From the NCBI GenBank assembly GCA_026984935.1, contig JALSRD010000041.1, positions 124,001 through 188,000 of the forward strand: 64,000 nucleotides of DNA, in the 5' to 3' direction. Shown in pieces: positions 1 through 64,000 of this stretch (positions are counted from its first letter, which is position 1; each line of letters opens with the position of its first letter). This DNA is from Desulfobacterales bacterium (GTDB lineage: Bacteria; Desulfobacterota; Desulfobacteria; Desulfobacterales; JALSRD01). Position numbers and translations under genes: made by a program. Below the pieces are notes generated by a model, which made no database searches, was not told the origin of the DNA, and was given only the letters and a program-made list of their open reading frames with translations.

Positions 1-1136
1 AGCGCTATCCGCTGGTGATCGCACGCGGACAGGGTTGCATGCTCTGGGATGTACAGGGCAGGTCTTATGTGGATTTCGTGGCCGGCATCGCCGTCTGCAG
101 CCTGGGCCATGCCCACCCCGCCGTGGTGCGGGCCCTCAAGGCACAGGCGGATGTCCTCTGGCATGTATCCAACCTGTACTATACACAGCCGCAGGCCGAC
201 CTGGCGGACAGGCTCACGCAGCGCTGCTTCGCCGAACGCGTTTTTTTCTGCAACAGCGGGGCTGAGGCCAACGAGGCCGCCATCAAACTGGCGCGAAAGT
301 ACTTCAAGGACCACGGGCAGCCGCAGCGCTACCGCATCCTTGCCATGCAGCAGTCCTTTCACGGCCGCACCATGGCCACCTTGTCCGCCACCGGGCAGGA
401 TAAAATTAAAAAGGGCTTCGAGCCGCTGCTGGAAGGTTTTGATTTTGTGCCTTTCAATGATGCAAAGGCCGTTGCAGAAGCCATCGGCGCACAAACCTGC
501 GCCGTGATGCTCGAACCGGTCCAGGGCGAAGGCGGTGTGTGTGTACCCGACAATGACTACCTGCCGCGCGTGCGTGAGATCTGTGAGCGCGCCGGCGTGC
601 TGCTGATTTTCGACGAGATCCAGTGCGGCATGGGGCGCACCGGGCGGCTGTTTGCCCACGAGCACTGGCGGACCGCGCCGCACATCATGACTCTGGCCAA
701 GGCCATGGCCAACGGACTGCCCATGGGCGCCATGCTGGCCGGCGCGCGGGTGATGGAGAGCTTCGGGCCCGGCGCCCACGCCACCACCTTCGGTGGTACA
801 CCCCTGGTGGCCGCCGCCGCCCTGGCCACACTGGAGGCGTTCGAGGACGAAAACGTGGTGGCACGCTGTGCCGAGACCGGAACGTACTTCCGAGAGCGGC
901 TGGAAGGGCTTGCCGCGCGCCACAGCTGCGCGCTGGAAGTACGGGGACTTGGGCTGCTGCTGGGGCTTGTGCTGGACAGGCCGGCCGCTGACATCGTTGC
1001 CGCCTGCATGCAGCGGGGCTTTCTGGTCAACTGTGTGCAGGGCGACATCCTGCGCTTCGCGCCGCCGCTGATCATCGAAAAAACGCACATCGACGCGCTC
1101 ATCGACTGCCTGGACGAAGTGCTGGATGCACAGTAA
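1..1136 (+). CDS. argD: Acetylornithine aminotransferase, 5' end cut by window edge
   Basis: Frame is open upstream of the listed start (RYPLVIARGQGCMLWDVQGR); class III aminotransferase motifs FCNSGAEANEAAIKLAR, LIFDEIQCGMGRTG, TLAKAMANGLPMGAM. Confidence 0.95.
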   Translation, partial: RYPLVIARGQGCMLWDVQGRSYVDFVAGIAVCSLGHAHPAVVRALKAQADVLWHVSNLYYTQPQADLADRLTQRCFAERVFFCNSGAEANEAAIKLARKYFKDHGQPQRYRILAMQQSFHGRTMATLSATGQDKIKKGFEPLLEGFDFVPFNDAKAVAEAIGAQTCAVMLEPVQGEGGVCVPDNDYLPRVREICERAGVLLIFDEIQCGMGRTGRLFAHEHWRTAPHIMTLAKAMANGLPMGAMLAGARVMESFGPGAHATTFGGTPLVAAAALATLEAFEDENVVARCAETGTYFRERLEGLAARHSCALEVRGLGLLLGLVLDRPAADIVAACMQRGFLVNCVQGDILRFAPPLIIEKTHIDALIDCLDEVLDAQ

Positions 1137-1138
1137 CG

Positions 1139-1160
1139 CGGCAGGCTTCTGTGCCTGCCG
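1139..1160 (+). terminator. Perfect 8-bp stem hairpin just after argD, possible terminator
   Basis: CGGCAGGC-TTCTGT-GCCTGCCG; no clear T-run follows. Confidence 0.4.
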
Positions 1161-1258
1161 AACCTTGGGGTTGCTGCATGATGAGATGTGGCCCGTGGAG
1201 ATGGGACTCGAACCCAACCGCATTTCGATAGGGATTAAGGGGAGGAGAGGGGTTTTCC

Positions 1259-2458
1259 GTGGCTGAAAAAATCGACAAGGTGGTATTGGCATACTCCGGC
1301 GGCCTGGACACGTCCGTCATTTTAAAATGGCTCATCGAAACCTACGACTGCGAGGTGATCGCTTTTTCAGCAGATCTGGGGCAGGCCGATGACTTTGAAA
1401 AAATCCGGCAGAACGCGATCCGCACCGGGGCGGCCAAGGTCTACATCGAAGACCTGACTACTGAATTCGTCAAAGACTTCGTGTTTCCCGCCTTTCGGGC
1501 CAACGCCATTTACGAGGGCAGTTACCTGCTGGGCACCTCGCTGGCGCGGCCGCTGATTGCCAAAAGACAGATCGAAATCGCCAAACAGGAAAGCGCCGAC
1601 GCTGTCAGCCACGGGGCGACCGGCAAGGGAAACGATCAGGTACGCTTCGAACTCGCCTATCTCGGGCTGGAGCCGCATATCAAAATCGTGGCGCCCTGGC
1701 GCGAATGGGACTTGAATTCACGAAGTGCGCTGATGGCCTTTGCCGCCAGCCACGGCATCCCGGTGCCGGCCACGCGTGCAAAGCCTTACAGCACGGACTG
1801 GAATCTGCTACACATCAGCTATGAAGGCGGCATTCTGGAGGATCCGTGGAACGCGCCGCCGGATGACATATTTACGCTGACGGTGTCGCCGCGGGAGGCA
1901 CCGGATGCGCCCGAAGAAATCGAAATCACGTTTTCGTCCGGTGATCCTGTGGCCGTCAACGACCGGAAACTCCCGCCGGCCGATATGCTGCGGGAACTCA
2001 ACCGGCTGGGTGCCAGGCACGGCATCGGACGGGTGGACATCGTTGAAAACCGCTTTGTGGGCATGAAATCGCGCGGTGTTTACGAAACCCCGGGCGGCAC
2101 CATTCTGCGGACCGCGCACATGGCGCTGGAATCGATCACCCTGGACCGCGAGGTGCTTCACCTGCGCGATTCACTGGTTCCCAAATACGCCCAGCTGGTG
2201 TACAACGGATTCTGGTTTGCCCCCGAGATGCGCCTGTTGCAGAACCTGGTGGATCAAACCCAGGAAAATGTCACAGGCGTCGTACGACTGCAGCTCTACA
2301 AGGGCAACTGCATCGTGTCCGGCCGCAAATCCGGGCGTTCGCTGTACCGCGAAGATTTTGCCACCTTTGAAGATGACAGCGTCTATAACCAGCGGGATGC
2401 CGAGGGCTTCATCCGTCTGAATGCCCTGCGCCTCAGAATTCAGAAAATGCTCGCATGA
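1259..2458 (+). CDS. argG: Argininosuccinate synthase
   Basis: [38 protein letters not shown] start. Confidence 0.97.
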
Positions 2459-2518
2459 TGGGGACCAGTAAAATGTTTCCGGCCAACTCCAGTGGGAACG
2501 AGGGTTTTCTCAACAAGT

Positions 2519-2762
2519 CCCGGCAGCTCTGGCGCATACCTGTATCGGCGGCGCGCCCGGTGTCCATCCTTCGGCGCCATCCGGTCGCCCGGCTCGATTT
2601 CAAGCACGCCACCACGGTGCTCCTTACACAGCTTGATCCCGCCAACGGCGGGATTAACGCCGGCCGACCGGCCAGCTTTTGCCTTGCTATCGGCAAAGTG
2701 CCGCTTTGCCGGGACACGCATGCACCTCTTCCGGCAACCCGTAACCGGAATTTTTTAAAAAG
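2519..2762 (+). repeat. Dispersed intergenic repeat, copy 1
   Basis: Alignable by eye over ~240 bp with 26553-26780 in the same orientation; shared blocks ccggcagctc, gtccatcc(t)tcggcgccatc.ggtcgc.cggct.gatttcaag, ttaacgccg.ccgac, ggcaacccgt..ccgga. Confidence 0.8.
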
Positions 2763-2801
2763 ATACGGGTGCGACAAATCTCCGGGCAGGGGAGGGCCGG
2801 C

Positions 2802-4193
2802 ATGACATCTCAAAAACCGTGGGACGGCCGTTTCGGACAGGCCACCGACAGGCGTGTCGAAGCTTTTACATCTTCCATCGACATCGATCGGCGGCTTTAT
2901 GCACACGACATCGCCGGTAGCCAAGCCCACTGCCGCATGCTGGCCGAATGCGGAATCATCACAGCGGATGAAGCCAAACAGCTTTGCGCCGGTCTGGAAA
3001 CCGTCCGGCTGGAAATCGAAAGCGGGCGTTTTGTTTTTGACGACCGGCTGGAAGACATCCACATGCACATCGAAAACCGCCTGCGCCAGATCGTCGGGAA
3101 AGTGGCGCTGAAGCTGCATACGGCCCGGAGCCGCAATGACCAGGTGGCACTGGACGTGCGGCTGTTTCTCAGAGATGCCGTCGGCGGGCTGATCGGCGAA
3201 CTGCACGCCCTGCGAACGTGCTTCGTGGATCTGGCCGGGAAAAACCTGGATATCGCCATGCCCGGCTACACGCACCTGCAGCGTGCCCAGCCCGTTCTGC
3301 TGGCACACCACCTGCTGGCCTACTACGAGATGTTCACACGTGACAGCCGGCGTCTGGACGACGGTTTGAAGCGTATCAACGTCATGCCTCTGGGGGCGGC
3401 GGCGCTTGCCGGCACGACCTATCCCGTCGACTGCCGCTATACCGCCGAGCTGCTCGGTTTCCCGGCGGTGTGCGCCAACAGCATCGATGCGGTTTCGGAC
3501 CGTGATTTCGTACTCGAATTCCTATCCGCCGCAAGCATCTGCATGGTGCACTTGAGCCGTTTGGCCGAGGAGCTGGTTTTGTGGTCCAGCAGCGAATTCG
3601 GTTTCGTGACGCTGCCGGACGCTTTTGCCACCGGCAGCAGCATCATGCCGCAGAAGAAAAATCCGGATGTGCCTGAACTGGTGCGCGGCAAAAGCGGGTC
3701 CGTGTTCGGCCACCTGATGGCCATGCTGACGACCATGAAGGGGCTTCCGCTGGCTTATGACCGGGATATGCAGGAGGACAAGAAGCCCCTCTTCGAAACC
3801 CTGGATACGCTCTCGGGTTGTATCGGAATTTTTGCGGCCATGTTGCCGAAACTGGCCTTTAAAGCGGATGCCATGCGAAACGCCGCTTCCAGCGGGTTCC
3901 TGAATGCCACGGACATGGCGGACTATCTCGTGGGTCGCGGCATGCCTTTCCGCGAGGCGCACGCCTGTGTCGGGCGGGTGGTCAGCTATGCCCTGGAGCG
4001 GGGCCGGGAGATTAACGAGCTTTCGCTGGAAGAGCTGCGCGCGTTTTTCGCCGACATCGACAAAGACATCTTTACGGCGCTGTCGCTTACGGCTGTGATC
4101 GATCGTCGCAAGAGCTTCGGCGGAACGGCGCGCGGAAACGTTAAGGCCGCTCTGGCCGCCGCCAGGAAAGTCTTGGATGCTGAAAAACCTTAA
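2802..4193 (+). CDS. argH: Argininosuccinate lyase
   Basis: MTSQKPWDGRFGQATD start with GGGGAGGG upstream; GSSIMPQKKNPDVPELVRGKSG signature. Confidence 0.97.
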   Translation: MTSQKPWDGRFGQATDRRVEAFTSSIDIDRRLYAHDIAGSQAHCRMLAECGIITADEAKQLCAGLETVRLEIESGRFVFDDRLEDIHMHIENRLRQIVGKVALKLHTARSRNDQVALDVRLFLRDAVGGLIGELHALRTCFVDLAGKNLDIAMPGYTHLQRAQPVLLAHHLLAYYEMFTRDSRRLDDGLKRINVMPLGAAALAGTTYPVDCRYTAELLGFPAVCANSIDAVSDRDFVLEFLSAASICMVHLSRLAEELVLWSSSEFGFVTLPDAFATGSSIMPQKKNPDVPELVRGKSGSVFGHLMAMLTTMKGLPLAYDRDMQEDKKPLFETLDTLSGCIGIFAAMLPKLAFKADAMRNAASSGFLNATDMADYLVGRGMPFREAHACVGRVVSYALERGREINELSLEELRAFFADIDKDIFTALSLTAVIDRRKSFGGTARGNVKAALAAARKVLDAEKP

Positions 4194-4215
4194 CCCGCAT
4201 TTGAAAGGACATTCC

Positions 4216-4707
4216 ATGCGAAACCGGATCAGACTGTTCTCGAAACGGGTGTTTGCGTACGCCGATTTCAAGTCCCGGGTAGGGGTGCTGGTGCTTGCCG
4301 CAATGCTGGGGATGACGGCCTGCGGCATCAAGGCGCCTCCGATACCGCCGCGTCAGATCGCACCACCGCCCGTAAGCGATTTACAGTACCGTATTGCTGA
4401 CGGTGAGCTCATTTTGACCTGGTCGGTGCCGGCTGCCACCTGGGAGCGTCAGCCGGACCTGGCCGGTTTTGCCGTTTACCGTTCCAAAAGCGAGTTGCGC
4501 AACGGCGCCTGCAAGAATTGTCCCCTTTTGTTTCAGCGCATTGCCCAGGTGCCCTTGGTCGTTACGCCGCAGCGCAAAAGCGTGGCCGCAAAACTGTCCT
4601 ACCGTGAACGTCTGGCCAAAGGCTATCACTACACCTACAAGGTCGTTTCACGTACGGCAAGCCATATCTCGGGCGCGGATTCCAACCTGATTTCCTTTGA
4701 CTATTGA
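4216..4707 (+). CDS. Lipoprotein with LptM/YifL-like N-terminus and fibronectin type III-like region
   Basis: Lipobox LGMTAC followed by GIKAPPIPPRQ; then Fn3-like pattern (PVSDLQYRIADGELILTWSVP...FAVYRS...YHYTYKVVS). Confidence 0.75.
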   Translation: MRNRIRLFSKRVFAYADFKSRVGVLVLAAMLGMTACGIKAPPIPPRQIAPPPVSDLQYRIADGELILTWSVPAATWERQPDLAGFAVYRSKSELRNGACKNCPLLFQRIAQVPLVVTPQRKSVAAKLSYRERLAKGYHYTYKVVSRTASHISGADSNLISFDY

Positions 4708-4717
4708 GCGATCAGCC

Positions 4718-5974
4718 ATGCATCACTTTGACTACGTAAATGGAGAAATGTACTGCGAGCAGGTGCCCGTCCGGCGTATTGCCGATGCCGTGGGTACCCC
4801 TTTTTACCTGTACAGTCATGCGACCCTGAAGCGCCATTTCCTGGCGGTGCGCGATGCCTTTCCGGAAACGGACAAGCTGGTGTGCTATTCGGCCAAGGCC
4901 AACACCAGCTTCGCCCTGCTCAAACTGTTTGCCGATCTTGGCGGCGGCCTGGACATCGTCTCCGGCGGAGAGCTCTACCGTGGACTGAAAGCCGGCTTTG
5001 CACCACAGCACATCGTGTATTCCGGGGTGGGCAAACGGCCCGACGAGATCAATGCCGCACTGGAGACAGGCATCCTGCAGTTCAATGTGGAATCGCTGCA
5101 GGAGCTGGAAACCGTCAACCGCTGCGCCGGGCAGCTGAACAAAAATGCGCCGGTGGCCATCCGTGTCAACCCCGACGTGGACCCGCATACGCATCCTTAC
5201 ATTTCGACGGGCATGAAAAAAAACAAGTTCGGAATCAGCGCTGCCGAGGCGCTGGCGGCCTACCGCCATGCAGCGCAGTTGGCGCATGTCGAGGTCGTCG
5301 GCATTGACTGTCATATCGGCTCGCAGATCACCGAAGTCGGGCCCTTCAAGGATGCACTGGCCAGCCTCATGGAACTGATCGGCCGCCTGCAGCAGGACGG
5401 CATCGCCATCCGCAACCTGGACATCGGCGGTGGGCTGGGGATCACGTACGGGCGCGAAACGCCGCCGGCACCAGGGGAATACGCGGCTGCCATCATGGCG
5501 GCTGTAGCCGATAGCGGACTGCGGCTGATCCTGGAGCCCGGTCGTGTCATCGTGGGCAATGCCGGCGTGCTGGTATCGCGCGTTTTGTATCGCAAGCGTA
5601 CGCCGGAAAAACAGTTCGTGATTACAGATGCGGGCATGAACGACCTGTTGCGTCCGTCGCTCTACCATGCCTATCACGAGATCAAGCCGGTGGTTGTCGA
5701 CCAGCGTCCACTGATCGTCGCCGATGTGGTGGGCCCTATCTGCGAAAGCAGCGATTTTCTGGCGACCGAGCGCGAACTCCCGGATTTTTCCCCCGGTGAA
5801 CTGCTGGCCGTCATGAGCGCCGGCGCCTACGGCTTTGCCATGTCCTCCAACTACTGTTCACGGGTGCGGGCCGCCGAAGTAATGGTCAAAGGCGGGGACT
5901 TCGGTGTCATCCGCAGGCGCGAAACCTATGCAGACCTGACGGCCCTGGAGCAGCTGCCGGATTTCATGGCCTGA
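4718..5974 (+). CDS. lysA: Diaminopimelate decarboxylase
   Basis: YSAKANTSFALLKLFADLGGGLDIVSGGEL; HIGSQI; GAYGFAMSSNY. Confidence 0.96.
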   Translation: MHHFDYVNGEMYCEQVPVRRIADAVGTPFYLYSHATLKRHFLAVRDAFPETDKLVCYSAKANTSFALLKLFADLGGGLDIVSGGELYRGLKAGFAPQHIVYSGVGKRPDEINAALETGILQFNVESLQELETVNRCAGQLNKNAPVAIRVNPDVDPHTHPYISTGMKKNKFGISAAEALAAYRHAAQLAHVEVVGIDCHIGSQITEVGPFKDALASLMELIGRLQQDGIAIRNLDIGGGLGITYGRETPPAPGEYAAAIMAAVADSGLRLILEPGRVIVGNAGVLVSRVLYRKRTPEKQFVITDAGMNDLLRPSLYHAYHEIKPVVVDQRPLIVADVVGPICESSDFLATERELPDFSPGELLAVMSAGAYGFAMSSNYCSRVRAAEVMVKGGDFGVIRRRETYADLTALEQLPDFMA

Positions 5975-6043
5975 CGTGCAGGGGGTGTTTCAGGGGGATT
6001 TGTACAAGTTTTTCGAATAACAGCGGCTTTGGAAGGAAAGACT

Positions 6044-6868
6044 GTGGAAACGGTAGAATTTTCAAAGATGAGCGGCAGCGGAAACGATTTTATCGTCATC
6101 GACAACCGGAATACTGCCGTTTCCGAAGCATCTTCGGTAGACTTTGTGCGGCGGGTGTGCCGGCGCCGGCTTTCAGTAGGCGCCGACGGCGTGATTTTCT
6201 TGGAGCCTTCGGAGACGGTGGATTTCAGGTGGCGCTTTTACAACGCTGACGGCAGCCTGGCGGAAATGTGCGGCAACGGGGCGCGCTGTGCGGCACGCTT
6301 TGCCTACCTGAACCGGATTGCCGGCAAGCAGCTGGCTTTCGAAACCCTGGCCGGCACCATATCCGCGCAGGTCATCGACCGTCGGGTGCGCCTCAAAATG
6401 ACCGCGCCTTCACCGCTGAAATGCGACCTGTCCGTGGTGTTGGCAGAAAAGACATACGCTGTCTGCCACGTCGATACGGGTGTACCGCACGCGGTATTGC
6501 TGGTCGACGATGTAAATCAGGCCGATGTAATCGGGATCGGGCGTAAGATCCGTTACCATGACGCCTTTGCACCCGGCGGCACCAACGTGAATTTCGTGGC
6601 GCTGAACAGCGACGGCACACTGGCCATCCGTACTTACGAACGCGGCGTGGAGGATGAAACGCTGGCCTGCGGTACGGGTGCTGTGGCCGCAGCCCTGGTG
6701 GCGGCCGTCAAGGCCGGCCGGACATCTCCGGTGCAGGTGCGGCCGCGGGGTGGCGGCACGCTGAACGTCCATTTTGCCCGGGAAGGGGAAAGCTTTACGT
6801 CGGTTTACCTGGAAGGCGATGCGCGGGTGGTTTACACGGGGCGCCTGGCGCCCGAAGCGCTGGAGTGA
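6044..6868 (+). CDS. dapF: Diaminopimelate epimerase
   Basis: SKMSGSGNDFIVIDNR; MCGNGARC; LACGTGAVAAAL, both catalytic Cys present; start may be TTG 6029 or GTG 6044. Confidence 0.95.
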   Translation: METVEFSKMSGSGNDFIVIDNRNTAVSEASSVDFVRRVCRRRLSVGADGVIFLEPSETVDFRWRFYNADGSLAEMCGNGARCAARFAYLNRIAGKQLAFETLAGTISAQVIDRRVRLKMTAPSPLKCDLSVVLAEKTYAVCHVDTGVPHAVLLVDDVNQADVIGIGRKIRYHDAFAPGGTNVNFVALNSDGTLAIRTYERGVEDETLACGTGAVAAALVAAVKAGRTSPVQVRPRGGGTLNVHFAREGESFTSVYLEGDARVVYTGRLAPEALE

Positions 6869-6914
6869 ACGATTAGATCTTACGATTGCGCAAGCGAACT
6901 GAATGAGAGGATGA

Positions 6915-8090
6915 GTGCCGGTGATGAAAATCGAAAAGTCGCAGCGGCTCAAGCAGTTGCCGCCCTATCTGTTTAAAGAGATTGACCGCCAGAAAACGGT
7001 GATGCGTGCAAAAGGCGCAGACATCATCGATCTGGGCGTGGGGGACCCGGACCTGCCGACACCGGCGCACATTATCGAGGCGTTGCAAAGCGCTGCCCTG
7101 GACCCGGCCAACCACCGTTACCCGTCCTACACCGGCATGGCCAGTTTCAACCGGGCCGTGGCCGGTTGGTACAAGCGGCGTTTTGGCATCGATCTTGATC
7201 CGGAGAGTGAAGTCATCACACTGATCGGATCCAAGGAGGGCATTGCGCACATTCCGCTGGCGTTTATCAACCCGGGTGATGTGGCACTGGTACCCTCGCC
7301 GGGCTATCCCGTTTACGACATCAGCGTGCAGTTCGCCGGCGGGCGCAGCGTGTCCATGGACCTGACGGCGGACAACCGCTTCCTGCCGGATCTGGATGCG
7401 ATTCCAGCGGACGTGGCGCAAAGTGCGCGCCTGATGTTTCTCAACTACCCCAACAACCCCACCTCGGCGACGGCGGAAGGCGATTTTTTCGATCGCGTGG
7501 TGGCTTTTGCCGCAAAACATGAGGTCATCGTGTGCCATGATGCCGCATACAGCGAGCTGGCCTTCGAAGGCTATCGTCCGGCCAGCTTTTTGCAGAGCGA
7601 CGGTGCCCGGGAAGTGGGCATCGAATTCCACTCCCTGTCCAAGACCTACAACATGACCGGTTGGCGCCTGGGTTTCGCCGTGGGATGCAAGGCGGTTATC
7701 CAGGCACTGGGGCAGGTCAAGAGCAATATCGACTCGGGGGCTTTCCAGGCGGTCCAGCTGGCCGGTATCGCGGCGCTGGAAGGCGACCAGGAATGCGTTG
7801 CGCAGATGCGCAACACCTACATGCAACGGCGCGACCTGCTGGTCGGCGGACTGAGGGAACTGGGGCTGCACGTGGAAAAGCCCCGGGCCACTTTCTACCT
7901 GTGGATTGCGGTGCCCGATGGCTATACTTCAGCGCAATTCGCCACGCACCTGCTCACCCGTGCGGGCATCGTGGTAACTCCGGGAAACGGGTTCGGCGCA
8001 CCCGGAGAGGGCTACGTGCGCATGGCTCTGACCGTGGATGAAAAGCGCCTCGCCGAAGCGCTTGAGCGCATGCGCGGCACCGGGTTTTAA
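6915..8090 (+). CDS. dapL: LL-diaminopimelate aminotransferase
   Basis: LGVGDPDLPTPAHIIEAL; LNYPNNPTSA; HSLSKTYNMTGWRLGFAVG; next to dapF/lysA. Confidence 0.9.
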   Translation: MPVMKIEKSQRLKQLPPYLFKEIDRQKTVMRAKGADIIDLGVGDPDLPTPAHIIEALQSAALDPANHRYPSYTGMASFNRAVAGWYKRRFGIDLDPESEVITLIGSKEGIAHIPLAFINPGDVALVPSPGYPVYDISVQFAGGRSVSMDLTADNRFLPDLDAIPADVAQSARLMFLNYPNNPTSATAEGDFFDRVVAFAAKHEVIVCHDAAYSELAFEGYRPASFLQSDGAREVGIEFHSLSKTYNMTGWRLGFAVGCKAVIQALGQVKSNIDSGAFQAVQLAGIAALEGDQECVAQMRNTYMQRRDLLVGGLRELGLHVEKPRATFYLWIAVPDGYTSAQFATHLLTRAGIVVTPGNGFGAPGEGYVRMALTVDEKRLAEALERMRGTGF

Positions 8091-8095
8091 CTGCG

Positions 8096-8665
8096 GTGTC
8101 TCTGTCGCTCGCCGGGAATACGACCGCAGGCTTCGCGCCGGCGCACAGGGCATACATTTCGGTGGGCTCCAATCTTGGCGACAAATTGGCGTATTGCCGC
8201 CATGCAGTGGCTTGCCTGGCGCAGCTTGACGGCACCCATGTGACGGCCGTGTCGAAAATCTACCGCACGGCGCCGGTGGACTACCAGGATCAGAATTGGT
8301 TTGTCAACTTGGCACTGGCCATCGAAACCGTGTTGGCACCCGACGCCCTGCTGGCGGCGCTTAAGCGCATTCAGCGCAGTGCCGGGCAGGGTGAAAAGTC
8401 GATACGTTTCGGACCGCGCCGTCTGGACCTGGACATCTTGCTGTACGGCCGACAGATCATTCAAACACCGCTTTTGACCGTACCACATCCCCGCATGCAC
8501 CGGCGGCGGTTCGTACTCAAGCCGCTGTGTGATATCGATCCGGGGTTGGTGCACCCGGTTCGCGGGGAATCGGTCAGAGCGCTTCTGAATAGGCTGGATC
8601 CCTGCGAGCAGCAGATTGAGGAGATAAAAGAAGACGTCCGCACCACGGGATTTTGCATGCCGTAG
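8096..8665 (+). CDS. folK: 2-amino-4-hydroxy-6-hydroxymethyldihydropteridine diphosphokinase
   Basis: AYISVGSNLGDK; RFGPRRLDLDILLYG; VPHPRMHRRRFVLKPL. Confidence 0.94.
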   Translation: MSLSLAGNTTAGFAPAHRAYISVGSNLGDKLAYCRHAVACLAQLDGTHVTAVSKIYRTAPVDYQDQNWFVNLALAIETVLAPDALLAALKRIQRSAGQGEKSIRFGPRRLDLDILLYGRQIIQTPLLTVPHPRMHRRRFVLKPLCDIDPGLVHPVRGESVRALLNRLDPCEQQIEEIKEDVRTTGFCMP

Positions 8666-8700
8666 AATCCGTCTGACGGTTTAAGGCCGTGGGAGGTAAA

Positions 8701-9273
8701 ATGCAGATGAGCAGAACAGAATGGATCAAGGCTGTTTTCGGCAACCCCAACATTCTGACGCTTTACCGCATCGCCGCCGTGCCCCTGATCGTCATCCTGC
8801 TTTTGTTCCCCAACCGTATCTGCACCTTTGTCGCCGCCCTGCTGTTTTCCGCCGCCGCCATTACCGATTACCTGGACGGCTACCTGGCCCGCGTGCGCGG
8901 CATGGAATCCGCTTTTGGGCGCATCATGGACCCGTTGGCGGACAAGCTGCTGGTGTCGGCGTCTTTTATCATGCTGACTTCCCTTGGATGGGTGCCGGCC
9001 TGGATGGTATGCATCATCATCGGCCGCGAAATTGCGGTCACCGGGCTGCGGAACTTCATCGCCGAAAGCCAAAAGGATCTTTCAGCTTCCTCCCTGGGCA
9101 AATACAAAACCGGATTTCAGATCGCCGCCATCATTCCGCTGATGATTCATTTCGACTTTTGGGGCTTGCAGGTCCAACGCATCGGTGGAGTTTTCCTGTG
9201 GGCGGCCCTGGTCTTCACCATCTGGTCGGGGGTCGACTATTTCGTGCGCTTCCGGAAACTTTTGAAAATCTGA
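8701..9273 (+). CDS. pgsA: CDP-diacylglycerol--glycerol-3-phosphate 3-phosphatidyltransferase
   Basis: CDP-alcohol phosphatidyltransferase motif ITDYLDGYLARVRGMESAFGRIMDPLADK. Confidence 0.94.
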   Translation: MQMSRTEWIKAVFGNPNILTLYRIAAVPLIVILLLFPNRICTFVAALLFSAAAITDYLDGYLARVRGMESAFGRIMDPLADKLLVSASFIMLTSLGWVPAWMVCIIIGREIAVTGLRNFIAESQKDLSASSLGKYKTGFQIAAIIPLMIHFDFWGLQVQRIGGVFLWAALVFTIWSGVDYFVRFRKLLKI

Positions 9274-9423
9274 GGAGTACACCAGGCGGCAGCGCGAAAA
9301 AAATGCAACGGATACCGCACCAGTTCGGCCGGCGCTTGGTCAAAGCCGCTTTCCAATGGCACGAAAACATCACTTTTGTGTTGACAATTCAGGGAAGAAT
9401 GGATAAAAAGCCAAAAACGTTGA

Positions 9424-9498
9424 GCGGGAATAACTCAGTGGTAGAGTGCGACCTTGCCAAGGTCGAAGTCGCGGGTTCAAATCCCGTTTCCCGCTCCA
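9424..9498 (+). tRNA. tRNA-Gly(GCC)
   Basis: gcgggaa...cttGCCaa...gggttcaaatccc...ttcccgctcca; complete cloverleaf with encoded CCA. Confidence 0.97.
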
Positions 9499-9506
9499 TT
9501 TTTTTA

Positions 9507-9581
9507 GGCGGCATAGCCAAGTGGTAAGGCAGCGGTCTGCAAAACCGCAATTCATCGGTTCGAGTCCGATTGCCGCCTCCA
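9507..9581 (+). tRNA. tRNA-Cys(GCA)
   Basis: ggcggca...tctGCAaaa...cggttcgagtccg...tgccgcctcca; encoded CCA. Confidence 0.97.
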
Positions 9582-9593
9582 CCGAAAGAACGA

Positions 9594-9633
9594 GGGTCTG
9601 CAGGGATTGATGACTTCCTGCAGGCCCTTTTTT
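9594..9633 (+). terminator. Rho-independent terminator after the tRNAs
   Basis: GGGTCTGCAGGGA-loop-TCCTGCAGGCCC followed by TTTTTT. Confidence 0.8.
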
Positions 9634-10009
9634 GTAAGGGCCTCGGCAAAGAATGATTCCCCATGCCGGCTGTCTTCTGTCATGTTTGCCACGCTGCCTT
9701 GCATCTTGCCAAAACGCCTGCATCGATTGTCGGAGGCCTGCAAACCGTGTGATGGCGGCGTGACATTGCTCAGCCGTGGAGAAAAGGCATTCGGCCTCAA
9801 TTTCAAAAACTGGCCGCCATCGCCCCGCCATCGCCTCCAGCGTGGATTGCGACACCAGTTTTCGCAGAGCGCAAAATGTAAAACCGACACGGCATAATGT
9901 GCGGCTCCCGTGGCCCTTTTGCAGATGCATGTCGGGTAGCCGGCGCCGGTCCGGGAATATGGTTTTGCCAGAATATTCCCGGAATTCGCGGTGCATCCCT
10001 GCGAAGTGC

Positions 10010-10330
10010 GATCTTTGCACAAATTGCCTTCCTCACCGCCCGACTTTCAGGACATTCGTTGCCAAAGGCGGTTTATGTGCCGTTGGACCTCGCGCGCAAA
10101 GTGGCGTATCACTTGTCGCTGATGGCGGCATCCCGAAAACCTGGACTTTTGGACACCAATGTCGCATCGGCAGTGCGTGTTTGCAGGGCTGCCGAGGAAC
10201 GAGGCTATGACATCTCGGGAAGCCTGTTTCGTACCGGCGGGGAACCATTGACAAACGAACGTCTACAGATCATCGAACGGACGGGAAGCCGTGCTTACTG
10301 CAATAATGGCATTTTCGAAGCTGGGCGTCT
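10010..10330 (+). pseudogene. AMP-dependent ligase (phenylacetate-CoA ligase/CapK-like) fragment
   Basis: LPKAVYVPLDLARKVAYHL...NVASAVRVCRAAEERGYDISGSLFRTGGEPLTNERLQIIERTGSRAYCNNGIFEAGR; no N-terminal or C-terminal domain around it. Confidence 0.65.
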
Positions 10331-10543
10331 GTGCGGCCATCCAACGCACATTCAGGTCATCACAATTGAGCACCGCAAGACCGTTAGGGGGGAGTTCTCG
10401 AAGCATGTGCGCTTTTTCATTGCGTGTGGTCTCCAGGGTTTTCAACGAGCGGTGTGTTCGCTGCCGATGGTGGTAACCACGGTGGCATCCGGGTGAATCG
10501 CCCTGGCGAGAGGAGCCATCTGGCCCTTTCCGTCAATACCGAT
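10325..10543 (-). pseudogene. Mur ligase (MurF-like) central-domain fragment with frameshift
   Basis: Minus strand IGIDGKGQMAPLARAIHPDATVVTTIGSEHT then, after a frame change, RSLKTLETTRNEKAHMLRELPPNGLAVLNCDDLNVRWMAAQT. Confidence 0.7.
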
Positions 10544-11223
10544 TTACCGGGGATTACCGGCATATTGGAGGCACGAAAAAAATCATGCCGCCACGGTCCG
10601 ATACGGATGTATCCCAGAGTGCTGAGTTGGTGATAGCCGGCCTTTTGAATGGCGCGTACCCCCCACTTGTTTTCCGGCACCACGACGGCCAGCAAACGCC
10701 GATATCCGCGTCTCTTAAGGTTCTGAATCATCCAGTCGGCACATGTGGGTGAGAGGTTGCGGCCGCGCATGTCGCAAGCGGTGTGTGACGCGTAAACGTA
10801 GACCTCGTCAGCAGCCACGGACAAGGGACAGTTCAGATAGTTGATCCATACGTTGCGGAATGCCGCCCAGCGGGCGTGCACGATGCGGCCGTTGCGACGC
10901 GCAACGAAACATATGTGCCCGGCGGCAAGCCGGCGGCGGACGGTTAACGGGCTTTCTCCCCGGGAGAATTCGCAGTAGGCCGGTATGTCCGCAATGCCGA
11001 GTAAACTGCAGACAACCGGAAAAGAGGTTGTCGCTTTGGGTCCTGGCGTGTCAACCCGCCGTGCGAATAAAAACATGCGGCGATAGACGGTCTCTTGCAG
11101 AATTTTAAAGCCAAGGGATCTGATGCCTTCTGTACGGAGTATTTCAACTATCCGCCGCAGAATTTTCGTGAAACTCCAGTTTATTCTATTTCGGATAAAA
11201 AAGGAATATTCTCCGCGCGACAT
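10417..11223 (-). CDS. GNAT-like N-acetyltransferase, C-terminus runs out of frame into the Mur ligase fragment
   Basis: GNAT-like core ...MIQNLKRRGYRRLLAVVVPENKWGVRAIQKAGYHQLSTLGYIRIG. Confidence 0.65.
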   Translation of the reverse strand: MSRGEYSFFIRNRINWSFTKILRRIVEILRTEGIRSLGFKILQETVYRRMFLFARRVDTPGPKATTSFPVVCSLLGIADIPAYCEFSRGESPLTVRRRLAAGHICFVARRNGRIVHARWAAFRNVWINYLNCPLSVAADEVYVYASHTACDMRGRNLSPTCADWMIQNLKRRGYRRLLAVVVPENKWGVRAIQKAGYHQLSTLGYIRIGPWRHDFFRASNMPVIPGKSVLTERARWLLSPGRFTRMPPWLPPSAANTPLVENPGDHTQ

Positions 11224-13110
11224 TTACAGCAGGTCTTGGACCCTGGCGAGAATGTCTTTGCGTCCCATGCCCTGGTACGGAATCTGTTCGTAAAGGCCGC
11301 CGTGGCCTTCCCGGCACGTGCCCAGGTGGGCGTAACGCGGGCTGTAGCCGCGCTCCAGCAGCCAGGTGCCGTAGCGTGTGCCCAGGCCGGTTTTCACGTT
11401 CTGGGTTTCCACCACCAGCACAAAGTCAGCGCCGCCGACCTTTTTCAGCATGTCTTCATCGGGCACATTCAAAGTGGGCTTGTTGACCAGACCGACGGCA
11501 ATGCCCTCGCTTCTGAGATGCTCCACCACATCCAGGCAGCGGTAGAGCATTTCGCCGTAAGTAACGATATACCCCCTGTCGCCTTCGCGGATGAGCTCGT
11601 CTTTCCCGGGTTCGAAACGGTAGCCGTCGTCGAAGAACGGCCGGCCGTTCTCGGCCAGGATGTAGGGTGTGGCCGAGCGCGTGGAAAAGATGAACCGCAG
11701 TCCGGGATCGGTAAAGACCGTCTCGATGACGGCTTTCATCTGATGGCTGTCGGCCGGAAAATAGAGGCGCGTGGCATCGTCTTTTCCCAATCCGTTATCG
11801 GCGAAGAAATTGTTGATGCCAAAATGGCAGGTGTTGTCGGCCATGTCGTCGACCCCGGCATGGGAAAAGTGGGCCAGCACGTTGGCACGATTCAGGCGCG
11901 CCATGGTGATTTCGGAGATTACCATCTCCATGAAGGCTGAAAAAGTACCGAAGATGCCCTGGCGGCCCTTTTCGGCGCCGAAACCGGCCGCCAGCGAGAA
12001 GTTGTTGCGCTCCATGATGCCGCCGGAAATGTAGATTTCCGGAAAGGCCTTGCGGATGTGGTGCAGGCCGCAGGAGCCCTCCAGGTCCGAATCCACCACC
12101 CGCACGCGGTGTTGACGGTCGGGCATCTTTTCCAGCATTTCACAGACAAATTTGCCGAAATTGTCGCGGTTCTTGGCCTTTTCGGCCGTGCTTCCCAGAA
12201 AGGCGGACGGGCTGGAGGTTTTGGCGGCCGTCGAAAGCATCGTCACGGCCTGCTCGCGTCCGTGGGCTGCCAGATAGTCTGCGGCCAGTTCCACCGGGAT
12301 GACGTCATGGCCTTTGGGGAGCCCCTCGATGCCCTTGACACCGATGGCCATGCTGCGCGTATTGACCAGCGCCCGCGGTCCCTTCTGGTGCAAGGCGCCG
12401 CGGATGCGCTGAAACAATCCGGCGTAGTCTTCGCCGTCTCCGGTATCGACGGGCAGGCCGTGGCCGGAAAGGGTCTTGGCAAGTGAAAAACCCTGCATGT
12501 ACTTGCTGGGATGGCCGGCGATGGTAACATCGTTGGCATCCAGCAGCAGTTTGATATTCAGGTTCTGGGCCACGGTGCAGCGGGCCGCTTCGGCATCCGA
12601 GCCCTCCTGCTGGGAACCGTCGCTGCCGAACAATACGACGGTCCGGTCCGGATTCGCAACAGCGATGCCGTTGACGTAGCTCCACAGGTGCCCCAGACGG
12701 CCGGAGCTGAAAAAGATGCCGGCCGTATCGTCACGTTCGGGGTGTCCGTAAAGGCCGTGGCCGAATTCGCGATAGTGCAGCAGTTTTTCCGCCGGCATGT
12801 AACCGTGCAACACCGCCATGAGGTACTGGATGGCCACACGGTGGCCGGCTTCATCAAAGAAAACCGGGTAAATGGAGGTGTCGGCGCGCATGCAGGCATC
12901 GATGATGAGCACCTCGGGCACGATGTCGTAAGGCCCGCCGGTATGTCCGCCCAGCCCACGGGCATTGGCATATGCGGTAAAGAATATAATGCTGTCGCGC
13001 ACCAGTTGAATGTTTTCGGAAAGCCGGGATTCCTGCGCGGCGCTCAGTGCATCCTGGTCGGAGCGGAGTTCAAGCGGTTTGTAAGCCGTAAGGTCGATGG
13101 GAAATTGCAT
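11224..13110 (-). CDS. Transketolase-like TPP-dependent enzyme
   Basis: TPP-binding GSDGSQQEG...DANDVT; FSHAGVDD, GTFSAFMEM pyrimidine domain; C-terminal domain VLVVETQNVKTGLG; start MQFPIDLTAYKPL. Confidence 0.85.
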   Translation of the reverse strand: MQFPIDLTAYKPLELRSDQDALSAAQESRLSENIQLVRDSIIFFTAYANARGLGGHTGGPYDIVPEVLIIDACMRADTSIYPVFFDEAGHRVAIQYLMAVLHGYMPAEKLLHYREFGHGLYGHPERDDTAGIFFSSGRLGHLWSYVNGIAVANPDRTVVLFGSDGSQQEGSDAEAARCTVAQNLNIKLLLDANDVTIAGHPSKYMQGFSLAKTLSGHGLPVDTGDGEDYAGLFQRIRGALHQKGPRALVNTRSMAIGVKGIEGLPKGHDVIPVELAADYLAAHGREQAVTMLSTAAKTSSPSAFLGSTAEKAKNRDNFGKFVCEMLEKMPDRQHRVRVVDSDLEGSCGLHHIRKAFPEIYISGGIMERNNFSLAAGFGAEKGRQGIFGTFSAFMEMVISEITMARLNRANVLAHFSHAGVDDMADNTCHFGINNFFADNGLGKDDATRLYFPADSHQMKAVIETVFTDPGLRFIFSTRSATPYILAENGRPFFDDGYRFEPGKDELIREGDRGYIVTYGEMLYRCLDVVEHLRSEGIAVGLVNKPTLNVPDEDMLKKVGGADFVLVVETQNVKTGLGTRYGTWLLERGYSPRYAHLGTCREGHGGLYEQIPYQGMGRKDILARVQDLL

Positions 13111-13340
13111 GGGCGTCACCTGTGCGGTTGGGTTTTGCGAAAGCGGCGTTGGTGGTGTAGCGTCGCCGGTCATGGGACGGCCACGGGCATGACGGGGTAT
13201 CATCCGTGCTGTCCGCATTCGTCCGCACCGGAGTCTTTAAGCACGTAAGACCCGTTTCTGGCAAGCAGTTTTTTGCGACACGCCGCGGTGCAAGCCGCGA
13301 CGTGTCGCCTGGATGCAGCCTCCGCGAATCTTTGAAGGTG

Positions 13341-14432
13341 TTATTTGCCGAAGTAGTTGTGCAGGAAACGAAGAAACTTTTCGTTTTCTTCATCCAGCCC
13401 CGGAGTGACCCGGAAGAAACCGTCTTTGCCGTGAATTTTGCCGATTTTCTTCAGGTAGATCTTTTCCATTTCGATGGCCGCCGCCAAAATTTCGGCCGTG
13501 GTTCTGCCGCTCATGGAGGCATCGATGAGCATATAATTACCATGGGCCGGATAGGGTTTGAGGCCGACTCCCTGCGCTGCTTCGTAAAATTTTTTCATCC
13601 AGCGATTGTTGTGTGCCACCTTGGCCTGGATTTCTGCGGGATTGTCGATAATGGCTTCGGCGGCCGCCATGGACATCAGGCTGACATTCCAGGGCAGGAA
13701 CATGGTGTTGAAGGCCTTGATCATTTCCTCGGTTCCGAGCACATAGCCGAAACGGATGCCGGCAAAGCCGTGGGCCTTGGAAAAAGTGACCGACAGAAAC
13801 ACATGCGGGTATTCCTTGATCAGGGATGCCTTCGACGGAATTTCCGGGTTGTAGTCCTTGTATGCCTCATCGATGCAAAGCGGGATACCGGTTTTGCAGA
13901 ACCGTTCGAGATCCGCATCGTCGATGAAGACGCCGGTGGGGTTGTTGGGATTGATCACCAGGATCAGCTTGGTCTTTTCATTGATGGCGTTCAGCATGCC
14001 GTCCACATCGTACTGCAGATCTGATTCGCGCACCGGAACCTGGACCACCTTGCCGCCGCACAGCTCAGCCCGGGGCGGGAAAAGTCCAAAGGTGGGGTCC
14101 GACATGATGATTTCGTCACCGGGCTGCATAAAAACACGCATCATGGCATCGATGACCTCTGAAGACCCGTTGCACAGGGCGACGTTGTCTGGTCCCAGGT
14201 CGTACTGCGCACCGATTTTCGCGCGCAGGCGTTTCATGCTGTCGGGATAGCGGTTGCCCATCCGGACGGCGTCGGCCACGGCCTGCACGACCTTTTCGGA
14301 TGGCGGAATGGGGTTTTCGTTGAGCATCAGCCGGGCGTGGTCCGGATGCGCCCAAGCGACATCCAGAATGCTCGGGTCGTATTTTCTGGCAGTCGTCAGC
14401 CAGGGCACGAACCAGTCTTTCAGCTCTTTCAT
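13341..14432 (-). CDS. HisC-like PLP aminotransferase (class I/II)
   Basis: LNENPIPPSEKVVQAVADAV; INPNNPTGVFI; CIDEAYKDY; SVTFSKAHGFAGIRFGYVLG. Confidence 0.88.
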   Translation of the reverse strand: MKELKDWFVPWLTTARKYDPSILDVAWAHPDHARLMLNENPIPPSEKVVQAVADAVRMGNRYPDSMKRLRAKIGAQYDLGPDNVALCNGSSEVIDAMMRVFMQPGDEIIMSDPTFGLFPPRAELCGGKVVQVPVRESDLQYDVDGMLNAINEKTKLILVINPNNPTGVFIDDADLERFCKTGIPLCIDEAYKDYNPEIPSKASLIKEYPHVFLSVTFSKAHGFAGIRFGYVLGTEEMIKAFNTMFLPWNVSLMSMAAAEAIIDNPAEIQAKVAHNNRWMKKFYEAAQGVGLKPYPAHGNYMLIDASMSGRTTAEILAAAIEMEKIYLKKIGKIHGKDGFFRVTPGLDEENEKFLRFLHNYFGK

Positions 14433-14505
14433 GGTGGATCTCCTTTTTGGCTTTTGAATTTCGTTTTGCAGGTTCCTTGGCATCTTTTTGCAATACATTG
14501 GCCCA

Positions 14506-15618
14506 TTATACCACGTCTTCCAGCGGCGTATAGGGCATGCCGAAAGCATCCGCAACACCGTGGTAGGTGATTTTGCCGTCGATGATGTTGATACCCTTGG
14601 CGATGGCATTGTTCTGCAATGCGGCCTGTCTGTAGCCCTTGTCTGCAATTTCGATGGCATAGGGAAGCGTGGCGTTGGTTAGCGCCTTGGTGGAGGTCAC
14701 CGATACGGCGCCGGGCATGTTGGCCACGCAGTAATGCACGATACCGTCGACTTCATAAATTGGATCGTCATGGGTCGTAGGGTGGGCGGTTTCAATGCAG
14801 CCACCCTGATCAATGGCCACATCGACGATCACAGAGCCCGGTTTCATGAGCTGCAGCATATCGCGGGTGATCAGCTTGGGGGCCTTGGCACCGTGGATCA
14901 GAACAGCGCCGATGACCAGGTCAACCCGCGGCAGGAGTTCACGGATCGCCGCCGGGCTGGAAACCAGCGGGAAACAGTTGGCCGGCATGATATCACTCAG
15001 ATAGCGCAGGCGATTGATATTGGTGTCCATGATGTGCACCTTAGCGCCCATGCCGCAGGCCAGCTTGGCCGCATTGGTGCCCACGATGCCGCCGCCGATC
15101 ACCAGAATTGAGCTGGGTTCGACGCCCGGCACACCACTGAGCAGGATTCCCTTACCGCCAAAGGTTTTTTCGAGATATTTGGCGCCCTCCTGAATGGACA
15201 TGCGCCCGGCGACTTCGCTCATGGGCATCAGCAAGGGCAGCGAGCGGTCGGGCATTTCAACGGTTTCATAGGCAATGGCGATGCATTTGGCATCCACCAT
15301 GGCCTGCGTCAGCTTCTCGTTGGCCGCGAAATGAAAATAGGTGAACAGGATCTGTCCCTCCCGTACCAGGTCGTACTCGACCGGCAGAGGTTCTTTGACT
15401 TTCATGATCATATCGCAGGATGCGTAGAGCTGTTCGGCGGATTGACCGATCCTGGCGCCGGCCTTCTGGTAGTCGGCATCCGAAAATCCCGAACCTTTGC
15501 CCGCCTGGGTTTCGACAAAGACGTCATGCCCGCGTGATACCATCTGCTCGACACCGGCCGGCGTCATGGCAACCCTGTTTTCCTTGGTTTTAATTTCCTT
15601 TAGTACACCAACTTTCAT
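14506..15618 (-). CDS. ald: Alanine dehydrogenase
   Basis: MKVGVLKEIKTKENRVAMTPAGVEQM; MKVKEPLPVEYDLVREGQILFTYFH; VIGGGIVGTNAAKLA. Confidence 0.95.
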   Translation of the reverse strand: MKVGVLKEIKTKENRVAMTPAGVEQMVSRGHDVFVETQAGKGSGFSDADYQKAGARIGQSAEQLYASCDMIMKVKEPLPVEYDLVREGQILFTYFHFAANEKLTQAMVDAKCIAIAYETVEMPDRSLPLLMPMSEVAGRMSIQEGAKYLEKTFGGKGILLSGVPGVEPSSILVIGGGIVGTNAAKLACGMGAKVHIMDTNINRLRYLSDIMPANCFPLVSSPAAIRELLPRVDLVIGAVLIHGAKAPKLITRDMLQLMKPGSVIVDVAIDQGGCIETAHPTTHDDPIYEVDGIVHYCVANMPGAVSVTSTKALTNATLPYAIEIADKGYRQAALQNNAIAKGINIIDGKITYHGVADAFGMPYTPLEDVV

Positions 15619-15696
15619 GATTCGCCTCCTTGGCCTGAAGAAGTTTGGCATCTTATAACACCACGGTCGAATTAACACTGTGACGCGTTACGAGGT

Positions 15697-16899
15697 TTAG
15701 GCGCTTTTTGCCAGACAGTTGGAGGCAAATTCCACCATTTCATTGGTTGCTTTGGAAAACTGTTCAGCAGTTCGGATCAATGCCGGATGGCTGTTGTATT
15801 CACTGCGGCTGTATCCGTCTTCGGCATAAGCCCGCTCAAAGTAGGGGACACGCATCAATTTCTGCATGACGTCGGCGGGGATATCCTGCCAGATACGATC
15901 TTTTTCAAAGACGACTTTGTCACGATCCTTGAATGTGAGGAGCTGGGCGATGAATTTGGGCGGACAGGTGACGACAATGTCGGCGCCGGTTTTTTCCTCC
16001 AGGTGCCAGAGATTGACTGTGCCGTTGACGGTGGGGCCCAGTCGCAGCGAACAGGAGAGCATTTTGCTGGGGTAATCGTTCTCCTTCAGCAGGCGGTAGG
16101 CCTTCTTGAAAATCGCCAGTTCGGCCAGGCGCACATCTCCTTCGCTCAGTTCGACGCCGGCTTCTTTCGCAAAATCACGCAGGCCCCCCAAATCGCCGTA
16201 GCGCGACTCCATGTGTGTGATCACCGAGCGCCAGCGGGTCAGGTCGACGTTGTTTTTTTTCGCGATTTCAAGCCCCTCTTTGACCGAACGCGCGCAGTCC
16301 ATCAGCTGCGGCAGAATGAAGGTCAGGGTATTGTTGGTGGCAATGCCTCTGGCCGTCAGTTCTTTGATCACCCCGTAGCCCTGGCTGGAACCGGGAACCT
16401 TGATCATGACATTGGGGTTGATGGCGGCGAGTTCCAGTGCCTGTTGCAGCATGGCATCGGCATCGAATACACTGCGCGGATCCACCTGCCCGGAAAGGTA
16501 TCCCTCCTTGTGGTGGCTGGCCTCAAACAGCGGCAGATACATCTCCGATCCCCGGCGGACGACTTCTTTGTAGAGCATCCAGAAGAGGCCCTCCTTGTCG
16601 ATCCCCGGGTTCCGGTGAATCATGTCCTGGGCGATCTGCTCCCACATGGGCACGTTATCCTGGATGGCCTGCAGCGAAAGCGGAGGATTGGTGGTCACGC
16701 CCCGGAAAAGCTGGGACTGGGGGTCGTCGAGATTGTACATCCTGGCAAAAAACTGTTTCCACAGCGCGGCATCTTCGGCAGGTGCATCGGCCAGCATCTT
16801 GCGGCACCAGTTGTCGAAAATCACCGGCGAAGAATCCCACCAGATCTCCATGCCCGGGCTGACTTCCACCAGTTTTTCCATCAGGTTCTTGCTTTGCAT
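15697..16899 (-). CDS. Transaldolase-family protein, long (400 aa) form
   Basis: LFRGVTTNPPLSLQAI; NPNVMIKVPGSSQGYGVIKEL (Schiff-base Lys); GIATNNTLTFILPQ. Confidence 0.82.
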   Translation of the reverse strand: MQSKNLMEKLVEVSPGMEIWWDSSPVIFDNWCRKMLADAPAEDAALWKQFFARMYNLDDPQSQLFRGVTTNPPLSLQAIQDNVPMWEQIAQDMIHRNPGIDKEGLFWMLYKEVVRRGSEMYLPLFEASHHKEGYLSGQVDPRSVFDADAMLQQALELAAINPNVMIKVPGSSQGYGVIKELTARGIATNNTLTFILPQLMDCARSVKEGLEIAKKNNVDLTRWRSVITHMESRYGDLGGLRDFAKEAGVELSEGDVRLAELAIFKKAYRLLKENDYPSKMLSCSLRLGPTVNGTVNLWHLEEKTGADIVVTCPPKFIAQLLTFKDRDKVVFEKDRIWQDIPADVMQKLMRVPYFERAYAEDGYSRSEYNSHPALIRTAEQFSKATNEMVEFASNCLAKSA

Positions 16900-16944
16900 A
16901 ACGTCCTCCTCTGAGCGTTTAAAAATGGGCTCAAGTGTTATAGA

Positions 16945-16954
16945 TGTATAGACA
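16945..16954. promoter_or_regulatory. HutC-type GntR operator match upstream of the transaldolase gene
   Basis: tGTaTAgACa matches GT-N-TA-N-AC. Confidence 0.6.
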
Positions 16955-17001
16955 GGCTACAATTTAACCAACCTGCTCTTTTTTGTCAACTGTAAACTGG
17001 G

Positions 17002-17763
17002 TCAGAGGCTTTCGTCACGCAGATGATACCTTCCCAGTTCGATTTCGAAAATGTATTTGTCCCCCCGGTAGTATGAGTACAGGAGCTCAATGGGAATGTT
17101 GTTTTCGTCGAAAGTCAGGCTCTGCATGAAAAAGCCGGCCGATTTAGGGGCCACAGACAGGTAGCCGGCAATTCGCCGGTTCAGATTTACGGCCCGGATG
17201 CTCTGCTCACTGCGTGCCAGCACGACGTTGAACTTTTCGGAAAGCAGCTCGTACATGGATCCGGTGAGGTCATGGCCGAGGATGCCGGCAAACATGTCAG
17301 CCTGCAGAAAACTCTCTTCGTAAATCAGCGGGATGCCGTTTCCAATGCGCAACCGCCGGATGGAAACGACGTGGTTTTGTTCACCCAGCACCAGGGCACG
17401 TGCCACGGGTGCAGGGGCCTTTCCCAGGCCTTTTTTCAGCAGGCGTGTTTTTTCCCGACCGCCGATTTCGCGCAGGTCATCCCGGAAACTGGAGATGCGC
17501 GTCAGTTTGTGGGTCAGCGCCACAGGTTCGGTGGCTGCGACAAATGTACCGGTGCCTCTTTTTTTGACGAGCATGCCCTCGGACACCAACTCGGCAATGG
17601 CCTGACGCAACGTATTGCGATTGACGTCGCACATTCGCGAGAGTTCAATTTCTGAGGGAAGCTTATCTCCGGTTTTAAAGCGGCCGGACTGAATCAGCTC
17701 TTTCAGCCAGCGGCTGATCTGCAGGTATTTGGGGATCGGATTGGCCGGATCGACGATTTTCAA
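17002..17763 (-). CDS. GntR family (HutC/UTRA) transcriptional regulator
   Basis: PIPKYLQISRWLKELIQSGRFKTGDKLPSEIELSRMCDVNRNTLRQAIAELVSEGMLVKKRGTGTFV; UTRA-type C-terminal domain. Confidence 0.93.
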   Translation of the reverse strand: MKIVDPANPIPKYLQISRWLKELIQSGRFKTGDKLPSEIELSRMCDVNRNTLRQAIAELVSEGMLVKKRGTGTFVAATEPVALTHKLTRISSFRDDLREIGGREKTRLLKKGLGKAPAPVARALVLGEQNHVVSIRRLRIGNGIPLIYEESFLQADMFAGILGHDLTGSMYELLSEKFNVVLARSEQSIRAVNLNRRIAGYLSVAPKSAGFFMQSLTFDENNIPIELLYSYYRGDKYIFEIELGRYHLRDESL

Positions 17764-17790
17764 AGCGTATCCTCTAGGGACCCTCTCACC

Positions 17791-19506
17791 CTATGCATCT
17801 ACGGGTACCAGGGAGGAGGTCTGCCTCCCGATTTTTTTAGATACGAAGTGCAGGATGCCGAGCATCACCAGTACAATGGCGATAATGCAGGTGCACATGG
17901 CATTCGCACTGGCGGTCCAGCCGTCATTGTCCAGCATGATGATTTCAATGGCCGCCAGGTGCACCGAAGCGGATACCAGAAAAATAACGGCGCTGATGGT
18001 CGTCATGGAGCGCATGAAAAAGTACAGAAAGTTCTGGAAAAATGCAACCTTGGAAAGCGGGAAGATGATTTTGAAAAACGTCCGCAGGCTGTCTCCGCCC
18101 AAACTGATGGATGCTTCCTCGATGGACGGATCGATGTTCCGCAAACTGGATATGTTCGACAGAATGCCCAGCGTGAAATTCGAGATAATGACGCAGATAA
18201 CGACGATCCAGGGGGTGCCGTAGAAAACGTAGTACGGTTTGTTGAAGGCCAGGATATATCCCAGGCCCATGACCAGCCCGGGGATGGCCGCCGGCATGAC
18301 CGAAAGCAGGTACAGCGGCTGCTTGAGGAAGGGCCGCCGGGTTTCCATGACATAGCCGGCCACCAAGGTGATAAAGGCGCCACCGAGACCCACTACCAGG
18401 GCAATCCACAGGCTTGTCCAGATGGCCGAATAGCCGCCGATGGAAGGAAAATGATAGTGCGCCAGCGTCAGGGTCCAGTCGTAGGGCCAGGTCTTGACGA
18501 AAGAGCCGATGATTACGGTGGCGAATACGACGATAATGGAAAACGAAAGCAGCGAACAGTACGACAGAAAGGCGCTTTTTTTAAACGGCCGGGAGGGCGG
18601 GATAACCGGTTTGGCAGCCCCGCTGATCATGGAGAACGTTTTGCGCGAAATATAGTAGTTGAGCATAAAAGCCATCAGCGAGGGCACCAGCAGAATAATG
18701 CTGATGGTCGCGCCCAGATCAAAACGATACAGGTTGGTCACCTGGGCGTAGATTTCGGTGGCCAGCACGTTGTAGTTGCCGCCGATGACCACCGGGTTTC
18801 CGAAATCCGTAATCGTCAGGTTGAACGTCAGTGCGGCGGCGCTGAAAATCCCGTACTTGGCTGATGGCAGAGTAATACGCGTAAAGACCTTGAAGGGCGA
18901 TGCCCCCAGGCTTTCGGCCGCTTCGTCCAGACGAATGTCCACGGCGGAAAGGGTGGTGAACAATATGACAAAAGCATGCGGCAGGCAGTAAAGCACTTCC
19001 GATACGATGATGCCCACCGGCCCGTAGATGTTCCAATTCGTATGCAGCAGGTGTGCGGTGACGATGCCGTTGCGCCCGAACAGGTAGATCAAGGCCAGGG
19101 CTTGCATGATGGAAGGCGCCACCAGCGGCATCATGATGAGGTTGCGGAAAAACGTTTTCCCGGGAATCGTGGTGCGCGTCAGGGCGTAGGCGAAAAAGAA
19201 TATGACGACGGTAACGATCAGCGTGGTGGCGACCGAAACGTACAGGCTGTGCCACAGCGCATTCAAGGTGTAGGAAGTGGTGAAGTACTTGTGAAAATTG
19301 ATCAGTGTAAAGTTGTGCAGCGCAAAGTGTCCGCCCTTGAAAAAACTGAGCCGCAAAATAGAAGTAAGCGGAAAGAGCATGAAAAAACCCAGCAGCAGGA
19401 GGATGAAAATCGTGACTGCCGGTATGACGAAACGGTCCGTTTCCAGGCGGCCGGCCGGAACGGCGTATGTTTCCGGAGCATCGGGTTCAGCAGTAGGGGT
19501 ATCCAT
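17791..19506 (-). CDS. ABC transporter permease, two-domain, putative 2-aminoethylphosphonate (PhnU/PhnV-like) type
   Basis: Two membrane halves with EAA-type loops (LDEAAESLGASPFKVFTRITLP; IEEASISLGGDSLRTFFKIIFP). Confidence 0.88.
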   Translation of the reverse strand: MDTPTAEPDAPETYAVPAGRLETDRFVIPAVTIFILLLLGFFMLFPLTSILRLSFFKGGHFALHNFTLINFHKYFTTSYTLNALWHSLYVSVATTLIVTVVIFFFAYALTRTTIPGKTFFRNLIMMPLVAPSIMQALALIYLFGRNGIVTAHLLHTNWNIYGPVGIIVSEVLYCLPHAFVILFTTLSAVDIRLDEAAESLGASPFKVFTRITLPSAKYGIFSAAALTFNLTITDFGNPVVIGGNYNVLATEIYAQVTNLYRFDLGATISIILLVPSLMAFMLNYYISRKTFSMISGAAKPVIPPSRPFKKSAFLSYCSLLSFSIIVVFATVIIGSFVKTWPYDWTLTLAHYHFPSIGGYSAIWTSLWIALVVGLGGAFITLVAGYVMETRRPFLKQPLYLLSVMPAAIPGLVMGLGYILAFNKPYYVFYGTPWIVVICVIISNFTLGILSNISSLRNIDPSIEEASISLGGDSLRTFFKIIFPLSKVAFFQNFLYFFMRSMTTISAVIFLVSASVHLAAIEIIMLDNDGWTASANAMCTCIIAIVLVMLGILHFVSKKIGRQTSSLVPVDA

Positions 19507-19667
19507 GGGCAAATTCAGTTCTTCCTGAGTTCTTGATTGGCAAATGCAGGGGGATTTTTCGCTGTTTCAGCGCCCGCTGCCGGCAAGATGCAGTGGCTGC
19601 TGATCAACCGCTTCATCTCATTTGCCGGTGCTGCAACGGCGAATGGATCTTCCCCGCGCGTTGTGCG

Positions 19668-20756
19668 TTAAATCAGTTTTTTGAACATTTCCGAATACAC
19701 GTGAAAAGCATCCGGCGGAAAATACAGCTTCAGTTTGTCGCCGCGCCGGATTCCTGTTTTTTCGAAGCGTTTTTCGGTGATTTCCACCAGCATCTCCTCG
19801 CCGTCCAGGAAAAAAGTCAGACGCACGACCGGGCCCAGAAAGTTTACGACCTCGACGCTTACCTCAACGATATTGGCGGCCTCACAGTCATCGGCGTCGA
19901 TGGTGACACCGACGATTTCAATGTTCTCCGGCCGGATGGCAAGATACACGTTGTCACCGGGAAGCTCAGCCGCCGCCGGGACCCGAAACGCGATTTGGCC
20001 GAATTTTACCCGGCCGTCGGTTTTGCGGGCCGCCATAAAGTTGGAGGTCCCCACAAACTCGGCGATGAAGCTGCTTTTCGGGTTTTTGTAGATTTCCCAG
20101 GGCGAGCCGACCTGCCGGAACTGCCCGTCACGCATGATCACCACACGGTCGGCCATGGCCAGCGCCTCTTCCTGGTCGTGCGTGACGTAGATCATAGTAA
20201 TCCCGAGTTCGTGCTGCAGGCGTTTGATCACCGTGCGCAGACGGATACGGATTTTCGCATCCAGCGCGCTCAGCGGCTCATCCAGCAGCAGCACACTGGG
20301 CTTGATGGCCAGTGCCCTTCCCAGAGCCACACGCTGCTGCTGTCCGCCGCTCAGCTGAGAAGGGTAGTGTCCGTGCCAGCCGGACAGGCCCATAAGCTTC
20401 AGGATGTCCTCCACCCGGCGGTCAATTTCATCTTTGGGCATTTTGCGCATTTTAAGCCCGAACGCGATATTCTGTTTGACCGTCATGTTCGGAAACAGGG
20501 CATAGGACTGAAAAACGATGCCGAATTCGCGCTTCTGCGGAATGACATCATTGATCACACGACCGTTGTAGATGATATTGCCGGAGGTGAGCTGTTCGAA
20601 TCCGGTGATGATGCGCAAAAGGGTGGTCTTGCCGCATCCTGAAGGCCCCAGAAAACAAACGAATTCGCCGGGTTCAATGGTTAGGTTGACCTGATCCAGC
20701 GCCACCAGTGAACCGAAATGCTTGCTGATGTTGTCGATGACCAGTTCTTTGGACAT
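19668..20756 (-). CDS. ABC transporter ATP-binding protein (PhnT/PotA-like)
   Basis: FLGPSGCGKTTLLRIITGFE; LSGGQQQRVALGRALAIKPSVLLLDEPLSALDAKIR; TOBE-like C-terminus. Confidence 0.94.
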   Translation of the reverse strand: MSKELVIDNISKHFGSLVALDQVNLTIEPGEFVCFLGPSGCGKTTLLRIITGFEQLTSGNIIYNGRVINDVIPQKREFGIVFQSYALFPNMTVKQNIAFGLKMRKMPKDEIDRRVEDILKLMGLSGWHGHYPSQLSGGQQQRVALGRALAIKPSVLLLDEPLSALDAKIRIRLRTVIKRLQHELGITMIYVTHDQEEALAMADRVVIMRDGQFRQVGSPWEIYKNPKSSFIAEFVGTSNFMAARKTDGRVKFGQIAFRVPAAAELPGDNVYLAIRPENIEIVGVTIDADDCEAANIVEVSVEVVNFLGPVVRLTFFLDGEEMLVEITEKRFEKTGIRRGDKLKLYFPPDAFHVYSEMFKKLI

Positions 20757-20833
20757 TTGTCGGTGTTTCTTCTCCTGGGTATGCATCCATTGCGGAACGT
20801 ACGCGCCACAATCGGATTTGGTGGCAGTTTAGT

Positions 20834-20843
20834 TGTATAGACA
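20834..20843. promoter_or_regulatory. HutC-type GntR operator match upstream of the ABC ATPase gene
   Basis: ttGTaTAgACaa: same core as 16945-16954, near-palindromic. Confidence 0.6.
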
Positions 20844-20853
20844 ATTGAAATAT

Positions 20854-20911
20854 CAAAAAAACGGCGGCAAGACCCCACCGGGCGGGACCAGCCCCGCGGG
20901 CCGGTGGCGTC
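20854..20911 (-). terminator. Terminator-like hairpin between substrate-binding protein and ATPase genes
   Basis: Minus strand GACGCCACCGG...CCGGTGGGGTC, then TTGCCGCCGTTTTTTT. Confidence 0.6.
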
Positions 20912-20936
20912 TCACCGGCGCCTGTTGAAAGAAAGT

Positions 20937-21962
20937 TTACTTCAAAAAGTGCTGCTGCCAGACTTCCAGGATCTTCGGCCGGTTTTTGGACTGCCACGGA
21001 AAATCCATGGGCGCCAGTTTGATCGAGCTTAACGCCGGCAGGTCTTTTGGTCCGGGGATGCCGGGATAGGTGACCCCGAGTTTGAATTTGGCGTAGCGCT
21101 GCATGGCGCTTTTGCTGATGGCCCAGTTCAGGAATTTTTTGGCGGCGGCTTCGTGTTTTGCACCCGCCAGCAGTGCGTTGGCCTCCAGTTCATAGCCGGC
21201 ACCTTCTTCCGGCAACACCATGACCACCGGGAACCCCTTTTTCTTGAGCGAAGAATAGACAAAGGCAAAAGAACAGCCGATGGCGTATTCACCGGCGGCG
21301 GTCAGCTTGGCCGGCTTGGAGCCGCTTTTGATGTACTGGCCCATATTCTTGTCCAGCTTGTCCAGAAAGCCCCAGGCTTTGTTCTGCGCAACGGGTTTGT
21401 TTTTGTACTGCTTGTCAAACATTTCCAGCAGGCTGGCGACCTGCAGAAAACCCGTGCCCGAACTGGCCGGGTTGGGCATGATCAAGAGGCCTTTGTAGGC
21501 CGGATTGAGCAGGTCTTTCCAACCCTTGGGCATGGGCAGATTTTTAGCTTTGATAACTTTGGTGTTGATGACAAAGGCCGCGGCGTAAAGGTCCATGGCA
21601 GTCCAGTAGCCTTTGGGATCCTTGAAGTGTGCCGGAATTTTGTCCCATCCGGTGGGCTTGTAAGGTTTCAGCATTTTCTTGGGAACGAACCCGGCCATGT
21701 TGGTGACGGCCCAGCCCCAGATGCAATCGGCTTGCGGATTGTCCTTTTCCGCCATCATGCGTGCACCTAGCTCGCCGGTTGACAGACGGATGGCCTGGAT
21801 GTCCAGGTCGGGAAGCTCTTTTTTGGCGAAGTTGAGATAGTCGACGATTTCCTCGTTTTCCAGTGAGGTGTAAACGACCACCTTCTGTTTGGCCATGGCG
21901 GACCCGGCAAACAGCAGTGCCAGCAATCCGATTCCAACAAATAGTGCAGCGGTTTTTTTCAT
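20937..21962 (-). CDS. ABC transporter substrate-binding protein (2-AEP/Fe3+-type family)
   Basis: Signal peptide MKKTAALFVGIGLLALLFAGSAMA; VVVYTSLENEEIVDYL; AGEYAIGCSF. Confidence 0.88.
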   Translation of the reverse strand: MKKTAALFVGIGLLALLFAGSAMAKQKVVVYTSLENEEIVDYLNFAKKELPDLDIQAIRLSTGELGARMMAEKDNPQADCIWGWAVTNMAGFVPKKMLKPYKPTGWDKIPAHFKDPKGYWTAMDLYAAAFVINTKVIKAKNLPMPKGWKDLLNPAYKGLLIMPNPASSGTGFLQVASLLEMFDKQYKNKPVAQNKAWGFLDKLDKNMGQYIKSGSKPAKLTAAGEYAIGCSFAFVYSSLKKKGFPVVMVLPEEGAGYELEANALLAGAKHEAAAKKFLNWAISKSAMQRYAKFKLGVTYPGIPGPKDLPALSSIKLAPMDFPWQSKNRPKILEVWQQHFLK

Positions 21963-22331
21963 CATCGTGCCTCCTTTTCTCGGGTTGCATTTCCTGGGCC
22001 ACCAAGGCCCCTGTCAATTCCCAGCCCACCGATAGCTGGAAAAATAGAATTGCGGTTTCAGCTTGTCAAGAAATTTCGACGCTGCATCGGTTTGCCGCCC
22101 TTGTCCCACAGACGCTTCTTTTGCAGTGTCCAAAGCGTTGTTGGAAAACTATAGCGTCCGGAAAGCTTGTCTTTGCGTGATATCTGCGCTATGGATGTGC
22201 GGGATTGCCTGGGCCCTGCGCAGAACAGAGGGTTCGTTTTGTGCGTGCTGCGATTCTGCTGCCATACACCGCGGACTGCCAAGCTCCCCCCTGTTCCCTG
22301 ATTTTCCATTTGCAAACGGAGAAAACGCTCC

Positions 22332-22580
22332 ATGAAACGTTCCGCAGATACCATCGTTGTCAATGCCACCGTTGAGATGACCACCGCATCTCTGAGAACG
22401 GTCGTCGCAAAGGCCAAGCAACTGGCCGGCCGGGACCAAAGGGGTCGTTACCGGGTCGACACCGCCGATGTTGTCAACCGTATGATTTCACGGTTTTTGC
22501 TTGAAAAAGATTTTGAATCCTTCGTCCAAAACACCGAGAACTACAAGAGCATCATTGTACCCGGCAAGATGGTCTGCTGA
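22332..22580 (+). CDS. Small conserved-looking hypothetical protein
   Basis: 82-aa ORF in a gap, balanced composition (DTADVVNRMISRFLLEKDFESFVQNTENY), no overlapping gene. Confidence 0.5.
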   Translation: MKRSADTIVVNATVEMTTASLRTVVAKAKQLAGRDQRGRYRVDTADVVNRMISRFLLEKDFESFVQNTENYKSIIVPGKMVC

Positions 22581-22606
22581 TACCGCCTAAAACACGCCCA
22601 GTCGAG

Positions 22607-23602
22607 TTAGAGAAGCAGCGCCGCCAATTCGTCGGCGGTTTCAATGATGTGGTCCGCCCCGGCCAGCGCAAGGTCGTTGCGCAGTGTTTCCCTGTCCGGC
22701 GAGGCGGCCAGTAGCCCGATACTCTCGTAAGGCGTGCGTGCGGCTTTAGCCGCCGCCACGTCGTCGGGAAGATCCCCGATGTAAAAGCGTTTTGCAACAC
22801 GATCCGCGACCTGCCCGGCGATGGTCTCCAGCATGTAGGGCGATGGCTTACAAAAAGAAATTTTTCTGCCCGTACGGCGGTAGACCTCGGCTGTATGGCG
22901 CAGGCAGTCGTCCAGCGTCAGGACAGTCGCAAACAGCGCCCGTACGCCAAAACGCTTCAGGGCGTACCGGGCTTCGGAAGCCGGGCGGCCGGTTGCCACC
23001 GCCAGTACGTGCCGGGCGGCCAGCTTTTCGAGCAGTCCTCTTTCGATGAGCGGCGTCTCGTTGGTGATCAGGCCGCGGCCGCTGATCATCTGAGGCCGAA
23101 GACCGTAGGTTGCGGTAAAAAGTTTCCCTCCCAGATAGATCTCCTGGAAAATCTGCTTGATCACGTTGCCGCTGCCCACGTCATTCTCATAGAGACTGTC
23201 GACGAAACGATCTTTTGCGCTGCCGACTGCCGCCAGCAGTGTCGAAAGGGGATGCGCATGCTGTGTCAGAAAGCGTCCCAGTTTCGCAACGTTGCATCGT
23301 GCAAGGGTTTCCCGGTAGCGCTGCCAGGGATCTGCGGCACGGCTCGGGCCCTCCGGCAGTTCGACCTGCGTGAAGAGCAGCGTAATCACCCGCCATGTCA
23401 GATCCCAGTCATTGTTCAGTCCCCCGCTTTGTTTGACCGCGGCCAGATCGGAAAGCGAAAACAGTGGCTGCGGCAGATTGTGGGCGGCGGACGCCGGCGC
23501 CAAAAAACACGCGGCCGCGTGGCGTACGGCTTCGCGGTAGGAGCCGCCGACGTCGACCAAAACGCCGTCCATGTCGAACACGATCAGGGAGTTGCGCACC
23601 AT
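22607..23602 (-). CDS. HAD superfamily subfamily IA hydrolase
   Basis: LIVFDMDGVLVDVGGSYREAV; GGLNNDWDLTW; VATGRPASEARYAL; FCKPSPYML; FYIGDLPDDVAAAKAA. Confidence 0.85.
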   Translation of the reverse strand: MVRNSLIVFDMDGVLVDVGGSYREAVRHAAACFLAPASAAHNLPQPLFSLSDLAAVKQSGGLNNDWDLTWRVITLLFTQVELPEGPSRAADPWQRYRETLARCNVAKLGRFLTQHAHPLSTLLAAVGSAKDRFVDSLYENDVGSGNVIKQIFQEIYLGGKLFTATYGLRPQMISGRGLITNETPLIERGLLEKLAARHVLAVATGRPASEARYALKRFGVRALFATVLTLDDCLRHTAEVYRRTGRKISFCKPSPYMLETIAGQVADRVAKRFYIGDLPDDVAAAKAARTPYESIGLLAASPDRETLRNDLALAGADHIIETADELAALLL

Positions 23603-23704
23603 TTTGGTTTCGTCTCAATCAAGCCCCGATAGTTTCAGGCTACAAGACTTCCGACTTCGCTCTCGTCTACATGAAGCATCCATGCCGCGCCTTTAAAAAC
23701 CGGC

Positions 23705-24652
23705 TCAGATCGGCGGCACGTATTGCAGGTGCGACACAAAATTGATGGCCATGGAGAAAAAACAGGCAATCAGCGGCGTCATCACCCATGCCAGCAGGAT
23801 ATTCTTCAGCGTGCGGCGGTTGACCGTGTTGACGCCCTTGACCAGCCCGATACCCAGTACGCCGCCGATCACCGCCTGGGAGGTGGACACCGGCACGCCG
23901 ACCAGGGTGTAGATGTGCACGGTGATTCCCAACGCCAGTACGACCATCAGCGAGGAGAAGGGGTCGAGCGTCACCAGTTTTTTGCCCACCGTTTCCATGA
24001 CCGGACGGCTGAAAGTGACGATGCCCAGTGCGATGCTGATGCCGCCGATCAAAGTGGCGCTAAACACGGTGATCATGCCGGCGGCCACGAAAACAGCGGT
24101 CACATTGGCCACGTTGTTGGCGCCCAGCGCGTAGGCGCCGTAGGATCCGGCCACCAGCATGCAGGCCCGGATCAGGGCATCGGACTGGAACATGTTCAAC
24201 CGGGAGCGGTTCAGCAGATATCCCAAGCTGCGGTAAAGCACCAGCGTGATCGCTGCCGCACCCAGTGGCGTACCCACCCAGCAGGTGACGACTTTTCCCA
24301 ATCCCGTCAGGTTGAGCTGGCCATTCAGCAGACCGATGCCGATGATGGCGCCCACCACGGCCTGCGAAGTGGAAACCGGCTGACTTAAAAGCGTCATGAG
24401 GGTCACGGTCAGTGCCGCGGCCAAAGAGGCCGTGACGGCCTGATCGAGACGCATGTGCGTGAGGCCGGCCAGCGTCCGAATGCCGGCCTGGCCGGAGATT
24501 ACGGCACCGGCCACGACAAAGAGGGCACCCAGCGCGGCGGCCGTCCAGAACCTGACCATACGCGAGGTCACGGCCGTGCCGAACACGTTGGCCGCATCGT
24601 TGGCACCCAGCGACCATCCCAGGAAAATCCCCCCCAACAGGTGAAACATCAC
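23705..24652 (-). CDS. Inorganic phosphate transporter, PiT family
   Basis: GANDAANVFGTAV and GANNVANVTAVFV; VSTSQAVVGAIIGIG and VSTSQAVIGGVLGIG duplications. Confidence 0.93.
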   Translation of the reverse strand: MMFHLLGGIFLGWSLGANDAANVFGTAVTSRMVRFWTAAALGALFVVAGAVISGQAGIRTLAGLTHMRLDQAVTASLAAALTVTLMTLLSQPVSTSQAVVGAIIGIGLLNGQLNLTGLGKVVTCWVGTPLGAAAITLVLYRSLGYLLNRSRLNMFQSDALIRACMLVAGSYGAYALGANNVANVTAVFVAAGMITVFSATLIGGISIALGIVTFSRPVMETVGKKLVTLDPFSSLMVVLALGITVHIYTLVGVPVSTSQAVIGGVLGIGLVKGVNTVNRRTLKNILLAWVMTPLIACFFSMAINFVSHLQYVPPI

Positions 24653-25314
24653 AGTCGCCTTTTCATGCTGATGATGTTGATGCGCCGGGATACACGGTCG
24701 GCCTGGTCCGAAATGTTGCCGATCTCCACGATCAGTTCCTTGAGCTGCAGCTTGAGAAAGGGGTCCAGGTCGGAGTCGAACAGCTTGGTGATCATGGTCC
24801 TTTCAAAGTGGTCACAATGGCTCTCGTTGGTATCGATGGTTTTCATCAGTGCACGGATGCCGTCTTTTTGCTGCATCAGAGCGGTTACCTGCTTTACATT
24901 CAGTTCACAGCATTCGATGCTGATCCGGATGAGCTCTTTGACATCCGGGATCAGAAAGTTGGGTATATGCAGCTCCTGGGTCTGAATCATGTACAGCACG
25001 TGTTCGAAGAAATGCGGGATCTGGTCGATGGATTCCAGCAGGCCCATGATGTCGCCCCGTGAATCGGGAATCAGTGCTTTGCTGTACATCAGAGATTTAA
25101 TCTCCTCGCGGATGTCGTCGGCCTTGGATTCAAACTTATGGGTCTGGGAAATCAAAAAATCAATGGTTTCCCCACGCGGGCTTTTCAGGCAGGCTTGAAA
25201 AGCCTCCAGAAATTTTTCCTGCGTGACAGTAAAGGTTTTCAGGTATTCGTTGATCAGGACTTCGACCTGGTGTTCTTTTTTGAATAGAAAACTCAAAATT
25301 CCCAATGACTTCAT
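24649..25314 (-). CDS. DUF47/PhoU-like protein
   Basis: MKSLGILSFLFKKEHQVEVLINEYL...; 4-nt overlap with the PiT gene. Confidence 0.88.
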   Translation of the reverse strand: MKSLGILSFLFKKEHQVEVLINEYLKTFTVTQEKFLEAFQACLKSPRGETIDFLISQTHKFESKADDIREEIKSLMYSKALIPDSRGDIMGLLESIDQIPHFFEHVLYMIQTQELHIPNFLIPDVKELIRISIECCELNVKQVTALMQQKDGIRALMKTIDTNESHCDHFERTMITKLFDSDLDPFLKLQLKELIVEIGNISDQADRVSRRINIISMKRRL

Positions 25315-25570
25315 GACGGATTCACCCAACCTTGATTGTGAAAAAAGATGCGCCGATAATGCGCAGTATGTTTTTAAAGGATTGCGCTGTCATCTGTCAA
25401 GTATAGAGATCTAGTCCTCTAGATTTTTTATCCGGACAACCTGCCTATTGACCCTGCCGGTTTCCCTGATTATACTGCCAAACATGCAAAACCGGCTTCA
25501 TGCACCGCGCAGGCCCTTTGATATCCGGACCTGGAAAATGGCGGGCCAAACGTCCGCCGGTGTGCGGAGA

Positions 25571-26395
25571 ATGTTTATCACCGATTACGACGGTACGCTG
25601 CGTCGTTCGGACGGCACGCTCAGCTCCGGGGACATCCGGGCCCTCGAAGATCTGAAAGACTCCAACGTCGTTCGAGTGCTGGCCACGGGACGTTCACTGT
25701 ACTCGCTGCGGAGGGAAAACCGGGCGCCGCTGCCGCTGGACTTCATCGTTTTTTCCAACGGCGCCGGCATCACACGCCTGCCGGAGGATGAAACCCTGCG
25801 CTGCGGTGAACTCGGTGTGCACCAGGTTCGACGGGCGGCCGGCGTGCTCGAACAGTTGGGGTTGGACTTCATGATCCATCGGCGTGTGCCGCAGAATCAC
25901 CATTTTGCCTATCGCCGGGCCGGCGGCTTGAACCCGGATTTCGAACATCGCATCGAGCTCTACCGGCCTTTTTGCGAGCCTATGGAAGATGCCGGCCAAT
26001 GGTCCGGCGCCGCCTGTCAGCTGCTCGCCGTGATGCCGCCTCAAAACGGACCGGCCGTTTTCCGCAAAATCCAGCGACAGCTGGGCGACTTTTCTGTTAT
26101 CCGGACGACATCACCGCTGGACCAGCGATCCGTGTGGGTTGAAATTTTTGCACCGGAAGTCTCAAAATCCCGCACTGCAGCCCGGCTGGCGCGCTGCCTG
26201 GGTGTTTCGGTGCATAACATACTGGCGGTGGGAAACGACTACAATGACATCGATTTACTTCAGTGGGCCGGTACCGGTGTCGTGGTGGCCAATGCACCGG
26301 CCGAACTCAGGGCCCGCTTCGACGTGGTAGCGTCCAACGACCATTGCGGTGTGGCCGCGGCCGTGGCATACTGGCGAAAGCGGGCTATGGCATGA
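25571..26395 (+). CDS. HAD superfamily phosphatase (Cof/SPP-like)
   Basis: MFITDYDGTLRRSDGTLS; RVLATGRSL; ILAVGNDYNDIDLLQWAGTGVVVANAPAELR; upstream start at 25448 or 25484 possible. Confidence 0.85.
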   Translation: MFITDYDGTLRRSDGTLSSGDIRALEDLKDSNVVRVLATGRSLYSLRRENRAPLPLDFIVFSNGAGITRLPEDETLRCGELGVHQVRRAAGVLEQLGLDFMIHRRVPQNHHFAYRRAGGLNPDFEHRIELYRPFCEPMEDAGQWSGAACQLLAVMPPQNGPAVFRKIQRQLGDFSVIRTTSPLDQRSVWVEIFAPEVSKSRTAARLARCLGVSVHNILAVGNDYNDIDLLQWAGTGVVVANAPAELRARFDVVASNDHCGVAAAVAYWRKRAMA

Positions 26396-26552
26396 TGGCG
26401 TTTGCGCCGCGCCGCCCGGTTCGCGTCATCCACGAAGGTGGACAAAAAACAAATGACGTTCAGTTCAATTGTTCACGAAGATACAGTCAGGAGAGGCTTC
26501 GGTGCATCCTGGTGTTCCTGGTGGATAAAAAAAGGTAAGTTGTCATTAAATT

Positions 26553-26780
26553 CCGGCAGCTCCGCGCCGTATGTGTTTCGGCTTCGCTCTCGGGTCCATC
26601 CTCCGGCGCCATCGGGTCGCTCGGCTGAATTTCAAGAACGTTGTCGCAAGCTCCTCAAACAGCTTGAAATTCTTAACGCCGACCGACCCAATGGCTTTTC
26701 TCCCCGGATGCACCATGTTGCTTCACCGAAACACATATGGCGCTCCTTTGGCAACCCGTTGCCGGAGGTTTTTGAGATGC
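26553..26780 (+). repeat. Dispersed intergenic repeat, copy 2
   Basis: Alignable with 2519-2762 (see copy 1). Confidence 0.8.
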
Positions 26781-26889
26781 TGCAAAAAAAGCGACGTACA
26801 ATTATCCGCGAAGGGCGGCAAGATTCATTCAGAAAAATGCCGGAACATCAGCTTTACGAAAACGCAAAACCGCATTTAAGGAGAAAATC

Positions 26890-28185
26890 ATGAACCTGCA
26901 GAAAAAAACCGGACAGACAGATTTTGAGCGTGCATTGAATGTCGGCCGGCCGCCGAATGTGGTACGGTTGTTCCCCAACTCCAAAGCCCTACTTGTCAGC
27001 GGACGCTTTATCGACCGTGGCATGCTGGCCAAAGGGCATGCCATCGCCATGGCTGCCAACGGACGCAATCAGTTTGTCATCCGGGGCGCACTTCGGGCGG
27101 CCCAGCGTGCCAATGCCGCACTGATCATCGAGATCGCGCGCTCAGAAGGCGGTGCCTCGGCTTACTGTGCCGTCAATTACTGGAACATTGCACGTATCGT
27201 CGATGCAGTCTGCAATGAACTTGCGATCACCATTCCGGTGGCCGTACATGCCGATCATTACGGGATCAAAAAGCCTGAAGACATTGGCCCGGCCAAAGTG
27301 GAAATCCCCACCATTTTTGACGCCGGCATGACGTCCATCGCCATCGATGCGTCCCACATGCCCGATGATCTGAACCTGCTGGCCAACCTGGAGCTCAGTG
27401 AATTCATCCCGCCATGGTCCGGGCTGGAAACCGAGGTGGGAGAAATAAAGGGCAAGGAGGGGCTTTCCACCGAGAAAGAAGCGCTTTTTCAGATCCGGGG
27501 GCTGAATGCCCACGGAATATTTCCGGACTGGATTGCCTTAAACAACGGGACCACGCACGGCATCGAGGCCAGCGGCCAGGGGATCCAGGTGGACCTGACG
27601 GCCGGCATTCATGATGCACTGACACCCTATGCCGTCTCGGGTGCCCAGCACGGCACATCCGGAAACAGCTCCGAACGGCTGCGCCAGATCGCCGCACAGA
27701 CCCGTACCACCAAGGCCAACGTGGCCACGGCCCTGCAGATGATTTCCTGGGGACTCGAAGTCAACGATTATGGAAACGCCATTTTGGACGACGACGGCAA
27801 CTTCATCAAGGTCAAGGGCGAGGGGGTCACCGAAGAAATGTGGGCACAGATGATGGCCTATGCCGAGCAAAACGGGCTCAGGGGCGGCAATTACAAAAAA
27901 CTGAACCTGCCCTTTGAAAACAGGCTGTTGGGACAGCCGCGCGAGATCCGCGCGCGCATGGTCAAGCGGGTGGAGGATTTCGTCTACAACATGCTGGTCA
28001 ATGTACTTAATGCCCAGGATACGGCGCCGCTGGTCATCGACGCCATTTTAAAGGCCGACGGCTGTGATCCCGGACCCAAAACCGGGCGCATCGAAGATCC
28101 GGCCGACTGGACACCGGAAAAAATCCGCGCCAAAGCCGCGGCCATCGACAGCGACAAAGGCCCTGCCGGGGACTTTGACGACTGA
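26890..28185 (+). CDS. Class II aldolase-like protein, long (431 aa)
   Basis: IPVAVHADHYG, IFDAGMTSIAIDASH, VSGAQHGTSGN correspond to class II FBA metal/phosphate sites. Confidence 0.82.
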   Translation: MNLQKKTGQTDFERALNVGRPPNVVRLFPNSKALLVSGRFIDRGMLAKGHAIAMAANGRNQFVIRGALRAAQRANAALIIEIARSEGGASAYCAVNYWNIARIVDAVCNELAITIPVAVHADHYGIKKPEDIGPAKVEIPTIFDAGMTSIAIDASHMPDDLNLLANLELSEFIPPWSGLETEVGEIKGKEGLSTEKEALFQIRGLNAHGIFPDWIALNNGTTHGIEASGQGIQVDLTAGIHDALTPYAVSGAQHGTSGNSSERLRQIAAQTRTTKANVATALQMISWGLEVNDYGNAILDDDGNFIKVKGEGVTEEMWAQMMAYAEQNGLRGGNYKKLNLPFENRLLGQPREIRARMVKRVEDFVYNMLVNVLNAQDTAPLVIDAILKADGCDPGPKTGRIEDPADWTPEKIRAKAAAIDSDKGPAGDFDD

Positions 28186-28320
28186 AAAACAATTGGCAGG
28201 CCCCCCAAAAATAGGCCCAGTGCCCCGGAGAGCCGACCGGGAGACCAAGGGCAGCCTGAAATCTTTTGCCCACCCATGCGGCAGTTTTGCACCAAAGATC
28301 GGGAACCGCTCCTGTCAAAA

Positions 28321-28350
28321 AGGTGCCGGGCTATTTCCCGGCGCCTTTTT
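28321..28350 (+). terminator. Rho-independent terminator
   Basis: AGGtGCCGGG-CTATTT-CCCGGCgCCTTTTT. Confidence 0.8.
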
Positions 28351-28358
28351 CATGATTA

Positions 28359-28374
28359 TGGCACGTAACTTGCT
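28359..28374 (+). promoter_or_regulatory. Sigma-54 (-24/-12) promoter
   Basis: TGGCACGtaacTTGCT, exact match to TGGCACG-N4-TTGCW, 115 bp upstream of a PEP-CTERM gene. Confidence 0.85.
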
Positions 28375-28488
28375 TATGCTGACTGTGGAGTTTTCGCATA
28401 AAGGCATGGCGCCTGCGGAAAAAGGCGGGACAGTTGGACAGGCATGTTATACATAACAACGTTTGAGCGGTTTTCCAAGAGGTGAAAG

Positions 28489-29244
28489 ATGCATCATTGC
28501 AGACGGTATGCAATTCTGCTGGTGGTTGTTGTGGCCTTGGATTTTTGGGCTGCCAATGCGCAAGCGACGGCGAAATCCTTGAGCGATGTGAGTTCCTGGG
28601 CGATTGACTTTCGGGACGAATGTTGGAACCAAAATCAAGCGTCGAGCGGCTCGCCTTTGAAAGATGTGCCTAATTTTACGGTAAATTATAATGGATTTGG
28701 CAATGTGCAAGTTTCCATGCAAGAAGGCAGTGGCTCCGGCCTGGGCTGGTGGCCTGGTGACGGCCTGGGCATATGGGGTGACGAAGACGATGAAATCGAT
28801 TCTGCGAGAACGAGTACCAACAGGGAGGTTATGACCGTAACTATTGAAAACGGGATCTTGCTGACCCAGATCGGGTTGACGGACCTGTTCTTGCCAGTGA
28901 ATGGGTCAACTGGCTCGAATCCTGGTGAAATGGCCCAGGTGGAGCTTTTCGGAAATACCTGGTCGGATAGCATCGGCACCTTTCAAACCGGTGCAAATTA
29001 TGAGCTGGGCAGCGGCAACGGCGAAGTTGTCTGGGAGTTCAGCGAAAAAACCCCGGTTTATCACCTGCGCTTTACGACATACGGCTCGGGAACGGATAAC
29101 ACGGACAGCAACTTCTCACTAGCTGCACTCAACGGTGCGGCACCCGTACCCGAGCCAGCCACCCTTGTGCTCTCTGGGATCGGATTGGCCTTGATGGCCG
29201 GCTACCTGAAAAAAAGAAGTCTGACCGACGTTAAAGCGGGCTGA
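28489..29244 (+). CDS. PEP-CTERM sorting domain protein 1
   Basis: N-terminal signal; C-terminal VPEPATLVLSGIGLALMAGYLKKR. Confidence 0.9.
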   Translation: MHHCRRYAILLVVVVALDFWAANAQATAKSLSDVSSWAIDFRDECWNQNQASSGSPLKDVPNFTVNYNGFGNVQVSMQEGSGSGLGWWPGDGLGIWGDEDDEIDSARTSTNREVMTVTIENGILLTQIGLTDLFLPVNGSTGSNPGEMAQVELFGNTWSDSIGTFQTGANYELGSGNGEVVWEFSEKTPVYHLRFTTYGSGTDNTDSNFSLAALNGAAPVPEPATLVLSGIGLALMAGYLKKRSLTDVKAG

Positions 29245-29283
29245 AACCGGAAAGCATCTGACAGATTTAGCGTAGAACGACCG

Positions 29284-29325
29284 AAAAAAGCAAAACGGCA
29301 TGCGCGGCCGTCTTGCTTTTTTTTA
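29284..29325 (+). terminator. Rho-independent terminator after PEP-CTERM 1
   Basis: AAAAAAGCAAaACGGC-loop-GGCCGTcTTGCTTTTTTTT. Confidence 0.75.
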
Positions 29326-29961
29326 TGGCGTCGAAGACAGAGCGCCACGGATTTGCCCACCCGTTCATCGTCGTCGGCCGGCTCACCGAAATATCATCTT
29401 TGGATAGAACCTGGAAAGGGAAGGCGCCGCCGTCTGGCGCTCTTTTTATATCTATTGCCGCAATGGGCGCCCTTTTTCACGGTCGAGCCATGCCAGGGCG
29501 AAGGGAAAATAGGCAATAAATTATCCAATATTTGGGTGGCAATTTATCTAAAAATGGTAAAAAAATACCCAGATATGCCCATCCCTCATTATGATGTCCA
29601 CAGACGGATAAAAAAATAGCATCCGATTCTTTTATTTTTTAAGGCGGCAAGGCAATATCCGGCACCCTGGTATCCACCGGGCCGATTCAGGCAGGTCGGC
29701 AATGCCGGTTTTTATGGGTAGCCTGATATTCTGTAAATACATTAAGATAGAAGGCCCTGGGACCAACCATGCCGCAACATGTTTTCACCTGCGGCGATTT
29801 TGGAAAATGGTTGTCAGGCGGTTTGGCAAAGCTGAAAAAAGGGCCGACCAAGCTCGTTTCCGGCAACATACTTGGATCTGGCATGGAAAATGTATCACAA
29901 AGTGGCAAATCGCTTCGAAAAATGCCAAGCAATCACTTTTGCTGGAGACAAGGGGGAAACT

Positions 29962-30675
29962 ATGAATAGACCAAAAATGAGAATTTTATTTTTTGCCATC
30001 CTTTTGGCCGCCGTCTTCTTTGCCGGCAGCGCCTGGGCGATGCTGATCGATTTCCGGGATACCGCGTGGAGCGGCGCCACCGGAAATCATGCCTTTAGCG
30101 TTAATTACGACAGCATGGGATTCGGCGATGTCAGCGCCAACGCATGGCGGGGAGGAAGTTCTGCCCAGCTTGGCTGGTGGAATACCAGCAACGGAAAGGG
30201 TGACGACGGTCTGGGTGTTCTGGGCGGCGAAGAAAATGATGAAATCGACACCAGTGAGTACATGTATGTGGGCATCGAAAACGGGATCAATCTTGACAAG
30301 ATCCTGTTTACGGATCTGTTTCCCGGAAATGACGGGGCCAAGTTGGGTGAAAAGGCCCATGTCGAGCTTTTTGGCGCCGGGAACAGCTTTTTGGGTGAAT
30401 TTCACGCCACTGCTACAACGTCAAACAGCAACAGCAACGGAGAAGTCTGGCTGGATTTTAGCGGATATGGGATTTCCTCTCCCGTATACGGGTTCAAGTT
30501 TGAAATCCATGGCGAGAATCCTCAAAATATCGATGATAATGACAATGATTTTTCGGTGGGCGCCATAGAGGGCACAGCCGTTTCCGTTCCCGAGCCCGCC
30601 ACCATGGTATTGCTGGGCATCGGGCTGATCGGTCTGGCCGGTGCCAGCCGGCGCAAATTCAAAAAGTCCGTCTAG
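29962..30675 (+). CDS. PEP-CTERM sorting domain protein 2 (paralog of 1)
   Basis: MNRPKMRILFFAILLAAVFFAGSAWA signal; C-terminal VPEPATMVLLGIGLIGLAGASRRKFKK. Confidence 0.9.
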   Translation: MNRPKMRILFFAILLAAVFFAGSAWAMLIDFRDTAWSGATGNHAFSVNYDSMGFGDVSANAWRGGSSAQLGWWNTSNGKGDDGLGVLGGEENDEIDTSEYMYVGIENGINLDKILFTDLFPGNDGAKLGEKAHVELFGAGNSFLGEFHATATTSNSNSNGEVWLDFSGYGISSPVYGFKFEIHGENPQNIDDNDNDFSVGAIEGTAVSVPEPATMVLLGIGLIGLAGASRRKFKKSV

Positions 30676-30720
30676 GCGCCGTTGGCGCAACGCAGCGCAC
30701 ACAAACAAGTTGCACGCTAG

Positions 30721-30756
30721 AAAGCGGAGCAGTGTTACATGCTGCTTCGCTTTTTC
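30721..30756 (+). terminator. Rho-independent terminator after PEP-CTERM 2
   Basis: AAAGCGgAGCAG-TGTTACATG-CTGCTtCGCTTTTT. Confidence 0.75.
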
Positions 30757-30762
30757 CTTTTT

Positions 30763-31686
30763 TCAATTCCGGACCGGCCAAATCGCTGGGTGGCGCAGCT
30801 TGTTGTCTTTTGTTGCGTTTATAAATCCAGCCGCTGTCGACAGCTGCGATATAAACAGCAATGTGATAAAAAGAAATCCACGACGGCTTTTACGCCCCTG
30901 AGCATAGCTGTTATGGCACAAGTTCAGATAAAAACCCCATGGCAGGGCTCTGGATGCCTGTCGGAGGGTCTTGGAAAAGTGAAACGCACCGCAGCCGTAG
31001 TTGAACTGTTGACGGCAGAAAGATGTCAGCGAAAGGTCGTGGGCGTGGAAAACGACAGCCTTCGATGCGTAGACCATGTCGTATCCTTTTTGACGCAACC
31101 GACGGCAGAATTCACGGTCTTCCCCGCCAGCCCTGCGGTAGGTTTCGTCAAATCCCCCTGATGCAAGAAACTGTCTGCGAGCCAGTGCAATATTACAGGA
31201 TGCCAAAAAACAAACGTTTTCAAGGTTGCGGTTTTGGTATGCATATAGAAAATCCAGCAGCAGTTGGCTGAAAGCGGCATAAGCGTTGTCCGGCAGTGCA
31301 TTGACCACTTTTCCGCCCACAACGCAGTGCGGATTTTCCCGCAGGTGGTGTTGCAGGCAGGTAAGCCAAGCGGGGGCGGGCCGGCAGTCATCATCGGTGA
31401 AAGCCAGAAATTCACCACGGGCCCGGGAGGCGCCCCTGTTGCGGGCCGCAGCCGGGCCGGCACTTTCCTGGCGGACGAAGATCAGCGGCAGGTGATGCCG
31501 AAATCTGTCGATAAGCGGCTGTAGCGGGAATTGACCACCGTCGTCGACGACAATCACTTCCATGCGGTTTTTGGCAAAAGTCAGGCGCGAGAGGGCAAAG
31601 AGGCAAGCTGCCAGCGGGTGGGGTCGATCGTGGGTAGGAATGATGATGCTGAAAAGCGGCTGTGAAATATGACGCGTGGTTTCCAT
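30763..31686 (-). CDS. Glycosyltransferase family 2
   Basis: PLFSIIIPTHDRPHPLAACLFAL; EVIVVDDGG; AAARNRGASRARGEFLAFTDDDC. Confidence 0.9.
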   Translation of the reverse strand: METTRHISQPLFSIIIPTHDRPHPLAACLFALSRLTFAKNRMEVIVVDDGGQFPLQPLIDRFRHHLPLIFVRQESAGPAAARNRGASRARGEFLAFTDDDCRPAPAWLTCLQHHLRENPHCVVGGKVVNALPDNAYAAFSQLLLDFLYAYQNRNLENVCFLASCNIALARRQFLASGGFDETYRRAGGEDREFCRRLRQKGYDMVYASKAVVFHAHDLSLTSFCRQQFNYGCGAFHFSKTLRQASRALPWGFYLNLCHNSYAQGRKSRRGFLFITLLFISQLSTAAGFINATKDNKLRHPAIWPVRN

Positions 31687-31699
31687 CTGAAGATCTCTT

Positions 31700-33196
31700 T
31701 CAGGATCCCAAGGGGCGCGTATTGGTAAACAGCGAGCGCCACAGTCTGATCTCGGCCGGGCCGAATTCGTTAAGCACAAAAAAAGCGATGATGATCAGCA
31801 AAGCAATGGCCGGAAGCTTGACCAGCAGCAAAGCGCCGTCTGCCGGCCACAGGCGGGACAAGCTGTAGCTGCCGATGCAAAGACCAAGTGAACGCATGAG
31901 TGTGGCTGCCGGGAGGCGAACCTGCCAGATACGGCAAACCATCAGCGAACTGACTGTGGCGCCCAGCCATGCCAGGCCGGTGGTCACGGCGGCGGCGCCC
32001 GCCGCGCCGTATGCCGGGATCATCAACCGGTGGCCAGCCATAGCCAGAGCCAGTGTTGGGATCATTAAAAGAAAAGTTGTGCGTGGTCGGCCGGCGGCAA
32101 TCAGTGCCGAGGTGTTAATTGAAATCAGGCCCGTGCCCACGGAGCCGAATATGAGAACCGCCAGCAGCGGGCCGGTGACACCAAAAGCGGGTCCGTAAAT
32201 GAAGGTTGCAATTTCGCATGAAGCACCGGCGGTCAGGGCCGCAAAGGGAAGCAATACCAGTAACATGCGCATGCCATGGTGGGCAAGGCCACCGGACGTA
32301 TGATCCCCGGTCTGCCCATGGGAATACGCCAGTTTGGCCAGCAGCAGGGGGGCCAACGATCCGGACAACAGATCAGGTATGATGCTCAGATTCATGGCTG
32401 CTGCATAATACCCCGCAGCCTGGGGAAGTCCGTCCAAAGCTTTTACCATCAACAGGTCGATGCGTCTAAATCCTGTCATGCCGACGGTAAAAAAGAAAAG
32501 CGGCCAGGAGTACCGCCAGATGCGGGGTAAGGGGAAGCGGCTCCGACGGAAAAGCGCCGGTTGCGTCCACCGGCGACTGACAATAAAAACGACTGCCGAT
32601 GCGCATAAAATGGCCGTAAGTGCATGCATCACATCGGGCTTCAGAGTCACGAAGAGAATGACAAACATCAGCCGGCTGACCCAGAACAGGCCGCTTAGCA
32701 CTGCGCGCCGGCCGAAGTGGCCGCGTCCGATAAGGACGGACCGATGCAATCCGGTAACGGCGGCGATGGGGATGTCCAGTGCAAACAAACGCAGGGTACG
32801 GGTGATCTGCGGAGAATTCAGCCATGTTGTGAATAGCGGTGCTGCCGTTATTAGCACGGTCATTCCGAATAGTCCGGCCAGAAGCTGGGCCTGCAGGATA
32901 CGCGTCGCCGCCGGCTGCCAGTCGCTCTGTTCTGATATGAATTTGACGGCCGCACGGTTAAATCCTGCATTCGTAAGGATTTCAATGAACATGACGATGG
33001 ATACGGTTACGGTTAAAACACCGTAATTTGCCGATCCGAGCTGCCGCGTCAGGAAAGCGGCCGTCAGTATACCCGTGGGCAGACAGAGGGCCGAAGCCAA
33101 AAAATTCTGCAGTGTGCCAACGGCGGTGTGGCGGGCATGCTGCATGCGCTGAGAAAATCCATCGGCCTTTGGATGTGGTTCTGCAAATACCGTCAT
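31700..33196 (-). CDS. Polysaccharide flippase (Wzx/MATE-like)
   Basis: About 12 hydrophobic segments; GILTAAFLTRQLGSANYGVLTV N-terminal Wzx-type motif. Confidence 0.82.
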   Translation of the reverse strand: MTVFAEPHPKADGFSQRMQHARHTAVGTLQNFLASALCLPTGILTAAFLTRQLGSANYGVLTVTVSIVMFIEILTNAGFNRAAVKFISEQSDWQPAATRILQAQLLAGLFGMTVLITAAPLFTTWLNSPQITRTLRLFALDIPIAAVTGLHRSVLIGRGHFGRRAVLSGLFWVSRLMFVILFVTLKPDVMHALTAILCASAVVFIVSRRWTQPALFRRSRFPLPRIWRYSWPLFFFTVGMTGFRRIDLLMVKALDGLPQAAGYYAAAMNLSIIPDLLSGSLAPLLLAKLAYSHGQTGDHTSGGLAHHGMRMLLVLLPFAALTAGASCEIATFIYGPAFGVTGPLLAVLIFGSVGTGLISINTSALIAAGRPRTTFLLMIPTLALAMAGHRLMIPAYGAAGAAAVTTGLAWLGATVSSLMVCRIWQVRLPAATLMRSLGLCIGSYSLSRLWPADGALLLVKLPAIALLIIIAFFVLNEFGPAEIRLWRSLFTNTRPLGS

Positions 33197-33229
33197 TTTA
33201 GCAGGGTCGCCCCCTGTTTGCCTAAAGAA

Positions 33230-34462
33230 TTACTGCATCAGCGGCCTGAAAGACACAGGTTGTTGGCCTGTTTTGCGGCGCATTTTGCGGAGGTCCGAAT
33301 ACAACTGGGTCAGGCGTTCGATATAGCGGTTTTCGTCAAAATGTGCCACAGCAAATCGACGACCTGCCCGGCCCATTTTTTCAGCCAATTCGCGGTGGGT
33401 TAACAATCGCAACAAAGCGGCGCCAAGCGCCCTAACATCGTTGGCGGAAACCAAAAGGCCCGTATCCTCATTTTGTACAATTTCAGCAAGCCCGCCGATG
33501 TCACTGGCAATCACCGCTGTGCCGCGCATCATGGCTTCCTGGGCTGCTCGAGATAAAGCTTCAACCCATACTGATGGCACCGCTTGTACCCAGGCCGAAG
33601 CAAAATGCTGTTCCAGTTCACGGGCTTGTAAAAAACCCGTAAAAAGGGTGCAGTATCCGATGCCCAACCGATTTGCCAACCGTTGCAGACGTTGTTTTTC
33701 AGGCCCTTCGCCGGCGATCAAAAGCCGGGCGGAGGGTACTACCGGCAGCACTTTTGAAAAAGCCCGGATAAGCACATCAACACCCTTGACGCGCACCAGG
33801 CGGCCGGAAAAAGCAACAGTAGGCGGGTTAGAAAGCGGAGGCCGGGCGCAAGATGAAGATGATGGAATGCCGTTCCACAGGACAATTGTTGAGCCGATGT
33901 GTTCGCGCGCCATGGCAGCTTTTACAGCGTGACTCAAGGAAATGGTGGCGTTAAACACGCGGATCCATCGTTGCCACAGCGTCATCTGCAGTTTGATGAA
34001 CGGCCAGACCGCAAAAGGCACGCAACCTTCATGATAGCATGCGGCCCCCCATGACCGTTGGCAAATCGTCCCATCGGGCATTCTTTTTGATCCAGTGGGG
34101 CACACGGGACGCAGCCAGCGGACATGGTGAATGCTGGGTATATTTTTTAGCAGGGGCAGGATCAACGGGGAGAGCTGTGTTAGGAAGAGATGGACGTGGA
34201 CAACGTGGGGTTTAAAGGAGCGGATAACGCCTCTTAAACCGAAAAAAGCGCCGGGGTTGACCGTTTGAAGCAGGACACGCAACGGTGTTATTGTGCCAAA
34301 ACAGCGATATTCTGAACACACTCGCATTCCGGCTGGCCGGGCAGTTGTGGAAAATATCCTGGCATCATGTCCACGTTCGCGCAGTTTTTGGCGTAGATGC
34401 AAGATAGCGACTTCGGCACCGCCGCTGGAGGTCGCGTAATCGCTGATCAGCAAAATTCTCAT
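33230..34462 (-). CDS. Glycosyltransferase family 4
   Basis: MRILLISDYATSSGGAEVAILHL; FSGRLVRVKGVDVLIRAF; E..SRAAQEAMMRGTAVIASDIGGLAEIV. Confidence 0.9.
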   Translation of the reverse strand: MRILLISDYATSSGGAEVAILHLRQKLRERGHDARIFSTTARPAGMRVCSEYRCFGTITPLRVLLQTVNPGAFFGLRGVIRSFKPHVVHVHLFLTQLSPLILPLLKNIPSIHHVRWLRPVCPTGSKRMPDGTICQRSWGAACYHEGCVPFAVWPFIKLQMTLWQRWIRVFNATISLSHAVKAAMAREHIGSTIVLWNGIPSSSSCARPPLSNPPTVAFSGRLVRVKGVDVLIRAFSKVLPVVPSARLLIAGEGPEKQRLQRLANRLGIGYCTLFTGFLQARELEQHFASAWVQAVPSVWVEALSRAAQEAMMRGTAVIASDIGGLAEIVQNEDTGLLVSANDVRALGAALLRLLTHRELAEKMGRAGRRFAVAHFDENRYIERLTQLYSDLRKMRRKTGQQPVSFRPLMQ

Positions 34463-34503
34463 TTAACGGATGACACCCCGCATCAGATAAGTCGATTCGC
34501 CTT

Positions 34504-35697
34504 TCAATGGCTGTGTCTGTATTTGCATCGAATTGTTTGATATATTGCCAATAAAGTATCCAGGTAGGTCTCTTGGCTGAAGTGCTTTAGGGCAGCTATA
34601 CGTGCCCGGCGGCCCATTTCCTCTGCAAGTTTGCGGTCGGCCAGCAGTTCGATCATTTTCTGTGCCAGATGATGGACATCGCCCGGTGGCACAAGAAAGC
34701 CGCTCTGCCCGTCAGCGATGATTTCGGGCATCGCCCCGGAAGCACTGGCAATGACCGCCGTGCCGCGCATTAACGCTTCGGCGGCCACATTGCCGAAAGG
34801 CTCTGCCCAACGGCCCGGCACGACCTGGACCCACGCACAATCAAAAAGCGCCTCCAGCCTGTCACGGGTAAGATGGCCGGTCAGGGTGACGGCATAATTG
34901 AGTGCCATTGTGGAGATAAGCTCTTGGAGACGCACCCGCTGCGGGCCGTCACCGGCGATGAGCAGGCGCGCATCGGGCAATGTCCGCCGAACGCTTTGAA
35001 AAGCTTTGACGAGAATATCAACACCCTTTTCATGGACCAGGCGCCCGGCAAAAACAGCTGTCGGCGGCGCGGTAAGCGGGGGGCGCTGTTTTCTCCAGGA
35101 CACGAAGTTCCATAAAACGGCATCGCTTTGAAGCCCGCCGCAGGCAAGCTGGAACTGCAATGCCCGGCTGTTGGCGATAATCATGTCAAAGGCGTCTTTC
35201 CAGTGCTGAAAGAGCTTTAGTTCAATCATCTGCGGCAGCCAGGATCGCAGCGGTAGGCAGCCGCGGCGGTAGCATACAGTGCCGGCGATCTGCTTGCACA
35301 GCGTTCCATCCGGCAATAATTTGTTGCCCATGGGACAGATGGACGTATGGGCTGCGGCAAGATAGAGCGTCGGAATATTCTTCAAAAGCGGCAAGATTAA
35401 CGGAGAAAGCTGAGGCAGAAACATACGTACATGCACCACTTGGGGGCGAAATTCTACCAGCACCTGCCGCAGTTTAACAAAAGCCCAGAGGTTGGCAACT
35501 TTGACCAGCGTTTGCAAATGCGACCGGGTTCCCCGGCAGTGATAGTCGGCCAAGCCCCCTCTTTTTCCCCGTCCTACACGGCCGGCAAATATTCTGGCAT
35601 CATGTCCTTTTTGGACGAGTGCATCGCGCAATGCCAATACCTGGTTCTCAGAACCATAGGAGGGAACTGCGTAATCGTTGATGAGTAAGATTCTCAT
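34504..35697 (-). CDS. Glycosyltransferase family 4 (paralog of the neighbouring gene)
   Basis: FAGRLVHEKGVDILVKAFQSV; EPFGNVAAEALMRGTAVIASASGAMPEII. Confidence 0.9.
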   Translation of the reverse strand: MRILLINDYAVPSYGSENQVLALRDALVQKGHDARIFAGRVGRGKRGGLADYHCRGTRSHLQTLVKVANLWAFVKLRQVLVEFRPQVVHVRMFLPQLSPLILPLLKNIPTLYLAAAHTSICPMGNKLLPDGTLCKQIAGTVCYRRGCLPLRSWLPQMIELKLFQHWKDAFDMIIANSRALQFQLACGGLQSDAVLWNFVSWRKQRPPLTAPPTAVFAGRLVHEKGVDILVKAFQSVRRTLPDARLLIAGDGPQRVRLQELISTMALNYAVTLTGHLTRDRLEALFDCAWVQVVPGRWAEPFGNVAAEALMRGTAVIASASGAMPEIIADGQSGFLVPPGDVHHLAQKMIELLADRKLAEEMGRRARIAALKHFSQETYLDTLLAIYQTIRCKYRHSH

Positions 35698-35751
35698 TCA
35701 GCCTAAACGCATTGTCATTCTGTTGCCCATCGTTGGAATGCCCTAACACGT

Positions 35752-36468
35752 TTAACAAGAATTCAAATTTTTTGAATATCCAAGGGCCTGGAAGTCCTCA
35801 CGCCACAGCTGGTAAACCAGGTTCGCCGATTCTTTTGTAAAGTATGACCGGTAATCAGAATGGCAGGAGGCATTGAGGTGTGGCAGCTTAACCGGCAGGC
35901 CCACTTCACGCATTATGGATGCAAAATCATCCGACAGTTTTTCAAACCTTCCGACAAAATCTAAAAGCTTGTTTCCATCTGCATCAAGAAGGTAAGCCGT
36001 TTGGAGTTTTCGATCCTTATAGGGTAAAGTTTTATAATGTTCCCGCAGGTATTTCCAGAGAAATCGTATATCCTCCGGCTGCAATACCTTCCGTCGGTAC
36101 AATTCCCGATATTTAATTCCATCTACCCGTCGGTTAGCGGTAATTAATCTATTCTTCAAGCGAAAGATCAAGGTTAATGATCGTGGAATTCCCTGCGGAA
36201 CCTTTAGTTGAAAGTTATGAAACCAAGTTGAGACGACCCAATCATAAGGGTTCCTGAAAAAGGCGAACTTCAAGCAACTGTTCCAAAGATCCGCCGGCAT
36301 CATCGCTTTAACCAGTACCGGCGGGATATGCTTTGCCCCGAAAAAATCAGGCGCGGAAAAGCGATAGGCTTGTCCTTCGTCATAGGGAAGCAAGGTTTGC
36401 TCCATGCTGGTTGTGCCGGTTTTACTGTTGCAAAAAAAAATAAACCGATATTTCCGGGAAAAAATCAC
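35752..36468 (-). CDS. Sulfotransferase family protein (carbohydrate sulfotransferase-like)
   Basis: 5'-phosphosulfate loop-like FIFFCNSKTGTTSMEQTLLPY; KFAFFRNPYDWVVSTWF. Confidence 0.82.
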   Translation of the reverse strand: MIFSRKYRFIFFCNSKTGTTSMEQTLLPYDEGQAYRFSAPDFFGAKHIPPVLVKAMMPADLWNSCLKFAFFRNPYDWVVSTWFHNFQLKVPQGIPRSLTLIFRLKNRLITANRRVDGIKYRELYRRKVLQPEDIRFLWKYLREHYKTLPYKDRKLQTAYLLDADGNKLLDFVGRFEKLSDDFASIMREVGLPVKLPHLNASCHSDYRSYFTKESANLVYQLWREDFQALGYSKNLNSC

Positions 36469-37050
36469 TGCATTTCTCTCTGGCAGCCGGCAGACGCTAT
36501 GGTCTTCCTGTATGCCAATCTAGTGTTGGAATCCCATTTTCATCCGCGATTAAATACCTGAATTTTGCAAGCGTCGCGTTTGCCGCCTATACAAGGCGCA
36601 GGGCATGCAGCTGTCGTATACAGACGCAACTGCCCTGCAACACAGTAGAGGCGGTAAAATCGGCGCTCCCACAGGGCAGACAATTTTGAAGTCAAAATGG
36701 AAGGTTTCCGAACATACCAATGACGCTATAAATTATCGCGCTGAATCCATAGACAACCATGAGATAACATTGCAATTTTATAAGTTTTCAAAATTGTCTG
36801 TGCAAGATTCAGGAAATAATACCAACAGGTTGACCATGGATGAGTACGAGCATGACGACTGTTATGCCAGGGCTACGGTGTGATTGTGCACCCACCCGGG
36901 GGCGCATAACGCTTTAATCCCGCTACAGTGGGACCGCGTTGCAAGGCCTTTCCGGCAACTCGTTACGGCTGCCTGCCCTGTGTTTCGTGTAGGTGGCAAA
37001 TTCGACGCACCAAGATTCAGGCATACGACATGCTATCAGAAATCAGACGC

Positions 37051-38499
37051 TTATCCGTTGACTGCTTGACATCGCCAAGCAGTCTCAAGATAGTCCGTAT
37101 CACCGTTGACCCGTCGCAGATCGTGTTCGGCACCTAGGGCATTTTGGGCGGCCAGCATGCCGGTGTACAGGGCGTGATCCATGTTGTTGTAACGGTGCAG
37201 ACCGTTGCGGCCGATGGTTTGAAGGTTTTTAAAGCGTTTCAGATAAGCCAGCAGTTGTTGAAGGTGCCGCGTGTAGTCATGCGTATAGACCGGGTAGGCG
37301 GCCGGCTGGCGAAATACAACGGCGTCTGTTATTTTAGCACCCCGGCTCAAGCCCAGAATTTGAAGTTCGTTGGATGCCAAATCGATCAATTGCGCGTCGG
37401 ATTTAGACCACAAACGGTCATGTGCGTTACAGAAATACTCCATACCGATGCTGGTTGTGCCCGGATCCGGGACCATGTGCGGGCTCCAGTTCTTAAAGTT
37501 CTGAATCCGGCCCACCTTCAAACGATGGGTGTTGATGTAGAGCCATTGATCGGGAAAGAGGTTTTGGCGTTCAATGATGAGGCCGACCATGATAAAGGCC
37601 CGGTGTGTCAGAGCGTTGGCGGCGGCACGGATATGGCCCGGCGCCGGTGGGTCGAGGCACTGGACAAGGTCTCGGATGGGCATGCTGGAAACCACCTGGC
37701 CGGCGCCTAGCTTTTGTGAAAGGTTCCCGGATCGGCAGACAACCCGCGTAATCCTTTGACCATTGTGGCATAGTTGTACCACGGTCGTATTCAGGGCCAG
37801 CCTGCCACCGTGTTGCTGAATTTCGCGCCACAGGCGCTGCCACATCATGCCCGGTCCTTTTAAGGGGTAGAAAAAAAAACGGGTGAGACTTTTGGCCTTG
37901 CGGCGAATACCGAGAACATCGAGCGCGGCTTCTTTCAACGAAAGTCCCCGGATGCGCTGATGCGCCCAGTCCGCTGGAATTTCCCGACAGGGCAGACCCC
38001 AGATTTTTTCGGTGAATTGTTTAAAAAAATCGGTATACAGGCGTCGGCCGAAGCGGTTGCAGATCCACTGCTCAAAGGTGTCGTCCGGTCGGTCGGGCTG
38101 CAGCCTGGCGTATCCGTAGCTGTAGAGGATTTGCAGGCCTTCGCCAAGGCCCAGTGTGGACACCAGGTTGATCAGTTCGAGAGGATAGTCTATAAATCGA
38201 TTCTTGTAATAAATACGAGATCTTCTGTTTACCTGCAGCAGATCGCTGCCGAGCAGGTTCTCCCACAGGCATTGAACGCTTTTGATTTTTGTGAAAAAGC
38301 GGTGGCCGCCGATATCGAACAGGTATCCCCGGTAATTTTCCGTACGCGCAATGCCGCCGAGAGCGCCTGATTTTTCCACTATCAGAGGTGCAAAGCCCGC
38401 ACATGAAAGCGCATGGGCGGCGCCCAGGCCGGCCGGACCGGCGCCAATCACGATAATATCGGAGGCGTTGTCCACGTTTTCAGCGGGATTTCTCAGCAT
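37051..38499 (-). CDS. FAD-dependent amine-oxidase/UDP-galactopyranose-mutase-like protein
   Basis: DIIVIGAGPAGLGAAHALSCAGFAPLIVEKSGALGGIART dinucleotide-binding motif; RGYLFDIGGHRFFTK. Confidence 0.85.
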   Translation of the reverse strand: MLRNPAENVDNASDIIVIGAGPAGLGAAHALSCAGFAPLIVEKSGALGGIARTENYRGYLFDIGGHRFFTKIKSVQCLWENLLGSDLLQVNRRSRIYYKNRFIDYPLELINLVSTLGLGEGLQILYSYGYARLQPDRPDDTFEQWICNRFGRRLYTDFFKQFTEKIWGLPCREIPADWAHQRIRGLSLKEAALDVLGIRRKAKSLTRFFFYPLKGPGMMWQRLWREIQQHGGRLALNTTVVQLCHNGQRITRVVCRSGNLSQKLGAGQVVSSMPIRDLVQCLDPPAPGHIRAAANALTHRAFIMVGLIIERQNLFPDQWLYINTHRLKVGRIQNFKNWSPHMVPDPGTTSIGMEYFCNAHDRLWSKSDAQLIDLASNELQILGLSRGAKITDAVVFRQPAAYPVYTHDYTRHLQQLLAYLKRFKNLQTIGRNGLHRYNNMDHALYTGMLAAQNALGAEHDLRRVNGDTDYLETAWRCQAVNG

Positions 38500-39490
38500 A
38501 TGGATTGTAAGCTACCCGGAATCTATCGCACCCCAGTAGAAATTTCGCAACCGTCATGCCAAATGCGATCCCGCTGTAAAACAGGTAAAACCCGTGCCAG
38601 AAAACAGCGCCCAGCGCAAACAGCAGGCCCCGTTTACGGTAGAAAAACCGATAAAGACGCCAGTTCAGCCCGGCGATAAGAGCTGCCGGAACGATTGAAA
38701 TCAGGGCGCCCGCCGCGGGCCAGAATATCGGGGATAACACCAGCAGCGCACATGCCACGACGCTGAAACGCTCTGATCTTTTCGTATTCAGGTCGTTGAT
38801 AAAACGCGCTTTTTGCAGGATCAGCGCAGACCAGGGCAGGGCGCGCTGAAAGAAATCCGTTTTCAGCAGACCGCGTAAACACCAGTGTTTCAGGTGTTTG
38901 ACCTGTAAGGTCTTGACCAGACGGATCGAATGGCCTGCCGCGTTCAGCCGGTATCCCAGTTCAATGTCCTCGATACTGGGCACGCTGAATTTTTCGTCAA
39001 ACCCCTGCATCTGAATAAAAATATCGCGCCGGACAGCCCCGCATGCGGCCCAGAATGTCGATGCTGCTTCACAAGCACTCTGATGTACGTAGTGATGCAG
39101 CAGGTTTTTATACTGAGATAAAAAGTTTGTTTCGGCGGGATCTGTGTCGTAAGAGCCGAACAGCGCGGCAGCATGCGGATGGCGCTGAAAAGCGGACAAA
39201 ACCGCCTTCCCGATGTCCGGAGGCACGACAACATCGGCGTCGATGAACAGAAGAAGGTCGCCGCTTGCCATTTCCGCGCCTAGATTGCGTGCCCGGGCGG
39301 GGCCCAGCGGTCTTTTCCCGGTGCGGATCACCTGGATGCCCGATTTTTCGGCAAAGCGGGCGGCCGCTTCATCGGCATCCGCTACAACGATAATTTCGTC
39401 AAACGTCTTGGCAGCCGCCGCGACGCTGCCAAGGCATTGTTTGAATTTGTTTGCGGCGCCATGCACGGGAATAATCACTGAGATGGTCAT
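38480..39490 (-). CDS. Glycosyltransferase family 2
   Basis: TISVIIPVHGAANKFKQCLGSV; ARARNLGAEMASGDLLLFIDADV; 20-nt overlap with the downstream oxidoreductase. Confidence 0.88.
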   Translation of the reverse strand: MTISVIIPVHGAANKFKQCLGSVAAAAKTFDEIIVVADADEAAARFAEKSGIQVIRTGKRPLGPARARNLGAEMASGDLLLFIDADVVVPPDIGKAVLSAFQRHPHAAALFGSYDTDPAETNFLSQYKNLLHHYVHQSACEAASTFWAACGAVRRDIFIQMQGFDEKFSVPSIEDIELGYRLNAAGHSIRLVKTLQVKHLKHWCLRGLLKTDFFQRALPWSALILQKARFINDLNTKRSERFSVVACALLVLSPIFWPAAGALISIVPAALIAGLNWRLYRFFYRKRGLLFALGAVFWHGFYLFYSGIAFGMTVAKFLLGCDRFRVAYNPYAEKSR

Positions 39491-39724
39491 TGCCGTGTCC
39501 AGGTTCGTTGTCAGCATGGGCCTCTTTTAGCTCAAAACACGGATTTATAAAAGGCAAAAAATGCCCGGGCGGCCTTGAGAGCGGCGCGATCCCGGTTTAA
39601 GGCCGATCATCCGGTCCCGCCTGCCAATAATGAATTGCCCTGCCGTTGCAATTTTGCTACTTTTTACGCCAACCGCGGATCCGAACGGCAACGTTAAAGA
39701 TGACAACGACTGCAGGAGGTTATC

Positions 39725-40111
39725 ATGGAAATTCGTACCCATCAGCAAATCAACCGCGAGCTGTGCGGCACGCCTCGGCAGGTAGGCGGTGGCACCAGCC
39801 GCGTCGACCTGCTGACCGACGAGCGTATGCAGGTTGACGACCGGGGACTGGTGCACGGCGGGTTTATTTTCGGCCTGGCCGATCATGCGGCCATGATCGC
39901 CGTAAACCATCCCCATGTGGTGCTCGGCGCCGCCGATGTGCGCTTTACCAAGCCGGTCGCCAGCGGCCAGACGGCAAGTGCCGAGGCACGTGTCACCGGC
40001 GTTTCCGGGAAAAAACATACTGTTGAGGTGTCGGTCACCTGTGGGGCTGAAACCGTGTTTTCCGGCCTGTTTACCTGCTTTGTGCTCGAAAAGCATGTAC
40101 TGGCGGACTGA
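39725..40111 (+). CDS. PaaI-like hotdog-fold thioesterase
   Basis: GLVHGGFIFGLADHAAMIAVN; GAADVRFTKPVASGQTASAEARV; GGAGG RBS upstream. Confidence 0.82.
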   Translation: MEIRTHQQINRELCGTPRQVGGGTSRVDLLTDERMQVDDRGLVHGGFIFGLADHAAMIAVNHPHVVLGAADVRFTKPVASGQTASAEARVTGVSGKKHTVEVSVTCGAETVFSGLFTCFVLEKHVLAD

Positions 40112-40153
40112 GGCAGGCTTTCGGCCGGTATGGCGCCAGCGCCATGCGTGGGT

Positions 40154-40588
40154 TTAGAAAGCGCCCAGCTGGCATGGTGCCACCTTGAGTTCCAGTGCTT
40201 CGCAGGCCGCCGCAGCCTGCAGACGTGCAATCTTGAAGCGGTCGGCGATCTGCCAGACCGTCAGACAGGGGATACGCCCGTTCTCGACACCTTCACGCAG
40301 GGCTTCGGCCAGCTGTGCCGAAACATTTTGTGCCGGTTCGACGATGCGCTTCTGCGGATGGTAGCCGAAAAGGCCCAGCTGACACTTTTTGATGCGCAGG
40401 TTCAATAGATCGATCGACTGACCGACTTGCTGCGGCGGAACCTGCAAATCCGCGGCAATCGTATGGGCCGCAGCGCAGCTGACGCCGCCGTTGCTGATTT
40501 TGGGCTTAAGCGCCGAAGCGATGTGCAGGTCGGCCTCAGCGCCTGGCGGGTGTTTGGCCCGATAGTCTTTTGCATCTGCATGGGTCAT
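40154..40588 (-). CDS. Hypothetical protein with two HTH-like repeats ending in CQLGxF
   Basis: SC-AAAHTIAADLQVPPQQVGQSIDLLNLRIKK-CQLGLF and PC-LTVWQIADRFKIARLQAAAACEALELKVAP-CQLGAF, same C-x30-C spacing. Confidence 0.7.
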   Translation of the reverse strand: MTHADAKDYRAKHPPGAEADLHIASALKPKISNGGVSCAAAHTIAADLQVPPQQVGQSIDLLNLRIKKCQLGLFGYHPQKRIVEPAQNVSAQLAEALREGVENGRIPCLTVWQIADRFKIARLQAAAACEALELKVAPCQLGAF

Positions 40589-40814
40589 TTTTTTTCTCCT
40601 TTGGCGGAAACGGCTGTCGAGCGGTTGGCGGACTTTTCATCCCACAGCGGGATCAGGGCCACGAAACCCTGCTTTACGCCTGTCGTTGATAATTCGGCAA
40701 ACCGCCTGGCTGAAATCCAATTTCCCGAGCTTTTAGCGATGCTGCAGGACCACCGAAGGCCCCACGCTTCGGCGGCATGGAGCTCCATGGATGGTCGCGA
40801 CAGCGAACTGGAAG

Positions 40815-41993
40815 CTATCCCTCGGCCGCGCTTCGGCGGTAGAGCGGCGAAATGTCGCGCAGCGTCTTGACGACACGCTGCAGGGCCCCTAAAAAGGCGG
40901 TGATTTGTGCTTCGCTATTGTCGATGCCAAACGCCAGCACCAACGTGCCCTGGGCGTCCGCGTGGCTCAGACCCAGCGACAGCAGCACATGCGAAGCCCG
41001 CAGGGAACCCGTGGCGCAGGCCGAGCGCGTGGAGACGGCAAAATTTTCGTCGTCGAGCATCAGCACGACACTTTCACCCTCGATATACTTGATGGAAACC
41101 GAGAGCATGTTGGGCAGGCTGTACTCGGGATGGGTGTTGATGATGTACTCGTCTATGTAGTTGGGCAGTTCGTCCAGAAACTTTTTCTTGAGCGCCGCCG
41201 TGTGCGCCATGCGCTGGTCCAGCTCGCGTCGGGCCAGTTCGGCGGCTTTTCCCATACCGATAATGCCCACCAGGTTTTCAGTGCCGGCGCGCTTGTTGTG
41301 CTCCTGGATGCCCCCCTCCAAAAGCGGCCAGATGCGTACGCCGCGTTTGATATACAGTCCGCCGACGCCGGTGGGCCCGTAAAACGGGTTGGAGGCGAAG
41401 CTGAGCAGGTCCACACCCAGATCCTGGACATCGACGGGTACGACACCCACCGAGTCCACCGCGTCACAGTGAAACAGAACGCCACGTTTGCGGGCGATGG
41501 CTGCGATTTCTGCAACCGGCTGCAGTGTGCCGGTCTCGTTGTTGCTGTGCATCACTGAGACCAGGATGGTTGTATCGGTGATGGCGCTTTCGATGTCGGC
41601 GGGATCGACGCGGCCGTCGGCACCCACCGAAACCGAGGTGACCGTATAGCCCATGCTTTTGAGGCGCCGCAGGCTGCGGATAACGGCGTTGTGCTCGATA
41701 TTGGAGGTGACGATATGGTTGCCGCGGTCGCGGTTTGCAAAAGCCACGCCTTTGACGGCATGATTGGCGGATTCCGTGCCGCAGGAAGTAAAGACGATTT
41801 CACGGTCATTGGCGGCGTTCACCAGGCGGCTCACGGATTTGCGTGCATCTTCCAACATCTGCGCCGCCCTTTCGCCCATGCGGTGCTGACTGGAGGGATT
41901 GCCGTAATCGGCGCCAATGGCTTCGATCATGGCCTGCTTTACTTCGGGCAGCAGCGGGTTGGCGGAAATATGGTCGAGGTTGATGATTTTCAT
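40815..41993 (-). CDS. NifS/IscS-like protein lacking the canonical PLP-binding lysine
   Basis: INLDHISANPLLPEVKQAM; FHCDAVDSVGVVPVDVQDLGVDLLSFASNPFYGPTGVGGLYIKRG; SACATGSLRASHVLLSLGLSHADA. Confidence 0.88.
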   Translation of the reverse strand: MKIINLDHISANPLLPEVKQAMIEAIGADYGNPSSQHRMGERAAQMLEDARKSVSRLVNAANDREIVFTSCGTESANHAVKGVAFANRDRGNHIVTSNIEHNAVIRSLRRLKSMGYTVTSVSVGADGRVDPADIESAITDTTILVSVMHSNNETGTLQPVAEIAAIARKRGVLFHCDAVDSVGVVPVDVQDLGVDLLSFASNPFYGPTGVGGLYIKRGVRIWPLLEGGIQEHNKRAGTENLVGIIGMGKAAELARRELDQRMAHTAALKKKFLDELPNYIDEYIINTHPEYSLPNMLSVSIKYIEGESVVLMLDDENFAVSTRSACATGSLRASHVLLSLGLSHADAQGTLVLAFGIDNSEAQITAFLGALQRVVKTLRDISPLYRRSAAEG

Positions 41994-42014
41994 GGGGAAA
42001 CGGTCCCTCCTTCT

Positions 42015-42530
42015 TTAGTGCTCGTCTTCGAGGTTCGACTGGCAGGCTTCGCAGAAAGTGGTGTTCTCGGAAACTTCCACATCGCAATAGGGGCAGTAGC
42101 ATTTCCCACCTTCCCGATGCACGTGGACTTCTTTGCGTACCGGCTCCGGCCGTGTGATGCCGGCACGGCGCTCTTCGTAGTTCTTAATGGCCATGTGCAG
42201 CGCATCGGCACCCAAATTGGAGCAGTGCAGTTTGTTCTTGGGCAGGCCTTCCAGAGCCTCCGCAACATCCTTGTTGGAGATTTTGCGGGCCTCGTCGATG
42301 TGTTTTCCCTTAGCCATCTCGGTGATCATGCTGGAGACGGCGATGGCCGAACCGCATCCGAAGGTCTGGAATTTGATGTCCCGGATGATGTCGTCCCGGA
42401 TATCGAGGTAAATGGTCATAATGTCGCCGCACAGTGGGTTGCCGACTTCGCCGACGCCGTTGGCGTTTTCAATCTCCCCGACATTGCGCGGATTGCGGAA
42501 ATGGTCCATCACGGTTTTGGAATACATCAC
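42015..42530 (-). CDS. NifU/IscU-type Fe-S scaffold with C-terminal zinc ribbon
   Basis: GNPLCGDIMTIYLDI, FQTFGCGSAIAVSSMITE, KLHCSNLGADAL (three Cys) plus KCYCPYCDVEVSENTTFCEACQSN. Confidence 0.92.
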   Translation of the reverse strand: MMYSKTVMDHFRNPRNVGEIENANGVGEVGNPLCGDIMTIYLDIRDDIIRDIKFQTFGCGSAIAVSSMITEMAKGKHIDEARKISNKDVAEALEGLPKNKLHCSNLGADALHMAIKNYEERRAGITRPEPVRKEVHVHREGGKCYCPYCDVEVSENTTFCEACQSNLEDEH

Positions 42531-42622
42531 AGGAAACCTCCTTTATAGATAGCGACTAGCGACTTGACGGATCGTATTATAGTCATGCCCGGCCGAAAGT
42601 AAAGCCGGTTGGCGGTGCCGGA

Positions 42623-44248
42623 CTACCATTTCCCCTTGAAGAGCGTTTGGAGATAAAAGCGTGTTATGGGGTCGGCTTTTTCAAAATTGTAGTCCGGATT
42701 GTCGTTCTTCAGAGCGATTTCCCGGCGGTTGCCGTTGGCCAGGCTTTTGCCCAGTTCCACACCGAACTGGTCAAAGGCGTTGGTCCCCCAGACGAAGGAC
42801 TCAAAGACCGTACGGGCCTCGTAAAAAGCCAGCAGGCGGCCGATGTTCTCAGGCGCCAGGTCCTGCAGCAGGATCGTCGAGGAGGGCCGGTTGCCGGGAA
42901 AGCACCGCGCTGCATCTTCGGCTGTGCGACCCTCGGCCAACGCAGCGGGCTGCGCAATCAGGTTGGCCCAAAGCTCCTGATGGTTGCTCACCTGGCGGGA
43001 ACGAGCGTCGAACTGGGAGTACTGTGGATGGATCACACCGATGAAGTCGATGGGAAACGGTCGTCCCTGGTGGGCCAGTTGGAAAAATGAATGCTGGGCA
43101 TTGGTGCCCGGTTCCCCAAAGATGATCATACCGGTGTCGATGGACAGCGTCTGGCCGTGAATGGAAGCCGATTTGCCGTTGCTCTCCATGTTCAGCTGTT
43201 GAATATGCGGCGCCAGTTTTGCCAGCGGGGTAGCGTAAGGAATAATAGCCTGGGCGGGGTAGCCCAGGAAATTATTGTTCCAGACAGCGATCAGGGCGGC
43301 CGTCAAGGGGAGGTTTTCAGCTGGGGGAGTGTTCAGGGCATGCTGGTCCATCTCTTCGGCGCCCTTTAAAAAGGCCTCAAAACAGCCGTAGCCCAGATAG
43401 AGGCTCAGGGGGACGCCGCCGACGGCGGACGAAACGCTGTAGCGGCCGCCGATAAAATCGAACATGTGAAAAGACTGCAATGCCGGGTTGGCGCGCGGGT
43501 CGTCGCCCGGGCTGCCCTTACTGGTTACCGTGACCAGGTGTTTCGCAAAATCGAGGCCCTGGGCCTCCATGTAGGCCGCGGCCTGCCTGGCATTGGCCAG
43601 GGTTTCGGCGGTAGTGTAGCTTTTTGAGATGACGACCCAGAGGGTGGTTTGGGGGTCGATGGCCGATACGACGCGGCCGAAATTGTGAATATCCACGTTG
43701 GAGAGGTAATGCAGCTTGATCTTACCGTCTGCCCGGTCGGCCAGCGCGGTGGAGACAAACTGGGTTCCCAGATAGGAGCCGCCGATGCCGACCACCACCA
43801 CGTGGCGGAAAGGTTTGCCGGTGGACCCCGTGACCTCGCCGCTGCGCACCTGCACGGAAAAACGCCGCATCTGGTTGCGCACCTGACGGATTTCGGCCAG
43901 CACATCCGTGCCGTCGAGCAGAACCGGCGACTGGCTGAAACTGCGGCAGGCCGTATGCAGTGCTGCGCGCTGTTCGGTAATGTTGACTTTTTCACCGCGC
44001 ATCATGGCGGCAAAGCGCAGGGCAAGTTTACGTTCGGCCGCGAGCTCCAGCAGGAGCTGCCGCGTCCGGGCATTGATGCGCTGGCGTGAAAAATCGTAGA
44101 AAAGCCCGCCGCCGCGAAGCGCGTTTTCTTGCAGCCGGTTCGGAGCGTCGAGAAGATGCCGCAAATGATTTTCAGGATGCTGCATATGGGCGGCATGGGT
44201 GTGCAGTTTGCGCCACAAGGGGGCGCTGGCAGGGTTTTCTGGATGCAT
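42623..44248 (-). CDS. pgi: Glucose-6-phosphate isomerase
   Basis: VVVGIGGSYLGTQFVSTAL; FDFIGGRYSVSSAVGGVPLSLYLG; FESFVWGTNAFDQFGVELGK. Confidence 0.95.
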   Translation of the reverse strand: MHPENPASAPLWRKLHTHAAHMQHPENHLRHLLDAPNRLQENALRGGGLFYDFSRQRINARTRQLLLELAAERKLALRFAAMMRGEKVNITEQRAALHTACRSFSQSPVLLDGTDVLAEIRQVRNQMRRFSVQVRSGEVTGSTGKPFRHVVVVGIGGSYLGTQFVSTALADRADGKIKLHYLSNVDIHNFGRVVSAIDPQTTLWVVISKSYTTAETLANARQAAAYMEAQGLDFAKHLVTVTSKGSPGDDPRANPALQSFHMFDFIGGRYSVSSAVGGVPLSLYLGYGCFEAFLKGAEEMDQHALNTPPAENLPLTAALIAVWNNNFLGYPAQAIIPYATPLAKLAPHIQQLNMESNGKSASIHGQTLSIDTGMIIFGEPGTNAQHSFFQLAHQGRPFPIDFIGVIHPQYSQFDARSRQVSNHQELWANLIAQPAALAEGRTAEDAARCFPGNRPSSTILLQDLAPENIGRLLAFYEARTVFESFVWGTNAFDQFGVELGKSLANGNRREIALKNDNPDYNFEKADPITRFYLQTLFKGKW

Positions 44249-44466
44249 GGGTGCCTCCGGGTTTCCAGGTACAGGTAAGGGCCAGTGATGCTTTTGAGTT
44301 TCTGTGCTTGCAATCTGGCGCAGAATATTTTAACAGTCAGGTCCAGCCCCAAAAAAATGCACAATACGATCCGGTCAAAATGAGCGGCATGCATTTTCCC
44401 GACAGGGTCACGGTTATACCAGATGCCGCCGGAAGTCAACGCGGCAACTCCAGAGAGGTTTCATCC

Positions 44467-45402
44467 TTGGGTAACAGTTCTTCCGATTTCCGAAAATGTG
44501 TCTTTGCAACTTGCAGGGTGTGTTTTCTGGTGCTGATGACCGTCGGGCTGCAGGCCTGCGTTCCCAAGACTGAATATTTGAAAGTCAAAAGTGAGATGGA
44601 AGCGCTTCGCCAGAAATCGGCAGTCCGTCAGGCACCCCGGCTCCGTGATCAATCTGAAAGAATCAAGGCCTGTCAACAGGAGAAGGAACGCCTCGGTTTC
44701 CGTGCAGCGACCTGCGGGCGGCAACTGACGGACTTGCAAAAACGCTATCGGATACTGGAGAAGAAAAACCGCCGCGCCAGCCGGCAGCTGGACAAGCTGG
44801 AGGCGGACATCCAAAAGAGGGAAGCGGTAATCTACCTGCAGCAGAGGGTGATCCGCACGCTGGACGACTCGCGCAGGACCATTGAAAACAGCCTGAAGAA
44901 AAAAATCTCCGCCCAGGGCATCCGCCTGGAAAACATGCAGGACCGCCTGCGGGAGGTGCTGTTCGAGAAAATATACTTTGATGCCGGCAGCGCAACCCTG
45001 AGCGAAGGCGCCAAAAGCATGTTACGCAAGTTTGCGGCCAGCATACGCCACGATTCCGGTGTGCGCATCGAAGTCAGGGGATACAGCGACGATTCCCCCA
45101 TCGGCCCGGTGCTGAAATCACGTTTTGCCAGCAACTGGGAGCTTTCCACCGCACGTGCCCTGGCCGTCGTCCATTTTCTGCAGGATCAGGGACGGCTGAA
45201 CCCGGAGAAACTGGAGGCCTGTGCCTTTGTCGGCGCCGGGTTGACGGCCGCAGCCCGGAAAACAGGGGCCACAAAACGCGAAAGCCGGAGGGTTGAAGTG
45301 ATTATTCACCCGCTGAGCCACTTGCCGGGCCTTCTTCCGCCCGCCGCATCCCCGAAACCAAAAACCAACACGCCGGGTTTGAGGATTAAACCCGGCGCTT
45401 AA
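44467..45402 (+). CDS. OmpA-family lipoprotein with coiled-coil region
   Basis: Lipobox-like VGLQAC; long Arg/Lys/Gln-rich helix; OmpA domain IYFDAGSATLSEGAKSML...GYSDDSPIG; start uncertain (TTG 44467 after GAGAGG). Confidence 0.75.
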   Translation: MGNSSSDFRKCVFATCRVCFLVLMTVGLQACVPKTEYLKVKSEMEALRQKSAVRQAPRLRDQSERIKACQQEKERLGFRAATCGRQLTDLQKRYRILEKKNRRASRQLDKLEADIQKREAVIYLQQRVIRTLDDSRRTIENSLKKKISAQGIRLENMQDRLREVLFEKIYFDAGSATLSEGAKSMLRKFAASIRHDSGVRIEVRGYSDDSPIGPVLKSRFASNWELSTARALAVVHFLQDQGRLNPEKLEACAFVGAGLTAAARKTGATKRESRRVEVIIHPLSHLPGLLPPAASPKPKTNTPGLRIKPGA

Positions 45403-48311
45403 AGCGATTCGTTGTCCAATAGGTTGCGGATGGTTTCGGACAGTCCCTTGAGGTCGAAAGGCTTCTGAATGAACCCGGCGTAACCGCTTTGCAGCAGGTC
45501 CTCGGCTTTGGCATTCAGATCGTAGCCGCTGGACAAAAGCACCTTGACATCGGGATCTACCTCTTTCAGGCGTTTAAAAGTCTCGCTGCCGCTCATCTCC
45601 GGCATTGTCATGTCGAGGATGACCAGCGCCACGCGCTCCCGGTGCCGGCGATACAGCTCTATGGCGTCTTCGCCGTTTGCGGCCAGCAGAAGGTCATATC
45701 CCAGGGCTTTGATCATCAGTTTTCCCACCTGGCGGACGCCTTCTTCGGCGTCTACCAGCAGCACTGTTTCACTGCCGTGCCTGATTCGGCCCTTTCGATG
45801 GTCTTTTTCTTCCCTGAGGTCGAGGATGCTGCAATCCGAGCACGGCAGGTATATATCGAAAGTGCTGCCGGCCCCCCTACGGCTCTTGACGTGGATCACT
45901 CCATGGTGATTTCTGATGATTCCATAAGCCGACGCCAGGCCAAGGCCCGTACCGATGCCGATTTCCTTGGTGGTGAAAAAAGGTTCGAAGATACGTTCGA
46001 GAACGCTGCTGTCCATGCCCACGCCGGTATCTCGCACCGAGACATTCACGTAGACTCCGGGTTCGACGTTGAACGGCTGGCAATCAGCCGCACTTAAGGT
46101 GACGTTTTGGGTCATCAGGTACAGATCGCCACCCTCGGGCATGGCCTGCCAGGCATTGACATACAGGTTTAAAAGCACCTGTTCGATTTGTCCCCGGTCG
46201 ACTTCAACCGGAAAGAGATGCGGATCGAAATCGGTGTGCAGCGTGATCTCCTTTTTGGTGCGGCTGAACATCTGGGCACTTTTTCCAACCAGTTCGTTCA
46301 TGTCCGTGAGCTTGACCTGGTATTTCCCCCCCCGCGCATATCCCAGCAGCTGTTTGGTTAGCCCGGCGGCGCTCTTGACCGCTTTGCCAATGGCCTGGAT
46401 GTGCTCGTTGTTGGGATCCTGCGCATCTAGCTGCAGCTCGATCAGGGCGATACGCCCCTGGATAGCCATCAGCAGGTTGTTGAAATCGTGGGCAATGCCG
46501 CCGGCCAGCGTGCCGATGGCCTCCATCTTCTGAGCATGGATCAGCAGCTGTTCGAGCTGCTTTTTTTCAGCCTCAGCCCGTAAGCGGTCGGTAACATCCA
46601 GCAGGTGCATGACGGTCTGGTGGTGGCCGCTGGAGTCACGGGTGACGGCGACGCTGATTTTGCAGCGTCGAATCTGCCCGTCCTTGCGGCGCAGCTCGAA
46701 TTCGTCGCTGAAGCTGCTCTTGCCGGCCTTTAAGCGTTTCTCCAGGGTCTGGGGGCCGATAACGTGCGCCCAGAATTTCTTAAAACTTTTCCCGACCATT
46801 TCGTCCACGGCATATCGCAGAATCCGGCAGCTTTCGCTGTTTGCAAAAACAATTTTAAGGTCTTCATCGAGCAGCAGGATCCCGTCATGGGCGTTTTCCA
46901 CCACCGAACGGTAACGCTCTTCGCTTTCGCGCAGCGCACGGCTGGCTTCCACCCGGGAGGTGATGTCCCGGGCAACGTTGAGTACGGCTGTTTCGTTGCT
47001 GTAGCGAATGGACCGCGAGATGATCTCCATGGGAATGTGACGTCCGTCCGCCGTCCGGTGGGACGTCTCTATGCGTCGCTTGGTAAAACCCGTTTCGCCG
47101 GTGATTATTTCCAAAATGGTTTCCGCATCCGCCGGCGGCAACAGATCTCTCAGCCCGAGGCTGAAAAAATCGTCACGGCTGTATCCGAGCTGGGTGTAGG
47201 TGGCTTCATTGGCGTTCAGAAAACGACCCCGGGCGTCAATCAGGTAGACGGCATCGTCAACATTCTGGAGAAGCTCCTGGAAACGCGATTTCTCTTCGGC
47301 TGCCTGCAGGTGCTCCAGCATGTAGTTGAAGGCATAAGACAGCTGGTCAAATTCACGGAATCCGCTGTGGCTGTCGAACTGAATGGTTTTTTCCCCCTGG
47401 GAAATCAGCATCGCCTTGGCGGTCATGCGCTGCAGCGGCCTGCCCAGCTGCCGGCCCAGGAATACCGAAAGTGTCGCCGAAAAAACCAGGATGGCAAAGG
47501 CAAAAACCATGATCAACAAGCGGATGCGCTGTTTTTCGTGCGCCAGGGCGCGCGTGGAAAAGATAAAAAAGAGACTCCTGAATCCGTCCAGCCGGGCAAT
47601 CACCGCATTTTCACTGAGCGGTGAAAAGCCGCTGGAGCGGGGCAGATGCTGCAGAAGCCGGGGTGTGATCGTCCAGTGCTGTTTGGCGGTGAGGTTGTAA
47701 AATGTCGTATCTTTGACCAGCGCGATATCTCCGTCGATGAGGCGATAGAGCTTTTCGATCAAGGCGGCATCTTCTGTCAGGTCGTATATCACAAAGGCCG
47801 TGCCCATTTTATCCGCGCCTTTCATGATCGGCGCACTGAAACACCAGATCATGCGAATGCGGCTGCCCTCCGGAACGGGTTTCCCATGCGGCGCTGACGG
47901 CATGACCTGGTTTAAAATCGGTTGCGGCAGTCCGGGATGGCTCAGCGGGTAGAGGTGTTTGTCGCTGGATTTTTTTATGAAATAATAGGTTCCGCCGGAG
48001 GAAGGGTACAAGCTGGCCAGGCGTTCTTCGAGCTGAGATCTTACGTTCAGCATCAGTGTGATGCGAATGGTGTTGTCGCGGCTTAAATTCCGGATACTGT
48101 TTTGCAGCTTGACGATTTTTTCGCCCAGAATCAGTTCCACCTGTCCCTTTTGCGCCAGGACCTTCTGACTGAACTCAGACTGCAGTTTGTTTCCGAAATA
48201 GATGTAAAGCGCGACCGACGCCAGGATGACGGATCCAACCACCAACAGTACGATGGCGCGCATGAGATAGGTGGTAAAACGCTTGGGAGCTTTTCGCTTC
48301 AAAGTTCGCAT
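45399..48311 (-). CDS. Hybrid sensor histidine kinase (dCACHE-like/HAMP/PAS/PAS/HisKA/HATPase/REC)
   Basis: [14 protein letters not shown]-box; HATPase [38 protein letters not shown] motifs. Confidence 0.92.
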
Positions 48312-48318
48312 GCTGTTA

Positions 48319-48963
48319 TCAGCGGATGGGCGCTGTGCCGCGGACCAACACGGCGTGGATGTCATGGATGGCCGCGGCAGAGAAGTCCGCCATGGCCAGG
48401 CTCATGGCCCGGGTCAGCCCCAGGGGGGGCGGTTCGGAAATGGCCCGCCTGTATGTATAGTTGCGCTGCAGCAGAATCCCTGCAATTCCGGCGCCGGGAT
48501 CGTTCGATGTCAGGGTTAAGGTCACGGAGAGTACGGCGTCGGAATGTTTTTTGTGATCAACCTCCATGAACTGATCCAGTCTTCCGCTGAGAACGTGGGT
48601 TACCGGAAAATGCTGGCCGGGCGCCGCAATCGCCATGAACAAATTGCTGCGCCGCAGGTCACGCACGAAAAGATCGGTGATCATATCCGCCGGCGGGGTG
48701 CGCCATTGGTGATAGATGTACGTTTCCCTGCGGAAATCGGCTTGGCGGTAGATGATCTGCCGGCTGCTCAAAACGGATACGGACTGAAAAGGCGTCACTT
48801 TAAGGGATACGGGCAGCCGCTGCCCAGCAGCGATATGCGGTGGCGTATACTCGAGCATGTAATGCCGGATGGCTTTTGGCGGCTTCTCAAGCTGAGAGCA
48901 GGCTGTCATAGCCAGAAATGCAAGGGGCAGAATGGCCGGCAGCAGTTGCCTGGCAACCTTCAT
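48319..48963 (-). CDS. ABC-type transport auxiliary lipoprotein (PqiC-like)
   Basis: Lipobox LAMTAC; LPVSLKVTPFQSVSVLSSRQIIYRQADFRRETYIYHQWRTPPADMITD; adjacent to MCE gene. Confidence 0.8.
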   Translation of the reverse strand: MKVARQLLPAILPLAFLAMTACSQLEKPPKAIRHYMLEYTPPHIAAGQRLPVSLKVTPFQSVSVLSSRQIIYRQADFRRETYIYHQWRTPPADMITDLFVRDLRRSNLFMAIAAPGQHFPVTHVLSGRLDQFMEVDHKKHSDAVLSVTLTLTSNDPGAGIAGILLQRNYTYRRAISEPPPLGLTRAMSLAMADFSAAAIHDIHAVLVRGTAPIR

Positions 48964-49973
48964 TTGAAGTTCTCCCTTTCAATGGGGCGCGGCGGCGGGG
49001 GTTCTCCGAATAAGAGCTGGGAAGGCTGGTTTGCGATGAGGTCCAGAAACCGGTTCAGCGAAAGGCTGGCCTGATTGAGCTTTTTAAGGGTCTTCACCAG
49101 GTGGCTCTCCAGGTTGGCAAAACGGCCGTCGGTGTTCTGGAGCAGGCGGTCAGCACGCCTGACGAGCTTCCGGCTGTTTTTAAGGGCCAGTCCGAGCTCG
49201 CTGGCAGCCTCCGTCAGCGTTGCTTCATTGGCGGTGATCAAGTGGTCCACGCGGCCTGCGGCCTGACGAATTTCGGCGACGGTGCGGTCGGCGGAATCCG
49301 TCAGGCGCCCGGCGGAAACCGCGGCCTGCTCAACAGCGCGGTAGATACGGTCCCACTTGGCCGGATCGAGCACGCGATCCAGGCGGTTAAGTGAAGCCTG
49401 CATGCGTCTGGAAATCTCTCCCACCTGTGCTTCCTGCACGGCATGCCGGAAGTCTGCCAGAGCCGATTTCACTTGGCGGGCGATGGCACCTATATTCAAC
49501 TTTTTGAACTTGTTTAGGATCTGGTTGACATCACCAAAAATACGATTCATCTGGGAAGGTTTGGTGGCAACCACGGGGTACGCCGGTTTGAAGCTGAGCC
49601 TGGGAGACAGGTCCGGCTCTCCCGGTCGCCTGCGATCCAGATCGACAAACACGCTGCCGGTGATGCCGACGGCTTTCAACTGCGCCACGGTTTCACGGAT
49701 ACGTTTGATCCCCAGGTCGATTTGCAACACGGCCTCGATCAGAGTGCCGTCAGGGGCGACGCGTAGGTGGTACACCCTGCCCACCGGCACACCACGGTAC
49801 TTGACGGCCGAATCTTTGCTGAGACCCTGGACAGATTCATCGAAGTAGGCTACGCAGAGCTTTCCCTTTTGCAGATAGTGCGACATGCCCAGCCATATAA
49901 TGGCGACAACCGCGATCACAAAACCGGCGGCTACGAACAGCCCGACACTGAACTTCGTCTTGACAGATGGCAT
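48960..49973 (-). CDS. MCE family (MlaD-like) lipid transport protein
   Basis: KFSVGLFVAAGFVIAVVAIIWLGM; YFDESVQGLSKDSAVKYRGVPVGRV. Confidence 0.92.
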   Translation of the reverse strand: MPSVKTKFSVGLFVAAGFVIAVVAIIWLGMSHYLQKGKLCVAYFDESVQGLSKDSAVKYRGVPVGRVYHLRVAPDGTLIEAVLQIDLGIKRIRETVAQLKAVGITGSVFVDLDRRRPGEPDLSPRLSFKPAYPVVATKPSQMNRIFGDVNQILNKFKKLNIGAIARQVKSALADFRHAVQEAQVGEISRRMQASLNRLDRVLDPAKWDRIYRAVEQAAVSAGRLTDSADRTVAEIRQAAGRVDHLITANEATLTEAASELGLALKNSRKLVRRADRLLQNTDGRFANLESHLVKTLKKLNQASLSLNRFLDLIANQPSQLLFGEPPPPRPIERENFK

Positions 49974-50032
49974 GTGGCGTCAAATTCCTCGGTGGTTGTT
50001 ACGGCATGCGCATGGACAGAAAAACAGGCCGT

Positions 50033-50794
50033 CTAGATCACCTGAAAAGGCTGACGGTTGAAGAACTGCTGCACCAGCGGGTCGCGGCTGGATTTCTTCA
50101 ATGTCAGCGGCCGGCCCTGGGCGATGATGCCCCTGACCGTTGGGTCCAGCATTATGACGCGTTGCGCAATATTGAATACACTTTCGATTTCATGGGTAAT
50201 CATCACCGTAGTCGTGCCCATGGAGTGCGTAATGTGGGCCACCAGACGATCGATCTGGGCGGCCGTTATCGGATCGAGACCGGCGGTGGGCTCGTCCAGA
50301 AAGAGAATCTCCGGACTGAGCGCCAACGCGCGGGCGAGACCCGCTCTTTTGCGCATGCCGCCGCTCAACTGTGACGGCAGCTGGCGGGCATGTTCGGCCA
50401 GGCCCACCATGCACAGCTTCATGTGTACCAGATCGTGGACGACGGTGTTCGCGAGCCGGGCATGTTCGCTGATGGGCAGGGCCACGTTTTCACCCAGGGT
50501 CATGGATCCGATCAGGGCGCTGCTCTGGAACAAAACGCCGATGCGCCGCAGCAGTTGCTGCAGCTCAGGCCCGCTGCAGCGGCCGATATTCTGGCCGAAA
50601 ATCAGCACTTCGCCGGATGAGATCGGCTCCAGTCCGAGCATGTGCCGCAACAGGGTGCTTTTCCCGCATCCGCTGCGTCCGACCACGGCCAGGATTTCTC
50701 CCCGCCGGACATCGAAAGACACACCGTCCAGAATCACCTTGTCGCCATAGCGCGCCACCAGGTTTTTAACTCGAATCACGGTTTCTGAATCCAT
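50033..50794 (-). CDS. ABC transporter ATP-binding protein (MlaF-like)
   Basis: VVGRSGCGKSTLLRHMLGL; LSGGMRKRAGLARALALSPEILFLDEPTAGLDP. Confidence 0.94.
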   Translation of the reverse strand: MDSETVIRVKNLVARYGDKVILDGVSFDVRRGEILAVVGRSGCGKSTLLRHMLGLEPISSGEVLIFGQNIGRCSGPELQQLLRRIGVLFQSSALIGSMTLGENVALPISEHARLANTVVHDLVHMKLCMVGLAEHARQLPSQLSGGMRKRAGLARALALSPEILFLDEPTAGLDPITAAQIDRLVAHITHSMGTTTVMITHEIESVFNIAQRVIMLDPTVRGIIAQGRPLTLKKSSRDPLVQQFFNRQPFQVI

Positions 50795-50800
50795 CGGTTT

Positions 50801-51946
50801 TCACCAGGTGCTGCGAATGACTGCAAAAATCGAATCGAACAAAATAATCAGAAAAATACTGGTGACCACAGACGATGTGGCCGCACGGCCCACTGCGGAA
50901 GGCCCCCCGCGGGCCTGAAAGCCGCGCAGGCAGCCCACCCAGGAGATCAGAAAGGCGAAAACGACGCTCTTGAACATCCCCCAGAGCGTATCGAACAGCG
51001 TCAGCGTTGCAAGGGTTTTAGAAATATATGCGCTGGCTGTCAAGTCGAGCATGAGGGTGCCCACCATCAGGCCTCCGGCAATGGCAAACAGGTCTGAAAA
51101 AAGTGTCAGAACCGGCACCATCACCAGGGATGCGGTTACTCTTGGGAGTGCCAGGAAGCGGACCGGGTCAAAGCCCATGGTGTGCAGGGCGTCGATTTCT
51201 TCGGAGATTTGCATGGTGGCGATTTCAGCCGCGAATGCCGAACCGGATCGGCCGGAAAAGATAATGGCGGTGATGATGGGGCCGAGCTCTGAAACCATGG
51301 CCAGGGCCACCAGGGCCGCCACGTAGATGCCGGCGCCGAACTGACGCAGCTGAAGGGACGATACGAAAGCCATGATCAGGCCCAGCAGGAAACTGATCAG
51401 GCCCACGATGGGCAGTGCCGCAACCCCGCTGTTTTCCATATGAAAAATACTGTCGTCCCAGCGCAGACTGCGGGGATGGCGGCAGATATGCACAAGAGAA
51501 ATGAGGATGTCGCCCAGAAAAGAGAGGGAAAAGCGAATGTTGGCGGCGTCGTCGATGATGGCGCCGCCCAGCCGCACCAGGAAGTTGAGCGGCCGGTTTT
51601 TTTGGGGGAAGCGGCACTTTTTGTGGCCGGCAAAATCGACCATGGTCAGTACTTCCGCAACGTGGGGAGGGACGGCATGCAGCTGGAAATGACCCTTTAG
51701 ACCGGACATCAGGTGTTTCAGATGGAACAGCAGCAAAGCCCCGAAGTCGTCAAAATGCTGCACAGCGTCAAGGTCCACCGTCAGACGCCGGGGGGTGTGT
51801 TTTTCAATCAGGGGGGGGAGTTTGTCGATCAGCAAAGAAGCGGATTGCACATCGATGTTTCCCGTGAGATAAACATACAACGCGCCGCCTTTTCCGGGAA
51901 CCAGAGCGAATTGTTTGTCAGAAACGGTGGCGGATTCCGGCATACT
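50801..51946 (-). CDS. STAS-MlaE fusion permease
   Basis: N-terminal STAS-like domain (LTVDLDAVQHFDDFGALLLFHL) followed by MlaE permease (ELGPIITAIIFSGRSGSAFAAEIATMQISEEIDALHTMGFDPVRFLALPR). Confidence 0.92.
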   Translation of the reverse strand, partial: SMPESATVSDKQFALVPGKGGALYVYLTGNIDVQSASLLIDKLPPLIEKHTPRRLTVDLDAVQHFDDFGALLLFHLKHLMSGLKGHFQLHAVPPHVAEVLTMVDFAGHKKCRFPQKNRPLNFLVRLGGAIIDDAANIRFSLSFLGDILISLVHICRHPRSLRWDDSIFHMENSGVAALPIVGLISFLLGLIMAFVSSLQLRQFGAGIYVAALVALAMVSELGPIITAIIFSGRSGSAFAAEIATMQISEEIDALHTMGFDPVRFLALPRVTASLVMVPVLTLFSDLFAIAGGLMVGTLMLDLTASAYISKTLATLTLFDTLWGMFKSVVFAFLISWVGCLRGFQARGGPSAVGRAATSSVVTSIFLIILFDSIFAVIRSTW

Positions 51947-52137
51947 TTTTCTGTGACCGTTCAGGGGTTCGAAGGCCCAGGCTCCCATTTTCTCTCTAAG
52001 GCGGCACTATAGGCCGTCGAGCTTCTTCAGCCCCGGCAGCCGTCTCAGCCCACAACCCGCAAAGCGGAAATCCGGGCCCCCAAATGGGGCTTCTTTTCAG
52101 ACATGCCGGCGGTCATTTCTGAGGTAAAACAGGAAAC

Positions 52138-52347
52138 TCAGGTGTGCCGGCTGCAGGATACGCCCTCCGCCAAAAGCGTCTGGATTCTGTCAAGGGGCCG
52201 GCATGTCTGCATGCACCGCGGGAAGCGCTCCCGGATGTCGCAGTCCTTGCATGGACTGCCGATGAGGTAGCCGATTTCAAAATCAAAGCGGTACCGGTTG
52301 ATGTATTTGTATCGAATACCGCGTGGGTCGTGATCAACGTGTGGCAT
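52138..52347 (-). CDS. Small Cys-rich hypothetical protein (69 aa, 7 Cys)
   Basis: GSPCKDCDIRERFPRCMQTCRPLDRIQTLLAEGVSCSRHT, patterned Cys, own ATG. Confidence 0.55.
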   Translation of the reverse strand: MPHVDHDPRGIRYKYINRYRFDFEIGYLIGSPCKDCDIRERFPRCMQTCRPLDRIQTLLAEGVSCSRHT

Positions 52348-52398
52348 GGCGATGGACCAGGTAACTCTGTTTTAGAAACAGTAAAAAGTTGACAGACG

Positions 52399-52575
52399 CG
52401 TAAAAAGTCGGCTTCGAGCGAATTTCAAGGTTTTTCGGTAAAAAGTGCTGAGCCTAGCTAAGCGTCGAAAATCCCAAACTGTTTGAGGCGCAAAGCGACA
52501 CGCTGCCGGGATTTGGCTAAACAGCGCACGGCTTCCGAAAAGGCTTTGCGCCAGCGAAAAATCCGGGTTTTTACG
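52399..52575. repeat. Long imperfect palindromic intergenic element
   Basis: Nested arms: cgtaaaaagtcgg/ccgggtttttacg; ttcaaggtttttcgg/ccgaaaaggctttgc; gtgctgagcctagc/gctaaacagcgcac; aaatccc/gggattt. Confidence 0.75.
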
Positions 52576-52790
52576 TAATCATAAAGAACTAAAAAGACGG
52601 CTGCATGGCGTCGAATATGCACAAAAGGCCAGCGGCCGCTGCAACAATCCGAGATGTTGCATATAACCGCTTAATGCTTATCATAACGTTTCAGCCTGCA
52701 CAAGCAAAATACCGCCGGCATTTTGCGGGTACTTGTCGGCCGGATAAGGTCCGGCGGCGTTTTCCAATACAGCTGTGGAAAGGAATTGCA

Positions 52791-53555
52791 ATGAAAACGG
52801 ACCGGTCTTTTTCACGCAGGGCGTTTATCCTGGTGTTTGGTTTTACGGCAGTACTTTTCGGGTTGGCGGCCAGCCTTTTTTACCACCGCCTGGCGGCCAT
52901 CGCCGCAACCGCCATCGACCTGGAAGCGGCCGCCGGCGGCACGGACCTCGCCCCTCTGGTCGGCCATTTGAAGTCCGCCATCCAGGTCTTCAATACGTTT
53001 ACGCTGCCCGTGATGGGCGCCGGGTTTCTGGCAGGAGCTGTTTTGCTGTGGCTGCTGCTGCGCACGTTGAGTACCCGGCCGTCGGCGCAGGCCGACCGGA
53101 CAGCCGCTTCTACTGGTAGGCCGGCTTCCAAAGAGCCCGTATCCGCTTCTGCTGCAAAGGGAGGGCGTTCAATGGAAAAGCGCCTATTTTTGCACCTGCT
53201 GGGCGCCTTCCAGCGGCGGGGACGGCTTGTAGATTTTCTCTTCGAAGACCTGGACGCTTTTGCCGACGAGCAGATCGGCGCCGCCGTGCGCAGCATTCAT
53301 GCAAACTGTAAAAACACGCTGTCCAAGTACGTCAAATTGAAGCCCGTGATCGAAGACGCCGAAGGCCGGGAGATCACATTGGACGCCGGCTACAATACGG
53401 GCTGCATTCATGCGGTGGGTAATGTCAGCGGTCAGCCGCCTTTTAATGGGGTCGTGCGCCACCGGGGGTGGCGGGCGGTTTCCATAGAGTTGCCCACCTT
53501 GTCCGGTGACTACGAATCCGGGTTGGTGGCGCCTGCCGAAGTGGAGATCCTCTGA
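52791..53555 (+). CDS. DUF2760-like membrane-anchored protein
   Basis: Two N-terminal TM segments; LLGAFQRRGRLVDFLFEDLDAFADEQIGAAVRSIHANCKNTL; GTVxxGYNTGxIHAVGN-like region; directly upstream of Hsp70 genes. Confidence 0.75.
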   Translation: MKTDRSFSRRAFILVFGFTAVLFGLAASLFYHRLAAIAATAIDLEAAAGGTDLAPLVGHLKSAIQVFNTFTLPVMGAGFLAGAVLLWLLLRTLSTRPSAQADRTAASTGRPASKEPVSASAAKGGRSMEKRLFLHLLGAFQRRGRLVDFLFEDLDAFADEQIGAAVRSIHANCKNTLSKYVKLKPVIEDAEGREITLDAGYNTGCIHAVGNVSGQPPFNGVVRHRGWRAVSIELPTLSGDYESGLVAPAEVEIL

Positions 53556-53812
53556 AGTTGCCGCCTCTGCACGCCTGGATGTTGAAGACAACAGCGGCAC
53601 GCACGTAGGCGCACCGCAGGCCGACATGCAAGACGGCCTGCGACGGAGATGCTTGAAGACCGCCATGAAGTGCGGTATACTTTTTAAGAGCGTATAATCC
53701 ACCGGTTGGCAGCCTGTGAAGCACGCCGGACATACAGCGATGCCGGGAACATCTGCGCCACCCGATACCATAAACGCTCCGGGAGCGTCAGACCAGGAGG
53801 AAACTGTCGATT

Positions 53813-55633
53813 TTGACTGCTGCAGCCAAGTACATCATCGGTATTGATCTGGGAACCACCAACAGCGTCGTGGCCTATGCGGCCATCGCGGATCTTGAGG
53901 AGCGCCGTCCGGCACCCATACGGATCTTCAGAATGCCCCAGCGCGTCGATGCCGCCAGCATTGAAAAGCGGGATATCCTGCCCTCTTTCATACTTGTGCC
54001 GGCCAGTCGCGCCCAAAAGCCGCAGGGCATGCCCTGGGACCCGGAATGCCAGACGGTGGTGGGTGAATTTGCCAGAGACCGGGGTTCAGAAGTGCCTGCG
54101 CAACTGATTTCATCGGCCAAATCCTGGCTGTGCCATGACATGGTCGACCGCAACAAAGCGATTTTACCCTGGCAGGCTCCCGCTGAAATCCGGAAATATT
54201 CTCCGGTTCAGGCCTCTGCCATGATTCTGGAGCATATTCGTAACGCCTGGAATCATGAGATGGCAGATGACACCAAGACTGGCGGTGCATCCGTGCGTAT
54301 GCAGGATCAGGAAATTTACCTGACGGTTCCGGCCTCTTTCGATCCCGTGGCGCGTGATCTGACGGTCAAGGCGGCCAGATTGGCGGGCCTTTCGCAGGTG
54401 ACATTGATCGAAGAGCCACAGGCTGTTTTCTACGCCTGGATCGCCTCGAGTCATGACCGCTGGCGCGACCGGGTTCGGCCCGGAGACATCGTGCTGGTTT
54501 GTGACATCGGCGGCGGCACCACCGATTTCAGCCTGATTCGAATCGCCGATGAAAACGGCCGGATGGCACTGGAACGTATTGCCGTGGGGGATCATCTACT
54601 GGTGGGGGGCGACAACATGGATTTGGCGCTGGCCTATTCGGTGGCCCGGCGCATCGCCGATGAAGGCACCCGTCTGGACAGCTGGCAGATGCGCTGTCTG
54701 TGGCACAGCTGCCGGAAAGTAAAAGAACGGCTGCTCTCCGGACATGCGGAAGATCGCTACCCGGTTACGATCCTGGGGCGCGGGAGCCGCCTGATCGGCG
54801 GCACTATACGCTCGTACATATCCAGCAGCGAAATCAAACGCGTGATCATTGACGGATTCTTCCCGCGCTGCGCCGGTGACGCAGGGCCGACTACCAGACC
54901 CTCGGCAGGCATTCGTGAACTGGGCCTGGCATATGCCTCCGATCCGGCTGTTACACACCACCTGGCGGCTTTCCTTGGCCGGCATCTTGGCCGGGCCGAT
55001 AGTGGCGCCGGTGCGCCCAGCGCCGTGCTGTTCAACGGCGGTGTCATGAAACCCGGCCGTCTGCGCAGCCGCATCCTGGATATCATGCGCACGTGGTGGC
55101 CGGCAGATGAAACGGACGGACTGCGCGAGATCGAGGCGCAGAACATGGATCTGGCGGTGGCCAGAGGTGCCGTGTACTACGGCCTTGCACGCCGCGGAAA
55201 GGGGATTCGCATCCGAAGCGGGTTGGCGAAGTCTTACTACGTCGGCATCGCCGCTTCCCTGCCGGCGGTTCCGGGTATGCCGGCACCTACGAAAGCCTTG
55301 TGCGTGGCGCCTTTCGGAATGCAGGAGGGCAGCGAGACGGTTTTCCCCAACCGTGAGTTTGTGCTGGCCGTGGGCGAACCGGTGCGTTTTGATTTTCTAG
55401 GGTCAGCCACGCGGCAGAAGGATACCGCCGGGGAAATCATCGAAGACTGGCAGGGGGACCTGGATGCCGTGACCACCATTGAAACGGTGCTTGACGGCGA
55501 AAGCGGCACCCAGGTGCCAGTGATGCTGGAAGCGCGCGTTACCGAAGTCGGTACGCTGGAGCTCTGGTGTGTCTCACGCCAGGACGGACGTCGCTGGAAA
55601 CTCGAGTTCAATGTACGGGAAGCGGCCGGTTGA
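53813..55633 (+). CDS. Hsp70-family protein 1 (606 aa)
   Basis: YIIGIDLGTTNSVVAYAAI; LIEEPQAVFYAWI; VCDIGGGTTDFSLI; VLFNGGVMKPGRL; TTG start. Confidence 0.9.
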   Translation: MTAAAKYIIGIDLGTTNSVVAYAAIADLEERRPAPIRIFRMPQRVDAASIEKRDILPSFILVPASRAQKPQGMPWDPECQTVVGEFARDRGSEVPAQLISSAKSWLCHDMVDRNKAILPWQAPAEIRKYSPVQASAMILEHIRNAWNHEMADDTKTGGASVRMQDQEIYLTVPASFDPVARDLTVKAARLAGLSQVTLIEEPQAVFYAWIASSHDRWRDRVRPGDIVLVCDIGGGTTDFSLIRIADENGRMALERIAVGDHLLVGGDNMDLALAYSVARRIADEGTRLDSWQMRCLWHSCRKVKERLLSGHAEDRYPVTILGRGSRLIGGTIRSYISSSEIKRVIIDGFFPRCAGDAGPTTRPSAGIRELGLAYASDPAVTHHLAAFLGRHLGRADSGAGAPSAVLFNGGVMKPGRLRSRILDIMRTWWPADETDGLREIEAQNMDLAVARGAVYYGLARRGKGIRIRSGLAKSYYVGIAASLPAVPGMPAPTKALCVAPFGMQEGSETVFPNREFVLAVGEPVRFDFLGSATRQKDTAGEIIEDWQGDLDAVTTIETVLDGESGTQVPVMLEARVTEVGTLELWCVSRQDGRRWKLEFNVREAAG

Positions 55634-58485
55634 ATCCACTCGACACCCCTTTCATTGTCGGCATTGACCTGGGTACGACGAACAGTGCCGTGGCATACGC
55701 CGATCTGCGCACCGCCGGCGGTCAACGGCCGGCCATTCGCATACTGAAGATCCCCCAGTTGACCGGCTTGGGCGAGGTTTCGGCGCTGAAAGTGCTGCCC
55801 TCGTTTCTGTATCTTGCCGGCGAATACGACCTGCAGCGCGGGGCAACGGCGCTGCCATGGCAAGCGGATGCGCGTGAAATCGTTGGGCAGTTTGCCCGCG
55901 AACAGGGCGCCCGGATACCTTCCCGCCTGGTATCTTCGGCCAAGAGCTGGCTGTGCCACGGCCAGGTCGACCGTCGCGCCCGAATTCTGCCATGGGGCAG
56001 CCCAGACGACGTGTCCAAAGTGTCGCCCGTGTCCGCCACAGCGGCGTTTTTGAGACACATGAAAAACGCCTGGAACAACCAATGGCCCCATGATCCGGAA
56101 TTTTATCTGGAGAACCAGACCGTTGTGCTGACCGTTCCGGCCTCTTTTGACGAGGTCGCGCGTGATTTAACCCTGGAAGCCGCCGCTCTGGCCGGTCTGA
56201 CGCACGTGACGCTGCTCGAAGAACCGCTGGCGGCTTTTTACAGCTGGCTGACCCGTCATGAGGGTGACTGGAAACGGTTCATTCAGCCGGACGACCTGAT
56301 TCTGGTTTGTGATGTTGGCGGCGGTACCACTGATTTTTCGCTCATCGCCCTGCAGGAGCGCGAAGGTGCGCTGCGCTTCGAACGTATTGCCGTGGGCGAA
56401 CATCTGATGCTGGGTGGAGATAACGCCGATCTGGCACTGGCGCGCAAAATCGAGCAGTCCTGGACAGCCGGCCGGCAGCCACTGGGCACCGATCGGTTTC
56501 AAGCGCTGTGCCACCAGTGCCGCAAAGCCAAGGAATCCCTGCTGGACGGCCGCAGCGCGTCGGTACGCATTACGCTGACGGGGGAAGGGCGACAGCTGAT
56601 TGCAGGCACCCTGACGGCGGATCTTGATACGGACCAGGTTATCGAGGTCGTCGCAGAAGGCTTTTTCCCGCTGGTCGTATCCGATAATGATTCACCGCCG
56701 GCACGCCAGGGGATTGCCGAATTTGGACTGCCCTATGCACAGGAACCGGCGGTCACGCGCCACCTGACCCGGTTTCTCATGCGCCACAGCCAAGACGTGG
56801 CGCGGGTACTGAAAAAAACGTCGTGCGTCCCGGACTGGATGCTGTTCAACGGCGGCGCGCTGAAACCGCACATCATTCAGGAACGGCTCAGAGAAACAAT
56901 CTGCCGGCGATTCGAATTGACTGCCGGGGCGCAACCGAAAATTCTCGACAACCGCTCACCGGAACTGGCGGTTGCCTGGGGGGCGGCCTATTACGGATTG
57001 GTCAAGGCCGGAAAGGGGGTGCGTGTCGGAAGTGGCAGCCCGCGGGCCTACTACATGGGGGTTGGCCGGGAAAACGGCCGTGATGGCGAAAGGGCCGAAA
57101 GCCGGGCGGTATGCATCGTCGAGCGCGGACTGGAAGAGGGCGGCCGCATCAAGCTCGATGAGCTGAACTTCAAGGTGCGCACCAACCAGCCGGTGAGCTT
57201 TGACTTGTACGCCTCCAGCTTTCGCACCGGTGACCGCACCGGCGATTTTATCCGTGTGGACGACAGTCTGACGGCCCTGCCGGCCATTCAGACTGTCGTG
57301 CAGTTCGGCAAAAAAGGGGGGCGATCCCGGATCCCCGTCAGCATCGAAGCCTGTTACACCGAAATCGGCACACTGGCGGTGTGGTGCCGTTCGAAGATCA
57401 GCAGCCATCGCTGGAAGCTGCAGTTTCAGCTGCGGGATCACGGCGGACAGGCCGGGGTTTCAGACCCGGCGGTTTTCGAGGAGCAGGCGGTCCAAAAAGC
57501 GCGTGATGTAGTGGCGCATGCCTTTGAGAACCGCAACCTGCAAGCGAGCGGCGGCAAGCGCGATAGAGCGCTCGACACCTTGTTCCGGGATGTGGCCAAG
57601 GCTGTCCGATGCGCCCGCGAAAAATGGCCCCTGGCGTTTATCCGTTCGCTTTGCGACGATCTGATCGGCCTTGCGGCTGCCCGAAAACGCAGCCCGACTG
57701 CAGAAGCCCGCTGGCTGAACATAACCGGCTTCTGCCTACGCCCAGGTTTCGGGGATGGCTTCGACGTGAACCGCAACCAGGCGCTGTGGAAGATCTATCG
57801 TCAGGGCCCGATCCACGGCAATTCTGCGCAGGTACGTTCCGAATGGTGGATTTTATGGCGACGGGTGGCCGGAGGCCTGCGCTACGGCCAGCAGAAACAG
57901 TTTCTCCAGGATATCACTCCGCTTCTGGCCGGGAAAAAAGGCTCCCGCCAGCGTGTTGCACCCCAGGAAATGATCGAGATCTGGATGGCCGCAGCCAGCA
58001 TGGAACAGCTGCTGGTCAAAGACAAGCTCTGGCTGGGGCAAAAACTGCTGGCCGACATGCGGCCGAAAAAGTCGAAACCCCAGCATTTCTGGTCGCTGGC
58101 GCGCATCGGTGCCCGCGCGCTTTTTTACGGGCCCGCCGACCGTGTGGTACCGCCTGGCCAGGTGGCGCCGTGGCTGGAGCGCTTGATGGATATCCGTTGG
58201 CGAAACCCGCGGCCGGTGTTCAATACGCTTTGCCAGCTGGGCCGTCGCACCGGTGACCGTGCCAGGGACCTGGATACGCAAGGCATACGGCGAATCACGG
58301 ACTGGATGACGCAGAACGGGGCTTCGGAGGCACAGCTGGCCCCACTCAGAGAGATTACGCCCGTCCAAAGGGAAGAACAGCAGATGATATTCGGAGACAG
58401 CCTGCCCGCCGGCCTGCTGCTGGGCAACGACCCCAACGCAGCGCCGGCAGGCCCGGATGACACCGATACGAAAGGAGCGCAATGA
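55630..58485 (+). CDS. Hsp70-family protein 2 with long C-terminal extension (951 aa)
   Basis: FIVGIDLGTTNSAVAYADL; LLEEPLAAFYSWL; VCDVGGGTTDFSLI; WMLFNGGALKPHI; TTG start overlaps the TGA of gene 1. Confidence 0.9.
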   Translation: MNPLDTPFIVGIDLGTTNSAVAYADLRTAGGQRPAIRILKIPQLTGLGEVSALKVLPSFLYLAGEYDLQRGATALPWQADAREIVGQFAREQGARIPSRLVSSAKSWLCHGQVDRRARILPWGSPDDVSKVSPVSATAAFLRHMKNAWNNQWPHDPEFYLENQTVVLTVPASFDEVARDLTLEAAALAGLTHVTLLEEPLAAFYSWLTRHEGDWKRFIQPDDLILVCDVGGGTTDFSLIALQEREGALRFERIAVGEHLMLGGDNADLALARKIEQSWTAGRQPLGTDRFQALCHQCRKAKESLLDGRSASVRITLTGEGRQLIAGTLTADLDTDQVIEVVAEGFFPLVVSDNDSPPARQGIAEFGLPYAQEPAVTRHLTRFLMRHSQDVARVLKKTSCVPDWMLFNGGALKPHIIQERLRETICRRFELTAGAQPKILDNRSPELAVAWGAAYYGLVKAGKGVRVGSGSPRAYYMGVGRENGRDGERAESRAVCIVERGLEEGGRIKLDELNFKVRTNQPVSFDLYASSFRTGDRTGDFIRVDDSLTALPAIQTVVQFGKKGGRSRIPVSIEACYTEIGTLAVWCRSKISSHRWKLQFQLRDHGGQAGVSDPAVFEEQAVQKARDVVAHAFENRNLQASGGKRDRALDTLFRDVAKAVRCAREKWPLAFIRSLCDDLIGLAAARKRSPTAEARWLNITGFCLRPGFGDGFDVNRNQALWKIYRQGPIHGNSAQVRSEWWILWRRVAGGLRYGQQKQFLQDITPLLAGKKGSRQRVAPQEMIEIWMAAASMEQLLVKDKLWLGQKLLADMRPKKSKPQHFWSLARIGARALFYGPADRVVPPGQVAPWLERLMDIRWRNPRPVFNTLCQLGRRTGDRARDLDTQGIRRITDWMTQNGASEAQLAPLREITPVQREEQQMIFGDSLPAGLLLGNDPNAAPAGPDDTDTKGAQ

Positions 58486-58982
58486 TGCCGCGTGTGGGAC
58501 TGGGATATGACGTGCACCGCCTGGTTGCCGGGCGGCGGCTCGTGCTGGGGGGAGTGCAAATCCCCTTTGCAAAGGGTCTGCTGGGGCATTCGGATGCCGA
58601 TGTTCTGCTGCACGCTATCTGCGATGCCATCCTGGGCGCCGCGGCGCTGGGGGATATCGGCATGCATTTTCCGGATTCGGATGCCCGCTACAGAGGTATC
58701 CGGAGCCTGGAGCTGCTCGCCGCCAGCGGGCGTAAGGTCCTTGCTGCCGGTTTCGGGATTGTCAATATCGACAGCGTCATTGTCGCCCAGGCACCCAGGC
58801 TTTCGCCGTACCGCGACGCCATGCAGCGCAACATCGCAGATGCCCTGGGCATGCCCCGCTCAGCGGTCAGCGTCAAAATGACCACCACCGAAGGCCTGGG
58901 GCTGATCGGCCGTGGGGATGGCATGACCGCCATGGCCACGGCGATGATCGAAGTGCATGACAGTTCGAAAAACGCAATATAA
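58482..58982 (+). CDS. ispF: 2-C-methyl-D-erythritol 2,4-cyclodiphosphate synthase
   Basis: [50 protein letters not shown] overlap with Hsp70 gene. Confidence 0.96.
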
Positions 58983-59074
58983 AACACCGGCATCCAGGCG
59001 CCGATGGCGCGTACAGGAATAAAAGATATGCATTTAATGTGCATTTAAGTACAAACGTTAACATATATTATATA

Positions 59075-61071
59075 ATGGATGACTTTAAGTTAATATCGGA
59101 ATTTACGCCTCAAGGGGACCAACCCGCGGCCATTGAAATATTGAGCCGCGGTATACGGGAAAAACTGCCCTGCCAGGTGTTGCTGGGCGTGACCGGCTCC
59201 GGGAAAACCTTTACCATGGCCAACGTGGTGGCCGCTGTCAACCGCCCGACGTTGGTTATTGCACCCAACAAAACCCTTGCCGCCCAGCTGTACGACGAGT
59301 TCAAGCAGCTTTTCCCCTACAACGCCGTCGAGTATTTTGTGAGTTACTACGATTACTATCAGCCCGAGGCGTATATCCCCTCTTCCGACACCTACATTCA
59401 GAAAGATTCCTCCATCAACGAGATGATCGACAAGATGCGCCATTCAGCCACCATGTCGGTCCTCACGCGTCGGGATGTCATCGTAGTGGCAAGCGTATCG
59501 TGCATCTTCGGCCTGGGTGCGCCGGAAGATTACCTTGCCATGCGGGTTGCGCTGGCGCAGGGCCAGGCTTTAGACCGTGAGCAGTTGCTCAAAGACCTGG
59601 TCGCCATGCATTACAAACGCAATGACATGGATTTTTACCGCGGCGTTTTCCGGGTGCGCGGGGACCGCGTGGAAATTTTTCCGGCGTACGAGGAAGAACG
59701 CGCCATCCGGGTGGACTTTTTCGGCGACCAGGTGGAGTCCCTCAGCGAAATCGATCCGTTGCGGGGCGATGTACTGGGAAATTTGAAAAAAACCGTTATT
59801 TTCCCGGCCAGCCACTATGTCAGCGCCCGTGCAACATTGAAACGCGCCTGTGAGACCATCCGCGGCGAACTCAAACAGCGCATTGCCGAATTCCGGTCCC
59901 AGGACATGCTGCTCGAGGCGCAGCGGATCGAAGAACGTACGGATTTCGACCTGGAGATGATCCAGGAACTGGGCTACTGCAACGGCATCGAGAATTACTC
60001 GCGCCACCTGACCGCCCGGGAACCCGGCGAACCGCCGCCCACGTTGCTGGATTACTTTCCCGATGACTATCTGGTTTTTATCGATGAAAGCCACATTGCC
60101 GTACCCCAGTTGCGCGCCATGTACCGCGGAGACCGTTCACGCAAGGAAACCCTTGTACGCTACGGCTTCCGGCTGCCGTCGGCGCTTGACAACCGGCCGC
60201 TCAAGTTCGAGGAGACCGCAGCGCGTTTCCAACAGGTGATCTTTGTCTCGGCGACTCCCGGCGAATACGAAATGCAGCAGGGCAGGGGTCACGTGGTAGA
60301 GCAGATCGTCCGGCCCACGGGTCTGCTCGACCCGCTTGTGGAAGTGCGACCGGCCGAAAAGCAGGTCGATGACCTGCTGGAGGAGATTCACCGCCACTGC
60401 CGACGTGACCAGCGCGTACTGGTTACCACGCTCACCAAGCGCATGGCCGAGGATCTCACCGAATACTATGGAGACATCGGAATCCGGGTGCGCTACCTGC
60501 ATTCCGATATTCATACGATGGCGCGTATGGAGCTGATTCACGACTTGCGCCGGGGAGCATTCGACGTGCTGGTAGGGATCAACCTGCTGCGCGAAGGCCT
60601 CGATATTCCGGAGGTCGCGCTGGTGGCCGTGATGGATGCGGACAAGGAGGGTTTTCTGCGGTCGGCGCGCGCATTGATCCAGACATTCGGCCGCGCGTCG
60701 CGCAATCTTGCGGGACGCGTGATACTCTACGCAGACACCGTGACGGCATCCATGCACCAAGCCATGGAAGAAACCCGCCGGCGCCGCAAAATCCAGGAAC
60801 GTTTCAACCGTGAACACCATATCGAGCCACACAGCGTGACCAAGGCCATCCATGCAGTTTTCGAAACCCCCACCGCTGCCGATGCGCAACCGGAAACCGG
60901 TATTGCCGAAGCTGTGAGCGCCTTTGTATCGCCGGATGAAATCGCCGCCGAGGCTGACCGCCTGCAACGGGAGATGCTCACGGCGGCCAGCCGACTGGAG
61001 TTCGAGAAAGCCGCCCAGCTGCGGGACCGCCTCAAGCAGCTCAATGAAAAGCTGCTCTTTGCCGTGCCGTG

Positions 61072-61072
<1 letters not shown>
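59075..61072 (+). CDS. uvrB: Excinuclease ABC subunit B
   Basis: [46 protein letters not shown]-terminal UVR motif. Confidence 0.98.
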
Positions 61073-63998
<2,926 letters not shown>

Positions 63999-64000
63999 TG

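Follow-up and report, generated by a model that had tools for sequence, protein, structure and literature searches.

IscS-like proteins without the Schiff-base lysine form a conserved lineage, mostly encoded beside iscU, in Desulfobacterales and related bacteria

The window analysed here, a stretch of 64,000 nucleotides from the genome of a Desulfobacterales bacterium, encodes an IscS/NifS-like protein without the PLP-binding lysine. The protein is a member of an ancient family that occurs widely among sulfide-dwelling bacteria and of which one earlier example came from an archaeon. Judged from alignment with its relatives, this is a maintained protein from which the catalytic chemistry has been removed and in which the cysteine has been retained: the residues for the PLP aldimine, for PLP O3' and for the substrate are lost, whereas the loop cysteine, the fold and the IscU partner are kept. 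We found no report of a lysine-less IscS clade in sulfate-reducing bacteria in the open-licence literature, and within that literature the bacterial lineage, the concerted loss of residues, the zinc-ribbon IscU and the genomes without a lysine-bearing desulfurase all appear undescribed.

An IscS-like protein with an altered active site

The 392-aa protein (Table 1) matches Pfam Aminotran_5 with 243 bits. It scores 432.4 bits against the NCBIfam NifS equivalog (cut-off 530.75 bits) and 350.4 bits against the IscS equivalog (cut-off 643.2 bits), and it reaches the curated cut-off for none of the NCBIfam cysteine desulfurase equivalogs. The Schiff-base site, which in desulfurases is H-K-x-Y-G-P-K-G, reads S198-F-A-S-N202-P203-F-Y-G-P-T208-G. 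A sequence-only reading of this DNA had described an IscS/NifS-like ORF without the PLP-binding lysine, and this is borne out: SNPFYGPTG occupies the site, Pro203 stands at the lysine position, and the AAC and CCG codons lie on the minus strand exactly where that reading had placed them, followed 3' of Pro203 by TTT TAC GGG CCC ACC. The position is residue 203 and not ~204, as had been given. The other motifs that it quoted are present: the translation contains FHCDAVDSVG, RAGTEN and, as the Cys loop, STRSACATGSLRASHVL. The replacements of HK and of GPKG (by GPTG) that it reported are both real, but they are not the whole of the change, as the equivalents of E. coli Gln183 and Arg354 are gone too.

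Table 1. Features of the lysine-less iscS gene and its iscU neighbour, in window coordinates.
Feature	Position	Strand	Basis or remark
Lysine-less IscS-like protein, 392 aa	40815..41993	-	ORF call and translation; Aminotran_5, below desulfurase cut-offs
Asn202-Pro203 codons	AAC (41390-41388), CCG (41387-41385)	-	Aligned with E. coli His205-Lys206
Thr208, replaces Lys of G-P-K-G	41370..41372	-	Codon and alignment
Asp180, replaces PLP O3' Gln (E. coli Gln183)	41454..41456	-	Alignment
Val352, replaces substrate-carboxylate Arg (E. coli Arg354)	40938..40940	-	Alignment
Cys326, conserved loop Cys (E. coli Cys328; A. fulgidus Cys ligand)	41016..41018	-	Alignment
IscU scaffold, 171 aa from GTG	42015..42530	-	21 bp upstream of iscS; TIGR03419, NifU_N
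C-terminal CxCPYC...CxxC zinc-ribbon-like tail of IscU	42042..42101	-	Alignment, weak Pfam match

In E. coli IscS, Gln183 contacts PLP O3', Arg354 binds the substrate carboxylate and His205 is a catalytic position; in window numbering, Asp177 is at the position of the PLP N1 contact and His101 at that of the residue stacked on the PLP ring. Of the residues by which type I cysteine desulfurases are recognized, the window protein has the loop cysteine, within STRSACATGSL, and lacks the Schiff-base lysine, the substrate arginine and the PLP O3' glutamine. Lys206 and Cys328 are the E. coli IscS residues reported in PMC2854127.

Conservation and concerted loss of catalytic residues

Whole-protein searches of 40 genomes, the window's own and 39 relatives, recovered close orthologues with 70-78% identity in ten relatives, whereas ordinary desulfurases were only about 36-44% identical to the window protein. 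Scanning 85,462 species genomes with the seeds STRSACATG and SLRASHVL contributed 80 more lysine-less loci, of which almost all belong to uncultured Desulfobacterales or other deltaproteobacteria. Since the seeds include the loop cysteine, its conservation in the scan is partly built in, and we therefore place the weight on the whole-protein searches, which give the same cysteine conservation. Within the window's order the clade is present in about 33 of the 172 genomes that are at least 95% complete (33 full-length matches listed, 59-100% identity), and a search of the phylum with a divergent lysine-less member (58% identical) as the query gave further lysine-less proteins, whose motifs include SLAANQFYGPSG, SLAANPFYGPHG, SLSASQFYGPKG and SLSGPALGAPKG.

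All 91 near orthologues, mostly from Desulfobacterales MAGs, have asparagine at position 202. Position 203 is occupied by Thr (38), Pro (31), Arg (7), Ser (6), Gln (5), Ala (3) or Gly (1), and never by lysine. The dN/dS ratio of the lysine-less iscS in close pairs is about 0.04-0.15, indicating purifying selection. Because the motif is conserved across 91 loci and dN/dS is low, sequencing error and decay at the Schiff-base site are ruled out, in agreement with the earlier statement that the site does not look like random decay.

The other catalytic residues were counted in an alignment of 128 sequences, 31 lysine-bearing and 97 lysine-less. Histidine, glutamine and arginine occupy the further catalytic positions in 31/31 lysine-bearing homologues, while among the lysine-less sequences the equivalents of Gln183 and Arg354 are present in 0/97 each and that of His205 in 1/97. 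The glutamine and arginine are likewise present in more than a dozen lysine-bearing loci retrieved subsequently (most of L193-L222). The loop cysteine (Cys328) is kept in 96/97 lysine-less sequences. The exception, L135 (1501-2616), has a gap of ~12 aa over the loop in an open frame and is either an assembly error or a member without the cysteine. The lysine of GPKG is still present in 25/97 lysine-less proteins, so its loss is not essential.

Phylogeny

In a first tree, built without the motif columns, 96/96 bacterial lysine-less proteins formed one group (SH-aLRT 92). This answers the earlier question of whether SNPFYGPTG marks a conserved clade: the bacterial proteins group together, and in the 91 near orthologues Asn202 is conserved and residue 203 variable among residues other than lysine. 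When Archaeoglobus fulgidus IscS (AfIscS) was forced into the bacterial group, the likelihood exceeded that of the unconstrained quick search, and the test does not reject one clade for all of them (AU p 0.64). A more careful tree of 68 sequences placed all lysine-less proteins on one side of a single branch (64/71; 67% of bootstraps). Since this support is modest and the AfIscS branch is long, a single origin of lysine-less IscS including AfIscS is favoured by these comparisons, not firmly shown.

The IscU partner and its genomic neighborhood

The window IscU scores 205.2 bits against TIGR03419 (cut-off 187.9) and 168.9 bits against Pfam NifU_N. The ligand residues C33, D35, C58, H101 and C102 (numbered from MYSK) are invariant in 27 aligned partners of lysine-less IscS, as are the tail cysteine pairs C145/C148 and C159/C162, and the stretch corresponding to the chaperone-binding LPPVK of E. 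coli reads LPKNK. Most partners carry a tail of ~50 aa with CxCPYC...CxxC, for which the match to Pfam Zn_Ribbon_1 is weak (21.2 bits against a cut-off of 25) and the structure model is of low-to-moderate confidence. Ordinary desulfurases of these genomes pair instead with three-domain NifU or with a plain IscU of 123-133 aa.

An adjacent iscU on the same strand was found at 143 of 151 lysine-less loci, some of them redundant; of these, 121 have iscU upstream of iscS and 22 have it downstream. In 3 of the 8 loci without it, iscS lies at a contig end. Four members of a deep lysine-less subclade with the loop AGASACMSITA (L173, L184, L189, L191) lack iscU in the ~2 kb of flanking sequence retrieved. 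The locus survey revealed no generally conserved operon partner near lysine-less iscS besides iscU. A NadA-like quinolinate synthase, a [4Fe-4S] enzyme, is encoded just downstream of iscS at 8 loci in all (L103, about 7904-8998), and the 144-aa ORF downstream of iscS in the window (40154-40588, minus strand) has no Pfam or NCBIfam match and is not kept beside other lysine-less iscS genes.

Elsewhere, the window carries tandem genes for tRNA-Gly(GCC) and tRNA-Cys(GCA) (9424-9581, plus strand) and glycosyltransferase-like, sulfotransferase-like and FAD-dependent oxidoreductase-like ORFs resembling a surface polysaccharide cluster (30766-39526, minus strand). Two neighboring Hsp70/DnaK-like ORFs (53774-58482, plus strand) carry IIGIDLGTTNSVVAYA and FIVGIDLGTTNSAVAYAD close to the start; the second ORF stays open for ~1000 codons.

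Other desulfurases in the same genomes

The sequence-only reading had suggested a search for a canonical desulfurase in the rest of the genome, which is 99.45% complete in 112 contigs. The single other IscS-type gene encodes a canonical NifS: at G000:C35 (L007, 4002-6040) a three-domain NifU (285 aa) is directly followed by a NifS with HK, Gln and Arg intact. Since no SUFBD-core protein was found in the window's genome, NifU-NifS is apparently its ordinary Fe-S assembly pair. SUF as the main route is ruled out by that absence and by the presence of SUFBD-core proteins in only 6/24 lysine-less genomes.

More than one IscS-type match was obtained in 23/24 lysine-less genomes checked, mostly lysine-bearing where fetched. 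In the genome G198 (99% complete), the lysine-less protein is the only IscS-type match, a second Aminotran_5 match being SerC and the rest weak, and these searches of the draft found no lysine-bearing cysteine desulfurase and no SUF. The search for IscS-type genes likewise found no lysine-bearing desulfurase in G533 (99% complete, 6% contamination) and G534 (97%), which belong to one genus, in a different family from G198. As all three are draft genomes, these absences are provisional. In a few related genomes, no IscS-type protein other than the lysine-less one seems to remain.

These genome contents bear on what the protein does. Because most checked genomes also have lysine-bearing desulfurases, as the window's genome has NifS, there is some chance, in our estimate a rather small one, that Cys326 receives a persulfide from another protein, for instance from the canonical NifS or from a donor of the rhodanese type, and hands it on to IscU. 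The window IscS would then be a sulfur carrier and not a passive ligand, and the retention of both the loop cysteine and the IscU partner agrees with such a relay. Against it stand G198 and the genus of G533 and G534, in which no desulfurase of the lysine-bearing type was found that could act as the donor, and the lack of a donor gene in the conserved neighborhood. A regulatory or storage role, in which lysine-less IscS-IscU holds or buffers iron or an Fe-S cluster and most of the assembly falls to NifU-NifS, would suit the canonical pair in the window's genome and the zinc-ribbon tail, which suggests an additional partner or a role as a sensor, but is improbable given genomes where the lysine-less protein is the only IscS-type protein, which imply a role in assembly.

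The PLP pocket

Asp177 and His101 are present in 97/97 lysine-less sequences, Thr73 in 91/97 and Thr238 in 82/97. Because the first two are invariant, the protein may still bind and use a PLP-like ligand, and their retention argues, on alignment evidence, that the pocket still matters. The earlier reading had raised the possibility of an alternative lysine. Lysines common in the lysine-less members were counted (81, 90, 234, 269 and others) and none is both specific and universal; the sole lysine kept across the group, K81, is isoleucine in AfIscS and often K/R in ordinary desulfurases, so that no substitute lysine is conserved among the 97 sequences. We give little credence to a lysine-independent PLP enzyme that would hold PLP non-covalently by Asp177, His101, Thr73 and Thr238 and perform another reaction on another substrate: conservation of these four residues and the drawing of the A. 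fulgidus complex with PLP bound (PDB 4EB5, figure in PMC9769115) speak for it, but the residue that replaces the lysine varies freely (Q, P, T, S, A, R, I, D), the substrate arginine is gone and no lysine has taken over.

A proposed role in sulfide-fed cluster assembly

On balance, we think it likely that the window IscS is a non-desulfurase docking partner of IscU, with Cys326 serving as a [2Fe-2S] ligand and sulfur coming from sulfide. The protein would form a dimer of IscS/NifS fold that docks onto the adjacent IscU. It would make no PLP-lysine Schiff base and bind no cysteine substrate: the residues for both are lost, and the AfIscS precedent suggests inactivity. Cys326, on its flexible loop, would complete the ligand set of the nascent [2Fe-2S] cluster on IscU, with sulfide in place of cysteine as the sulfur source, and in the window's genome this unit would work beside the canonical NifU-NifS. 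The earlier proposal of a repurposed member without Schiff-base chemistry, partnering the adjacent IscU, agrees with all the tests carried out.

An E. coli iscS mutant shows that IscU can be supplied by sulfide (PMC13015791), and in Methanococcus maripaludis it is sulfide, not cysteine, that serves Fe-S assembly, according to work cited in PMC7585200. The lysine-less protein probably helps cluster building directly from sulfide. More tentatively, and with rather less than even confidence, zinc-ribbon IscU and lysine-less IscS may constitute a self-sufficient sulfide-fed machine that arose a single time from a cysteine-using predecessor, spread in sulfide-rich anaerobes including Archaeoglobus, and fully replaced cysteine desulfurases in some lineages of Desulfobacterales. 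If so, those Desulfobacterales cells build Fe-S clusters without sulfur from cysteine.

What appears to be new is the phylum-wide bacterial lineage, the joint loss of four catalytic residues, the IscU partner with its C-terminal zinc ribbon, and two families with genomes in which no lysine-bearing desulfurase was found. What had been an archaeal oddity is thereby extended to a bacterial lineage that is conserved and has a defined partner, and "cysteine desulfurase" annotations are probably wrong for the lysine-less clade in these genomes. Whether sulfide-dwelling anaerobes make Fe-S clusters straight from sulfide, with a former desulfurase as ligand and dock, is now testable, as lineages are available in which the idea is open to knockout or proteomics. 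The clade may also bear on how IscS-IscU functions without cysteine as the sulfur donor.

Comparison with known systems

A lysine-less IscS as a structural partner is of a kind already known from archaea. The AlphaFold model of the window IscS (pLDDT 87) superposes on IscS structures with TM about 0.9, and among the fold matches listed AfIscS has the highest identity (40-41%, TM 0.93-0.94). With 77.7 bits as opposed to 53.2, AfIscS is also the best PDB match over the C-terminal quarter, and AfIscU (4EB5_C) is the best solved match of the window IscU both by sequence and by fold. Our AfIscS query sequence matched PDB 4EB5 exactly over 382 residues; its site reads SSNDIYGPKG, with Lys replaced by Asp and His by Asn. 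PMC7585200 describes AfIscS as lacking desulfurase activity because this lysine is Asp, and as coordinating the [2Fe-2S] cluster on IscU through a Cys in the crystal, with reference to Marinoni 2012, Pagnier 2014/2015 and Yamanaka 2013 for lysine-less archaeal IscS; the role of AfIscS in vivo is a proposed one.

The window pair resembles the A. fulgidus IscS2-IscU complex (PDB 4EB5, 4EB7, 4HVK, 4R5F) in its IscS fold, lost lysine, His-to-Asn replacement, absent Gln183 and Arg354 equivalents, retained loop cysteine and pairing with IscU. It differs in that the lysine position is Pro, Thr, Gln or another residue in the bacterial clade and Asp in A. fulgidus, in that the GPKG lysine is lost in the window protein and retained in AfIscS, and in the zinc-ribbon tail of the window IscU, as the A. 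fulgidus IscU chain (153 aa) aligns over the core only.

Methanosarcina acetivorans IscS1-IscU1 is similar by its published description: according to PMC7585200, IscS1 lacks the catalytic lysine, keeps the Cys motif, pairs with a longer IscU (24.2 kDa) and went into inclusion bodies. Unlike the window pair, it is archaeal. The MIS (minimal iron-sulfur) MisS-MisU of methanogens is likewise a two-gene IscS-IscU unit, but MisS is classed as a cysteine desulfurase in PMC12442378. With canonical IscS/NifS, such as E. coli IscS and the NifS at G000:C35, the window protein shares the fold, the loop cysteine, the Asp and His at the PLP ring and the partnership with IscU, whereas it is set apart from them by the loss of the Schiff-base lysine, the preceding histidine, the PLP O3' glutamine and the substrate arginine.
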